From assembly GCF_004210375.1 (NCBI RefSeq), contig NC_134828.1:22808400-22872399 (forward strand): a DNA stretch of 64,000 nucleotides, read 5' to 3'. Numbering within the stretch: the stretch's first letter is position 1; every line of letters starts with the position of its first letter. The notes beneath the pieces were generated by a model. The model was not told the origin of the DNA and did no database searches. It worked only from the letters and a program-made list of their open reading frames with translations. The translations under genes were made by a program, and so were the position numbers. Below, piece after piece: positions 1 through 64,000 of this stretch. The DNA comes from Tachypleus tridentatus (Eukaryota; Arthropoda; Merostomata; Xiphosura; Limulidae).

Positions 1-201
1 ACACAAAGTGAGGACTAGTAGGATAAATAACTAGACAACACTCATAATTATATTTCAAATATCTATGTTATACTAGCTATTAATATTAATATTCCAACCA
101 CACAATGTTTGTCACCCCTTGCTGAAGACGAGTTTCCCTCAATCCAGGGCTCTTCAAGCCGGGCTGGATACAACACACACAGCACTGATAAGAACAGTAT
201 C

Positions 202-332
202 TGTTTGTTTGTTTTGAATTAAGCACAAAGTTACACAATGGGCTATCTGTGCTCTGTCCACCACGGGTATCGAAACCCGGTTTTTAGTGTGTAAGTCCGC
301 AGACATACCACTGTGCCACTGGGAGGGCGGGG
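202..332 (-). repeat. tRNA-derived SINE, family B
   Basis: Read on the minus strand it starts with a CCCAGTGGCACAGTGGTATG head, has a B-box-like GGGTTTCGATACC and ends in a GATAGCCCATTGTGTAACTT tail with a simple AAACAAAC end. The head/B-box/tail order is that of a tRNA-derived SINE. Related copies lie at 12,891, 13,225, 14,075 and 14,594. Confidence 0.75.
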
Positions 333-1180
333 CATAACAGTATCTATATAAACCATTTGATAAAAAACAATTGTCTTACGACAAGTAACTTTTCATATAT
401 AAATACGATATGTGTGTTTGTGTGTACCCTAACCCTTGAACCTGTTGGGCCAATCTCAACCAAAACTATTTTGTAAACACTATGAACTTAACCCTATTTC
501 TATTTTGTAAATCCTGTTGCTTAATTACTACTAGTTTATTGAGTCAATCTCAAACAGTCTTGGCAGGTTGATGCTTTAAACAATGTTAAATATTCTAAAC
601 TGATTCAAGGTCAAAGTGTAAAAGTTGCTGGACTGTTTCTCAAACAACCATGCTTTTTTTATGGTCAGTGAGATGCAGGATATTCAAGAATGGGACGACC
701 TCAACATCTTTATTTGTTGGTAGAGGCTCAACTAAAACACAAAGAACCGAACGTATCTTTAAAAAGAACGTTTAATATTTATCACAAAAGCAAAATTCAT
801 TGCAACACTGAGTTAATTACGACAAATAAAAATATGGAACATTATACGTATAGTACTAAAATTTATGACTTGTTAAAAACCGACTAGTGTTTTAAAATTT
901 TATATTAAGAATACAACGTTAGATGGCGCCACATAACACGGATCATAAGTTTTTATCGCTATTTTTTCTTTCTAGTCTCATTAGAAAAGTAAAATATATT
1001 TCATTAATAGCTGTTTGAAAATATCGTAAAAGTTCTTATTTCGTCAAAGTAAGACATACAATTGAGGGAGATCATAGAACTAGTAAGAAGGAAAATGAAT
1101 GTTTAGAAACTGAATAATAAGACATTAGAAGTTCAGAAAACTACTACTGATATCCTTTAAACACATAAAATTGAAATTGA
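333..1180. other. AT-rich sequence, nothing recognised
   Basis: A 65-codon open frame at 690-887 (+) has no recognisable motif and no splice context. I see no gene or repeat signature here. Confidence 0.5.
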
Positions 1181-1182
1181 AA

Positions 1183-1908
1183 TTTAAAGAAACAAATCCT
1201 AGAAGGACTTCATATTCATACTAGAGATATTTAAAGCAACAAGTTCCTAGAAAAACTTCATATTTACACTACAGATATTGAAAGGAACAAGTCCCTAGAA
1301 GGACTTCATATTCACACTAGAGATATTTAAAGGAACAAGTCCCTAGAAAAACTTCATATTCACACTAAAGATATTTAAAGGAACAAATCCTAGAAGGACT
1401 TCATATTCACACTAGAGATATTAAAAGGAACAAGTCCCTAGAAGGAGTTCATATTCACACTAGAGATATTGAAAGGAACAAGTCCCTAGAAGAACTTCAT
1501 ATTTACACTAGAGATATTGAAAGAAACAAGTCCCTAGAAAAACTTTATATTCACACTAGAGATATTTAAAGGAACAAATCCTAGAAGGACTTCATATTCA
1601 CACTAGAGATATTGAAAGGAACAAGTCCCTAGAAGGACTTCATATTTACACTAGAGATATTTAAAGGAACAAATTATAGAAGGACTTCATATTCACACTA
1701 GAGATATTTAAAGCAACAAGTTCCTAGAAGGACTTCATATTCACACTAGAGATATTTAAAGGAACAAATCATAGAAGGACTTCATATTCACACTAGAGAT
1801 ATTTAAAAGAACAAATCATATAAGGACTTCATATTCACACTAGAGACATTTAAAGGAACAGATCCTAGAAGGACTTTATATTCACACTAGAGATATTTAA
1901 GGAACAAT
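1183..1908. repeat. Minisatellite, ~47-48 bp unit, ~15 copies
   Basis: A head-to-tail array whose unit includes GGAACAAGTCCCTAGAAGGA, CTTCATATTCACACTAGAGA and TATTTAAA. Units come in two length variants, AACAAGTCCCTAG and AACAAATCCTAG. Divergence between units is low (A/G and T/C changes), so the array is fairly young. No open frame runs through it. Confidence 0.93.
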
Positions 1909-2134
1909 ACATTGAATGGAACTACGGTAAAGCTTCAGAATACAGAAATAAGCCCCGAAGGTGAATTTGAAGTTTTAAGAACCTGTGAAAACAAGTTAAA
2001 AGGTCAAACCAGAAATGATTTTCATAAACCTCAGTAGAAACTTAACGACGTTAGTTCTGAGTTGAGCTTAACTTTGGAAACGCGTAAAGAAACCACTGGA
2101 CACACTTAAACGAACAATAAAGGTTTTTGCTTTT

Positions 2135-2403
2135 GGTTTGAATTTCGCGTAAAGTTACACGAAGGCTACGTGCACTAGCCGTCCCTAATTTTGCAGTGTA
2201 AGACTAGAGAGAGAGAAGAGCTAATCATCACCACCCACCGTCACCTCTTGGGCTACTCTTTTTACCAACGAATAGTGGAATTAACCGTCACATCATAACG
2301 TACCCACAGCTGAAAGGGCGAACATGTTTGGTGTAACGGGAGTTCGAACCTGCAATCTTCAGATTAGGAGTCGAGTGCATCAACCACCTGGCCACGCCGG
2401 GCC
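2135..2403 (-). repeat. tRNA-derived SINE, family A, near full length
   Basis: On the minus strand: GGCCCGGCGTGGCCAGGTGG head, a tRNA-like B box (GGTTCGAACTCC in this copy), the conserved middle (CACTATTCGTTGG, AGTAGCCCAAGAGGTGACGG) and the GGGACGGCTAGTGCACGTAG tail. About 270 bp, the usual length of the best copies in this window. Confidence 0.9.
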
Positions 2404-3303
2404 AAAGGAGCACTTAATAGAATTAATCCTTTAATCAAATGTAGGGCTTTAGAAAATAGCTGGAAACACCGGTGGAAAACAAGAACCAAAACCGGAATTG
2501 CTTGTAGGAATAACTTATATAGTCGTGTCCGAGCTTGAATCTCGGATCAGCCAGAAGACGTTTGTAAAAACCAAAAACAAACCAAAATTTTAACCTGATG
2601 AAGGATTTGAGAAAAATACAAGGCTTAAAAGAAGAACAAAGAAGGATTGATTGATCGCTCGCTACACTTTACGAAGGATGCTGACTGAATGTTATATTTA
2701 ATAGACAGTTTACCTGTTGAACAACTTTGGCTGAATGATGTATTTAATATACAATGTAACCGTTGAACGACCATCACTAAAAGAACGACTTTAGTTTGGG
2801 AAAATGATCTTTGTTTCGTCAAGAATTGAAATGTGATATGTTTGTTTCCACAAACCTTTCCACAAATTAGCATCGCCTGTTTGTTCATATTCCTATAAGA
2901 ACAACACATACTAGAATAAGTGCGTGCAGGATTATTTATTTATACATACATCAAAATATATATATAATTGTTGAAGTTTATTAGATATGAATGGTTAGGT
3001 CCTAGACCCGTATCCTGTATTCTGTAGTGAACCTCCGGTTATTGATAAGCATGGTGTTGTGGCGTTCTTTGTGTCATTAACATGTCAAACTCTTCGTGCA
3101 TTGGAAATATTTATATTTTGGGCATTTCGACGACCTAATCTGTGATACCATAAATGCTGACAGCACGAGATATTCTTAGATTAAGACACAAAGTTTCGCT
3201 GACGTACAAAGTTAGACAGAACTATGACAGATCTTTTTGTCAACGTTAAGTTAATATACCAGTACTGTGAGATAATAAAATACATCAAATGTAAAATAAT
3301 CTA
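2404..3303. other. Intergenic, nothing recognised
   Basis: The 94-codon open frame at 2,625-2,909 (-) reads as random AT-rich translation: no domain, no start context and no flanking splice logic. I assign nothing here. Confidence 0.5.
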
Positions 3304-3527
3304 CAGGGTGGCCCGTAAGTCCCTACCCATCCATATGTTATGTAAAATTCAATAATACTAATGTTGAGTTGAAGGCAGCTGTTACCGCGGCATTTGGAAC
3401 AATAACCCTGCTTTGTTGAGGAAAATGTCTCACAGAAGATGGCGTCGCATAATATTATGCAGCGAGAATGAGGACAGCACACAGATACACAAGATATGGA
3501 TGGGTAGGGACTTACGGGCCACACCTG
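3304..3527 (+). mobile_element. Internally deleted Tc1/mariner-type (IS630) DNA transposon
   Basis: Terminal inverted repeats of about 30 bp bound the element: CAGGGTGGCCCGTAAGTCCC at the left and the reverse complement of CAGGTGTGGCCCGTAAGTCC at the right, both continuing TACCCATCCAT. The interior (+) encodes a transposase C-terminus (ELKAAVTAAFGTIT, then after a one-base frame break LLRKMSHRRWRRIILC). The C-terminal coding end is therefore joined directly to the left terminus, a typical internal deletion derivative. TIRs are seen in the sequence; the family call rests on the C-terminal motif. Confidence 0.85.
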
Positions 3528-3867
3528 TCAGCGTGTTCTTATAAATTCACAAAGAAAGTTTTACACAGATAATGATAATTGAGGGACACTCTGGTTTTAT
3601 GTAAAGATGTACAGAACATCCTGGTGATAATTGATTCTCTTATTTATTTTTATTGTTGTTATTAAAACTTTTGTCACGTGGGGCGTCTTCTGAATCTCTT
3701 TGTTGCCTGTTAGCTAAATGTCACACTGACGTTAGCTTTGTGCAGGTTATCGATCACAGCCACTGGGCACGTGGTCAAAGTACACGTGAACACGTGCGTT
3801 GTTAAGTGTGTAGCTCACAGCGGCAGAAAGAAATCAGAACACAAAATAACGTGCTTCTCGCGTGGGT

Positions 3868-4230
3868 ACACACGTTACAGATGCTTTATCACTATAGTTA
3901 CAGACATGTTATTACTGTAGTTACAAACGTGTTACTACTTTAATTATAAACATGTTATAACGGTAGTCACTAACACTTTATCACTATAGTTACAGACACG
4001 TATAGTTACTATTATGGTCAACATATTAATTCCTCAATTACAGAATCGTTATATTTATGGTTATGGGCTGACGTTAATAGTCCCAGCCTAGTAATACGAG
4101 CAGTTATTACATATAGTCCAGTAAGGTTATTATTACGACAGTTACAGACAAGTTCATGCCACAGTTGCAGAAGTGACGTGTTATTACAATAGCTGCAGAC
4201 GTGTTGTTGCTATGGTTACATACGTGTTAT
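3868..4230. repeat. Degenerate minisatellite, ~24-27 bp unit
   Basis: Recurring ACGTGTTATCACTATAGTTA-like units (ACATGTTATTACTGTAGTTA, ACGTGTTACTACTTTAATTA and others) run along the segment with considerable drift and some spacer. Unit boundaries are uncertain. Confidence 0.6.
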
Positions 4231-4771
4231 CGCTAAATTAACAAAATTGGGCAGAATTTATATGGTAGACAGATGTCCTAAAGTCGTTATATTGTTTAAA
4301 GCATGAAAATGAAACTACTGCTTCGTAGAGATATAAATTTATTAAAACTTAAAACGGCAGAATATTAATTTACAAACAAAGAATTAATTTTACAAATAAA
4401 CGAACATAAAAACGTAATCTATTCTATGTAAAAAAAAAACAACCTGATGCGGAGTCGCATGTTTTAAGGGTGATCGTTTCTCTGACATGAAAACAAACTT
4501 TGTATATAACCTCCTTGTTTAACGTCACCGATAAATTATGTTTATACGTGTATATGTAACGAAAGGTAATGATTTATTGTCTATTCGCAATTTTCGTCTT
4601 GAGGTAGTAATACACAATTTCGTCCAGCCAGGATGATACAGCCAGCCAGCAACACTTGGTAATACGTAGATTTACGCAACACTTGGATGACACTCGCTTT
4701 AAGACAAACAGAAAGTAGCTGTTGGGAAGATTGCGGCTTACATCAGACCAGGATAGCGCTCTGTTTAACAC
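4231..4771. other. Intergenic, nothing recognised
   Basis: AT-rich sequence without supported coding or repeat structure, up to the 13-bp duplication that flanks the next element. Confidence 0.5.
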
Positions 4772-5187
4772 AAGTTAGTTTTCGAAATATATATGCAAAA
4801 ACGGCTCGTTTGGGTTGAGAAAATATTTTACGTAGAAGAGCGAACAACGTTTCGACCTTCTTCGGTCATCATCAGGTTCACAAAGAAAGAAAGAGGTAAC
4901 TGACCGGAAGCTGACACATGTTTGGAAGGGTTGTGTAACTGAGTGTCGGAATGTAGAGGGCGGTGTTAGATGTTTGAATATATAATTTTATTTTATTATA
5001 TTAATATAGGTATAAAGGCGTTCCTTTGTATTGGTTTATATTTTGGTTTAAGTTGTTGTATAAGTAAGGCTTCTTTAATTTTGCGTACTTCTACGTAAAT
5101 TATATTTTTCTACGCAAACGAGCCGTTTTTACATATATATATTTCTCTACAAGTGGGTTTTCTCGACATCACTGAAGTTAGTTTTCG
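4772..5187 (-). mobile_element. Retroposon with inverted ends and 13-bp target duplication
   Basis: AAGTTAGTTTTCG occurs immediately outside both ends (4,772-4,784 and 5,175-5,187), a 13-bp target-site duplication. Inside it, ATATATATGCAAAAACGGCT at the left is inverted near the right end (AGCCGTTTTTACATATATAT), and one end carries an extra GAAAACCCACTTGTAGAG block. On the minus strand it contains GATGATGACCGAAGAAGGTC followed by GAAACGTTGTTCGCTC. That phrase and the variable-length duplications suggest a non-autonomous Penelope-like derivative (inference). Related copies are at 31,183, 49,126 and 63,297. Confidence 0.85.
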
Positions 5188-6274
5188 GTCAGTTCATCTA
5201 ATAAGGGGCGGGGCTTATGGTGGTCATTACTAACAAATGTTAGTATTGATGTTTATGGTCAACGAATGTAGCACCCGTAGAGATGTTTGTGACAAGTTTA
5301 CTGAAACATGCAACACCAATATCGATGTTTATGGTCAGTTAGCTAACGATGTGAAAGTAGATATTTCACGACTGCACGTTCCTGGTCATTAAATAAAATC
5401 CAAATTATGATTTTGCGTGAGTTATAAGCGTAATCTATCTGTTTAGCGTCGCCAGTCGTTTTTCTTAAAATTATGCATGACGTAATTATTTCTATGCGAT
5501 TTGCTTACTGACTGGGAAGTGATCAATTCTATAACCACGTGGGTGACGTAGAATCAGTTTCACAAGCTAATAGTAATTATACATAGTTATTTACAAAAAA
5601 CAAAAGTTCGAAGGACAGACGAACATTGAAAAAACAACAACTATATTTGGTAAAAACAAACCAGAATACGCTGATAAAACTGTGTATTTATTATCATAGA
5701 GCAATAATGTTATTCATAAAGAAAAGGTAACCAATACTCACAAGCAAAGTCACGTGAAAAAAAACTCGTATTTACAGTTCCTATACTTGCAATGTTTCTA
5801 ACTTGGGACCACGTGTCATATTACCCGCCAGAACATGTTATGTAACTGTCTCATACATATTTCTACACGAATATATTTTAGACTACGTGATCAAGTCCTC
5901 GAGTCCCACGCACTATTCGTACATATATGCACTATGATATTGGTTACACGCTCGTGCGTTTGGCACTTTTTTTTTTTTATTCTGTGCGTTTATGGTTAGA
6001 GAGGGCTACGCACTAGAATAGCTAAAAACTATGTAATTTTTTGTTTGTTTTATAAGTTAAGTATTTCGGCATTGTAATATTTGAAAGTTAATAAAGTGTA
6101 TAACATTTCGTGGTAGCTGTTACATTAAATTGATTGTCTAAGCATTGTTCGACTTGACAGTAAGAAAGTTATGCAATGTTCTGTGAGTTGTTTGGACAGT
6201 TTTTTATTAAGTTATTTACACTGAAGTTGTTTATAGGGATGCAACTTTGTTACTAATAACAGGGTCCCTAACAG
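5188..6274. other. Intergenic, nothing recognised
   Basis: AT-rich DNA with ACGTG-rich patches and a T-run near 5,968. No supported gene, and no repeat that I can delimit. Confidence 0.5.
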
Positions 6275-6390
6275 CCCCGCTAGTACAGCGGTATGTCTCC
6301 GGATTTATAACGCTAAAATCAGGGGTTCGATTCCCCTCGGTGGGCTCAGCAGATAGCCCGATGTGGCTTTGCTATAAGAAAACACACACG
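6275..6390 (+). repeat. tRNA-derived SINE, family C
   Basis: Head CCCCGCTAGTACAGCGGTAT, B box GGTTCGATTCCCC and tail CAGATAGCCCGATGTGGCTT followed by ATAAGAAAACACACAC. This is the cleanest family C copy in the window. It is not a functional tRNA gene: the 3' half runs into the SINE tail rather than closing an acceptor stem. Confidence 0.85.
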
Positions 6391-6989
6391 AGTCACGTGT
6401 TAAAACGTTAACACAAATTATCATCAGTACTGCATACAATTAATTCCACTAATTACTGTTAGGGTTAACGTAAGAAATGTGCGATTTATTTTTGGTATAT
6501 TCTTTGCACTCAGTGTTGTAACAGCGAAAAATATAAGATGGGCCATAGTGATGTAACGTGTGGACCAAACCGGATGGTAGTGAACTGCGTGTGTAAACAA
6601 ATTATTGATCTGAGGACGAAACATTAAACCAAAAGCATCTTATCAAATTACCAGTTTCTTACTATTTATGTATTTCTTGAACGAAAATTCTCTTCGCAGT
6701 AATGCTGTGGACTTCCACCTTTCTCTTGTCTCTCACCACGTTTGGTTTTAAATGTATATATAGAATGTTGTTCCAGTTTAACAGTCTTTCTCCACTTTCC
6801 GGATAGCTTTAGACTCAGAAGGAATATATCAAGATATGACTAAAGTCACGTACATCTCGAAAACATGTATAGGTATGTGCGTGTTTATTTATTTTTCTAT
6901 TTGGAGGTCACACAAGGAATATCTCTTGAGTTTAAGGCCTAAAGGAAGGAAAATACCAAGGTACTTCCACGCCTTCGACTAATATAAAT

Positions 6990-7266
6990 GCCCGGCATGG
7001 CCAGGAAGTTAAGGCACTCGACTCGTAATCTGAGGGTCGCGGATCGAATCCCTCTCACATCAAACATACTCGCCATTTCAGCCGTGGGGGCGTTATAATG
7101 TGACGGTCAATCCCACTATTCGTTGTTAACAAAGTAGCCTAAGAGTTGGCGGTGGGTGGTGATGACTAGCTGTCTTCCCTCTAATCTTACACTGCTAAAT
7201 CAGGGACGGCTAGCGCAGACAGCCCTCGAGTAGCTTTGTGCGAAATTAAAAAAAAACAAACAAATC
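6990..7266 (+). repeat. tRNA-derived SINE, family A, full length
   Basis: Head CCCGGCATGGCCAGGAAGTT, B-box-like region GGATCGAATCCC, body GTGACGGTCAATCCCACTAT and GGCGGTGGGTGGTGATGACT, tail GGGACGGCTAGCGCAGACAG, ending in an A-rich run AAAAAAAAACAAACAAA. Confidence 0.93.
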
Positions 7267-7311
7267 TAGCGGTGTGGGTCCTCATACGTGCTGCTATACC
7301 ACTAGGGGGCG
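7267..7311 (-). repeat. Fragment of SINE family B head
   Basis: GTGCTGCTATACCACTAGGG followed by GGCG is the inverted head of family B. It abuts the 3' end of the preceding family A SINE, as if one element inserted beside the other. Confidence 0.5.
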
Positions 7312-7807
7312 TACCATAACGTATCCTGAGTAACTGAAAATTCATATTCGCAATGTTGTCTTATCCATACCTCCATATGTGTTAGAAAATGTATTATCAA
7401 AATTTAAACCCAGAATTAGACTGATTATAGCTAATGATGGAAGACGGATGTTTATTAATTAAATGTAAGTAAAACTTACAAGTCTTCAAAAGATTTATTA
7501 TTTTGAATTTTGTTGTTATCTCAGATAATACAAATGTTGTTCAACTTTCTTCTCGATATATTCATTTTGGGACACCCTGTATAAACTAACACTAAGAAAA
7601 ACATCAGTTACACCATTGCACGTGTTGGACTGAGAAATACATCTCTATCTATTTACTTCACGAACTGTTGATTGAACAACTTTCAAGTGAAAGTAGATAA
7701 AACAAACGACAAGTTGCTAAACTACACTGGTAAATCTTCGAGAGTCTTCGAAAGCGCGGTATACTAATATTTTACTTTGTTTTTCTTTAGGTTGTTGTTT
7801 TGTTTTT

Positions 7808-8063
7808 TGAATTTCGCGCAAAGCTACACGAGAGCTATCTGCGCTAGCCGTCCCTAATTCAGAAGTGTAAGACTAGAGGGAAGGCAGCTAGTCGTCACCA
7901 CCCACCGCCAACTCTTGGGTTACTCTTTTACCAACGACTAGTGGGATTGACCGTAACATTATAACGCCCCCACGGCTGAAAAGGCAAGCATGGTATTGAG
8001 GTTCGAACCCGCGACCTTCGGATTAAGAGTCGAACGCTTTAATCCACCTGGCCATGCCGGTCC
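7808..8063 (-). repeat. tRNA-derived SINE, family A
   Basis: Inverted copy with all parts: GGACCGGCATGGCCAGGTGG head (on the minus strand), B-box GGTTCGAACC, GGCGGTGGGTGGTGACGACT body and GGGACGGCTAGCGCAGATAG tail. Confidence 0.92.
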
Positions 8064-8183
8064 GAAATATTTTATTAAGGGAAAGTACATTCAGTTTATT
8101 TTATAACACAACACAACGTTTAGGAACAGCATGAAACCTATTGGTCTTCCTCGGCTATCCTGTCCTCTAAACTTGTTTGTGTG

Positions 8184-8450
8184 TTTGTTTGTTTTGGAAT
8201 TTCGCACAAAGCACTCGAGGGCTATCTGTGCTAGCCGTCCCTAATTTAGCAGTGTAAGACCGAAGACAGCTAGTCATCACCACCCACCGCCAACTCTTGG
8301 GCTACTCTTTACCAACGAATAGTGGGATTGACCGTAACATTATAACACCCCACGGCTGAAAGGGCGAGCATGTTTGGCGCGATGGGGATGCGAACCCGCG
8401 ACCCTCAGATTACGAGTCGCACGCCTTAACACGCTTGGCCATGCCGGGCC
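8184..8450 (-). repeat. tRNA-derived SINE, family A
   Basis: Inverted full copy; minus strand starts GGCCCGGCATGGCCAAGCGT and ends in a GAAATTCCAAAACAAACAAA tail. The body has a short deletion after the TGCTAAATTAGGG / CTTACACTG boundary. Confidence 0.92.
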
Positions 8451-8688
8451 GCCTCTAAACTAAAACTATTAAAGATATAAGTTTTAGAAATAATCTTAAA
8501 GTCAGCCTTTATCAATCATATATTTCTCTTAAATTCACTTGAATTTATTGTTTCTTCAACATCACAAGGTTAACCCTCTCCAGAGGCCAACCACCCTTAG
8601 AAGAAATGAAACTGTCTTAACTGAAGGTGAAACCTACGTTGCCAAAATTTGTATTCCCTAGTTCTACTTTTCACTGTTAAAATTTGGA

Positions 8689-8787
8689 CACCTCCACGGC
8701 TGAAATGGCGAGCATGTTTGGTGTGATGGAGATTCAAACCCGTGACCTACATTAAGCAAATCGAGCACCCTAACCACCTGGCCATGC
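8689..8787 (-). repeat. SINE family A, 3'-truncated
   Basis: Only the tRNA-like head and the start of the body remain (minus strand: GCATGGCCAGGTGGTTAGGG ... AGCCGTGGAGGTG). Its head joins the decayed LINE at 8,788 directly. Confidence 0.8.
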
Positions 8788-9390
8788 ATCTAGCTCATTA
8801 ATATAGATCAAAATAACAGAGGTTCTAAGACGAAACCCTGAGGTGCCCCACTTGTAATATTGATCCAGTTTGAGTGAACCCCAATTGGAACAACCTTCTG
8901 CTTTCTTCCATCCATCTATCAAATTAGTTAACTTATCCCTACACCTGTAGAAATAATTTTTTCAAGCCTTTTGTGGCACTTTGTCAAGTGCTTTTGAAAA
9001 TCCATATACACCAAATCTACACACACCCTTACCTTCATACACATAAATAACTTTTTCAAAGCATGTCAAAAGATTTGCAAGTTTAAAGTTGATGTTAATG
9101 AAACCATGTTGAATACACAATAAAATTCTAAACATTGTTAAACGGTTTTGCTAAGTGTCTGTTATCAGACTTTCCAAAAAATTTTACCGCAAATCATGTA
9201 AGACTAATGGGTCTATAATTACTGGGACAATTGTTATTACTACCTCAAATACAGGAGTGACATTAGCTAATTTCCAATCCTCAGGTACTTGCTTGCTGTT
9301 TAAAGACTTGCAAAAAGTAGTAACAAGTGGTACATATACAATTCTTGATCTCCTTCAACAACGTTTAGGCAAATATTTTATGGTCCAAAG
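8788..9390 (-). mobile_element. Decayed non-LTR retrotransposon (LINE), reverse transcriptase core
   Basis: Minus-strand translation gives, across several frame breaks, consecutive reverse-transcriptase landmarks of CR1/Jockey-type LINEs: VPEDWKLANVTPVFE, PSNYRPISLT, VYMDFQKHLTKCHK, and SNWINITSGAPQGFVLEPLL. Catalytic FADD box and the 3' end are absent; the copy stops at the SINE at 8,787. It is a pseudogenic fragment. The clade call is by motif only. Confidence 0.85.
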
Positions 9391-9394
9391 ATTT

Positions 9395-9803
9395 ATCATT
9401 CTTCTGTGCTCCAATCTATCATTTGTTCTTCTGTCTCTCTGCTGATTCTGTCTTTTAATTTAACTATCCTTTTGTCCAGCTCACCTTCTCATCTGTCTAT
9501 TTTCACGTTCCTCTCTACAGTTTGTATATTCTTACGTCTCATTTGTCTATTCCTGTGTGGAGTTTATTTGTCTTTATCAAAGTCCAGTTTCCTTGTTCAT
9601 TTGTCCAGCTTCCCTAACCATCTTCCAATTTTTCCATCTATTTTCTCTATCTTTCTGTGTGTGTCGTCCAGTTCGTGTCTTCCTTTGTCTAATTTGTCTG
9701 CCCTTATTTTCTGGTTGTCCATCTTTGTGTCATATTTTCCCCACCCCTCTCTCTCTCTCTCTCCAGTCTATTCGTCTATCTGTCTAGCATGTAGAGTTTC
9801 ACA
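9395..9803 (+). repeat. Pyrimidine-rich low-complexity tract
   Basis: A T/C-rich strand with drifting TTTGTCT, TCTGTCT and CTCTCTCTCT motifs runs to the gap. It produces long open frames because stop codons are rare in such a composition; they are not genes. Confidence 0.7.
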
Positions 9804-10303
9804 NNNNNNNNNNNNNNNNNNNNNNNNNNNNNNNNNNNNNNNNNNNNNNNNNNNNNNNNNNNNNNNNNNNNNNNNNNNNNNNNNNNNNNNNNNNNNNNNN
9901 NNNNNNNNNNNNNNNNNNNNNNNNNNNNNNNNNNNNNNNNNNNNNNNNNNNNNNNNNNNNNNNNNNNNNNNNNNNNNNNNNNNNNNNNNNNNNNNNNNNN
10001 NNNNNNNNNNNNNNNNNNNNNNNNNNNNNNNNNNNNNNNNNNNNNNNNNNNNNNNNNNNNNNNNNNNNNNNNNNNNNNNNNNNNNNNNNNNNNNNNNNNN
10101 NNNNNNNNNNNNNNNNNNNNNNNNNNNNNNNNNNNNNNNNNNNNNNNNNNNNNNNNNNNNNNNNNNNNNNNNNNNNNNNNNNNNNNNNNNNNNNNNNNNN
10201 NNNNNNNNNNNNNNNNNNNNNNNNNNNNNNNNNNNNNNNNNNNNNNNNNNNNNNNNNNNNNNNNNNNNNNNNNNNNNNNNNNNNNNNNNNNNNNNNNNNN
10301 NNN
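9804..10303. other. Assembly gap, 500 Ns
   Basis: Exactly 500 N characters, a conventional placeholder length, so the true size is unknown. It lies between simple repeat on the left and a tandem array on the right, which explains the failed assembly. Confidence 0.98.
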
Positions 10304-10500
10304 CTAAAACATCGACTTCATCTAGCTCATTCTTTAACTTACTAAACTACTAAAACATCTACTTCATCTAGCTCATTCTTTAACTAATCAACTAAAACAT
10401 CGACTTCATCTAGCTCATTCCTTAACTTACTAAACTACCAAATCGACTTCATCTAGCTCATTCTTTAACTTACTAAACTACTGAAAACATCTACTTCTTC
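10304..10500. repeat. Tandem repeat, ~48 bp unit, at gap edge
   Basis: About four units of CTAAAACATCGACTTCATCT / AGCTCATTCTTTAACTTACT / AAACTA, in register up to the gap edge. The array probably continues into the unsequenced part. Confidence 0.88.
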
Positions 10501-12890
10501 GTCTTGTAAGACGAACAAGTAGGGTGAGTGATATGGAAGTATATACACTCCATGGTGTGACTTTATCTCCAAAGGACGTTCGACATTGCCACGATAAACA
10601 CGTTACAACAATGTTGTTGATACAAAAGTATGGTGTCTAGCCAGACGAAGTTTTCTGATACGTTGTTTAGATCACGTTCAGTAGCGTAAAGCAAACCATG
10701 TCTTACAAGCTTTAGGCTTATCAGTTCTAGCTTTTCCTGTTTTCTTTATCAGGTAATTATATAAGTTTGACCTTCTTGCTTTTATTTCAAATATATATCT
10801 TAAAATATCCAATCATTTTTCTGATTGTAATTGCTGATGAAGGGGAAAAAAAGCACCTTTATTGTTTTATAACTTTATTTTGATTTTGAAATATGAATTT
10901 GCCTCCAAGTGATATTAAAAGTAAATAAAAGGAGAATTGATAATACGGAAACAAACGAAAACAAAGGGGATTGTAAAAAAGGAATGTTTTAGTTGGCTTT
11001 CACATCAGAAGAAGACTAAATGCGCACGGGGACAGAATATCATTAGTTTTCGCGCATGCCATATGATGTAAGAACCTGAAGAACAAAGCTGAAATGTAGC
11101 ACTAGTGAGGACACACGCTAACACTGTGTGAGAGAGTGAGCAATATACGCAAGTTGATTTTTATCTGTTTCTTCAACTTTATTTAGAAAAATTGAAACTG
11201 ACTCAATCTTGATCATTTGTAATAGACTTCCACGGTACTAAAACAATGATGTAGTAACTTCTAATTCACTGCCACGCTACTAAAACAGTGACGTTGTAAC
11301 TTCTACCAGAAGAGCTGTTTAATATTTTCAGTGATAATAGGTTAATGATAAATAATTTTAATTATGATAAATACATAAACCAAAAACCCTTTGTCACCAA
11401 TCTGCCCTGCGTAACCAGTTTGATATCCTCGCTGCTAGCGGTGTTACTGGTCTTAACCCAAGAATACCTGGCCAAGCTAGGCCTACTTAGTGATATTGCC
11501 AAATACCGAAACAGGACTGTTACATGTTAAGCTGCAGGTACCACCACGCTTATCACATTTGACCTTGTAGTAATTACATTTGATAAAATTCGTGCTATAT
11601 TTTAAGATTAGTTTATAACAATAATTTCTTAAATAGTAAAAACTGCATTAACCACATATGATAGCCGTAATGCTATAAATAACTAAAATTCAAAATGAGC
11701 TATTTACATTTAATTTTTTATATTACAGGAACATGCACAAACATACGTTTTATTCAGTATGTGGTAAGTTTCAGCTAGATGTCCATAGAACAGTAGCATA
11801 GTCTGTAAGAATATATAATATGTAGTATATATGGTCTTGTTTGACAATTTATAAGGTCTAGTGACTCAGTTAAAGTAGCAGTAAGTAAAACATGTTGTAA
11901 TAAGTTTCTGAACCTTAAATTTGGCTAAATAGAAGTGTAATTATTAACTTTTAACAAGCCTAGATAATGCTTCATTCTCAATATGCATAGAAATTATGCA
12001 ATTCTGCATCTGCATAAAATACTAAGAGAAGAACACATTTTTTACAAGTGTATCATATATACGTAAAATGACTTTATTGGTCAGTTTCTTGAACGTTCGA
12101 ACATCTGAGTTAGATTTAGTTCCCATGGCAACATGCCGTAATTATATAATGCCGACATACTGATCAAACTAGTGATTTTTTTTTAGTTTTTTTGCCTTAT
12201 TATATTAAATACATTCCTCGAGGGTGCTTAACAACAGATATTACCCTTTCAATAGTATAAACTAACTCCTGTTTTCCACGCCCCCTAGTAGCTCTAAAAG
12301 CTTATAGAGCTAAAAACAAACAAGCAAACAAACTGATTTTAGTGTCCTTTAAGTACATCAAATCCCTTAACAACTTAGTGTAGATCGAGCCATGTTCCGA
12401 GACTAAGAGGCAAGCTGGGGGTGAGGGACAAGATTTGTAATGCTAGAATTCGGGATTTGATCCTCACACGCACGTACCGTGGTATTAGAATTGGAACTAT
12501 CATCCTGAACGGTAACTTATGTTCATATGGGCTAAATAGACAGATCATGTACCTCAAGGATCTAGAAATAATCGTTCGTAATTAAACTACTGACGAGCGA
12601 TAAGGCAACTAGCCAGCAGCAGAGCCAGTTATCACGAGGGCGTTGTCCGATGCTCAAGTCAAATAATAGGACTGATTATCAATTTTATACTGTGCCCATA
12701 GCATAAACTGCGTATCGTGTTCAGCAGCAAATTCTCTCGAACTTTGACTTCTGACTTATCTACAGATCGTTAGTGAGTTATGCTGAACAAAATGTGACGC
12801 GGTGTATAAGTGTACATACAAATTTTAATATTACTAATTTCCAGTAACAGTGAAAGCTTTCCACAACCAACCAGTTCTCTATCATAATAA
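10501..12890. other. Intergenic, no supported gene
   Basis: AT-rich with a two-unit ~53-bp repeat near 11,226-11,308 (ACTAAAACAATGATGTAGTA / ACTAAAACAGTGACGTTGTA) and a possible SINE-head scrap near 12,278 (CGCCCCCTAGTAGCTCTAAA). Nothing else recognised. Confidence 0.5.
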
Positions 12891-13010
12891 TCCCCCTAGC
12901 AACACAGCGGTATACCTGCGGATTTTCAACGCTAGAAACCAGGTTTGATACCCATGATAGGTGGAGCACAAATAACCCATTGTATAAGAATTTGCTTAGT
13001 TACAAACAAA
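12891..13010 (+). repeat. tRNA-derived SINE, family B
   Basis: Head TCCCCCTAGCAACACAGCGG, B-box-like GGTTTGATACCC, tail AATAACCCATTGTATAAGAA then TTAGTTACAAACAAAC. Diverged but with all parts in order. Confidence 0.75.
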
Positions 13011-13224
13011 CATGGTGATTTTTCTATGCATTTGTTAATTTCCTAAAACTTATCGTGAAAGTATTTATGCGTTTCAATAAAGATTCCCTTATTAACAAAA
13101 GATAACTATTTTATACATTACTTATGGCTAGTACATATTCGTACATAACTCATAATGATAAGTTTTGTTTGACGCGCGTGTAATCATTTTTGCTTTTGAC
13201 ACCGATTGTTTGTTTCGGTGTAAT

Positions 13225-13347
13225 GAAGTGTTTGTTTATTATTAAGCACAAATCTACATAATCATTATTTGTGCTGTGCAAATGACGGATGTATCCAAAC
13301 CCGACTTTTAGTGTCATAAACTTGCCGCTGAACCACTGGAGGGTGCA
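13225..13347 (-). repeat. tRNA-derived SINE, family B
   Basis: Inverted copy: minus strand begins CACCCTCCAGTGGTTCAGCG, with GGGTTTGGATACATCCG at the B box and the TTGTGCTTAATAATAAACAA tail. Confidence 0.7.
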
Positions 13348-13371
13348 TTGGTTTGTAAGGATATCAGTGTT

Positions 13372-13650
13372 GCTGGACCAGCATAGCAAGGTGGTTGGGA
13401 AAATCGTCTTATAATCTAAGGGTCGTAGGTTCGAATCCTCGTGACACCAAAATATGCTCGCCCTTTTAGCCGTGAGGACGTTATAATGTTACGGTCTATC
13501 CCACTATCCTTTGGTAAAAAAATAGCCCAAGAGTTGGCGGTGGGTGATGATGACTAGCTGCCTTCCCTCTAGTCTTACACTCCTAAATTAGGTACGGCTA
13601 GCGCAGATAACCCTCCTGTAGCTTTACGCGAAATTTAAAAAACAAAACTG
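13372..13650 (+). repeat. tRNA-derived SINE, family A
   Basis: Head GCTGGACCAGCATAGCAAGG, B box GGTTCGAATCC, body GGCGGTGGGTGATGATGACT, tail GTACGGCTAGCGCAGATAAC and GCGAAATTTAAAAAACAAAA. Confidence 0.9.
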
Positions 13651-14074
13651 TCTCTGTTATTTTCATAAATTATATTTCAAAAGTAGTCCAATAGGTAAAT
13701 GACGAAATTATATTTTCATATGTTCTTATTACCTTCATTGAAATATAAATAACATTTATGGTTTAAAAAAATTAAACATTGCAAGTAATTATTCATTTAG
13801 GCAGTATTTCAAATTTTGTATGAAAACACAATCAATTCCGAAAGTGCGAATACAAAATCCGATAGATATATATTATCACGAAACCACGTACCAAAGGCTG
13901 CCAAAATTTCTCTTATCTAAGATACCCAGTAGTAATATGTTTAATCTCATAAAGTTCCGTTTATAACATTATGATCTATTTGAAGTAACGTCTGACGAAA
14001 AAAAAAAAAGGTGAAAAGTTAAGAAGTTTTCTGAACACCGAGGTAATGGAACTCTGTTAATTAGGATTTGATTA

Positions 14075-14187
14075 GTTAGTTGTGAAGCGCAGAGCTACGT
14101 AATGGGTTATCTGGGCAATGCCCGCCATGGAACCCAGTTTTTAGCATTATAACTTTTCAGAGTTAGTGCTTAACCACTTGAGGCGTC
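14075..14187 (-). repeat. tRNA-derived SINE, family B, diverged
   Basis: Inverted copy: CGCCTCAAGTGGTTAAGCAC head and CAGATAACCCATTACGTAGC tail on the minus strand, with a weak B box. Confidence 0.6.
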
Positions 14188-14593
14188 ACTAATTATGGCT
14201 ATAAATATATAGTTTGAACATATAAACTTTTGAGATTTTTCAGATGGTAGCTTCATTGGTTTCGCAACATAACGAATAATACAGTAGTGTCGTGTTGGCT
14301 GTGTGTCTCGTACGAATTATTAATGTTGCGTATGATCTCACTGAATGATAGTACAGAAGTACAACATTATCCCAAAAGCTAAGCGCCAAAACGTTTTAGA
14401 AGAAATATACGCATTGGCTTGTGAGCAAATTGTTTCTAACAAACCCACTTTCAACTTTCCCAGTTAAATACTTACGGAAACAGGTTTCGAAACGTGTATT
14501 TCTTTATTTCACGAAAATCACTCACGAAAAGAGTTACGTAATATTTACATAATTTTCGTGTTGAGATTTGGATTTCACGACGAGTACAACTAA

Positions 14594-14668
14594 GGAATTT
14601 GTTTGTTTGAAGGTAAGCACAGAGCTGCACAATGGGCTGTCTGTACTGCTGCACCACCAGGAGGCACA
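14594..14668 (-). repeat. SINE family B with internal deletion
   Basis: Only the head (GTGCCTCCTGGTGGTGCAGC on the minus strand) and the tail (ACAGCCCATTGTGCAGCTCT) remain, joined directly. The B-box part is missing. Confidence 0.6.
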
Positions 14669-15094
14669 CGAAAGAATTATGACACGTATTGTGAAGAAGA
14701 AAGTGATTAAACGGTAAATATGCAAATTATGCTCAGTACCTCTGGCATTATTCATATTGGTCACCATTATTGACCAATGTCCACACAGTTGGCGGATGTG
14801 ACTATAAAATATACATGCTTGTTGCCCTGATGTTTCTTATATAAAAGTTGTGCACAACGTCTGAGTATGTCAAACATTTTCATTTTTTATTATCATAGAC
14901 AACGCTAAATAAGCAAAGAGTTTAATTCAAATGCACGTTGAATTTTCAGTCTACTAGAAAAATTTCATAATAGACTTAGGTTTTAAAAAGAAAAAAAAGG
15001 TCTGTAAATAGGACCTGAACTTAATCGGAAACTTAGATCACCGTTAATTTTAACAGACAAAAGACATGGTATCTTTCTGTTGGTTGTTAGTTGT

Positions 15095-15356
15095 TGTTGT
15101 TTTGGAATTTCGCACAAAGATATTCGAGGGCTATCTGTGCTAGCCGTCCCTAATTTTGCAGTGTAAGACTAGAGGGAAGGCAGCTAGTCATCACCACCCA
15201 CCGCCAACTCTTGGGCTACTCTTTACCAACGAATAGTGGGATTGACCGTAACATTATACACCCCCCACGGCTGGGAGGCCGAGCATGTTTAGCGCGACGT
15301 GGGCGCGAACCCGCGACCCTCGGACGCACGCCTTACGCGTTTGGCCATGCCAGGCC
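15095..15356 (-). repeat. tRNA-derived SINE, family A
   Basis: Inverted, nearly complete: GGCCTGGCATGGCCAAACGC head on the minus strand, GGTCGCGGGTTCGCGCCC B-box region, complete body and tail. Its head lacks the usual ACTCGTAAT anticodon-loop segment. Confidence 0.9.
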
Positions 15357-15404
15357 ATTGGCTGTAAGTAAAATAGCTTGCCAAAGTATGTAACACGCTG
15401 AGAA

Positions 15405-15521
15405 TTCCCCGCTGGTACAGCATTAAGTCTACGGATTTATAACACTAAAAATCAGCGGTTCGCTTCCCCTCCGTGGACTCCGCAGGTAGTTCGATGCGAC
15501 TTTGCCATATGAAAACCCACA
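15405..15521 (+). repeat. tRNA-derived SINE, family C
   Basis: TTCCCCGCTGGTACAGCATT head, GGTTCGCTTCCCC B box, GTAGTTCGATGCGACTTTGC tail. About 50 bases after an inverted family A copy. Confidence 0.8.
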
Positions 15522-16080
15522 AGACAGTGAGGTAGTGATACGAGTGGAGTATTCCAAGAAGATCTTACAATCAGATAACATGCATAATGGTAATAATCGA
15601 CCAGAGGAGAATTTTTATTGTATATTTCTTTGTTAACGGTGTTCAAGGTTAAAATTATTCAGCAACTGCAGAGATAGGTTTGGATTATTTGATTATGACG
15701 TTTGAAAGTCATTTTCTAGATGTTTTATCATGGTATTGATGTTTCTATGTTAATTACCCGTGTTTTGTTTTTTTTAACCTTGTTATTACAACAATCTTTC
15801 TTTACTTTTTTTATATCTTGATATCATGGTTCTTCTATACCACTAAAGACCATTTATACTTTTTCAGGTTTGGTGATATAATTCTTTTGATTATTTTCTA
15901 CGGCTTTCGTTATCTTACTTTTGATCAAACTTATTTAGTTTCTAAATTATTCTTTATATCTCTTCTCTGGTTTTGATATTTCTCTCTCCTTGTTTTAAAT
16001 CCCTATATCTTTATTCGAACTTTCTCTTTGATCTTCTTTAGATTAGCGTACTTTTCCTTATACCCTTTTAATTTTCTGTG
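15522..16080. other. Intergenic, nothing recognised
   Basis: T-rich sequence (TTCTCTTT-like runs from about 15,790 to 16,080) without supported features. Confidence 0.45.
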
Positions 16081-16347
16081 TCCCTCTGAGTTGGGGACGG
16101 CCTTATAGTTGGCGTACTAAGACTGAATCTGAAAGTTCAAGGCCTGTTACTGCAAAAATACGCTTCATACTTTTGGCCGTAGATGAACTATAAGTGTGAT
16201 TAGTCAAATGCTATTCGATTACACGACAGTAGTTCTAAAGCTGGTACTTGGTATTGTTGACCAGCTATTTTTCCTATAACCTTCAGTTTAAAATTAAGGA
16301 CGGCTATTTACAGACAACAGTTTGTGTAACTTTGTGAGAAAAAAAAG
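16081..16347 (+). repeat. SINE family D: family A-like body with a different head
   Basis: The 5' part differs from family A (TTGGGGACGGCCTTATAGTT ... AGTTCAAGGCCTGTTACTGC), but from about 16,195 it follows the family A body (GTCAAATGCTATTCGATT, GTTGACCAGCTATTTTTCC) and tail (AAATTAAGGACGGCTATTTA), ending in an A-run. One copy in the window. Confidence 0.65.
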
Positions 16348-17760
16348 GAAGAAGCAGAAATTAAAGAAAAAAACAAACAATTTTCATTCTTTTTCTGTTT
16401 TAGCCATTTCTCCTCTGCTTTATCATTTTCAGCAAATTTTCTATCTCAGTCCATGTATATATTAATATATTGTTGTACGTAATTATTTTGCTGGCGAGTT
16501 TTTTAAATTATTTTGTGAAACTAATTTAATTCTAGTCTGCCTAATTATAACAAGTTACTTTATTTCTTCTTCTAACGTTTCTATACACTTGAACATCTCC
16601 GTAAATATCCGTGAGCATAAGTTACAAATTACGTTACGTAACGCAAAATAAATCAACTTACTTGTACAAAGTAAACACGGTATATAACACATTCACCAGT
16701 TCACTCTCCGTTGGAAACTTTAAAATATTCTAAACTCTCTAACTAACCAAATGTCCCTTCAGGAAACATAATATTTATATCTCCGTTCCTGTGTCCTACA
16801 AAAGTTCGACCTCACATCCTTCAAACTTTCTGGGCGTTATACGCCTTCTAGTTAACAAATTACAACATTAAAAAGTATAGTATATAATAATGAAGTTCGG
16901 TCTAGATTCTAAATGTTGCAAGGAATTCTCTCATTAGGCAAGTTCCTTTTGATAATTTGGTGAAAACAAAGGTAACGTACAATCCATTTAATCATAACAC
17001 AAGTGTTATATTCCTTAACGTTCTACAAGTTGGATTAAAGAATGTTCACTGCAAGACATAAGTCCACAGTACATGCCAATACAACAGTTTTATTTACTTG
17101 CTAATTCTTCTGTATCTCTGTTTCTGTTGAAAGCACAAAATCAATATTGACAAAACTGAAGCTATTTTTTTTCTCCAAATATTCAAATGTAAAATGAATG
17201 TCAGTATCAGTTTTTAAACTGCTTGATGTTTTATAATATTAAACATGCATTTCTGTCAGTTAATATATAATAATACTTTAACTTATTAACAATGTTAATC
17301 CAAATGGCCAATAAATAAACTGTTATTACGTTTTAATTATGTTGTTTGTTCCAAGCTAATAGTTAAAATGTCTAAAACCTTTTGACAGCTTTTTAAAAAC
17401 TTGTTAAAGAGTACTTGAATTAATTTGACACTTCGAGGATAAATTCTAAGGATTCTTTGGTCTCTGGATCATTTTCAATTACACTGGAATGAGAAAAACA
17501 AGTAAAGTAAATACAGACTAATTGATTTTTTTTTTTTTTTTTACAGGATTGGAATTGTTAAAACTGGACGATAAACAAATCACAGAACGTAAATGCGTGA
17601 AAAAGGGAACATGATATATGTTAACATTTTCGTTGGCCTTTGCGATTATTGTCTAACTTACATTATGTAACATGTTGTTATAAAAGTGTATGTTGTGTTA
17701 ATGGCTGCAAGAAGATATTATTACATTTTAATTTCACATCTGTCGTGTAATAAAAAGCTC
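16348..17760. other. Upstream flank of the transgelin-type gene, nothing recognised
   Basis: AT-rich, with a poly-T run near 17,527-17,542. No open frame of note and no repeat copy I can name. Distal regulatory elements may be here, but the sequence alone does not show them. Confidence 0.45.
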
Positions 17761-17828
17761 TTATCTATTGTATACTGATCGTGAAGTGAGCGGCCATTCC
17801 TTACGCCCGAATTGGTTGAATCTTTTAA

Positions 17829-17836
17829 TGACGTCA
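17829..17836. promoter_or_regulatory. Palindromic CRE-like site upstream of the transgelin-type gene
   Basis: TGACGTCA, the full CREB/ATF palindrome, about 136 bases before the start codon and followed by a locally less AT-rich segment. It is a plausible proximal promoter element. An 8-bp site can occur by chance, and no transcription start is known. Confidence 0.4.
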
Positions 17837-17971
17837 TATGCTGACTTCTACCCACTGGTAGCGCGTGAAGTCCATATACTGTAAATACGCTATTGCTAAG
17901 TAGAGGGCAGGTGACGAGTGGTTAGTTTGAATTATTTATTTTCTTCTCGCTTTCTGTTACTAATTTTCATT

Positions 17972-18022
17972 ATGGCATATCAGGGACCTGCTTATGGTCT
18001 TTCCCGAGAGTGCATGTTAAAG
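17972..18022 (+). CDS. Transgelin-type gene, coding exon 1
   Basis: Start ATG and 17 codons, [17 protein letters not shown], ending at a strong AAG|GTAAGT donor in phase 0. The short first coding exon before a 3.4-kb intron is unlike the rest of the gene, so most 5' regulation may lie around it. Confidence 0.93.
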
Positions 18023-21000
18023 GTAAGTTCATGTGGTGATTATTTGTAAGATTTTAATGTATTGAATCAAGGTAATGTACTGTAACTTGCACGTTAAACA
18101 TGAGTTACCCTGTCGATTCGACATACAACTACGAGTGAGTGTTTTGTAAGTTTAAGATTATAGTTACCTCGTGGGCGTTTCGGTTTCGCTTGAGAACGCT
18201 ACATGTATTTCAACCGCTACAATGGGTTCTTCTTACTGACATTATTTAATTTTTACATATAGCAAAGTAGGACTCTTAAATCAAATTCGGAATTTTGATT
18301 TGCTATATTTAGTCACTGAATAATTACATATAAACTTTCACAAAAATTGTATTATTTTACAAAACTTTTAGCCATGTGAATTCACTTTTCTTTCTTTCTT
18401 TTTTTAACTACTACTACAGTTCCGAAGTGAATGTAAGAGGTTTTCTTAACCTTTGAATGTTTAGTAACGTTTTAAATTGTTAACTGTTAGATTGAATGGG
18501 GAACTTTCTTCAAAATGCTTATCTTTCTGGATTATTATATTGCATTTCTTGTTATAGATACCAAAATTATTGTGTTCCCTACAACAAGTGTTGATGTAAA
18601 GTAGTAATAGTTATATTTCTCGTTATGTTGCTATAATGTTTCAGGAAATTATTTGAAAATAAATGCATATATGCATGTTCTGATTAGAGCTGAAAAAGCA
18701 CATATTGGTGGACAAGAAAGTGTCATCCATATGAAACAAGGCATTGGCTGTCTCTCTCCATTGTAATTATGATATTCTTCCCTCTTATGTATGTATATGT
18801 ATGTGTTTTAGGTTTATAAAATGTTAAAAGCTAAAATCGGACCATTTTAAAAAGGATCATTAATTTATAGTTATTTATCTTAAAAGTGTGCATCCAAGTT
18901 TATGTAGTTTTGCTCTCAAATAATTAAAATTCATATGGAAGTACTTTTCTGTAAAATTTAAATTTTAATATCAAGCATTATTTTTAAGTGATTTCACTAG
19001 TGTATGAAAAAAATTATATTAGTTTACATGTACCTTGTTATTATCACATTTTGTTGATATAAACAGTACATTAATACAGTTTTAACCATCAAAATTTATC
19101 AAAGAGAAGGACCTTCTTTTGTGTTAAAAACATGATTTAGAAATATAATTTATAGTTTTACAATTTTATTTTCTATATTTTATATAAAACTGTGCACATG
19201 TTTTAGTAAATACAGCTAATGAAATTATCTTTATAAAGAATTACATTGAACTTCCAGAATTTAATTTTATAAACCTACATAATGTCTAGAAACAGGAGTT
19301 GTGTTTCAGCCAGGTTTACTCAAGTTGTTGTTTTTTTATAGTATTGTTAACTAACGTGTCTGTAGTCATTAAAACATGATGCACCTTTAAAGTTGAGATG
19401 CTATATCTCATCTGCTTACTGAACTGAATTGAATCTTTTTCTTTTAAATCAGATAAGTTTTTGTAAAGAAAACAACAAAGATGTAAGATGTTAAAAAACC
19501 TAGTAGTGATATGATTTAGTTTTCTGTCTTTATTTGCTTCTTATGGCATGACTGTTTTTGTTGTTGTATAGCTTACTTTTAACAGACTACTGCATTTGAA
19601 TTTCAAATGTCTGTTTGTGATTTAAATGTAACACTCTCTATTTTCAGTGTTGTTAGTAATCCATTATACATTGTAGTTATTGAAATCCTTCAAATAGAAA
19701 AATGGTTTGAATCACCTCCCTTTGTCCTTTTAGTTATTAAATACTAAAAATATTATTTGTTGTATGCTTTTATATTGTTTTGAAAACTAGTTGACTTGAT
19801 AAATGTCATTGTTTTTCTTCTGTTGGACATTATGCTTTAAAAACACCAAAGATTCTTTTTGAAGGGTGTATATTTTTTTAAATACCAAATACTTCACAAC
19901 ATCCATTAAATTACCATGAAACACCCATACCGGTACTGGACGTTAATAGTTTACCATTTGGAAAAGAAAGATGATAGTGGTATTGTTTTAGTTTTGGTAA
20001 CATTTAAATGTAAAATTACTGTACTAATAAATAATACTGAATGATATACTTATTTGATAACTATTTGTATCAGAGGGACAGAAACCTAAAGTAAATATTG
20101 GTAAGAGTTTTAATTTAGCTGGTTTAACTAACATGTATGTGAATGGTAGTAGTACCTTAATTGTATGAACCACAACAAAGAACATTGTTTTGTTGTCAGT
20201 AATTAAGCTATGGTTTTAAAAAAATGTCAGTCAATTTTGGCCTCATCTCTTTCAAAATCGAGAGTTTATGCGAAAAACTTTGAAAAAAAGAGTAAAAGTG
20301 AACTAGAACAAAATGTTCTGGCAAAGTTATGAAACTTTGTAAGTTTATACTAAGACTTTAAACCATGATGCATTAGTAACTTACTGCTTTATAAATGAGA
20401 AAGGTGGTATACAGATAATGTCTCGCCAAATAGTTTTTATAGTCTATCTTTTTTTTTTATTTTTATTACTTATGAAGACATCTTTAAAGTTTGTTTATGA
20501 TTTTAGACTTATTTGTTTCCAAAGTGAGAATCTAATTAGGTAGGTAATTTGGTAATTATAGCTTGTATTTTTCATGATGAGATATTGCATAGTGTTGAAA
20601 AAAAATTTGGTACTTTGCTGTATGAAACTGGCATCCCATTAGAAAGAAAATGTTTAGTCTTTTGTATTCATCTGAAGAATCTTTTTGACAATTGTGTGAT
20701 AAAACAATTGCCAAAAACATTTTTTAGTTGAATACAATGATTAAAAATTTTCAAAAATGATTGGAGAATACATAGGACATGAAAAAAAACAAGTCTATCT
20801 GAACACAAAACTAAAAATTCATGGAAAGAAAAACTTAGAGCAACAGCCCACAATTGAAAACATCATTGAAAAACTTGTTGAATATTTATAAAACTTGTAC
20901 ATTTTGATGGTTGATATCATTTGTTACCACGCTCAAGTCTTATTGTTATAATTTTTCTCAAAGTATGCATCTTTTTACTTTGTCAAAGTAATGTAAATTT

Positions 21001-24000
21001 TTGCAAAATGTTGTATTTATGAATAGGAATTCAACATCAAAAGTTAGTTTGTTTAAAAGGGAGAGTCAGTAATCATGAAGGTGAGACATTGTACTGGATC
21101 TGATGAAGATGCATTATTTTGCTCACTTTGAAAAACATTTTGTTAAAAAAGTCTATTTTTTTACTGTTTACTTGTATCATTGCCTCCCCCCCCATCCCAG
21201 TGGTCCACCACTAAGTCTAAGGGTTTATAGCACTAAAATGTGGTTTCAGTACTCATTGTGGGCACAGCACAAGTAGTCCCAGTGTGTGAATTTGTTCTCA
21301 ACAATATACAAACAATCTTGTGTTGTTGTAATTGACTTAAATAACATTAACACTTGTTAAGAGACTTTAAGAGGTATGGATATAAATAAAAGGTAAATTG
21401 CTGAAAGAGAAAAATATTGCTATGAAGTAAATATGACTGAGTTGTTTTTTTGTGTTATTACTTAGAGTAGGGCCAAATTTGATATGAACAAGGCTCTTCA
21501 AGTTTTAGAATGGATTGAAAAAGTGACAGACCTGGAGCTTATTCCCCCTAACCCAGAGAGGGGCTTTGAGGACTATGTGGATTTTTGTGAGTGTTTGAAA
21601 GATGGCATAGCATTATGCAGGTACTTGTTATGCCTTTTTTCTAACCATATTAAAATAAATTTGTGGACTTTTTTTATGTAAAATTTTAGTTGACTTTCTA
21701 AAGTGTATATGAATTTTTCCAAAGGCTAAACTGGTGCCTAAATATTTGGTATTCATAAGCAAAGTATTACATATTTTCTCAGTATGTTTTGACATTTACT
21801 GAGTGGACTTATTGTTATCTTTCATAAATGGAGTTAATTTTATGTTTTATTAAAAATCGGTAATAAACTTGGAATAGAATACTATTTATATCAAGGTTTA
21901 CATGTTATGTTTCAATTCAGTCCTTGTTAGTAAGAGTAAGCTCATGAATGTCATGTAGCATAACTTTATATTTTCTACCTTGTTACTTATAATAACCTGG
22001 CAACTGGTGGATTATTGTTCTGCGATACATCACATATGTTTATCTTCTCCTTGTCTAGTGGGTTTTATGAACAGAATCAACTTCGATGAAACAAATGTAA
22101 TGAAAGTGCGACTGCTAAAGCTCATTTGTGTAATGATGCGTGTTCCATATTGCACATTATAATGAATTAATATTGGGACTTATGATTATAATCACATATT
22201 CTAGAAATTGGAAACCCAGACTTTTTTTTTTTTGCTGGTTTGCATCTGTTAGACCATAAGGTTGTCATCATGTTAACCATTTCCCTATACAATTAGGTCC
22301 AGAGAGTACAAAGTAAATTATTGAATGAGTGAAGAAAAGGTTGTGAATATTGCCTTTTGTCGTTAATATCTGGTGTGAATCGGACAGCTTCATACATACA
22401 GGATGAATAATAATAATGCATGTTTTTATCATGAACCATTACTTAAAGTCACTATGGTGCATGCATTATGATAAAAGTATGAGGTTGATCTTATGTTTCA
22501 TACACTTTTTAGAAATAAAACTACAGAATTGTTTTGACCTGTTATCACGTTTGCTGATTGTTAATTTAGTGAGCCAACCTCATAACTTTGTAACTTCTCT
22601 TGACATATTTTGAAAATAATAATGATATTTGTGAGCCATTTTGTTATCGTAACGACATCTTGTAACATTAATGAATCAAGAATTAAATCTGTTTGGCATT
22701 TAAGTTTTCTATACCTTGCTATGTACAGACACATGACCATCTTGCTGCAAGCACCTCAATCCTGGAATTTGATGGTTTATGATGTCCAAAATATTAAGTA
22801 GCATTTTTTAATTTTTGTAAGAATTACTAATTATGAAGTTTTTCTTTTTTGTTTTGTTTTATTTAATTAATAGATTGTTTGTTTTCTTTCTAGAATATTT
22901 AATTATTTTATGACCACTTGAATTATTTAAGTGCAACATTTATTAAAAGTGGCATATTATTCTTTTGTATTATATTGGCCATGCATTGATTATATGTTGC
23001 TTGTACTACTAGCTGCGATTTGTTTAGCAAGAAACTTAGACTGTATTTCACAGATGGCTATCTTTTCAGTAAAATGATTCTACTGTATTTCTTTTCTATA
23101 ACATTTTTTGTTTTATATCATATAGCATGATGTTATTATATGGCTTTTGCATTGCTAAAGTAAGCCTGCATCAAACTAGTGCTTCCAAAACAAAATTTAT
23201 AAAACATAGGTCAAGTAGACACTGCTCAAACCATTTTCTGAAACACACATTATTTTAAATTCTTAGGTGTAAAGGTTTGAACCTGTTTTGTTTTTTAAGT
23301 GTTTTTTTAACAAAACTTCCAACTAATAATTTGTAAAAGAGTGATCTCTAATATATGTCATTATTATTATATGAAAATGCTGAATATACTGCATTCTGTA
23401 TTCATTTGTTTAATTTGTTGTTCTATTCTGTTCAATGAAACCATAAATATCTTCTAAGTCTGTATAATATGTTATTCAGATAAGGTTAGGACATACTTCA
23501 TTCGTACATAACAAGCAAGGTGATTAGGTCACATCTACAGTCTGAAACTATTAGGTCATTTTATGTGAAATTGCTGACTTTCAATTAGTTGAAGAGTGAC
23601 TGAGATTAGGACAAGTTGGATACAGTAATTTGACTGTAAGCTATTCAGTATTGACAACAGTGCTGTGCTCTCATTTGTCTGTCGTGACAAGTTGTAATTA
23701 TTTTTGTGTTTCTTTGGAATCATATACAAGATGTCTTCAACATAATTGAGACTACTTTTTATGTATGAGTTCAAATTGGGAATAACTGCAGTAGAAGCTG
23801 TTTAAAAATCCATTTGACATTTACTTCTTGGTGGACTATTCAGCACTGGTTCCAGGAATTTCATTCTGAGGAAGGCCTCAATCTATTGTGAATGAAGAAA
23901 GATTAAGAACTATTGTGTAAGCTAACCCACAAATGACTGTTTTGGCACTTTCAACAGACTTGGACGTTTCCAGTGCAACTGTTTCTCGTCACTTGACTGC

Positions 24001-27000
24001 AGTCAGAAAGGTTAAAAAAATTGACAAAATAAGTACCTTACACATTGACAGAAGGGCAGAAACTGGTTAGGAACAAGAGGGAGTCATTCTTGAAGTAAAT
24101 AGTTACCTGCAACAAGAAGTGAATCCTATATGACAGCAAGAAGAGATCAGAACAATGGTTAAATGCAGGTGAATCACAAAGACATACCAAAACCACCCTT
24201 GCACCCAAAAAAGGTAATGATGACAGTATGGTTGTCCATTATTCCTTTCTGGAACCAGGTGAAACAATTACAGCACAATCTTACTGCTGACAAATTCATA
24301 AAATGTATTGAAAATTAACCACCAAACAGCCGTCATTGGTGGTGAACAGATATGGATCAATTTTACTGCAAATTAACGCCAGACTCCATACCTCAAAAAT
24401 CACCACTTCAAAATTGACAGAATTGAAATGTGAAATTTTGGAGCATCCACCATACACACTTGACATATCTGACTGATTTATCACTTGTTCCAGTACTTGG
24501 AGCTGTTTTTCTGGAACAAAACATTTACAAATCGGGAAACTAGCCTTTGAAGAATTTATTGTCTTCAAAACAGTGGAGTTTTATAGAGACAGGATATTTT
24601 TATTAGCATCCCATTGGGAGAAACCATTGCAGCAAATGGAGCACATTTTGATTAATAAAATTTGTTTGTTAAAATATGTTAATTTTACCTACACAGTCAG
24701 CCATTTCATATGAAACAAACTAATACTAGTATCCATGTATTCATTTTATAACTGTTAATGAATGTCAATAAATTACTTCTCTCTTTCATTACAGGTAAGA
24801 AGGGTACTTTTAAATGCACCAGCATGTTTTACAGCAACAGGTCATTGGGCATGTACACAGTATTATTTACATTTGAAATAGTAAACACATGGATTTGTTG
24901 ACAGTTTGAGTAGTATTATACCTTCAAATAACAAACTCCTGAGCACAAGGAATGTGATTTCTTTTGAGATATGAACAATGATGTAGCTAGGGGGGCAAGG
25001 GGGACATTTGTCCCCAGGCACAGCATTGGGGGTGGGTGGGGGCACCAAATTGATGTTACATAAATAGGAAAATTGTGTAACGAGGGGGTGCGAAAACTGA
25101 CTTTGTCCCCCGGTGCTGAAAACTCTAACTACGCCTCTGGATATGATACACAACCATAGTGATCTACCAGCTGCTTACATTGATACGCATATTACAATTG
25201 TTGTTGTTTTTGTATTTATATTTTAAAAACCATTAAGCCTGTAGTTTTTAATAAATGTGTTTCGTTTTCCTTACTTGTAGACTGATAAATAGAATAATGC
25301 CTGGTGCTGTAACAAAAATCAACAAATCAGCTTCTCCATTTAAACAGGTAGGTTGCAGTACTTGCATAAATATAGGAATTTGTTCAGTTTATCATTGTTG
25401 TCAAATCAACTTTTCTTTGATACTGTCACAGGTACTGCATTTAATGTTTGTTTGTGAATAAGTAATACAGTTTTTAAATTCTTCAATTTGGTATTTTATT
25501 ACCCAAATTTGAGTATCCCTGTGATGCTTTAAGGTTCTGTAAGTGCATTTTAGTAAAATTATTTAAATCTTAAAGGGAGTCCATGTTGAGTAATGTTTCT
25601 CTATTTTATGTTCATGTTTGTTTTCAATTAGCACATTTCTATAGATTAATCTTTTTTTTTTTTTTTTTTTTTCATTACCAGATGGAAAATATTGAAATGT
25701 TTTTGAAGGGATGCTTAAATTATGGCCTTAAATCTTGGGATATGTTTCAAGTGAATGACCTTTATGAAAAGAAGAACCCTTACTTGGTAAGTAATGAATT
25801 GTGCTACCATTTAATAAGCAATAAGAGTAAAGCTGTTCCATGCTAAAATCATGGTTTAGATTCCTCTCGGTGGACACAGCAGATAGCCTAATGTGGCTTT
25901 GCTATAAGAAAATCGCAAATGCACAGTTAAATAATTAGCTTAATATCGTTCAATATTCTGATATAACAGTTTTATGCCTTGTACGCTAGGATAATATTTT
26001 ATTAGTGTAAGAGCTTTCTTAGAAGGTATTCAAACTGGGTATGTATTTCTTGCATAGTTTTGTTTGGCTTGGCACCTCAGTGTTTCTCCACTTTATCCTG
26101 ATTTTGGTCTTGCAGTATACTTTCTAAGAGATGGTTGCAATTTCCTTTATTTTGTATATGTGTATTGTATTTGTAGATCTAATTAACTCGGTGATACCTA
26201 ACTTTTTGCGTGGTTGATTTTGTGAAAAATCAAATTTTGATATGTTAATCTTTTGAGGTTTTTCTTGGAAATACATTAGTTTTATTGTTGCTTTTCATAG
26301 TAATTACAAGATTATTATAAGCAGGGCGTAGATTTTTACACCCAATAGGGGATGATTTTTGCAACCACTTATGTGGACTGTTCAATTTGTAAATTGGTAA
26401 TCTCTAATTATGTGAACCTGAAAGCTGTAAACATGCAGTAACAGAGTAATCTTGTTGCCACGACACTTGCATGTATACTTAAGCCTACTGACTGATACTT
26501 ACGAACTATCGCTTAGATCGAAAAGCTTAGAAGTACGCCTATATTAAAGATGTACATTTCGGCTACTGAAAAAGTCTACATCTAGGCCTAATTATGTAAT
26601 TCGATTGGTAAGAATACGAGAATCACAAGAACAAACACACACTTTGTAGGCCTGTGATGCAATAAAACAATTCAACAGACCAAACTGTAGGGGGGGATGA
26701 TTGTATGCACCATACCCCCATCTGAAATGAAGGGGGGATGTATACCCTCCATCCCCCCAGGATCTACGCCACTGATTATAAGAATGAAAATACAATGTTT
26801 TGGTTAAGTTTGTTAAAGTTCAAAGTTCTGTTTAGTAAATAAAAACAGTTCTGCCATTCCCCTTTACTAAATTTACTGCATTCGTAGTTTAATTGTAATT
26901 GTATTCTTAACAAAAGTTTCTTTTGTGTTATTGTTTTGACCTAAAACTGAAAAGATTGTTTAATTTAAAATCATGTTATTAACTTCTCATTTGGTTTTCT

Positions 27001-29028
27001 GAAAATATTTACATGTTCTTTGTTTTTTGCAGGTGGTGAACTGTTTGTTTTCACTAGGAGGCCTGGTAAATACATTTTGGGTTTTAAAAGCTATGTCACT
27101 CGAACAGATTTCCTGGATGTCTAACAAAGTTTAGTTTATTGTTAAGTATCACATTTATCACTTATTTCTATGGAAAGGAAGCTACTTATCAGTGTTCATC
27201 GGTGACAACAGCTGTACAAAAGAATCTGTACACCATGACCACCCAGGACGTGAAGCACAAGAGATATTCGCAATTTGGAAATTCTAAATCCCCAGTCTAA
27301 ACACATCATTATGACCTGAGTATATGAATATTGTTTGTTTGAAAAATCAATTAGTTCTTAGTGCCAACAAACTACCTACTAAATATCAAGTGGTGTAAAA
27401 CTGTAGATCAGATAACAATCAGCTCCAGTGAGACTTTATGTTGGCTGTGAATGTTGTGCAACTTGCTGATATGAATATTCAAAATTATTTTAATTTTAAT
27501 ATAACAAACTCAACTCTCTGGGTGACTTTTGTCACTTATCATGAGTCAAAAATATTACTTTTTTAAAGTGAAGAACCCTTAAGGTGTTTGACTCATAATC
27601 TGAGGGTCGCGGGTTCAAATCTCCATTGCACCAAACGTGCTTGCCCTTTTAGCCAAGGGGCATTATAATGTGACAGTCAATCCCACTATTTATTGATAAA
27701 AGAGTAGCCCAAGTGTTGGCAGTAGGTGGTGATTACTAGCTGCCTTCCCTCTAGTCTTATACTACTAAATTTGGGACAGCTAGCGAGATAGCCCTCCTGT
27801 AGCATTGCGTGAAATTCCAAAAAACAAAACAATCAAACAGACTGCTTAAAAAACTTTACAGTTAATATGTGTAACTGCTTAAAAACTTTGTTTAGGAGAG
27901 GAAACCAAATCAGAAAGTTGAAATGCATATCAGACTTCAAACACTGAAATGAGCAAAGAAGTAAAAGGGTACTCAGGTGAATTCAAATTGTATGGCAGAA
28001 ATGAACAACAGTGTATTCAGTGGTTTCATGGTCAACATACACAGTGAAGCATTGCAAGTCCAGGCTGCATCTCATCCCGTGACGTTTGAGATCTTTACAA
28101 ATGTTGTGGTACTCTGACTCATGGTGGGAACGAGCAAACTGATATTTGCAGTATTTCCAGTAAACCCAAGCATGCAGTAAATGTGGTGAAATATCTGAAG
28201 TAAAAAGTAACTGATGGGAAAACTTGCAAATGTGACTTGGTCTGCATAAAGTCTGTTATTATTATTAACGCCATGTAGGCTTATGGAAACTACAAAGTTC
28301 AAACAAGCATCAAACAAGTTTGTTGAATTATGGCATATAATACAGGATATTTCGAACTGTTTTATAACCTTATGGTAAAAAACGCAATACTATCACACTG
28401 TACAATTTATTTGTTATAACATTATATTAATGTCAAATTAATATTTCGTTCTAAGTACACAGAATTTGTGAATGTTATATGTGTATCATCTATTTCAATA
28501 AATATTTATAATGCTGTATACACATAGTAAACATGTATACTAAAAACTATAAACCTGAAATGAATGTTAATTATATGTGGCTTTTATGAAAGGATTACAT
28601 TTCAAACGTTTAGTTTTCATTCAACAGCTATAGTTATTAAGTTGTGTTGAAGTTTTAGTGTTTGTTTACTTTTAAATGTGTTTTTATTTCTAATGTGAAA
28701 GATATCTAAAAGTGAAAAAAATCCATAATTAAAGACTTGTAAATTTTGTTTTATATTTTTTCTAAAAAAGTATATTAATTGATTATTCATAGAATATTTT
28801 TCTTTTGCCCTCATTTGAATTGGTGACTTTTAGGCTCAAAGAAATGGATTTGATGGTCCAGTCATAGGTGTGAAAGTTGCTGACGAGAATAAACGAATTT
28901 TTACTAAAGAACAACTAGAAATGGGGAAAACTGTTCTTAGCCTTCAGACAGGGACCAACAGAGGAGCCTCTCAAGCTGGAATGACTCCTTATGGTTCTAC
29001 TAGACAAATTATTCCTGACAGAAGATGA
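17972..29028 (+). CDS. Transgelin-type actin-binding protein (single CH domain plus calponin-like repeat), complete, 6 exons
   Basis: Cytoplasmic actin-binding protein of the transgelin/calponin/Mp20 family, acting on actin filaments in muscle and other contractile or motile cells (family knowledge). Coding exons: 17972-18022, 21466-21620, 25281-25347, 25682-25786, 27033-27065, 28834-29028. They sum to 606 nt (201 residues plus TGA), the usual transgelin length. All junctions are GT-AG and the phases agree. The N-terminus [17 protein letters not shown] matches the transgelin-type leader (xxGPxYGxSRE). A CH domain spans residues ~26-140 ([55 protein letters not shown]). The C-terminus has one calponin-like repeat, residues ~172-196 ([22 protein letters not shown]). 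The start was chosen as the ATG opening this conserved leader. TAGLN, Mp20 and Chd64 homologues cannot be separated by eye, so no symbol is given. Confidence 0.95.
18023..20661 (+). other. First part of transgelin intron 1
   Basis: AT-rich intron sequence. No exon, RNA gene or clear repeat seen before the hairpin at 20,662. Confidence 0.6.
20662..20737. repeat. Imperfect 34-bp inverted repeat (hairpin) in intron 1
   Basis: Arms 20,662-20,695 and 20,704-20,737 match at about 29 of 34 positions when one is inverted (TTGTATTCATCTGAAGAATC... versus TTGTATTCAACTAAAAAATG..., both ending CAATTGT), separated by an 8-base loop GTGATAAA. Weaker pairing continues outward. It could be a palindromic element remnant or a pre-miRNA-sized stem; the sequence does not decide. 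Confidence 0.75.
21187..21312 (+). repeat. Diverged SINE of the B/C type
   Basis: CCCCATCCCAGTGGTCCACC head, GGTTTCAGTACTC in the B-box place, GTGGGCACAGCACAAGTAGT then CCCAGTGTGTGAATTTG tail. Old copy in intron 1, about 150 bases before exon 2. Confidence 0.6.
21466..21620 (+). CDS. Transgelin-type gene, coding exon 2 (first half of CH domain)
   Basis: Acceptor TTACTTAG|AGT, donor TGCAG|GTACTT, phase 0 in and 2 out. Encodes [20 protein letters not shown] through the [11 protein letters not shown] core of the CH domain. Confidence 0.95.
21621..23814 (+). other. First part of transgelin intron 2
   Basis: AT-rich intron; open frames of 60-65 codons here have no recognisable content. No exon or named repeat seen up to the mariner remnant. 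Confidence 0.55.
23815..24655 (+). mobile_element. Dead mariner transposon (transposase remnant)
   Basis: Plus-strand translation over several stops and shifts follows a mariner transposase: [30 protein letters not shown] then RHLTAV (helix-turn-helix), [29 protein letters not shown] then [13 protein letters not shown] (DNARPH...HPPYSPDL region), and a C-terminal [20 protein letters not shown]. No intact frame and no clear terminal repeats. It sits in intron 2 in the same direction as the host gene. Confidence 0.9.
24968..25147. mobile_element. hAT-like non-autonomous element with 8-bp target duplication
   Basis: Ends CAATGATGTAGCTAGGGGGG and inverted CAGAGGCGTAGTTAGAGTTT. Flanking octamers GATATGAA (24,968) and GATATGAT (25,140) agree at 7 of 8 positions, the hAT duplication size. 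The interior has a GGGGGTGGGTGGGGGCACC stretch and no coding potential. Confidence 0.75.
25281..25347 (+). CDS. Transgelin-type gene, coding exon 3
   Basis: Acceptor TTACTTGTAG|A, donor AAACAG|GTAGG. Completes a split Arg codon then encodes [20 protein letters not shown] then KQ, the CH segment that precedes the MEN motif. Confidence 0.95.
25682..25786 (+). CDS. Transgelin-type gene, coding exon 4
   Basis: A poly-T/ATTACCAG acceptor (T-run of more than 20) precedes it and TTG|GTAAGT ends it. Encodes [20 protein letters not shown] then [15 protein letters not shown], the second half of the CH domain. The ATG at its start is internal, not an initiator. Confidence 0.95.
25844..25921 (+). repeat. 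SINE family C, 5'-truncated
   Basis: CTAAAATCATGGTTTAGATT, CCTCTCGGTGGACACAGCAG and ATAGCCTAATGTGGCTTTGC retain the B-box half and tail. Located in intron 4, 58 bases after the exon 4 donor. Confidence 0.8.
26314..26782. mobile_element. hAT-like non-autonomous element, 453 bp, perfect 8-bp target duplication
   Basis: ATTATAAG occurs at 26,314-26,321 and 26,775-26,782, directly outside ends CAGGGCGTAGATTTTTACAC (left) and CAGTGGCGTAGATCCTGGGG (right, inverted). Eight-base duplication and CAGnGGCGTAG termini are hAT traits. No transposase coding sequence is evident. Lies in intron 4. Confidence 0.85.
27033..27065 (+). CDS. Transgelin-type gene, coding exon 5 (33-nt microexon)
   Basis: TTTTTTGCAG|GTGGTG acceptor and GGCCTG|GTAAAT donor delimit 11 codons, [11 protein letters not shown], phase 0 on both sides. 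It supplies the last helix of the CH domain (compare VxxTLxALGxL in family members), so skipping would keep the frame but damage the fold. Confidence 0.92.
27574..27832 (+). repeat. tRNA-derived SINE, family A, 5'-truncated head
   Basis: Starts within the head (CTTAAGGTGTTTGACTCATA), B box GGTTCAAATCTCC, body GTGACAGTCAATCCCACTAT, tail GGGACAGCTAGCGAGATAGC. In intron 5, same direction as the gene. Confidence 0.9.
28834..29028 (+). CDS. Transgelin-type gene, coding exon 6 (calponin-like repeat and stop)
   Basis: Acceptor GTGACTTTTAG|GCT, 64 codons and TGA. Encodes [35 protein letters not shown] and the calponin-like repeat, ending IIPDRR. The repeat and the RQII ending match transgelins. Confidence 0.95.
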
Positions 29029-30250
29029 AATTAAAAAACAAAAATCAAACCTGATATTAAAATGTTTTAACATTATATAAAATTTCATATCCATTTGTTC
29101 TTTAGAGTTTGGCCAATTACATTATTTTAAATTAAAGAAGTCTGTGTGTATTTATATACATATATATATATATATATCTTGGGAGACATGCTAATAGTAT
29201 TACACTTGAGCATGTGAAATGTGTAACTAATATGCTTAACAAAGTTTACAAAAAGATAATGTTTGAAAGACTCAAGTATAAGACACATTTTTGTGAATGA
29301 AACGTGTTATTCACAGCAAAAAGGGTACAAAAACAAAATCTGTATTATATTGTTAGCAATCAATTATTTCAAAGTAGCCAAACAATTGTTAACCAACTCA
29401 TTTTTGATGCTTGAAATTTTATAACTGAGTTTTGAAGCTGGCAGATTTCTTATTTATTTATATTTCTAGTTATTGACAATGTGCGATTGCTAACCATAGG
29501 ATGTTTTAATTTGAAATGGTCAACTCAAGAAATTGTGGTAAAGTCATTATTTTCATTTAATTTGGAGAGAAAGGAAAACAAAAGAGCATGTCAAACCTGG
29601 ATAAAACCCAGTTTATCAGAATGGGGTATAAATAGAATTATTTAAAGTTTGTTTGTATCTGTTAGTGACTCTTACATTTGACTGTTTATCATTGTTTTGT
29701 TTTCTGTATGATGATTCGTCATCACTTTTTAGCCATCATTTTTAACTTATCACCATTTTTTTTTTAAATTACAAGAGGTGGGTTAGTGTTTTGTTTTTTT
29801 AGAAGTGCTTCACATTGATTTATTAATTACGCAACAGGTTTAGTGTTTTTAAACCTTCATTGTTCGATAGGTTAAAATAGTGGTGGGCTACAATTTTTAG
29901 ATTCCTATGGAACAGGAAGATGTTTATAGTATGTTCAATTTATATTCAAGCAGAAGGCAGTGTTATCATTTTCTGTTAATAACACTCAGTAGTGTGGTCA
30001 GAATTGTATATTACACATGGAAGTGTTGCAGTATTAACTTTAAATCCTTAATTTATCTCTACTTTCAGCTAGAATTATTTTCCTGATTTTCTAATAATTA
30101 TCACAATTCCTTATAAAACTCCACTTTTATTAGTTTTGTGGATAATAATGTTGTTTTGATTCATTTTCAGCCAGGGAGACGTAAACGTTGTCGGATGTTT
30201 TCACTGTCAGATGAGTAAATTGGGATTTTTGGCTGGGTTTAAGAAGCTAA
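29029..30250 (+). other. Probable 3' UTR and flank of the transgelin-type gene
   Basis: AT-rich sequence after the stop, with a TATATA microsatellite near 29,157. ATTAAA-type variants occur near 29,131 and the first AATAAA I see is at 30,251. The transcript end is not determined. Confidence 0.4.
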
Positions 30251-30256
30251 AATAAA
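30251..30256 (+). terminator. Candidate polyadenylation signal AATAAA
   Basis: Canonical hexamer 1.2 kb after the transgelin stop, followed by GAGAAAAAGGTCTGTGCGTT (a modest GT-rich downstream region). A nearer variant signal could be used instead. Confidence 0.35.
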
Positions 30257-31182
30257 GAGAAAAAGGTCTGTGCGTTTCTTGTCAAGTAAAATGAACCAAA
30301 GGAACCTCGAGTTGTTTGATTATAGTTTTTTACTGATAGAATAGTAACATCAACAAGACTTAATGACATGGGAAAAGTTGCACAAACTATAATGACTTTC
30401 AGACAAACCATATGCTGAAAATATTATGTGCATAAGAAAAATACAGTTCATAAAAGTGAAATAAGCTTACTTATTTAGTTTTGAAAACCCAGCCAACATT
30501 TTTACTAGTATTTGTTACCTCTGCTGAAAATTAACATTTTCTGTTTTGTTTTGAAATTATGTTTGGTGTCTAGTTATCCTGGGCTCATTTTGTAGAAGGG
30601 AATTTTGTTAACATAAGTTATAAACTTCTGCAGGTTATTATTTCAAAACTCTTGTATAGTGGTGGTTATTTTACTTTCTTTTTAGGTTCTAACTATTTTT
30701 TTCCTGATTTTGTTTGTTTGTTTTTCTTAGTTATTTGACTTGATTATGCACTAACACCAGGATTGCTGAAAGCCATTGTGTGCCTTGGGGAAGAGTTGGT
30801 GTTTGTCCCCACACCACCAGATGGGGTTAATGTTCCATACTTAGTTGATGCATTCCATACCCTTTTTTGCCTGCCACTCTCATTGAACTTCTGGTTGGCA
30901 GGTGGTACTAGTGAAATATCCCAACCCTTGTATTAACATTGTGAGAAGACTGTTATCACTATAGTGATAATTTTCATATATTTTTCCCAAATGCACCATT
31001 TCTCACACTTTAGCTTTGTCCCAATGAAAGTTTCTTTTCTCTGCTCTTCAAGCATTGGTATGAATTATAACTTGCTTACACTTGTTTTGTTACCCCACTA
31101 CACTGCAACTCAAACACAACAATAGAAAACACCAAGATATTAAGTAGGGAAACAAATATAAACAAAGGTAAAATCAAAGATG
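30257..31182. other. Intergenic, nothing recognised
   Basis: Includes a less AT-rich part at 30,745-30,930 (CCCCACACCACCAGATGGGG) that looks like a repeat remnant, but I cannot assign it. Confidence 0.4.
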
Positions 31183-31465
31183 CCTTAATCATACAGCAAC
31201 AAAAACCAAAGTTAAACCATTATAAAGGAACACCTTTATACCTATACTAATTAATAACCTAACATCCACCTGCAACGCCCTCTACAATTCCATACCCGTT
31301 TATACTCTTGCCCCTAAGACGTATCCATCAATGGTCACATTCAAACTCTCTCTTTCTTAATCTGAAGATGACCTAGAAAGATCAAAACATTGTTCTCTCC
31401 TCATCAATAAAGGTGTTAATACCCATACCAGCCATTTTGAGATATATTTTTATTTCAAGTGGGTT
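31183..31465 (+). mobile_element. Copy of the inverted-end retroposon family
   Basis: Shares with the minus strand of the 4,772-5,187 copy AAAGGAACACCTTTATACCT, CTGAAGATGACC/AAAGATCAAAACATTGTTC and the terminal AAGTGGGTTTTTCATCATC, in the same order. Also has TACCCATACCAGCCATTTT as in the 49,126 copy. The left boundary and any target duplication are not resolved. Confidence 0.65.
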
Positions 31466-31639
31466 TTTCATCATCAAGTAAGACTACAGTTTGGCTGACA
31501 ACCTTGCAGAGGTCTTGACTGAAAGGGTCTCTTTCAGTATGAAAGATCTTCACCACAAGTAATGGATCATTCAAGTTCTCGGGAGAGGATTGATCACACA
31601 ACTCGTACCTCTTCCTCCACTGTCTCTCGTACAGGTTGG

Positions 31640-33975
31640 CTTTCAACTCCCAAGAACCATCTGACGTCCAGCTGTTGAGATCAAGCTATCCAGGATCTTT
31701 GGTTCAAAGAGGCCAGAGTGCTTCAACTCCTTTCTGGAGGGATTTTATACCCAATTGTTGTTAGTACCAAAAAAGGCAGGCAGTTGGCAACTTGTCATTA
31801 ACCATTCTTGTATCAATAGCTTTCTCCAGCCTACGGATTTACCTTGAGTTTGTTGTTTTTTTGCTTATGGTGGCTCTTTTCATCCAGTTTATGGATGACA
31901 AAATTCAATTTCACCAATGTCTAATTTTATATTCCAATTGTGGAGTCTTTACTCTGTTCCCTCTTTTTGCATGACCCCAAGGTTTTCCAGTTTTGTGCTC
32001 CTGCATTTGGCTTTGCATCTGCCCTATACATTTTTTCTGAATAGTCAGATCTTTTTCTTGTCTCCTTTACTCATTGGGCATTCATGCTCACCATTACATG
32101 GACAGTTGGCTTCTTTTCACCCCTTCCTGCCATTCAGAAGACTTTACATTCAGACTTTGTTAGAGGAATTTAATACAAAAAAATAAAATATACTCTTCCA
32201 CACAGTATTTCATCCATCTAGAGGTGGTTTTCAATTCCAGGTTAATTTGGGCCAAACTTTCCATTGTGCTTTCAGGTCATGGAATGAGTACTTCTTTAAA
32301 AACAGTTCTCCTCCACTAGTGCATGTGGGTATGTCTGTTTTAGGGGTGTGGGAATCTTTGGGATCACTCATTCCTTTAGGTCAGGCTCACATGCAGATCC
32401 TTACTGGTCCTTATGGGACTAATGGAGCATTTGCAAAGATGATCTAAATTGTCTGGTGGTTCTGTTGGCTTCAATTTGCAAGATGTTTGCTGGTGATTGA
32501 ACAGGGTCAACATGACAGTAAGTGTCCCTCTATCATGCCCAGATCTAGAAATACATTTATGCTTCTCTCCATGGCTGGGGCACTTGTATAGAGAATATGG
32601 AATTCATATGCTTTAGGACAGAAGAGAAAATTTCTCTTCACATCATTCTATTAGAACTTCTAGTTGTCCAGTGAACTATGACTCAGTTTCTAAGATTGTT
32701 ACGAAGGAAGGGGGTAATGCTTTATTCTGGCAATTTCAGAGTTATCTCGTACATTTCAAAAGAAGAGAGTATGTTTGTGGGTCTAAACATCAGATGATTC
32801 TCCTAGATTGTCATGTTCTGGTGTCCCAACAGAGTTCTTCTCATAGGATGGATACTTTTTCCTCAAGGTTTTGTATCTTTTGAGTTCCCTGGCAGCACCT
32901 CATTGGCCAAGCCAGCCCTAGTTTCCAATTCTCTAATATATTCAGGAGTGTCAACCTCTTCCACCTTTCTGGTCATGTCTCTTATGTGAGCCTTGGATAA
33001 ATTTTTAATCTAGCAGTTGATGTCCTTTAACTTCACACCTGGTATTTATGCTGTCCATTGCACAATATTAGGGATTGACTTCTCAGGTGTCATCCTTATT
33101 GACATTTGTCATTTATCAATGTTCTTTGAAAGTTAATCAATGCAAATGGTTTACTTATCATCAATGGTCTCTCATCCCACTGAGTTTCATGCCTCAATTT
33201 TGACATGGTCATTTGGCAGAGGTGTAGTGCCTGTGGCTATTTCTCTGTATAAGACTGCTTTATCAGCTATTTTATTTCTAAGAGAAGAAAAGTTTCTGAT
33301 TCCAGGGTTTGTCATTACTTCTGAAATATTTTTGTGTTATCCATCCTCAACATCATTTCCAGATTCCTGATGAAGATGTCACAGTGGTTCACCATGCTTT
33401 ATCTCGCCAATCTTTCACTTAAGACTTATTTTTATCTGTTATTAGCTAGTAGGCATTGGCATTTGCATTTCATGTTTACAGGACTCTTTACAGTTCCATT
33501 TATATTTAATTTTATCCAGACATCTCTTTTCTATACAAAAATTCAGCAGCTAGAGAAGGAGATAAGATTTTCTCTCCTATTCATCACTCTTCCATTTCAC
33601 ATGGATATAACTGCTTGGATCCAGATCTTTTAGGCCCAGTTTGGGTTCTCTGATGTTATGGTATGTACTGAAATATTTTGGGGTCATGTTACTGTTTATC
33701 CAGTGGGATCTTATCATGTCATGTGACTTATCCCCTGCCACTCTCACAGGTTGAATTTATCAAGTTGTTCATATGGTTTATTCTGGGTTTCCATTGGAGT
33801 AGTAGAGACTACTTCAAGTCTCATCTCAATAAGCTTGAGATACCTCAATGTCCCTGGCAGCTCAGTTCATTACTTATTGGAGGAAGTAGTACAGGCTTGT
33901 ATGTGGATTACCCCTAACACCTTTATATTGCACTATGTGCATGATTTACTTATTTCCTCTTCAGATATGTTTTAA
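31640..33975 (+). mobile_element. Decayed DIRS-like tyrosine-recombinase retrotransposon
   Basis: Plus-strand fragments follow the DIRS order. Reverse transcriptase: GFYTQLLLVPKKAGSWQLVI then NHSCINSFLQ at ~31,738-31,840 (family form SRLFLVPKxxGxWRPVIDLSxLN), and FQFCAPAFGFASALYIFSE at ~31,985. Tyrosine-recombinase-like: NLSLKTYFYLLLASRHWHLH near 33,409 (family form LSLKTVFLxALASxxRxSE). The frame changes repeatedly and stops are frequent, so it is a pseudogene. RNase H and the catalytic Arg/Tyr residues are not clear. Boundaries and the split terminal repeats of DIRS elements were not identified. Confidence 0.75.
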
Positions 33976-35650
33976 CTGTTCCTCCATGGCTATTCTGTAC
34001 TCCCTGGCTCAATTGTAACAGATGAGTGACTTCATTTCTTTTGTGTTATTCTATTTATTTTCATGGACTCTCTAGTCATTATCATTTGGGTACCTCTCAG
34101 TGGCAAGTGTTGCCTGGACAGGTGTGTTTTTTTCCAAATCTACACAGCAGACAAATAAATAAAATTCTTAGTAACAATGAGATCTGTTGAGATGGGGCAT
34201 TCCACAAGACCATCTTAGTGCTTTCTGGGTTGAACACAATTATTCAGTACCATACATAATATACAACACTGGATTGCCACTTCTAGACTACCATGAGGAA
34301 AGCATAATGGGATTTTTTCCCTTCCCTTCCAACCCCTTTATTCAATAAATCTGGGTTGGTTTGCTTGTTTCAAATAGGGAATGTAGTTCACCTGTGGCAG
34401 TCTTTGGAGCATCATTCCTTGAGACCCTCCAATGTGAAATCTCCCATTTCTTCATAGTGAGACATGAGAGCCCTTACCGCTCCCAGTTTCTAGTTGCAGG
34501 AGTCCTGGGCAGAGGTCAGTTCCTCCTGAGTGATGTTTGAACACTTTGTTCTACTCCAAGAGAAGACTGCAAAGCTGGATATCCTCCCACCCATTACCCT
34601 AGATGAGTTTCCCAGATGTTTAGTAGGAGTAGGATTAGGCTATGTAAGAGCCTCCTATTAATTCCATTTCATAGATGTCACTTTGCCATCTGGTTGTTTT
34701 GAGCATAGTCCTGTTTGGTTCTTATGTTACTTTCCATGATCATGGGAAAGTCTCTTGAAGTTGTAATTCTATATGTAGAGCATCAAATCTTTGAGCCACT
34801 GGTTTAACTACTTGATTCCACATCCTCCTCTTAATTTATAGGCAGAGGTGTTGCCTTGTGTCTCAATTTTGAGAGTTAGGATTTAGGTTTGTAATCTGAG
34901 GTCAGATGATCTTTTGTTTTCTTCAGGTTGAGTGAGCCATGAATGGGCCCAATAATTCCAAGTTTGGTTTATTGCATGTCATGCTATTTAGGTTGGGAGG
35001 GGGGCTTGTCCACTTTTGTGTTGCATGCCTTCTCTTTGTAATTCAGGTGGCTCAACATGCAACATTATGTAACTCTCAGGCTGGTTATGGTTAATATCAT
35101 ATTACTGTCATCCAGTTGATATAACACTACAGCCCCCATGCCATAGTTGCTACACCTTAGATATTGCTTAGGATCCACAGCTTTAAAATTCCAATGATGA
35201 GAAAAGAGATCTCATCTTCACGGTTGGACTGGATGATTCTTGTGAGTGATATATCCAGAAGAGATGCATCTGGTATTTCAGGAGGAACTAGTTTTAGAAT
35301 AAATATCTCCTTGAATATTTTTTCTCCCAATGTTATGGTTTTGATACTGTGGCTATATAGCATTTACTGCTCATGTTTTAGATTTGGTATTATATGGGAA
35401 AAGAGCATACACGTATCTTTTCTAGAAGTGATGTGGACCCCAATACTGTGATATACCTCTTCTCAGTTTTGTTTTCTGTGTGGATCTTGTCCTCACTGGT
35501 CCTTCCACTTTGTCAGTGTGTTTTGAAGTTTACATTTTTTCTATGCTACTGATAATAGTTACCTTCATTCACACTTAATTCCCTTCCTCCACTGTGGCTG
35601 TTGTGTGGATCTGATAATTTTTCAAGACTCAAATAAGTGAATAAGAAGTA
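33976..35650. other. Possible 3' remainder of the DIRS-like element
   Basis: Composition stays less AT-rich than the surroundings up to about 35,640 and then drops, which suggests the element or a second repeat continues. No coding motif recognised; the overlapping open frames at 35,157-35,451 on both strands look fortuitous. Confidence 0.35.
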
Positions 35651-38600
35651 ATATCAGGGAGCTTATATACCAATCTAGTATAAAAGATGCATTGATGTAA
35701 GTGGAGAGTCATAAGATTAAAATCACTAAGGCATAATATAGTAGAGTATAAAAGACTAGAGAAAGTGAGGTATAATTTGTATCAATGTTAGATTGGCAGA
35801 GAAGAGAAAGTTTCGTTGGGATAAAGCTAATGTGCGAGAGGCAACAGGTGTTACCGGAAATACAGTTTTGGTGTAGGAAAATGTGAATGTATTTTACTTG
35901 TATGTGCAGTGCTGTAAATTATTGTTCTAGTTTTAATTTATGTGTAGTGCATTTAGTTTTATTCAAGCAACTTTTATATAAAATTATTAATTCCATTCTA
36001 TATTTTGAGACTTATACATAAAAGATGACAGTTTAAACTTTCTAGTAACTAATGATCTCCTTTAATAATACCTGACTTTGTTATTTATAACTGATTTAAT
36101 ACATAGTTTGGGCAGTATTATTATGTGATAACATTAGAATGTTCTCAATGATACTATGTTACTTATACATTCCATCAGTCAATGACATTTGTTTCATGAC
36201 TTCTTTTTCGGTCACACTTATGTGTCAGTTTTTGTTTTTGAGTAAAAAATAGTTGGTTTCTGTTGTATAGCAACCATATGTCAAAATATGATGATTGGCT
36301 GTGAAATTAAAAACAAAAAAAAAATGGTGAAAATTATTGGAGAGCTGAAAAAAGCCTTGCATAAATTTAGTACACACTAAAGGTACCTGAATAACTGTAA
36401 ACCTTCTGTGAAGTAAAGCTTAAATCATTTCTAAGATCTATTTTTATACCATCAACTCCATTCTCCTAAAGACAATGAATCATATTTTCTTAAGTTTTGA
36501 GCATCTTTGTATGGGTCACAACTCAAATAATAGTCAGATATTTCTTCACAGTGTTCTGTGCCTTATTGGAAAGAGTTGCTTCTCCTAACTTTGTAGAATG
36601 ACAATTCATTATTTCTCAGATTGTGCCTTACCTTTAAACTGCAATTTAAAAACAAGAAGGTTTTTAACTTGAATAATTAAGGATATTCTGTCTTATTTGA
36701 AGTTTACTTTTGAAATATTCTAATGGGCCTTTAGTAAATCTTTTATGCTGCCAAAGCAATAAAACAATGTGCTACTGTTTAACATTAAATGTGTTGACTG
36801 GTTTTAGTGCATGTGGTAGTAAAGGGTAGTGATGATGAGTGAACCCAGTTTTTCTATGTATATATGCATTTTTCACTCAAAGATATGGATATGTAGACAA
36901 GACCCACAACCAATGTGATTAATATCAGTTATGGTTTTTTCATCAGGTCAGAAGAATTGGTGATTGATTCACTTACAGAAGACAAAGAATATAAAGTAAT
37001 TTTGGGCAGTTTTGAATAATTTATAGCAGGATGCAATTTGTTAAATTTCTAGTGGGAGGTGGAAGAAAGATCAAAACTGGATGGGGGGGGGGGGATCCAG
37101 GGGGAGTACAAGTTCCCACAGCAGAGCCTGGAATATGGCCTCAACCACCATGAATTCATTGGAATTTAAAGGTAACACTGTGTTTAAAACTTTTCATTTT
37201 GTAATTGAACACAACTAATTATATTGCTTCTTTGAAACTTAAATTTTCAAAATAAACTTAGCATAAAATGTATCTTCTCTATGCTAGAAGGGGGAAGCAA
37301 AACTCTGTATTTAAGCAGTATATCCTGTTTCAAATGAAAAAACCAAAAGTATTAGCCATTATGCCTTTTGTTATTTTTACAAAATTACAACTACATTAGC
37401 TCAGGTAGTAGACTTTTTTTTTTTAATTTAGTAGAGCTTAGTTACTGTTTAGGAGGGTTTTTATTGTTTACTGTTGGGTTGCCTCCTGGCAAAGTGGTGA
37501 CCCCTTGTGAACCACATTTTTACGTATTTCTGAACATGGAAAGCATCAATGGGAGGACAATTAACCAAAAGTTTCTTGTGTGTTTAGGTACAAATTTTTT
37601 GCCCTGAAGCCACATTTCTCCTTGGCAGTAGATGCAGGAATTATACCAACAGAGTGATCAGCTCGTTTGGATTGTCTCCTAGGTGTGTTGTTATTTTCAT
37701 ATTTTCTGAACTGGTGTATGATAAGGGAGCTTAAAGAACGTATTTTTATGGATTTGCAGTTGTAAAATCTCAAGCTTTTACTCCATTCAAATAGTATTCT
37801 TTCATTTACTTCTGATGGTCTTGATAGAATGTCCAGTATGGGAGCATTTTCTAAGATACCATTTATTGATGTTGTCCAGCAATCATTATAATTGCTGATT
37901 GGAGAATTCTCCATATTTTTGTATTGTAGTTTCAGATGGTTCTTTGATAAACATCTCACTTAAATTTTTCTTCAGTGCTTGTCTTTCATTGTACTAGCAT
38001 CTGTTTTATTTGCATGTTTCATAACATGTAATGCTTTTACAGCAGTTTGAACCTTACTTTCATTCGCGACATCAGTGGAGTTCCTTTTCCTGAAGAAACT
38101 GTGACAAATACTTAAGGGTGTCTAGTGCAACCCTCATGATAATTAATTCCAATAAACATAAAGCTTTTTATTTTTTAACTTTCAGAAATGGTCCAATACA
38201 TTTTTTTTTGTTTTCGATAGAACATGCACATGAAGACAGCGAACTTGAACAATCATATTGTAAGTAAAAACAGAAGTTAGATGCTACATCCTGATGTTGC
38301 TTTTCATTTTGTGAAGGAAAAGATAGTCTTGATAATTATTAAAAATTAATGTCTGCAAATTCAGCACCAATTACATTTTATATCTGCAGTGTAAAGAAAC
38401 ACTCCAAAAAACGTCCATGATCAGAATTTAACATTTGTCCAATTTCATGTCGGAAGAGATTGTTGTAACGTTTGGTAAACTTTAAATGTGATTCTGTGCT
38501 AACGTTGGTCTTAATCTTTTGCTTCCTATACAGTTTGGTAACATTTCTGTACGGTTTAATTCTGTCTTGATTGCATGATGTTGGAACATTTTGCAAATGA

Positions 38601-39023
38601 TTAAATTTCCCATGATCACTTGCCATTTAGCTGTTTTAGAGTAGGGGTTCTCAGTTTGTAGTTTATGAAGTCCATTGATATACATATTTATAAAGCTAAT
38701 TTTGTTTTTCACTGATGTGACAACATAAAATGTCATAACTTCCCAACCCTCCCGAAGGTTTTGAAACTGTTTAGAGCTGTGGAATCTCCCCATCCTTCAG
38801 CTGCACTGATTTGCAAATTGGTTAAACATACCCCTAGATATGTAAACTGCATTAAAAAGATTATAACAAAGACTTGCTTTTTTTTCTGGTCTGAAAGAAG
38901 TTATACTTGAGTGTTAAATCATCACTTTCCAAAGGATACTTTATAAGTTTTAAAATGTTAAATTTTGTAAGTTATATCTCCCCCCCTTCTCCTTGATAAG
39001 AAATATTTATATATTAAGAAATA
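35651..39023. other. Intergenic, no recognised gene
   Basis: Contains a 13-base G run near 37,082 and two overlapping minus-strand open regions (37,561-37,959, 132 codons; 38,378-38,793) that I could not assign to any family. They may be an old transposon or chance. A T-run lies at 37,412. Confidence 0.4.
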
Positions 39024-39100
39024 TTTTCTTATAGCAAAGCCACATCGTGCTATGTGCGAGTCCACTGAGGGGAATCAAACCCCTGATTTAGCATTGTAAA
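39024..39100 (-). repeat. SINE family C, truncated
   Basis: Inverted: B box GGGTTTGATTCCCC, GACTCGCACATAGCACGATG and TGGCTTTGCTATAAGAAAAT tail on the minus strand. Confidence 0.85.
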
Positions 39101-39594
39101 TTGGTTAAGAAATAGTTACCAAGTTCCTTCAAAGTAAAACGATCATATTTTTGTCTTCAAAATTTGTTAATTTTCCATATTGCATTTGCCTTTGCTGCTG
39201 TAATTGTTTTAGCTAATTACTTTTGTTAACTATATAATTTAAAGCCAAATTAAATTATACTTAATATTTTAGCTTGGATGGATTATGCATTTGCAGGCTT
39301 TACTTGGTTTATGTACAATTTTGTATTTTTATTAAAATTTTCTTAAACAAATGAAACCTTGTATCATTAATTTTACAAAACATGAACAAACCACAAAAGA
39401 AATTCCATGAACTGTTTTTTAATTAAAGACATTTCTGATAAAGCAACAGTGAAATATTCAAGTGAACTAAAATTGGAAGTAGCATGACATGCAAGTCTCT
39501 TATCTTTCTTAATTGCAACCATTGTAGACTAAGACTGAAAGTACATTATTAAAGACTTCAGTTGTACCGAACTTCTCAATTTTTCTCAGTTTAT

Positions 39595-39676
39595 TGTTGC
39601 AAAGCTGCTAATGCTTATCCTAGGGATCAAATCCCAAATTTATGCATTATAAACCTTCAAAGGTACCACTGAGAAA
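39595..39676 (-). repeat. Old SINE family C remnant
   Basis: Inverted, strongly diverged: TTTGGGATTTGATCCCTAGG in the B-box place, GGTACCTTTGAAGGTTTATA in the head and GCAGCTTTGCAAC in the tail. Confidence 0.5.
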
Positions 39677-39699
39677 TACTTTGTTTTAATACAATAACA

Positions 39700-41970
39700 A
39701 AATTCTGTAAAACGAATAGAATGCGTCTGGCCTTGTAAGCCTCGAATGTTTTATTTTCGGAGTTCCACCTTTGTAATTCATCGGATCTGCTGTTATAAAA
39801 ACAGGGAGAGACAATTTCAATTAAAAACTCCAGTCAGATAAAATATAAAAACAAACTTTACTCTGTACACTCTGACTTGCATAATTATTTCTGTACAGTA
39901 TATCAGTTTTAAACTGGTCATTGTCACGTTCATCTTATCTGTACTTTCACAACATACAAACGAAACTAAATACAATTACATATAGTGAAAAATGAGCAAC
40001 TTAAAAAAAAATTAATGTATTTCTGCAAATGTGATCAACTCAAAATGCCCAAATATACAATTATAATATTCTAATTAATATTAACACTTAAAAGTCACAT
40101 TGAACTATTCCTTCCTAGTATTAATCAGGTGTACAAGTTATTAATACGTGAGCAACAATTTTCATATATTAAAATAAACTTAAAGATGGAATTTAATCCA
40201 CAAATCTCCCTCCCCATGGTGATAAAATATGAACACCATAGAAAACATTTTATCTGGACTGAAATTAAGTATTTAAATAAACCTAATTTTACAAAAACCA
40301 AGAAAATAAAAACCAGAACGTACAAGATTTCATTTTCTACTGCACCTGTGTAATAAACCTTGCAGTTCAAAACAGTTTTCTAATCATGTAACAACTAGAA
40401 AATTATTGATATAAAGATTTTGTTTTACACAGAATTTCAATTAATCCCATGAATATTATATAAATCAAATACCACAACAGTTTATTGTATACATGTGAAT
40501 TTATAGAACAAACTTTTTAAACATTATGATGGTCAAGAGTTACCAACTATGATTTATGAACTTTATAAACTAATTAAGCAGTTCACTTATAAGATTTTAT
40601 AATTTTAAATCACATTTAAATAATTCAAAATCATCAGTACTGTATCTCAAAAAGTTTATCACACATATGTACATATTAAAAGGTCAACACATTCACAAGG
40701 TTGTTAACTTGTAGTCATTTTAATTCAAGATTTCTAATAATATAAATACTACACTTACAGATTATGCACTGTATAACAAATCCCTCTTGTCAGGATAAAA
40801 AATATTCTACAAGGAAGAACCACTAACAATATTTTAGAAGTTATATTTGGATCATTTCAGGACTAATTGTTTTTCTATTTATTACACACTAGTGGTAAAA
40901 CCTTCAGGTATTAAAAATTGCAAACCAGTATTTTTGAAAAGCTGTACAGAGGTGTCTCAATCATAAATAACAGTAATTATGAAAGAAAGCAGTGTGAGAG
41001 TTCACAGCTTTTCACACAATAAAAAGTAGCAAAAAACAATGTGATGAGAGCTTGCTAATGTGGAATACAGATAATAGTTTAATGTGTAATATAGTTGTAT
41101 ACACGTAATTTTTCAAGAAACTTTTATAAGGAAGTAATGCACTGCATGTCAAAACTATTTTCTGTTGTAATTGGTATTTCAACCCAGCTACTTTTAAAAG
41201 AAACAAAACACAATTACAAATATGTTACCTATAATATTTGGAGGGAAGAACCTCCTTGTTTCCAAGATTAATACCATTAGTGTCTTGGCTAAATATATTA
41301 ATAAAACTATACGAGTAATTAAATGTTTTTGTTACACATTCTATTTAGCCTAAAATTTCAACCAGCTAAAAAATTATAAACAGAAGGCACTACACAACAA
41401 ATGGGAAGACCACATGTGATGTGCTCTATTAATTTTTAAAAAAACTGCATAGCTCAAACCGAAATAAGATTACCTTTCTAGTATTACACACATACACAAC
41501 GTACTCCGGCACGAAAACACTGGAGAGTGGAATACAACAAATGAAATAATTCTACAGAATGTTTCCTTTTGTACATACGTAATTCACTTGTTCTATAATG
41601 GTATTTTCAGAGAATTATTAAATATTTTGTTTTGCGCAAAGATAATTTACAATGCATTTTATAAACTAGTTGTTTCTTTTTATATTCAGCTCGTAGAAGT
41701 AACACTAGTCAACCCGTTTCACAAGGAAATAAAATATGGAATCACCATCACTATTTTCTAGAACAGCACGTAAATATGACAAATGATCACAACTTGGCAC
41801 CTGGAGACTAATTTGGTATGATTAGCATGAGCTGGAGACACTCCCACACTGAAATTGAGCCAAACAAATGATTGTAGTTTTCAGCAATGTGATTTTTTAT
41901 GTTCACAAGACTAACCACTTGGTGTGGAAACAACATAACCCTGTACACTATTTACAGAATCAGCAAAGAC
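39700..41970 (-). other. Downstream flank and probable 3' UTR of the CACHD1-type gene
   Basis: AT-rich and free of recognised repeats over more than 2 kb, unusual in this window and consistent with a long 3' UTR. The polyadenylation site cannot be fixed from sequence alone. Short open frames on both strands (40,125-40,370) are reverse-complement shadows without motifs. Confidence 0.4.
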
Positions 41971-42407
41971 CTAGTGGGTGTCCACAATATGCACCTGTGC
42001 ATGAGTTATATGCTCACTATGGGGTGGAACTTCTGGTATAACTGTTTGTGATGGGTCTCTGAATGATGAAATCCCACCAGGCCAATGTCTGTTGGTTTGT
42101 AACCCAGAGGACCCATAGTAAGATATAGGTGGTGTCACGCTGTGAGGGTGAGGATGTGGCACGGGCGACGAGGCTCGACTACAACTACTCATTGACTGTT
42201 GAGACGCTGGGACACGGTGCCAATCTTTTCCTATCAATAATGGCTCAAAATAAGGTGGCATGTGTTCTGAGTCCTCGTGGGGAGTCATGGTACTGTACCC
42301 ATGATCACTCTCACCACCTGCTGGCCTTCTATACGTACTGCTTGCACGGTAAGGAGAAACAGGAACAGCATTCTCAAAACTTTGCAGTACTAAATTGGAA
42401 TGAGCTA
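41971..42407 (-). CDS. CACHD1: CACHD1 last coding exon (cytoplasmic tail)
   Basis: Acceptor TTCTTCACAG|TA; starts with 2 nt of a split Val codon, then 144 codons and TGA. Contains [40 protein letters not shown], a His/Pro-rich run ([11 protein letters not shown]) and the ending [10 protein letters not shown]. The ESDHGYSTM block is the most CACHD1-specific segment; its Tyr/Ser/Thr residues are possible phosphorylation sites (inference). Confidence 0.93.
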
Positions 42408-45400
42408 CTGTGAAGAAAAAAAAAGGAGAAATTCCTTACTTTACTTTCAACACTGTTCACTGTCATTCTTACACAATTAACACACTGTTCACTGTCATTC
42501 TTACACAATTAACACTGTTCACTGTCATTATTACACAATTAACACTGTTCACTGTCATTATTACACGTTAACACACTGTTCACTGTCATTATTACACGCT
42601 AACACACTGTTCACTGTCATTATTACACGTTAACACACTGTTCACTGTCATTCTTACACATTAACACACTGTTCACTGTCATTCTTACACATTAACACAC
42701 TGTTCACTGTCATTCTTACACATTAACACACTGTTCACTGTCATTCTTACACAAATAACACACTGTTCACTGTCATTCTTACACAAATAACACACTGTTC
42801 ACTGTCATTATTACACACACTGTTCACTGTCATTATTACACTTACACACTGTTCACTGTCATTCTTACACATTAACACACTGTTCACTGTCATTCTTACA
42901 CAACACACTGTTCACTGTCATTCTTACACATTAACACACTGTTCACTGTCATTCTTACACATTAACACACTGTTCACTGTCATTTTTATATATTAACACA
43001 CTGTTCACTGTCATTTTTATATATTAACACACTGTTCACTGTCATTCTTAAATGTTAACACATTGTTCTTCATTCTTATACCTCAACACTGTTCAGTTAT
43101 TTTCACATATTAACACAGTGTTTACTGTCATTTTTACATATTAACACACTATTCACTGTCATTCTTACATATTAAGACACTGTTCACTGTCATTCTTGTA
43201 CCTCAGCTCTGTTCACTGTCATTTTTACATATTAACACACTGTTCAATGACATTTTTACATATTAACACACTGTTCTTCATTTTTATATCTTAGCACTGT
43301 CCACTGTCATTCTTACATATTAACAGAGTTTTCTTAAATTCTTTTAATTTAACACAATTCACCAGAACGTTTATCAAACATTTTGTAAACAACTTTGTTT
43401 TTGTTTGTAAATTTTTTTAACAGAAATAACTTAAAGGAGAAATGTGCTACACTCTTCCAACTAGCAGAGATAGTACTGTATACAAAGATAACACATTTAA
43501 GAAAAACTAAAACATATTATCTGTGTTCTATTTCTTTTTAATACAAGATAAAAAGCAAACCATAGGAAGCAATATGGGGAACACTAAAGAAAATATATAT
43601 ATATATATATCTGAAATTGTGCTTTTATGTTTGGTGTTTTTTGGGTCTGTTTTTACATTTACTCTTCAGTTGAATGCACTATTTATTGTATTTTGCCTTC
43701 ATAGATCAACTAATTTTGAATGCACTATTTACTATATTTTGCAGTGAGAAAGAGATAAACTAATTTTGAACGTACCATTTACTGTATTTTGCAGAGAGAG
43801 AGAGAGATAAACTAATTCTGAATGTACTGTTTACTTTATTTTGCAATGAGAGAGAGATAAACTAATTCTGAATGTACTGTTTACTTTATTTTGCAGTGAG
43901 AGAGAGATAAACTAATTTTGAATACACTATTTACTGTATTTTGCAGTGAGAGAGAGATAAACTAATTTTGAATACACTATTTACTGTATTTTGCAGTGAG
44001 AGAGAGATAAACTAATTTTGAATACACTATTTACTGTATTTTGCTGTATCATAGATCAACTAATTTTGAATGCACTATTTACTATATTTTGCAGTGAGAA
44101 AGAGATAAACTAATTTTGAACGTACCATTTACTGTATTTTGCAGAGAGAGAGAGAGATAAACTAATTCTGAATGTACTGTTTACTTTATTTTGCAATGAG
44201 AGAGAGATAAACTAATTCTGAATGTACTGTTTACTTTATTTTGCAGTGAGAGAGATAAACTAATTTTGAATACACTATTTACTGTATTTTGCAGTGAGAG
44301 AGAGATAAACTAATTTTGAATACACTATTTACTGTATTTTGCAGTGAGAGAGAGATAAACTAATTTTGAATACACTATTTACTGTATTTTGCAGTGAGAG
44401 ATCAAGTAATTTTGAATCCATATACAAACCAGGATGAAGTTCTTCATGAATTTCTGGTTCTTCTGGTTCATTATCCAGTTGAGCCATTGGAAAGGTAGCA
44501 TTAGGTGCTGAGGGCATATAGTGAGGTGATGTACCACGTTGGACATGGTGTCGGTAACAGTAAAAAGTTAAAGCCAGAACCAGGAAACATGCCATGATTC
44601 CACCAGCTACTGGACCAACTGGAGTGCTTTTAATAGTTACCATCTCTTCCAGTGGGAGACCTTCTGGCCAGAAACATGGATGGATTAATGTACGCCCTCT
44701 ACAGTTTGATATTCTAACTAGAAAATAATTAGAGCACTAAGCCTAATTTGCTTAGTCAGGACATACACAACATGAAAGGACCTTGAACTAAGAAAAATAA
44801 CACTGAAAGAATCATGGCAATGATTATATTTAAATTGTGTGGAAACACAGATTTGAAAACAAGTTTTTCAATCTGTTCTTCAGATCTCTAATACTTTACA
44901 TTTTGATCACTGTCCTGTGTTTTTATTCTATTTTTTAAATATAACATCAAAATAACATATTAAACTTACTTCTAACTAAATCTTGCTATATCTGAATGAA
45001 ACATTAGAACTCTGAAATCAAACTAGGAAGTAATGTTACAAAATATGCTAAGAATTTTTTAAAGAAAAACTGTTTTGATAACCATATTCAGCATGCTACA
45101 TGTGAAAAAATTATAACATGCATATTTCAAGTTGTCCTTTTCATTTCTCAGTATTTTAACCAATCTAAAATTACTAGACTAAAAAACAATTCTGAGTGGT
45201 TAAGCTTAAATGAGGCTTAGCTTAAAGATGTTTTTGTTCGTTGTTACCATAAGTTGATTTAAAATGTGGGTAAGACAGGTAATTTTTTTTTTTTTTTCAA
45301 ATTGCTTGGCAAAAAGTTTCTTTGAAATACCACCAGTTCTGTGATCCTTTAGACACACAACACTGTAAACCATAAATACAATTACTGTCAACACCTATTA

Positions 45401-48400
45401 TGTGAAGATAATTACAGAAATTTCAAATCCTTCCACAACACACACACTTGCTAGTTGATGCTGACACTCACTGAAGAAGTTGAATCGACTGCTGCCAAGA
45501 CTTTTATGTTTTTCCTTCTATTTCACCTCTTTGCCAAGTAAATCTACAAGTACTTCCATCCATGTGGATCAGTTTCCAATTGGTATTAAATCATTTTTTA
45601 TTCTAATCCTCAATCTGGGACAACATTTTTCAGCGTTGTGTTTACCATGTTGTTGATGTATGCTAGTCAATAGTAAACTTTACCCTGCTAGGTTGTGTAT
45701 TTATTAGCTTATTGTGAAGGTTCCTGGAGATGAGATAGGCTATGCTTTCAAACCTAAATGTATTGGTCAATCAGCATTTAGCTATCAGTTGGTAATCAAG
45801 TGATAGCCTTCCACATCACTACAGGCTGCATGAATATTTGAGAAAACAAATTTCAAAGTTGGTAAATTTTATTTATTAGATGGGTCGATATAAAAGAAAC
45901 AGAAACAAAAAAAACCCAGTCATAGTGCCAAAAAATCTCTCAGTTGTCCCCGATTTTAAAATGGTCGGGTTACGGCACACAAATATTTTTAGGCCTGTCC
46001 TGACCAAATAATTAGTACACAGTACACAGTATTCACAGGAAAAAACAACAACAATATATAACTGGATTTAATTCAACAAAAGTAAATATTAATAATAGTA
46101 AAAACATACCAATAATTTCGTCTGCATAGGGTGTCCTTGCACCTAAAACTCCCTCGAAACATTTTCGCTGTTCTACACAGTAGCTTTTCTTGAGCTGTGT
46201 CACACCATCAGTTTCCAACTGACACCATTCACACCCAAGTACACCAAAACATTCACTAGAAAAGTAATTATGGTCACTTTAAGAAACAGTATGGAGTTTA
46301 AGTGGTAACAATTCTTACTTGGCATAGAAACCTTAAGAAAGATCCAATGAAAGCAGGTAATCTGTACCACGCATTTATTATGTAATAAAGCAAACTGTAG
46401 GAAGGTCATAATAAAATAAATAACTTTATTTCTCAAAATGAACACATTCTTTAATCTTTGGAAGAAGAAAAATGCGTCGTAAATTTTTTCTGCATGAATA
46501 TTAATACAACAAAATTAAAATTGTCAATGTTTGATAATAACATTAAGACACACAGTCATAATATAAAGGCGTTTTTATTTTAGAATATATTTTCACTATC
46601 CTAATAAATTACATAAAACCAATGTGGTCTTCAAACCACTTAGTTCATTCAACTCTAAAGACATATGTTCAATCTAATATGAATAATATTTATTTAAGCA
46701 AAAGCAATTTAGATAAGAAGATAAATTAAATACATTATGAATATTCAAAATAATACAAAGTTAAAACTCCAAGCATGTAGATTTCACATAAAAAAATCAA
46801 AGTGGTCTCTTACCTCTCTGTCATTCGAGCAAGACAGTGATTTTCGGAAACATGATCCCAGTGAATCAAAATGTTTATTATCTACAAATGGCAATTCAGG
46901 ATCTTCTGGTTCCCATGGACAGCTAGGATTTCTATTATTAAACAAAAATGTAACAGTATATTTTTTCCCTATTTTAACAGATTCAAGGCTTAACTTTTAG
47001 CCTCAATGTTTTACATGCACAAAAATAATTTACTTATAATAAATTTTAAAATTCCCTGCACAATACATTAGCAAAATAACTTTTTTCATTATGCCAGGGA
47101 AATCAAATTTATTCTCTATGATTAAATGGTTTGTTTGAATGAAATAATAGCAGGTTCATTTCTCCTTGTCTTAATATCTGAGATTATTGGCCTATTATTT
47201 CTGTTCTAAAAAGTAATTTTTGTCCATGAGAAAAAACACATACAGAATGTATATCATTATTCCTATATACTTTTCTACATCTTAAACTTTTAATTTTTAC
47301 CTGCCATGTCCTAAACGATATGCCCTCAACTGTGGTTACTATAAAAATTGGTAGAAATGGTACTTTCCAAACGTGTTAATTTTCTAATTTTTCAAGATAG
47401 ACAAAAAAACAAAACATTCACAATAATTTTCAATTTTTAACAATTAAAAGTAATTTTTTAACCCTAATCAGCATCGTTATAACAAATACTCTCAAAGAGA
47501 GTGTTAACATAACCTTAAATGAAAAACTCTGCAAAATATATATTATTAAAATAAACTGCAAAACAGATTTCTTAGTTACTGTCAGACTTATTGCACAGTT
47601 ACCTTCATTAACACTCACTCCAATATCATCATTAAACCAACAAAATGTAACCTCAAATTACCAACAAAGTTTGTACCTTGACACCACTTCAGTAACATTT
47701 TTTTGTTTAATTAGAGAAATTTTCCTGACATACAACTCATAAAGAACATTTGAAAAAATGCTGTCAATACTACAGTCAATATCACCAATAACTGCTCTGC
47801 TTTCCTACAAACTTTTAATTAGCAAATAAGAAATTTTATTTTGTATTTTTGTTCAGCACTTTATATTGAGTTGTTTAATTGACAAAAAGAGCATAAATTA
47901 CTCAATATGACATAATATTTGCCCCCTACCAGTAGTGGAGAATATATATAAAGTCAGTAATTTAAGGGTTAAAATCCTTTTTACAAAAGGCTTGTTTAAA
48001 ACAACTAACCTATCTTCTTCATCCACAAGCTGACCTGTACACAAATTCATTTCAAGTGGACATTCACAAGGGCATTCACATTCTTTCTGTTCCATTCGAT
48101 GGCAGTTAAGACACAGTCTGTCCGTCTAGAAGTAAAGAGAACAGATCTAATCGCAATCATAACGAAGAATACGAAATGCGAAGTTCTGGTCTGGTCACTG
48201 ATAAACATGCTATCTTTGTGTAATAAGCCCAACATAGTTATCACAACCTAAATTTTAGCACTGTAAGCCTACATGCTTATTGTTGAGGACAAAATATTAT
48301 ACATCGTTTATGTACAATCAAATAAGAAAATGTATTAATATTTTTGTGAATAATTTATGAAAACATTACCTGATGATTTGTCTCTTTTTTTTTTAGTTAA

Positions 48401-51400
48401 TTTTATTTGAAATTAAAATTACTGTTTTATTTAAAGAACACATTCGGTATTAATTAATTTCAAAATTTGGGTTTTCATATTGGCAAATTTTAATAACTGA
48501 CCAGAAATCTGTGTAAAATTATAAAGAACAGTGGAGTGTCGTTTCTAAGAAATAAATCTCAACGTACCATACTACATGGACAAAAAGCTGTAACAGCCTC
48601 ACAGGTCTGGTTCACAATCCCAAGATACAAGTTGGTACCAGGAATAAGTGTGATCTGTAAGATTCAAAACTCTCTCAGAAACATACAAAGAAACACTAAA
48701 AACAAATGAAACTAACACACCCACATAATGTGCTGATAGTGGGAACATTATCAGCTATATTATGATACACAATTAATAATGTAAAAATTAGAATAATATA
48801 TTAAAGTCAACTTCATTAATTAAGCATAATGTCCCACTTTTACATTATGACATACATACACAAACTGTGTAACAAAATATGTGTTTACAGCATAATTACA
48901 TAACATGGCTAACCTACAAGTATTATGCAACAAAATATACCTGTCTTATTTCTACGTTATGACATACCTACAAGTATAATACCATGAAAAATGTTTATAT
49001 CTTGATTGCACATAAGGTCTTCATTCTGTATTATGAAATATTCAACTAACCTCAACACTTCTGGAACTAAATAATTAAAAAAAAACCATACTTTCATATA
49101 CTTGTAAACTGTCAGACTACAATATTTACTTGTAATTAATATACATAAAAACGGTTGACAATGACTGCAGAAGTTTGAAACGTTGTTCGCTCCTCTACAC
49201 AGTGCTTTATATACCCATACCAGCCATTTTTACATATATAATTTTCTCTAGAAGTGGGTTTTCTCGTCATCACAGATTATTACTTGTAATAATACAGCAT
49301 ACAATAATTTCTTAGGTGTCACCAATATAATGGTAAAAGACATTAAAGAATAAATACAACTTTGTAATTAATGTTTAAAACTACACATAATTAACAGTAC
49401 CTAACGATTAAAAAATCTTGACAGCTAACTTACTGAAACTTGAGAAAAACTACTAATGATGGAGCTTTGTGTTACTAGTAAAACACAACAACAACAAAAA
49501 GATAGATCTTTACTCACCTGGTACTTAGCACAATGTTCTCCTCGAACCAGGTTAGTCAACACCCTGTCTAATGCAACATCAAACTGGAAGAAATATGATA
49601 TTTTTATTAATACACTCTAATAGCTAAATTAGCAAGCTTTCAGCTTATTAATCCACGCATAATATTTCATTAGAATTACAGTAACATGTTTAGATTGTTT
49701 TCCTGAAGTAACTATTACTATTTTGTGAAATCTGAATGTTATTTAAAGCATTTTCATTAAATATACCTCTCTGTAGTAATATATATATATTATATATACA
49801 CATTATATATATTATATATACACCTTTATGGTTGAGTAGCTTTTTACAGCACACATTACTACATGAGCACATAACAACTGCCAACATTTAAGTATTATTT
49901 ACTTAGCAATCCCTTCATCTCACCTGATAAAATCTCTGTATCGTACGGTCACTGAAACTATTACACAATTTCTTCTTGACAAAGCCTTCATGATTTACAA
50001 TGTCGTTAGCTACCAAAGGTTCCTGAAACATAAATTATTGTTGGTTTAATGCATATAAGGAAAGGACTGAATCATAAAACATATATTTCAAGTTTATGAG
50101 ACAGTTCAATAAGTTCATAATGTTTACATCAAAACCTCTTGTAATTAATCCATTAAATTACAAAAATATCTTTTCTGACAAACGAGCTGCCTGCATATGT
50201 ATAAATTACTGGACAAATCAAAATTCAAGAAAATGATTTTTAAATAATACACTAGTTTGTACTGTCAATGAAGCCTAAAAAATTACCAACATACATAGTC
50301 CAATAAAGTTGTAACCCACACTACTTAATTTGTAACCATTAGTAATTCTCCTTAAAGTTGGGTTTTAGATGTTTTCTTTAACCTGTTCAGTGCCATACAC
50401 AAGATAACTTGTCCAAGCCGATCAGTTACACAGTGCCACGGACAAGTTAATTCGTTCTCAATAATACCTAACTTCAATGCTAGATGTCAGCACCATACAT
50501 CCATTTGACCTACTTACAAATTGTTTCACTTTCGATCTAAAATTGCATCATGAAAAAAGTTACAAAATGAAGAAGCATTAGAGTTGTTTTGTAGCAGCTG
50601 AAATACTTGGCAGTCAACAGGTTAAACACTTTGTTGTTTATGTGATAATTCCAGTTTTAACTCAAACTTTCAATTAATTGTTCTGGAAAACTGTAGCTGG
50701 AAAAATAATTCCACACACTTAAATGCTATATTCACATTTACAAAATAATATTGATTCTCACTGGCAGTTGAATATGACTCAGAAAATTCAACCTTGGTCT
50801 TTTTTGGTCAGAATGTTTGGTAGGAGTGTAATTTTAGATTCATTCAAAAATTATATTTTTCCTACTTTTATTCTTGCTAAGGTTAAAATTGTAAATTAGT
50901 AACTCAATAAACAGCAAATTAAAAACCTAATATGATTATAGAATAAACTGAATACTTCACATTCTGAAACATGTTGGCTTCTGTTATGGTACTTAAAATA
51001 AATGTGACAAAACAAAAACTTTTACACTTTCACACATATAACCCAAACCAGTATAAGGATAGAACACTAATATATCTACTGGTTCATAAATAACAATATT
51101 CAACCATTTTCAGTTAATTAAAAATAAACATGACAAAAAAGACGTTTTACACTTTCAAACATTTAACCCAAAACAGTATACAGATAGAATGCTTATATTT
51201 TAGTGTTACTTAAATAACAAAATTCTCGATAATTCAAAAATAATCAAATGTTTGTCTGAGATGTTACTATTAAGTTTTGAAGTTTTTATGATAAAGAATG
51301 GCTGTATTCTAAAACAGACATACCTTGTGTGTTATATGCTGTTGTTCAATAGGTCCATGTCCATTTGGCTCAATAAGTCCGGGGTGAGCTATCAAGTAGC

Positions 51401-54400
51401 CTTTATCATCCATGATGAAACATCTGATCGAAAATATTTCTCATAATTTTGGATGCCAATATATTACACTGAATGAATTATCCAAAAATGCAATTCCTTC
51501 AAATATCAAAGGTATATAGTACACCAACCACACATATTGTACATAAGCAAGAATCATATATAGATTCTGAAACAAAATACCATATTTTTCAATGTATAAG
51601 ACACACTCCTATTTTCAAAGCTATCTTCAGGGAAAACAATATTTTTCACAGTTATCATTTATTTGTTTGTTCAACATCAGTATAATTTTTGTATTATTCT
51701 TTATAATGCTTCAAAAGTTGTGTTGATAATAAAATAAAGCATTATTCATTCATTATTAAAACTTTCAAAACCTTCTTCTGCATCACTGGAAACAAGTTCT
51801 GAAAGTTCACTGTCACTTGTCCTCAAACAGTATCATCTTTGGTGACATTAAGGCAACTGCTCACATTACATTTTTTTAAATACCTTTGTTACAGTTTCCA
51901 CACTTTGGGAAAGAAAAAAAATGGTCCAGTACTTTTAAACGTTAGGGAAACAAAAAACTTACTTACTTGCCATAGAAAGGCATACAATTTTTGACTTTTG
52001 GTGTATAGGATGCACAGGGTTTTTGAGACCCTTTTTTGGGAGGAAAAATGTGTCTTATACACCAACAAATATGGTAAACTTTTCCAATTTCTCACAAAGC
52101 AAAGGATGCCATATTTTGTGATTTTTCTAATCAAAATTTCTTTCTACATTTTTCTAAAATATAGATTTAATGGTAAGATAACAAAAAGAATACAGCATTA
52201 TCCTCTACAAGCACTTAGGCAATTCATAAGAACTTTTAACAGTTTGTGTACATTATCTGACTTAATCATAGGGCATAAACTTGATACCAAACTGGTGTTT
52301 CTGTGACCAGAATACCATGTGGCATCAATGGAAAAGCATTCGGTAAAATCTGTCTTAATCTTAACTTCCTTAACCATAGATTAGCTCTGGTAACTGAAAC
52401 AACTAGTCCAATTCAAACAAGCTTCATTTTACTTCTGTATTTATTAACTGTAACGTTTTACCATCACAACCACAGAAAATAATGCACAAAACTGTTTAAG
52501 GAAAACCATTTTTTTTTTTTTGTAAAAATAGAACTGAATTAAACCCCCAGAAATCTTGATATACCATGTAATTCATGTACGTGCTATGATTCTGCTTGTT
52601 AAATTTCAAGATGATAATTTTCTTAAATTCATACTTAACTCACTCTATCCTTTACACATTGTGGGATGACACCCACTAATTTCAACTGACTGAGTAGTAA
52701 TATTATCCATGTCCCATGGCAGGATAGCAACTACTAATTCTGAATGAAGTGGTACTTAAACTTCTCGCATACTTTTTACACAGTGACACAACACTGACTA
52801 GTTTATATTAAAATAATACTTACACTACTCTATATTCTTCACACAGTGGAATAACATCCACTGCTTTGCACTTATTCTTTCACACAAAGAGATGACACTG
52901 ACCAATTTAAATTAAAATAATACTTACACAACTCTATCTTTTTCACACAGTGGGATTGCATCCACTAACAGTTTGTAGAAATAACCTAATGTAAAGTCCA
53001 TGCCCAAAACAGCTTTGATATTGTCAGATGAACTATGCATTGCTGCATGTCTGTTTTAAGATAAATACAAGCAAAAACTAAGGGATATAAAAATTTTAAA
53101 TAAAAAACAACAATTTCCTGTTTGGGGGAAAAATATCCAATTTACAAATTTAATTTTAAGTGCAACAATCATTAAAATATTTTCACACCACATCATTATT
53201 TTAAACATGATGCTGACATCCAAACTAGTATTTAAAATAAACAAAAATATTATTAAACCGAAATTAGACATGCAAAGACTGATAAAGCAAACAAAGATAC
53301 CATAAATGTCTTAAGGGTAAATAATGGTTCAGTACAAAATTCCAAAGTTTATGGTAAAATTCTTCAACATTTAATAACAATACTTTTGTGTTACGTTTAT
53401 CATATCTTGTGCAAATTGACAAATGATGCAAGTTCTTAATTACTTTAGAAGATATTATTTTTAACAGATTGTATTTAATGTTAAGCTTATGATTCATAAC
53501 TACTTGATACAAATGTGTTTGTCTGAAATTATCTCCCTCAGAATAATGTACAGTCATCAACATTGAACCTTTAACACAAGAACAACAAAAGCATTACAAA
53601 TCTTTTAATGAATTTGCCAAGAAAGAAGAGAAGTACTCACTTTCCCTCGTACACAGTGTGACTTAGCGTAACAATGTAGCCCGCTCCACCAACATCTAGG
53701 TAAGGTGCTGTTAGAACTACCCTCCCAGGATGTTCCACTGCTCGTCGAAACCACTCTCGCTTTGTTGGGTCGTATTTCTTGTCCACCACTGTTCCTGGAT
53801 AGATCTGGAAAACTCCATTAGTAGTGGCAATGAACCTAGAGAGAGAAAATTATTTATAACTACCAATTTATAAATAAAAACATCTTGATTTTTATTTTAC
53901 AGACCAAATTAAATTATAATGTATTTGCATTACTAGCTATTATTTTTAAAACTTCATTCTTAAACTTTCCTCAGAATTTTCTTCATAAGATTTAACCAAC
54001 AAATAGAATTACTTATGATTAGTTACTAAAATATTACTTTATTTGTGACTTCATAAAACAACATTCTTAACAAAAGCATACCTTCTCACAATGTACTTTG
54101 AAAAATCACTATTAAAGACCCTTTTCTTCCATTCTGGAGTAATTCGAACTGTTGACAGAACATCATTGCGTACTTCATTCTGTAGAAGATTAGAGTTTAA
54201 AGAAACTATTAAAATGTCAATTACTGTTTTTAAGATTATCAAATTATAAATGATATAAAATTCAACAAATCAAGACATAAGATTTATACATCCTTTTTTA
54301 AAATAACTTCTTCTATTCATTCAATAAATTTTGTTATTGATTCTGAAAATAATTAAATTATAATGTGTTATTATTAGATATTAGGTTGTCCAAAAATAAA

Positions 54401-57400
54401 TATTGAAATCTCTCAATGACATTTATAAGCTGAATATTGAGTAACTTATTTGGTTGGTTGGTTGGTTTTTAATTCAGTGTTTATTGTTTACAAGGTCTCT
54501 TTAATTATCTGCTGTTTTAACTTTACTCAGAGTAAGTTTTGTAACTCGTAAGGTAGCATGGGCAAGAAGGATTTTCATCTGATTTTCCTCTATGACTTCA
54601 AAGTTGGACAAAAAGCTACTGAAACTACAAGGAGCACGAACCAGGCATTCAGCCATGGATCCATCACTGAACATACAGTTCAGCGTTGGTACTAAAAGAC
54701 CACAAATATCGTGGAAGGAAGCTATCCTTAGATGACAATATATTAAGTTGAGACAGACCCTTGCACAACAGTATGTGAGTGCAGAAAAGCTAGGCACAAG
54801 CAAATCAAACATTGTCAACCACCTGAGTACGACTGGAAAGAAGAAAACGTTGGATAAGTGGGTTCCGTATGAGCTGACTGAAGATTAACAAAATTAGCAT
54901 TATGAGACCTGTCAAGGATGATGTTTCAAGAATTTAACAAATTGGGAATCAAGGTTCTGCCTCATCCATCTTATTCCCCAGACTTTTCCCCTAGAAATTT
55001 TCATTTTTTCAAGGACTTTAACAACTTTTTGAACAATAATTGCTTTCAAAACCAAACAGCTGCAGAAGAAGCTTTCAGGAAGTTCACTCACCATAGAAAC
55101 TCTGATTTCCACCCTACTGCCATGTTCCTCTTTTTTAGTTTGCCAACTTTTGAAAGTGTGGATTAAGTGGGAATAGCAGAGGGAGCTAGATGTAATGCTA
55201 TTGGTGGAGAGTAGTCACATGATATGTACATGTTCAATGGTGGCATGAAATTGGTGTAGTATACAGACTAGTGTGCTGAGCATGAAAATTATTTTAGCAA
55301 TGCTTAGAGGGTAGAAAGATAATCAAGATAGCTTGGTGTGAGCTGAGGTAAGGCCATACTGTAAATATCTATTAACACTGTCTCATTCTAAATAAGAAAA
55401 TGAGCAAATGAACCACGGTCCTGGGAAATAGTGTGAGGGGCTGTCTTTCAGCCGGGAGGTCCAGGTAGATACATGAAAAAATATAAAATTTCATGTGCAA
55501 AAATAAGCATTCTGGTAAATAACTTAAGAAATATTTCACTTTTTTTCATAACTCTTTGTTTCATCACAGGTAATTTGAGACATTTGTTAAAAAATCAAAA
55601 ACAAGGGTGAAATACTGCTAGGTTCCAACAAAATCAAGAGAGATGGCAAGTACAACAAAATACTAATCAACAAACACAGAATCTACCAATCAAGTCTCCA
55701 CAACCATTATTTAATCAGCTTTTATTTGTAGCCATCTATCTACATAACTTGAAATACGGGGAACTTTTAAGTTGCCAGAATTCGAACATAATTACTTTAT
55801 TTAAGACTTTTTTTTTTTTCTCATAATTTTACTTATGACTGCAACTACTTAATGCAAATGACAAGAACTTTCTTTAACTCACCTTTAGACCTGGATTGGC
55901 AATTAATTTTGTTTTATCATTAAGGTAAGCCACATAACCCTGTACTTTGTTCTTTGTTTCATTACTAGACAGATATTCAAACGGAGACAGAAAACTAGCT
56001 GCAGACAGGAAGAGTGTACTTGATTCTAAACAAAGAAATAAAATATTTCATCTTAGTGCTACCTAAGAATAATGGTAAGCGAATGAGAGATTTCACTGGT
56101 TACTGTCTAAGTCTGGCAACAAACAATATGATGTACAACTAAACATTATCAAAATATACATATCATAACAATGTTAACTCTTTTGAAAGAGATGCTTCTA
56201 TTCAATATTTCCTAGTAGCAAAAATGAGCAAATAACGTTATACATGCAACATTATCAGTAATTATCATCTGATCAATTAGTTTTAGAAATAGTTCCAAAC
56301 ACAAAAAATATAAATAGAGACAGTAACAGTCTGCAAAGTTTGGTTGAGGAAACAATGGGTAACTTTTAACAGATAAAACACAACACACAAATATATTTTA
56401 ACTAAAAAACATGAGCCAATATGTTTATTTTACATTGGTAAGTAATGGGTAACGATCACAACGGGGGGTAAATCAACACTAGATGATAATAAGGAAAGTA
56501 AAATATCACAAAAAAATTTTCAAGTTCAAAAAATGTAACTAAACCAAGGTCTTTATTTTACATAGAATATCTGTATTTTCAAAATAGAAACAGAGAAAAC
56601 ACATAAAACTAAAACTGCAATTTACATTTTACACAAAAACGTTAAAAGCAGTTTTTCTATTTTATTTGTGCAAAAAAAAGCTATATACCAAGTGTTGAGA
56701 GCTGTTTCATGTGTCGACACATGTGCGGGGCTGTTATCAGGTCAAGCCTGTGGTAAATAAAAGCAGGTTCAGTTGGAGGTAGGTTTTTCTTCAATTTCTG
56801 GAACATTTTCATTGTCTCAACCAACACTAAACACACAATGTATGGTGTTCCAGGAACCTGTAAACAAAATCCCTGTCATTATATGACTGAAAACAAACGG
56901 TTAAAAAAAAATATCTAGAGTATGGTGAAACAGGTGCAGACAAGGATTTTTAAATTAATAAATAATTCCTATTAACATACAATAATAATAATAATAGCAC
57001 CTCTGAAACTAATACCTTTTCAAATTTGGCATTAAACATTTCTACCACTGAAACTTACGATTTTACAAATAGTGAAGTTATAATGCTCCCTTGGCTGAAA
57101 AGGTGACCCTATTCAGTGGAGGGATTTAAACACACAACACCACAAAATAGGTGTCAAGCACAAGGTATCAGTGTACTTGGTATTTTTCTTTACTCTATTA
57201 CCCTAATACAACAGACATCCTTTATTGCACATCAAAAGGTTTAGCAGCTTACATTTAAAATTTTGTTTACGTTAAACCAAACAGTATAGCATAAGATCTT
57301 AATTTTATGAGGCAATATTTAAAAACGTACTGCATTTCCCTAATGTCACATATTTTCTCTAAATATCACCTTTCTTTATTTTATTCACCACCTCTCCAAC

Positions 57401-60400
57401 AAGAATTAATTTAGGCCTAGCATGGCCAGGTGGATTAAGACATTTGACTCATAATCTGAGGGTTGCAGGTTTGAATCCACGTCGCACCAAACATGCTCGT
57501 CATTTCAGCCATGGGGGTTATAATGTGACATCAATCCCACTATTCATTGGTAAAAGAGTAGCCCAAGAGTTGGCGGTGGGTGGTAATGACTAGCTGCTTT
57601 CCCTCTAGTCTTACACTGCTAAATTATGGATGGCTAGTGCAGATAGCTGTTGTGTAGTTTTGTGAGAAATTCAAAAACAAACAAGATTTAACAAAATGTA
57701 AATTATTCACTATAAAATAGTTATTTCTTGGGCAAACTATAATTTTTTTTTCTAGTCTTCAATTATTTATATTTTGTTTGGTAACAAAACCATCAAATAG
57801 AAAATAAGACACCTCTTCCCACACACGTCACAACCTCTCCTTTAGAATTTGCTAATAGTTCACTAAAATCAAGGGTTTGATTCCCCTCGGTGGGCTCAGC
57901 AGACAGCTCGATATGGCTTTGCTATAAGAAAACACACACACATACATTTAATTGTGTATTATCTATAACAAATTCAAAGCCACATTTTTCCTCTATCAAA
58001 GGATGTATCATAGAACATTGTTTTCTGAATGGAGAATTGTCAGTTTCACTGTTAGTAGCACAAGTTTAGTCCCCATGAAAAGAGGTTGTATGATTTTGTA
58101 ATGGTTCTTTTCACATAGTCAGAAAGCCAGAAAAACTGAGACAGTTAGGGGAAATTTTTAGTGTTTACAAGTTATTAGGTTGTTTGTTACCTTTGGGGCA
58201 TTATTTAATGAAATAAATATTATTTTGTGCATTACTACCATCAATATAAAAAAAAATATAGGGTTAAGTGTCAGACAATTAATTGACAGTAAGAAAAGAG
58301 AAGATTCTGTAAGTTCTTTATTTCTTGTTTTTGATATTTAATCTTTGATTATTGTTATAAAAGTTACTACAATGTAAACATGAGGATCTCTTTAGGTTAA
58401 AGTAAAATAAAAATGGTTCATAAAACGTGCATGTGAAGTAGCTTGTGGGTAATATAATTCAATAGCGTAAAGTGATCTCCATGCTCCCAAAGCTTATGAG
58501 TGTGTGACTAGTAATTAAACACAGTTCATACAGTAATAAAATTCAATTATAATTAAATGTATATTGTTACAAGTTTGAAGCTACATCGGACAAACTAATG
58601 TACTTTCATGTTATAATTTGAAGTAATTCAAATTATTTGAAGACAAATAAGGTAATTTAGATTATTTTTTTTTGTGGTTATGAGGTTGGTCATATTGACC
58701 TATCCCAAGATAAATAAGAGATAAAATAAAAATATGATTTTTGTTTGTACATGAAAGACTTACCATGTTTACTAAAAGAATGCCAAATTTTGTGAAGATA
58801 TGCCTATTATACTAAACGTTAGTAGTATCAAGTGTATAAGTAAGTGCAAAGAGGTCACGTAGTCAATCAAATCGACCAAGCCCATACTGAAAGAGTTAAC
58901 ATGTTAAATAGACAAGTTACTTTAAAACACCTACCTTTTTCCAGTTGTATAGTATCTGGTATATTTTCCCATCGGTGCTAAAACACCTTACATCTGCATT
59001 ATTCAAAGCAAAGTTTGCTGTTTTGGGTGGCTTACATGGCACTTTTGTTGTTAAAATATTTTCCCCACTTTCATTTCTAGAAAAGAACAGTTGTAGGCTG
59101 TTTACTATTTCGGAAATAAAAGCTTTCATAATTTCAAACTATCCTTTTTCTGATTAACTTTGAAAAACTTCTGTTTAATATTGCCAGTAACATTTTAAAC
59201 AAAATTTCAAGTAATCATAACACACACACACACAATGTTGGAAGGCAGAGTTTTATACATACTGTATAACTGGATTATTTAACAATTTACACACACACAC
59301 ACATAAATTGTGAGAAGTCATATTTTTTTCACAAACTGCATATTTAATACTTCAATTATGACAAAACTAAGAAATAAATCAAAACCTCAAAATGTCTCTC
59401 CTAATTCGTTGGAAACCTGGTTGATTTTCCAAATGTTGTATATCAGTATGCAAAGGCTGTTCCTTCATAAACATTGGCCGAGGGAAAGATGGATGCATCA
59501 AGGCCACACCTGAAACAGGATGACAGAGGATTATTTTTAACACATGTAGCAAGCATATTTTTTATAAGTATACATTTAATCAACTGCTTGTAATGTCCAT
59601 AATAACCAGGTAAGTACAACCAGCTGTAAACAAGAGTATAAGTAATCCTTTCCAAGAATATGGTACTACTTAGATTGAAACTAATATACAATGACCTTTA
59701 AATGAAATCTAACACACATAGCATGTGACAGATATTCAGTTAGTGAATTACTTTACTTTAAATATTATCTTTGCACATTTACCTTTTACACATCTGTAAA
59801 TACAATAAAAAATTACTTATTGCACACACATTACATGCAGTAGGTGGACAAAAAGTAGTGCCCTCTTGAAAATATTATTAATTTGTTACATCTTTTATTA
59901 AATAACCTAAAAAATACATAAAACTATATTCAAAAATGATCTCAATTCCTAATTTTAACATGACTCTCATAAATACCCAAACTTTTCATGACTTCAGTTA
60001 CAGATATTGTAAAAAGTGTTGGACACCTGCTGTAGTTTCTTAGATCTTCATATTCCAATTAGCCTACAAAATGACTAAAAGAAATTGTCTGCAATTGTGA
60101 AGTCATTAAAAGATATCTTAGAAATAAGAGAATTGATGTTATTGAATGACCAGGTCAACCACCTGGTGTTAATACAACTGAAAACTTATAGGCTGTTGAA
60201 TTAAACTGATTAACAAAGATCACAAGCCAAACATGAACTTTATGAAGTACCCAAAGAAAAATGGAAGTAAATCGCTCAGGTATATCTGCACAAACTTACT
60301 AAGAGCATACCATGTCGATGTGAAGCAGTACTGAAATCCAAGGAAAATCCGACCAAATATTAACTTGTAAAACTGGTTTGTTACTTCGAGTTTAATTTTT

Positions 60401-63400
60401 ACGTTTGACTATTACAGAGAAACTTTATATGAGAATATGTAAGTAAAATCATGAAAAGTTCAGATATTCACTTGTCCAATAAAGTTAGATCATCAGGCAA
60501 TAATAAACCTTGTAACCTCTGACTTTCAACTGAAGGCTACTTCCAGTGAGATTTTATATCTTTCAGTACAAGTAATTCTTAAAGCAAAATGAAAATTATA
60601 CTAAATGACATTATGAGAATATTTAAAAACCAACTGAAAACTACTTCCAGTGACATTTTATGTCTTTCAGTACAAGTAATTCTTAAAGCAAAATGAGAAT
60701 TATACTAAACGACATTATGAGAATATTTAAAAACATTACATACATTTAGAGATAACCAAAATAACCATTACATAAAAAATATATAAAACCAAGAAAATTG
60801 CTCCTCCATGTATACATTTTAATTAGCAGTAAAACTTGTTAACATATGTTAAAAGGTTTTGCATTTATAAAGTCGAATTCTTTACTTACCTGATTCATCT
60901 ACAAGAAAAGCATAACTCTCCTCAGAGTGCCTAAAATAGGTAACATCTTCAGCTAAGTCATCTAAAGTGACGTCAATTCCTATAACTCCCAATAACCTGC
61001 TTTCGTAGTACACTGATTGGCTGATGCTAATAACAATTCCTAATAAAACCAAAAGTATATAATTAGCATCTCATAAAAACATAACATCTAGAGATGTAGT
61101 GCAGCAGACATTTAAGCTGAAGATATTGTTTCAAAACTACCACCATGGACAAACAACAAAGAAAATAGCTAGCATCAAATTTCAGTGCACACTAATGGAT
61201 ATTTCAAAAATATAAAACTCTCAACATAAAGAAAAATGATTACCTCTGCTGACAGGGTCCCACCAGGGTAGGGAAAAATGTATGTCAGAGTGGACTGATG
61301 ATGAAACAATAGAATAAAAATTACCAACAAGAAAACAGAGATTGTCTGTGGAGTTGACAGCAACCATCATTCCTTGCTGTAGAAAACAGGATTAAGTTTA
61401 TACACCAGTAATTTTGATTACAAAATATAAACTAATTTGACAAAACTGAATTTCAAATATGCAAACCTAACAATTAATAAACAAACAAAATTTACAAACA
61501 CTAGTAACATGCTGAAAAAGAAATGTTAATCTTACATGCAAATTAGAATAATTGAAAATGTCCATAAAATATCACAAAAGTCATGTTAGCAATTACAGAA
61601 CAAGAAATATCACAGTAAACAAGTCTTGACACTGGAGAAATAATATAGAAACAAGAACATTTACAATTCACCTACCTTAATGTCAGAAGGATCTGGTGGA
61701 AGGACATTGTATTTACTGAAATTCTGTTTGGCAATATCTTGGAGAAATGTTTTTTCATACATAATGGGTTTTCCATCTAAATTGAAAAAAATGTAAGCTT
61801 TAGAGCCACACATAATTAGAACAAAAAAAAAACCGGGGGTCGCTAATAACAACTTAAAACTCGCACACTAGAAATGAAAGGCAGATTTTCAAGCGTGATC
61901 CTTATGCATATATATATATTTGTATGTGTATGCGAAAATGAAAATTAACCCTTTCAGCACAGGCCCAGTACCTGGGATCAGCCTCATAACCACTTTGTGG
62001 TTATTACAATTTTCATGCTATTACGTTTTGAATTAATACACACATGTTCACAAAATTTGGTAGATTATCAGTAACCATTACAATGCTTTCACATGCAAAA
62101 TATCAGATTCTTTATTAAGTCATAAAGTTTTTTAAGCAATGTTTTTCTCAAGTCTTTTTTCACATGTTGCCTATCCAACGTACAAAGTAATTTCCATTTT
62201 AAGATAAAAAATAATATTTATGCATCAGAAAATTTTCAAGTTTCACATGTGAAATCCATATAATGTTGAGATAGTTTTACGTTATTTTCACAAATAATCT
62301 CTGTATGGGTTCACTTTATTTGACTGACCTCATAACCATCATAAAAAATTAGGAAATAAATATAAATGGTGCCTTTTTTTTTGTTCTGGAATGACTACAG
62401 ATTATAAAACAAAAACATAAATATGTAGTCCAAATAGCTTAAATCTCAATACATGATAAATGTATAGAGATTTATTATTTTTATTATACTGACCTTTCGG
62501 CCACGCTTGGTTAACAATACAGAAGTTACAATAATGTGCAATGATCTATATTGTTTTTACAAAGTGACCTATATTGGCCGGAGGAAAAGTATTTTGTAAA
62601 ATAGTCACATTTTGATTATTACATATTATGTACGTATATATATTATTAGTATTTACAAAGTACATAAACTTATTTTTCTTAACACATAGAAGAGTAAATA
62701 AAGCAAAAGATTATCTCTTCTAGTTACAACCTATACACTCAGTTGTTACTTACTGTAGCTTGCTAAGCCTTGAGAAATTTCACATGTGGAGGATGTGAAA
62801 TGAAATAACTATAGATTTGAATAACCAAGAATTAATAAATTACTTCATCCATACCACAGAATTCCATTATCGTTTATCAAGTTTAGTAACTGAGCAGTAT
62901 TTGTATTAAAAAAAATATGCAATTTCAAACTGGCTAAAGACTCAATTAACTAGCACAAAGGTTTGTCTAGAAAGAAAGAGAGGATGCTGTTATATTTGAA
63001 AATGGCTCAGAAAGTTAGTAAGGGACATCCTGAACTTTCAAATGATTATTCACATAATATATAGAAGCAAGTGCATATAAAGGATTGTTCACAAAGACAG
63101 AAAGAGGTAAGTGGGGCCACTGTGTTTGATTCACCAATTATAGTAATAACTCAGTAAACAGAAAAGATAAAAGACTTTTATTCAAAATTCTAGCATTTCT
63201 ACATCAATAATTTGAGTTCCTATTTCATACAAAACTATAAACTTTGTATTTTGACATCACAATTATGCCAATGCTGCATTCAGCATACCACATGACACAA
63301 AAAAACAATATATATGCAAAATGGCTCGTTTGGGTTTTTGCACATATTTCTCTACAAGTGGGTTTTCTCAAAATCACTGACAAAAAAACAATGCTTAATG

Positions 63401-64000
63401 TGTTTAATATTTACTTTACAATTAAGAAATTAAATAACGTACAACATGAAACTTGAATTATAATCTACAACTTGATACCAAAATTAATGACGTAAATTCA
63501 TAAAATAGCAGTTTAATGCAATTTAAAACTGCAGTCAACAAAAGTGATGACATGGCTTTTGACCAGTGACCTGTCGTAATAGGGTTAAGGTCAAAATAAA
63601 TTTTTCTGCTTCATCTCATTTTAAAGCAACTTTTCACACTCAGCTACTATAAAAAGTTTCACTGTCTTTTTGAACAGTTTTCTTTATATAAATAAAAGCT
63701 GAAAAGAAAAAAATTAAGTTAAAAACAAGAAATGAAATATTTTAATTTGAAACTTGATTCTGCTTACATTCAAAACATCATTTCTAACGAGTAATGTCAC
63801 CATGTGGTTGTTACTGGAAATAATCTAAAACAAAAATATATATATATGGTATAACTTGATGTTATTTTACATAAGGGTAAACCATATGGCAATAAAACAG
63901 AAACGTACCATCAATGACAGCATAAGTGTTGATAACAACTCTATTACCAATTTTATGGTTTTCATTGGCAATTGTTTCCAGAACTGGACGAGCTTCAGCC
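41971..64000 (-). CDS. CACHD1: CACHD1-type protein (VWA and Cache domain, alpha2delta-like), 3' 20 coding exons, 5' partial
   Basis: Type I plasma-membrane protein related to the alpha2delta subunits of voltage-gated calcium channels; in vertebrates CACHD1 raises surface expression and activity of CaV channels (family knowledge). The 20 exons total 2,927 nt, ~975 codons, all with GT-AG borders. Order: end of the VWA domain ([20 protein letters not shown]), first Cache region ([30 protein letters not shown]), second Cache region ([55 protein letters not shown]), a Cys-rich stalk ([37 protein letters not shown]), a transmembrane helix ([20 protein letters not shown]) and a long tail with [16 protein letters not shown]. 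The tail motif and the [13 protein letters not shown] juxtamembrane sequence fit CACHD1 rather than classical CACNA2D1-4. Signal peptide, VWA_N and MIDAS lie beyond 64,000. One exon (46814-46931) has a frame break. Many introns contain transposons. Confidence 0.93.
42448..43330. repeat. Minisatellite, ~31-33 bp unit, ~27 copies, in CACHD1 last intron
   Basis: Unit CACTGTTCACTGTCATTCTT plus ACACATTAACA, repeated from 42,448 with variants TTATTACAC, TTTTTATAT and TTCTTACAAA. The right third is more diverged than the left, so the array grew most recently near the last exon. Confidence 0.95.
43670..44408. repeat. Minisatellite, ~50 bp unit, with 350-bp higher-order repeat, in CACHD1 last intron
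   Basis: Unit GAGAGAGAGATAAACTAATT / TTGAATACACTATTTACTGT / ATTTTGCAGT, about 15 copies. The run beginning ATAGATCAACTAATTTTGAA at 43,701 recurs at 44,051 with the same succession of variant units (ACTATATTTTGCAGTGAGAA, then GAACGTACC, then AATTCTGAATGTACTG), a 350-bp duplication. It ends 22 bases before the transmembrane exon. Confidence 0.95.
44430..44717 (-). CDS. CACHD1: CACHD1 exon encoding juxtamembrane Cys pair and transmembrane helix
   Basis: Acceptor TTATTTTCTAG|TT, donor CCTG|GTTTGT; 2 nt in, 1 nt out. Reads [40 protein letters not shown] and [20 protein letters not shown]. The hydrophobic helix lies at about 44,557-44,613 and is followed by RHHVQR, a cytoplasmic-side basic anchor. 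An acidic [11 protein letters not shown] ends the exon. Confidence 0.94.
46110..46255 (-). CDS. CACHD1: CACHD1 exon, Cys-rich stalk part 3
   Basis: Acceptor TTTTCTAG|T, donor ATTATTG|GTATGT. Encodes [40 protein letters not shown] and TPYADEII. Its phase (1 nt then full codons) requires a two-nucleotide remainder from the preceding exon, which that exon supplies only in its shifted frame. Confidence 0.93.
46814..46931 (-). CDS. CACHD1: CACHD1 exon, Cys-rich stalk part 2, with a one-base frame break
   Basis: Acceptor TTTAATAATAG|A and donor AGAGAG|GTAAGA bound 118 nt. The upstream exon leaves a 2-nt remainder, so this exon opens as (R)[19 protein letters not shown]. The downstream exon fits only if the exon ends in the next frame, [14 protein letters not shown] joined to ECFGV. 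The crossover lies near the run of four T (46,868-46,871 on the plus strand); removing one base there would restore continuity. Either an assembly/homopolymer error or a real lesion. An alternative acceptor (CATTTGTAG) inside the exon would not fit the entering phase. Confidence 0.88.
48010..48125 (-). CDS. CACHD1: CACHD1 exon, Cys-rich stalk part 1
   Basis: Acceptor TTTACTTCTAG|ACG, donor GATAG|GTTAGT. Encodes [20 protein letters not shown] and [18 protein letters not shown], eight cysteines in 38 codons. Phase 0 in, 2 out. Confidence 0.93.
48568..48654 (-). CDS. CACHD1: CACHD1 exon
   Basis: 29 codons between CTTACAG|ATC and [32 protein letters not shown] then VTAFCPCSM. Phase 0 both sides. 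PGTNLYLG matches alpha2delta-family proteins just after the second Cache region. Confidence 0.92.
49126..49290 (+). mobile_element. Short copy of the inverted-end retroposon family, 11-bp target duplication
   Basis: TTACTTGTAAT at 49,126-49,136 and 49,280-49,290 brackets ATACATAAAAACGGTTGACA ... GAAACGTTGTTCGCTCCTCT ... TACCCATACCAGCCATTTTT ... AGAAGTGGGTTTTCTCGTCA. Same ends as the 4,772 and 63,297 copies but lacks most of the middle. In a CACHD1 intron. Confidence 0.82.
49518..49583 (-). CDS. CACHD1: CACHD1 exon
   Basis: 22 codons, [20 protein letters not shown] then YQ, between TCTTCCAG|TTT and TACCAG|GTGAGT. Phase 0 both sides. Confidence 0.92.
49924..50022 (-). CDS. CACHD1: CACHD1 exon
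   Basis: 33 codons, [20 protein letters not shown] then [13 protein letters not shown], between TATGTTTCAG|GAA and [19 protein letters not shown] is typical of the end of the second Cache region. Confidence 0.93.
50378..50625. mobile_element. piggyBac-like MITE, 240 bp, TTAA target duplication
   Basis: TTAA at 50,378-50,381 and 50,622-50,625 flanks inverted ends CCTGTTCAGTGCCA and (inverted) CCTGTTGACTGCCA. A TTAA target and short inverted ends of this kind characterise piggyBac-type elements. No coding sequence. In a CACHD1 intron. Confidence 0.7.
51324..51423 (-). CDS. CACHD1: CACHD1 exon
   Basis: Acceptor TTTTCGATCAG|A, donor CACAAG|GTATGT. One nt of a split Val, then [20 protein letters not shown] and [13 protein letters not shown]. 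The [11 protein letters not shown] turn is the conserved Cache ligand-pocket strand of alpha2delta-type proteins. Confidence 0.94.
51578..52076. mobile_element. DNA transposon derivative with TA target duplication, ~495 bp
   Basis: TA flanks both ends. The left end CCATATTTTTCAATGTATAA (then GACACA) matches the inverted right end CCATATTTGTTGGTGTATAA (then GACACA). On the minus strand the interior reads [20 protein letters not shown] before a stop, like the acidic C-terminus of a transposase (inference), so it may be an internal deletion derivative. Superfamily unassigned; TA target suits Tc1/mariner/pogo. Confidence 0.75.
52620..52927. repeat. Degenerate ~100-bp tandem repeat that extends into a CACHD1 exon end
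   Basis: Block AATAATACTTACACTACTCT / ATATTCTTCACACAGTGGAA at 52,813 resembles the exon end and donor at 52,914 (AATAATACTTACACAACTCT / ATCTTTTTCACACAGTGGGA). Weaker copies of CACACAGTGnnAT...CACT occur near 52,640, 52,770 and 52,880. Each better copy therefore carries a donor-like AGTGT|GTAAGTATT on the minus strand. Confidence 0.8.
52928..53050 (-). CDS. CACHD1: CACHD1 exon
   Basis: Acceptor TTAAAACAG|A, donor GTTGT|GTAAGTA. Encodes [20 protein letters not shown] then [35 protein letters not shown] is the central strand-helix of the second Cache region. Its 3' end forms part of a tandem repeat. Confidence 0.94.
53641..53835 (-). CDS. CACHD1: CACHD1 exon, core of second Cache region
   Basis: Acceptor TTCTCTCTAG|G, donor GGGAAA|GTGAGT. 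Encodes [40 protein letters not shown] and [29 protein letters not shown] and TAPYLDxxGxGxIVTLS are diagnostic for alpha2delta/CACHD1 Cache folds. Confidence 0.96.
54082..54179 (-). CDS. CACHD1: CACHD1 exon
   Basis: Acceptor TCTTCTACAG|AAT, donor GAGAAG|GTATGC. Encodes [20 protein letters not shown] and [12 protein letters not shown], leading into the FIATTNG exon. Confidence 0.93.
54385..55165 (+). mobile_element. Mariner transposon with internal deletion of the catalytic core
   Basis: Starts TTAGGTTGTCCAAAAATAAA, the usual mariner terminal repeat, with TA before it. The interior (+) gives a transposase N-terminus ([33 protein letters not shown]), then the interdomain WVPYELTED, then jumps to the end of the catalytic domain ([28 protein letters not shown]). 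The part with the first two catalytic Asp residues is missing. No matching 3' terminal repeat found. Inserted in a CACHD1 intron, antisense to the gene. Confidence 0.9.
55883..56025 (-). CDS. CACHD1: CACHD1 exon
   Basis: Acceptor TTTGTTTAG|AA, donor CTAAAG|GTGAGT. Completes a split Glu, then [40 protein letters not shown] and IANPGLK. Confidence 0.94.
56689..56857 (-). CDS. CACHD1: CACHD1 exon
   Basis: Acceptor TTTGTTTACAG|GTT, donor ACACTTG|GTATAT. Encodes [40 protein letters not shown] and [16 protein letters not shown], the segment linking the two Cache regions. Confidence 0.94.
57075..57175 (-). repeat. Old remnant of SINE family A
   Basis: Inverted and strongly diverged: GTTATAATGCTCCCTTGGCT then GAAAAGGTGA corresponds to the GTTATAACGCCCCCACGGCT body, followed by B-box-like GTGTTTAAATCCC. 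Weak. Confidence 0.4.
57414..57684 (+). repeat. tRNA-derived SINE, family A, full length
   Basis: Head GGCCTAGCATGGCCAGGTGG, B box GGTTTGAATCCACG, body GGCGGTGGGTGGTAATGACT, tail ATGGCTAGTGCAGATAGCTG and GAAATTCAAAAACAAACAAG. In a CACHD1 intron, antisense to the gene. Confidence 0.93.
57865..57946 (+). repeat. SINE family C, 5'-truncated
   Basis: CACTAAAATCAAGGGTTTGA, TTCCCCTCGGTGGGCTCAGC, AGACAGCTCGATATGGCTTT and a CA-rich end. In a CACHD1 intron. Confidence 0.85.
57947..58934. other. CACHD1 intron part, no exon seen
   Basis: AT-rich. A TTAACTCTTTCAGTATGGGC motif (inverted, ending near 58,897) resembles a piggyBac-type end, but its partner is not evident. Confidence 0.4.
58935..59076 (-). 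CDS. CACHD1: CACHD1 exon
   Basis: Acceptor TTCTTTTCTAG|A, donor AAAAAG|GTAGGT. Encodes [40 protein letters not shown] and ILYNWKK. YNWKKVPGTPY across the junction is a conserved alpha2delta-type strand. Confidence 0.94.
59386..59509 (-). CDS. CACHD1: CACHD1 exon, end of first Cache region
   Basis: Acceptor CCTGTTTCAG|GT, donor TTTGAG|GTTTTG. Encodes [50 protein letters not shown] with a downstream TDI is a signature of the family. Confidence 0.94.
59840..60485 (+). mobile_element. Tc1-like transposon remnant
   Basis: Left end GCAGTAGGTGGACAAAAAGT resembles a Tc1 terminus; a right partner is not clear. Plus-strand fragments give a Tc1 transposase C-terminus: [20 protein letters not shown] then TENLWAVE (family VLEWPxQSPDLNPIENLW), and [19 protein letters not shown] before a stop. 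The N-terminal and first catalytic parts are missing. In a CACHD1 intron, antisense. Confidence 0.85.
60534..60738. repeat. Two-copy tandem duplication, ~100-106 bp
   Basis: GCTACTTCCAGTGAGATTTT ... GAGAATATTTAAAAACC is followed directly by CTACTTCCAGTGACATTTTA ... GAGAATATTTAAAAACA. The two copies differ at only a few positions, so the event is recent. In a CACHD1 intron, 150 bases before an exon. Confidence 0.9.
60890..61039 (-). CDS. CACHD1: CACHD1 exon, first Cache region
   Basis: Acceptor GTTTTATTAG|GA, donor GAATCAG|GTAAGT. Encodes [40 protein letters not shown] and [23 protein letters not shown] is the conserved Cache strand-helix. Confidence 0.95.
61244..61376 (-). CDS. CACHD1: CACHD1 exon, first Cache region
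   Basis: Acceptor TTTTCTACAG|CAA, donor GCAGAG|GTAATC. Encodes [44 protein letters not shown]. The reading frame here is not the longest open one; it was chosen because it alone fits both neighbours. Confidence 0.93.
61676..61776 (-). CDS. CACHD1: CACHD1 exon
   Basis: Acceptor TTTCAATTTAG|AT, donor ATTAAG|GTAGGT. Completes a split Asp, then [20 protein letters not shown] and [13 protein letters not shown]. Confidence 0.92.
61777..63296 (-). other. CACHD1 intron part, no exon seen
   Basis: AT-rich. TTAACCCTTTCAGCACAGGC at ~61,945 looks like a piggyBac-type terminus; a diverged inverted partner (TTAACCCTATTACGACAGG, inverted) is near 63,592. No transposase frame seen between them. Confidence 0.4.
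63297..63392 (+). mobile_element. Minimal copy of the inverted-end retroposon family, 13-bp target duplication
   Basis: ACAAAAAAACAAT at 63,297-63,309 and 63,380-63,392 flanks only 70 bp: ATATATGCAAAATGGCTCGT at one end and CTCTACAAGTGGGTTTTCTC ... ATCACTG at the other. It therefore consists of the two termini alone. In a CACHD1 intron. Confidence 0.85.
63909..64000 (-). CDS. CACHD1: CACHD1 exon, end of VWA domain, cut by the window edge
   Basis: Donor ATTGATG|GTACGT; the 5' side continues past the window. Encodes [20 protein letters not shown] then [10 protein letters not shown], matching the last helix and strand of the VWA fold in alpha2delta-like proteins. The metal-binding MIDAS motif would be in earlier exons. 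Confidence 0.92.

Follow-up and report, generated by a model that had tools for sequence, protein, structure and literature searches.

In the assembly of Tachypleus tridentatus, the reading frame of CACHD1 is broken by one base in a Cys-rich exon (e5), and the assembled sequence suggests, with a probability of roughly 0.87, that the break is a consensus error in one of two haplotype contigs of one locus that were both retained in the scaffold. The contig in the window (the whole stretch of 64,000 nucleotides analysed) and a 44-kb contig 962 kb off would be the two haplotypes, that is, a false haplotypic duplication, each with its own uncorrected short length errors; one such error would fall in e5, and CACHD1 would be intact in the animal. 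An assembly error, one of two explanations offered by an earlier sequence-only reading, is the explanation supported here because the exon has an unbroken frame in a second copy of the stretch within the assembly.

The gene had been named as CACHD1 from the sequence alone, and this identity holds. The joined cache exons find CACHD1 as the top match among solved proteins (PDB ID 8s7c, E=1.2e-78), against only E=2.6e-05 for alpha2delta-1. The 8s7c chain (VWFA and cache domain-containing protein 1) we take to be a vertebrate protein. The Cys-rich part, with e5 supplied in the frame of the second copy, aligns over 129 residues to 8s7c 969-1097 (E=4.2e-43), gap-free and Cys on Cys. With a partial exon join as the query, the Pfam family dCache_1 scores 33.4 bits (cut-off 45) and MCP-like_PDC_1 scores 31.1 bits (cut-off 27). 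Like CACHD1 (PDB IDs 8s7c and 9eq6), the window gene has the sequence match followed by a membrane-helix-like stretch and a tail; unlike it, the window copy as assembled cannot encode the helix, while the second copy has an intact e5 frame. The features referred to below are as follows, in window positions and with the exon numbering of this analysis.

9804..10303, no strand: 500-N assembly gap; homology to the second copy begins at the third base past it.
10306..51877, plus strand: stretch with a second copy at C4:21856745-21898240.
51324..51423, minus strand: CACHD1 exon e1, intact in the window; the second copy differs by two one-base changes of opposite sign.
48010..48125, minus strand: CACHD1 exon e4, ending in phase 2.
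46814..46931, minus strand: Cys-rich exon e5 of CACHD1; it contains the frame break and is 118 bases long, against 117 in the second copy.
46847, minus strand: the base that the second copy lacks, a plus-strand G within CGG; the choice between the two G is arbitrary.
46110..46255, minus strand: CACHD1 exon e6, whose first codon is TGA in the broken frame.
44430..44663, minus strand: CACHD1 exon e7, in which a transmembrane-like stretch was recognised by eye.
41974..42372, minus strand: last CACHD1 exon, e8, intact in the window, with two frame breaks in the second copy; these are the bounds used for the counts, the 5' end being provisional.

A candidate exon at about 45507-45590 was dropped because the join of e6 to e7 stays in frame without it; the stretch sat inside the queries for the comparisons of the Cys-rich part with 8s7c and with a diverged CACHD1 copy described below (the C1 gene).

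The splice sites of e5 are clear (acceptor ataatag/A, donor GAG/gtaaga), and joining e4, e5 and e6 in the upstream frame places a TGA stop at the e5/e6 junction. The break claimed for this 118-base exon is therefore present, with the upstream and downstream frames one base apart. The sequence-only reading had located the crossover at a TTTT run and suspected a fourth T as the cause. The crossover does adjoin the run, but the fourth T was the wrong suspect: the run has four T in both copies, which rules out slippage there, and the differing base is the neighbouring G at 46847, a C on the coding strand. A real break would delete the membrane helix, as had been foreseen, because the helix-like stretch lies in e7, downstream of e5.

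The intact exon has 117 bases between phases 2 and 2, so that skipping e5 keeps the frame and joins e4 directly to e6. An in-frame join of 48010 to 46255, which the earlier reading had named, if supported by RNA-seq, as what would refute it, thus exists on paper, and within the range searched six other donor/acceptor pairs also keep the frame. Splicing around the break, whether by skipping e5 or by an alternative splice pair, or a programmed shift of the ribosome, is nevertheless hardly credible as the explanation, as neither the second copy nor the C1 gene requires anything of the kind, the skip would cost three Cys residues, and each of the six pairs has at least one site that is weak by eye.

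The genome, of 2.17 Gb, has matches to the coagulin family (PF02035) above the cut-off, as does none of 14 control genomes, and in two joined pieces 92 of 92 residues agree with coagulogen (PDB ID 1aoc), a protein of Tachypleus tridentatus; since coagulogen is not known outside horseshoe crabs, this points to a horseshoe crab, probably that species. Searching the animal's own genome with 601 bases around e5 returned three places: the window, the second copy, 962 kb away on the same scaffold and oriented alike, and the diverged CACHD1 copy on contig C1 (76% over about 130 bases). Of the 601 columns aligned around e5, the second copy is identical in 598; it has two mismatches and a single gap, which lies inside the exon, where the window has CGG and the second copy CG, and is put at 46847 by the alignment. 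Its contig, C4:21854091-21898247, is 44,157 bases long and has 500 N on either side. The main alignments between the two contigs have 98.9% identity over 33,044 columns and 96.1% over 9,434 columns, the latter with tandem arrays. Two tandem arrays, at 42450-43325 (31-base unit) and 43670-44401 (50-base unit) of the window, lie in the CACHD1 intron before e8 and give many off-register partial matches between the two contigs.

At one end the homology begins just past the window's gap, and at the other it stops 7 bases short of the end of the other contig. Beyond it, the window region 52400-55400 has no near-identical second copy among 40 candidates scored out of 2501, of which the 39 other than the window itself all match one dispersed repeat. 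This repeat (window 54379-55112, about 730 bases) occurs, 77-82% alike, in at least 39 other places, again among those 40 scored. The homology is bounded by contig ends and hence shows the pattern expected of a pair of allelic contigs from a single locus. A genuine, recent segmental duplication, with one or both copies decaying as pseudogenes, would account for two same-orientation copies 962 kb apart on one scaffold and for the frame breaks found in both. However, on both sides the homology stops within a few bases of a contig end and not in the interior of a contig, and most of the single substitutions in exons are silent (4 of 5), so that we regard such a duplication as very unlikely.

Parts of the left 2.65 kb of the second contig are found again at three places (the boundary of that contig itself, the beginning of the window's contig, and C4:22650678), a pattern that suggests a tandem repeat at an assembly breakpoint. 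The part that overhangs the window's gap (C4:21854091-21856745) matches C4:22650678-22653313 in reverse with 90% identity, and the latter, inverted, may be the true neighbour of the window's contig.

Which copy carries the odd base in e5 can be judged from two other genes. The second copy reads through its 117 bases in one frame; the C1 gene has EPCFENHCLARTTE in a single open frame at the e5 region, and the solved CACHD1 reads QCVNSRCNQRM at this site in a gap-free alignment to the query in the second copy's frame. Because the frame of the second copy is that of both the C1 gene and the solved CACHD1, the odd base is assigned to the window copy. The other exons point the opposite way. In e8 the window frame is continuous and matches the C1 gene save for a three-residue gap, whereas that of the second copy has two breaks; in e1 the window reading agrees with 8s7c, and the two opposing one-base changes of the second copy lie some 500 bases from the end of its contig. 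With the C1 gene and 8s7c as judges, one of the five frame-changing coding differences falls in the window and four fall in the second copy.

An apparent stop (CF*SEG) ahead of the membrane exon of the C1 gene lies, in our reading, within an intron, since the acceptor that we inferred for e7 of the window comes after it. The same gene includes, at L044:1492-2755, a tandem array of 14 copies of a 90-base unit, 98% alike, each unit containing the final 12 codons of an exon of CACHD1 (SFSDRTVQRFYQ) together with its donor site, so that an exon end and its splice site are repeated into the intron.

Leaving out the tandem arrays (42390-43400 and 43600-44428), we counted 336 difference events between the two copies: 142 single substitutions, 132 plain one-base indels, which are thus nearly as many, and 62 others. 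Frame-changing events number 5 in 1278 coding bases (3.9/kb) and 170 in 38454 non-coding bases (4.4/kb), or 127 in 35454 non-coding bases (3.6/kb) without the block at 19-22 kb; a one-base difference at the e1 donor (51323), one base outside the exon, was counted as non-coding. The exons would be expected to hold 5.65 such events at the non-coding rate and 4.6 without the block, against the 5 observed. Since the coding density is close to the non-coding one, the length changes appear not to have been purged from exons, small as the coding numbers are. The block itself (window 19000-22000) has 67 difference events in one count and 72 in another, 38 of the 72 being one-base indels, which is denser than most of its surroundings, and is perhaps a poorly corrected patch.

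The substitutions behave differently. Non-coding sequence has 146 substitution events in 38454 bases; the exons have five single substitutions, of which four are silent, and the only amino-acid change is E to G at 46154, where the C1 gene also has G. Within the limits of these small coding numbers, the substitutions look like true, selected variation and the length changes like unselected errors, presumably of an assembly from long reads. The density of substitutions is patchy, with none in 25-28 kb and 37 from 49 kb to the end, a pattern as between haplotypes.

One-base indels occur mostly in homopolymers, 84 of 138 being in runs of at least four and 19 in runs of two. The extra base of e5 belongs to a run of two (CGG/CG) and not to the longer homopolymer that is usual, though not required, for a consensus error. 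We also considered indel errors linked to CpG, and the signal was too weak: CG is within reach of 8 of the 132 plain one-base indels (6.1%), against 3.6% of random 5-mers. It is within reach of 5 of 7 complex one-base changes and of 30 of the 142 single substitutions.

As the substitutions between the contigs look real, some of the length differences may be true alleles, and the break in e5 could then be a heterozygous null allele, an extra base in one CACHD1 haplotype with an mRNA that is truncated before the helix and probably degraded. The contigs do resemble haplotypes with true substitutions, and the stop would fall at the e5/e6 junction, with introns downstream. Against this, frame-changing densities that are alike inside and outside exons are unexpected for true alleles of a conserved gene, and if the length differences were real, the other copy would also be a broken allele, at e8. 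We consider a null allele of this kind improbable; that one segregates and is tolerated, either through skipping of the frame-neutral 117-base exon or with the diverged C1 copy covering for it, seems quite improbable as well. A consensus error in e5 remains the preferred reading.

The single-copy CACHD1 exons upstream (roughly 0.9 kb, here lettered a to h) showed no second frame break at the junctions that could be settled. Using sites picked from several listed, the phases agree at b-c, c-d, e-f, f-g, g-h and h-e1. For a-b (donor 61676, acceptor about 61039) none of the acceptors listed gives an in-phase join, and an exon has likely been missed; we suppose the same for d-e (58935 to about 56000), the one other junction outside those with agreeing phases. 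The exons near 54080 and 53835 seemed to have a second break between them, which disappeared with the donor AAG/GTATGC.

There are precedents for both parts of the proposed error. A vertebrate assembly study (PMC8081667) describes haplotype contigs misplaced in the primary assembly, in many cases with gaps between them, and short consensus indels, the most frequent errors prior to polishing, which cause frameshifts; it also reports a gene that kept its frameshift errors since the sequence of the other haplotype attracted the polishing reads. Alleles wrongly assembled as paralogues are described in a further paper (PMC10548655). The case described here resembles the false (heterotype) haplotypic duplications of the vertebrate study (PMC8081667) in having near-identical contigs on one scaffold, gaps between them and short indels that break frames. 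It differs in that the contigs are 962 kb apart and not adjacent, and the likeness is drawn from assembled sequence.

The main importance of the finding is for annotation, as gene predictors will truncate or split CACHD1 at e5, and the 44-kb second contig will contribute a false partial paralogue. Such a paralogue matters where gene copies in this lineage serve as evidence for rounds of genome duplication (PMC7815833). CACHD1 is described (PMC7615972, PMC6231325) as a partner both of Wnt receptors and of calcium channels, and a null allele, if true, would be a natural loss-of-function case for such a partner.
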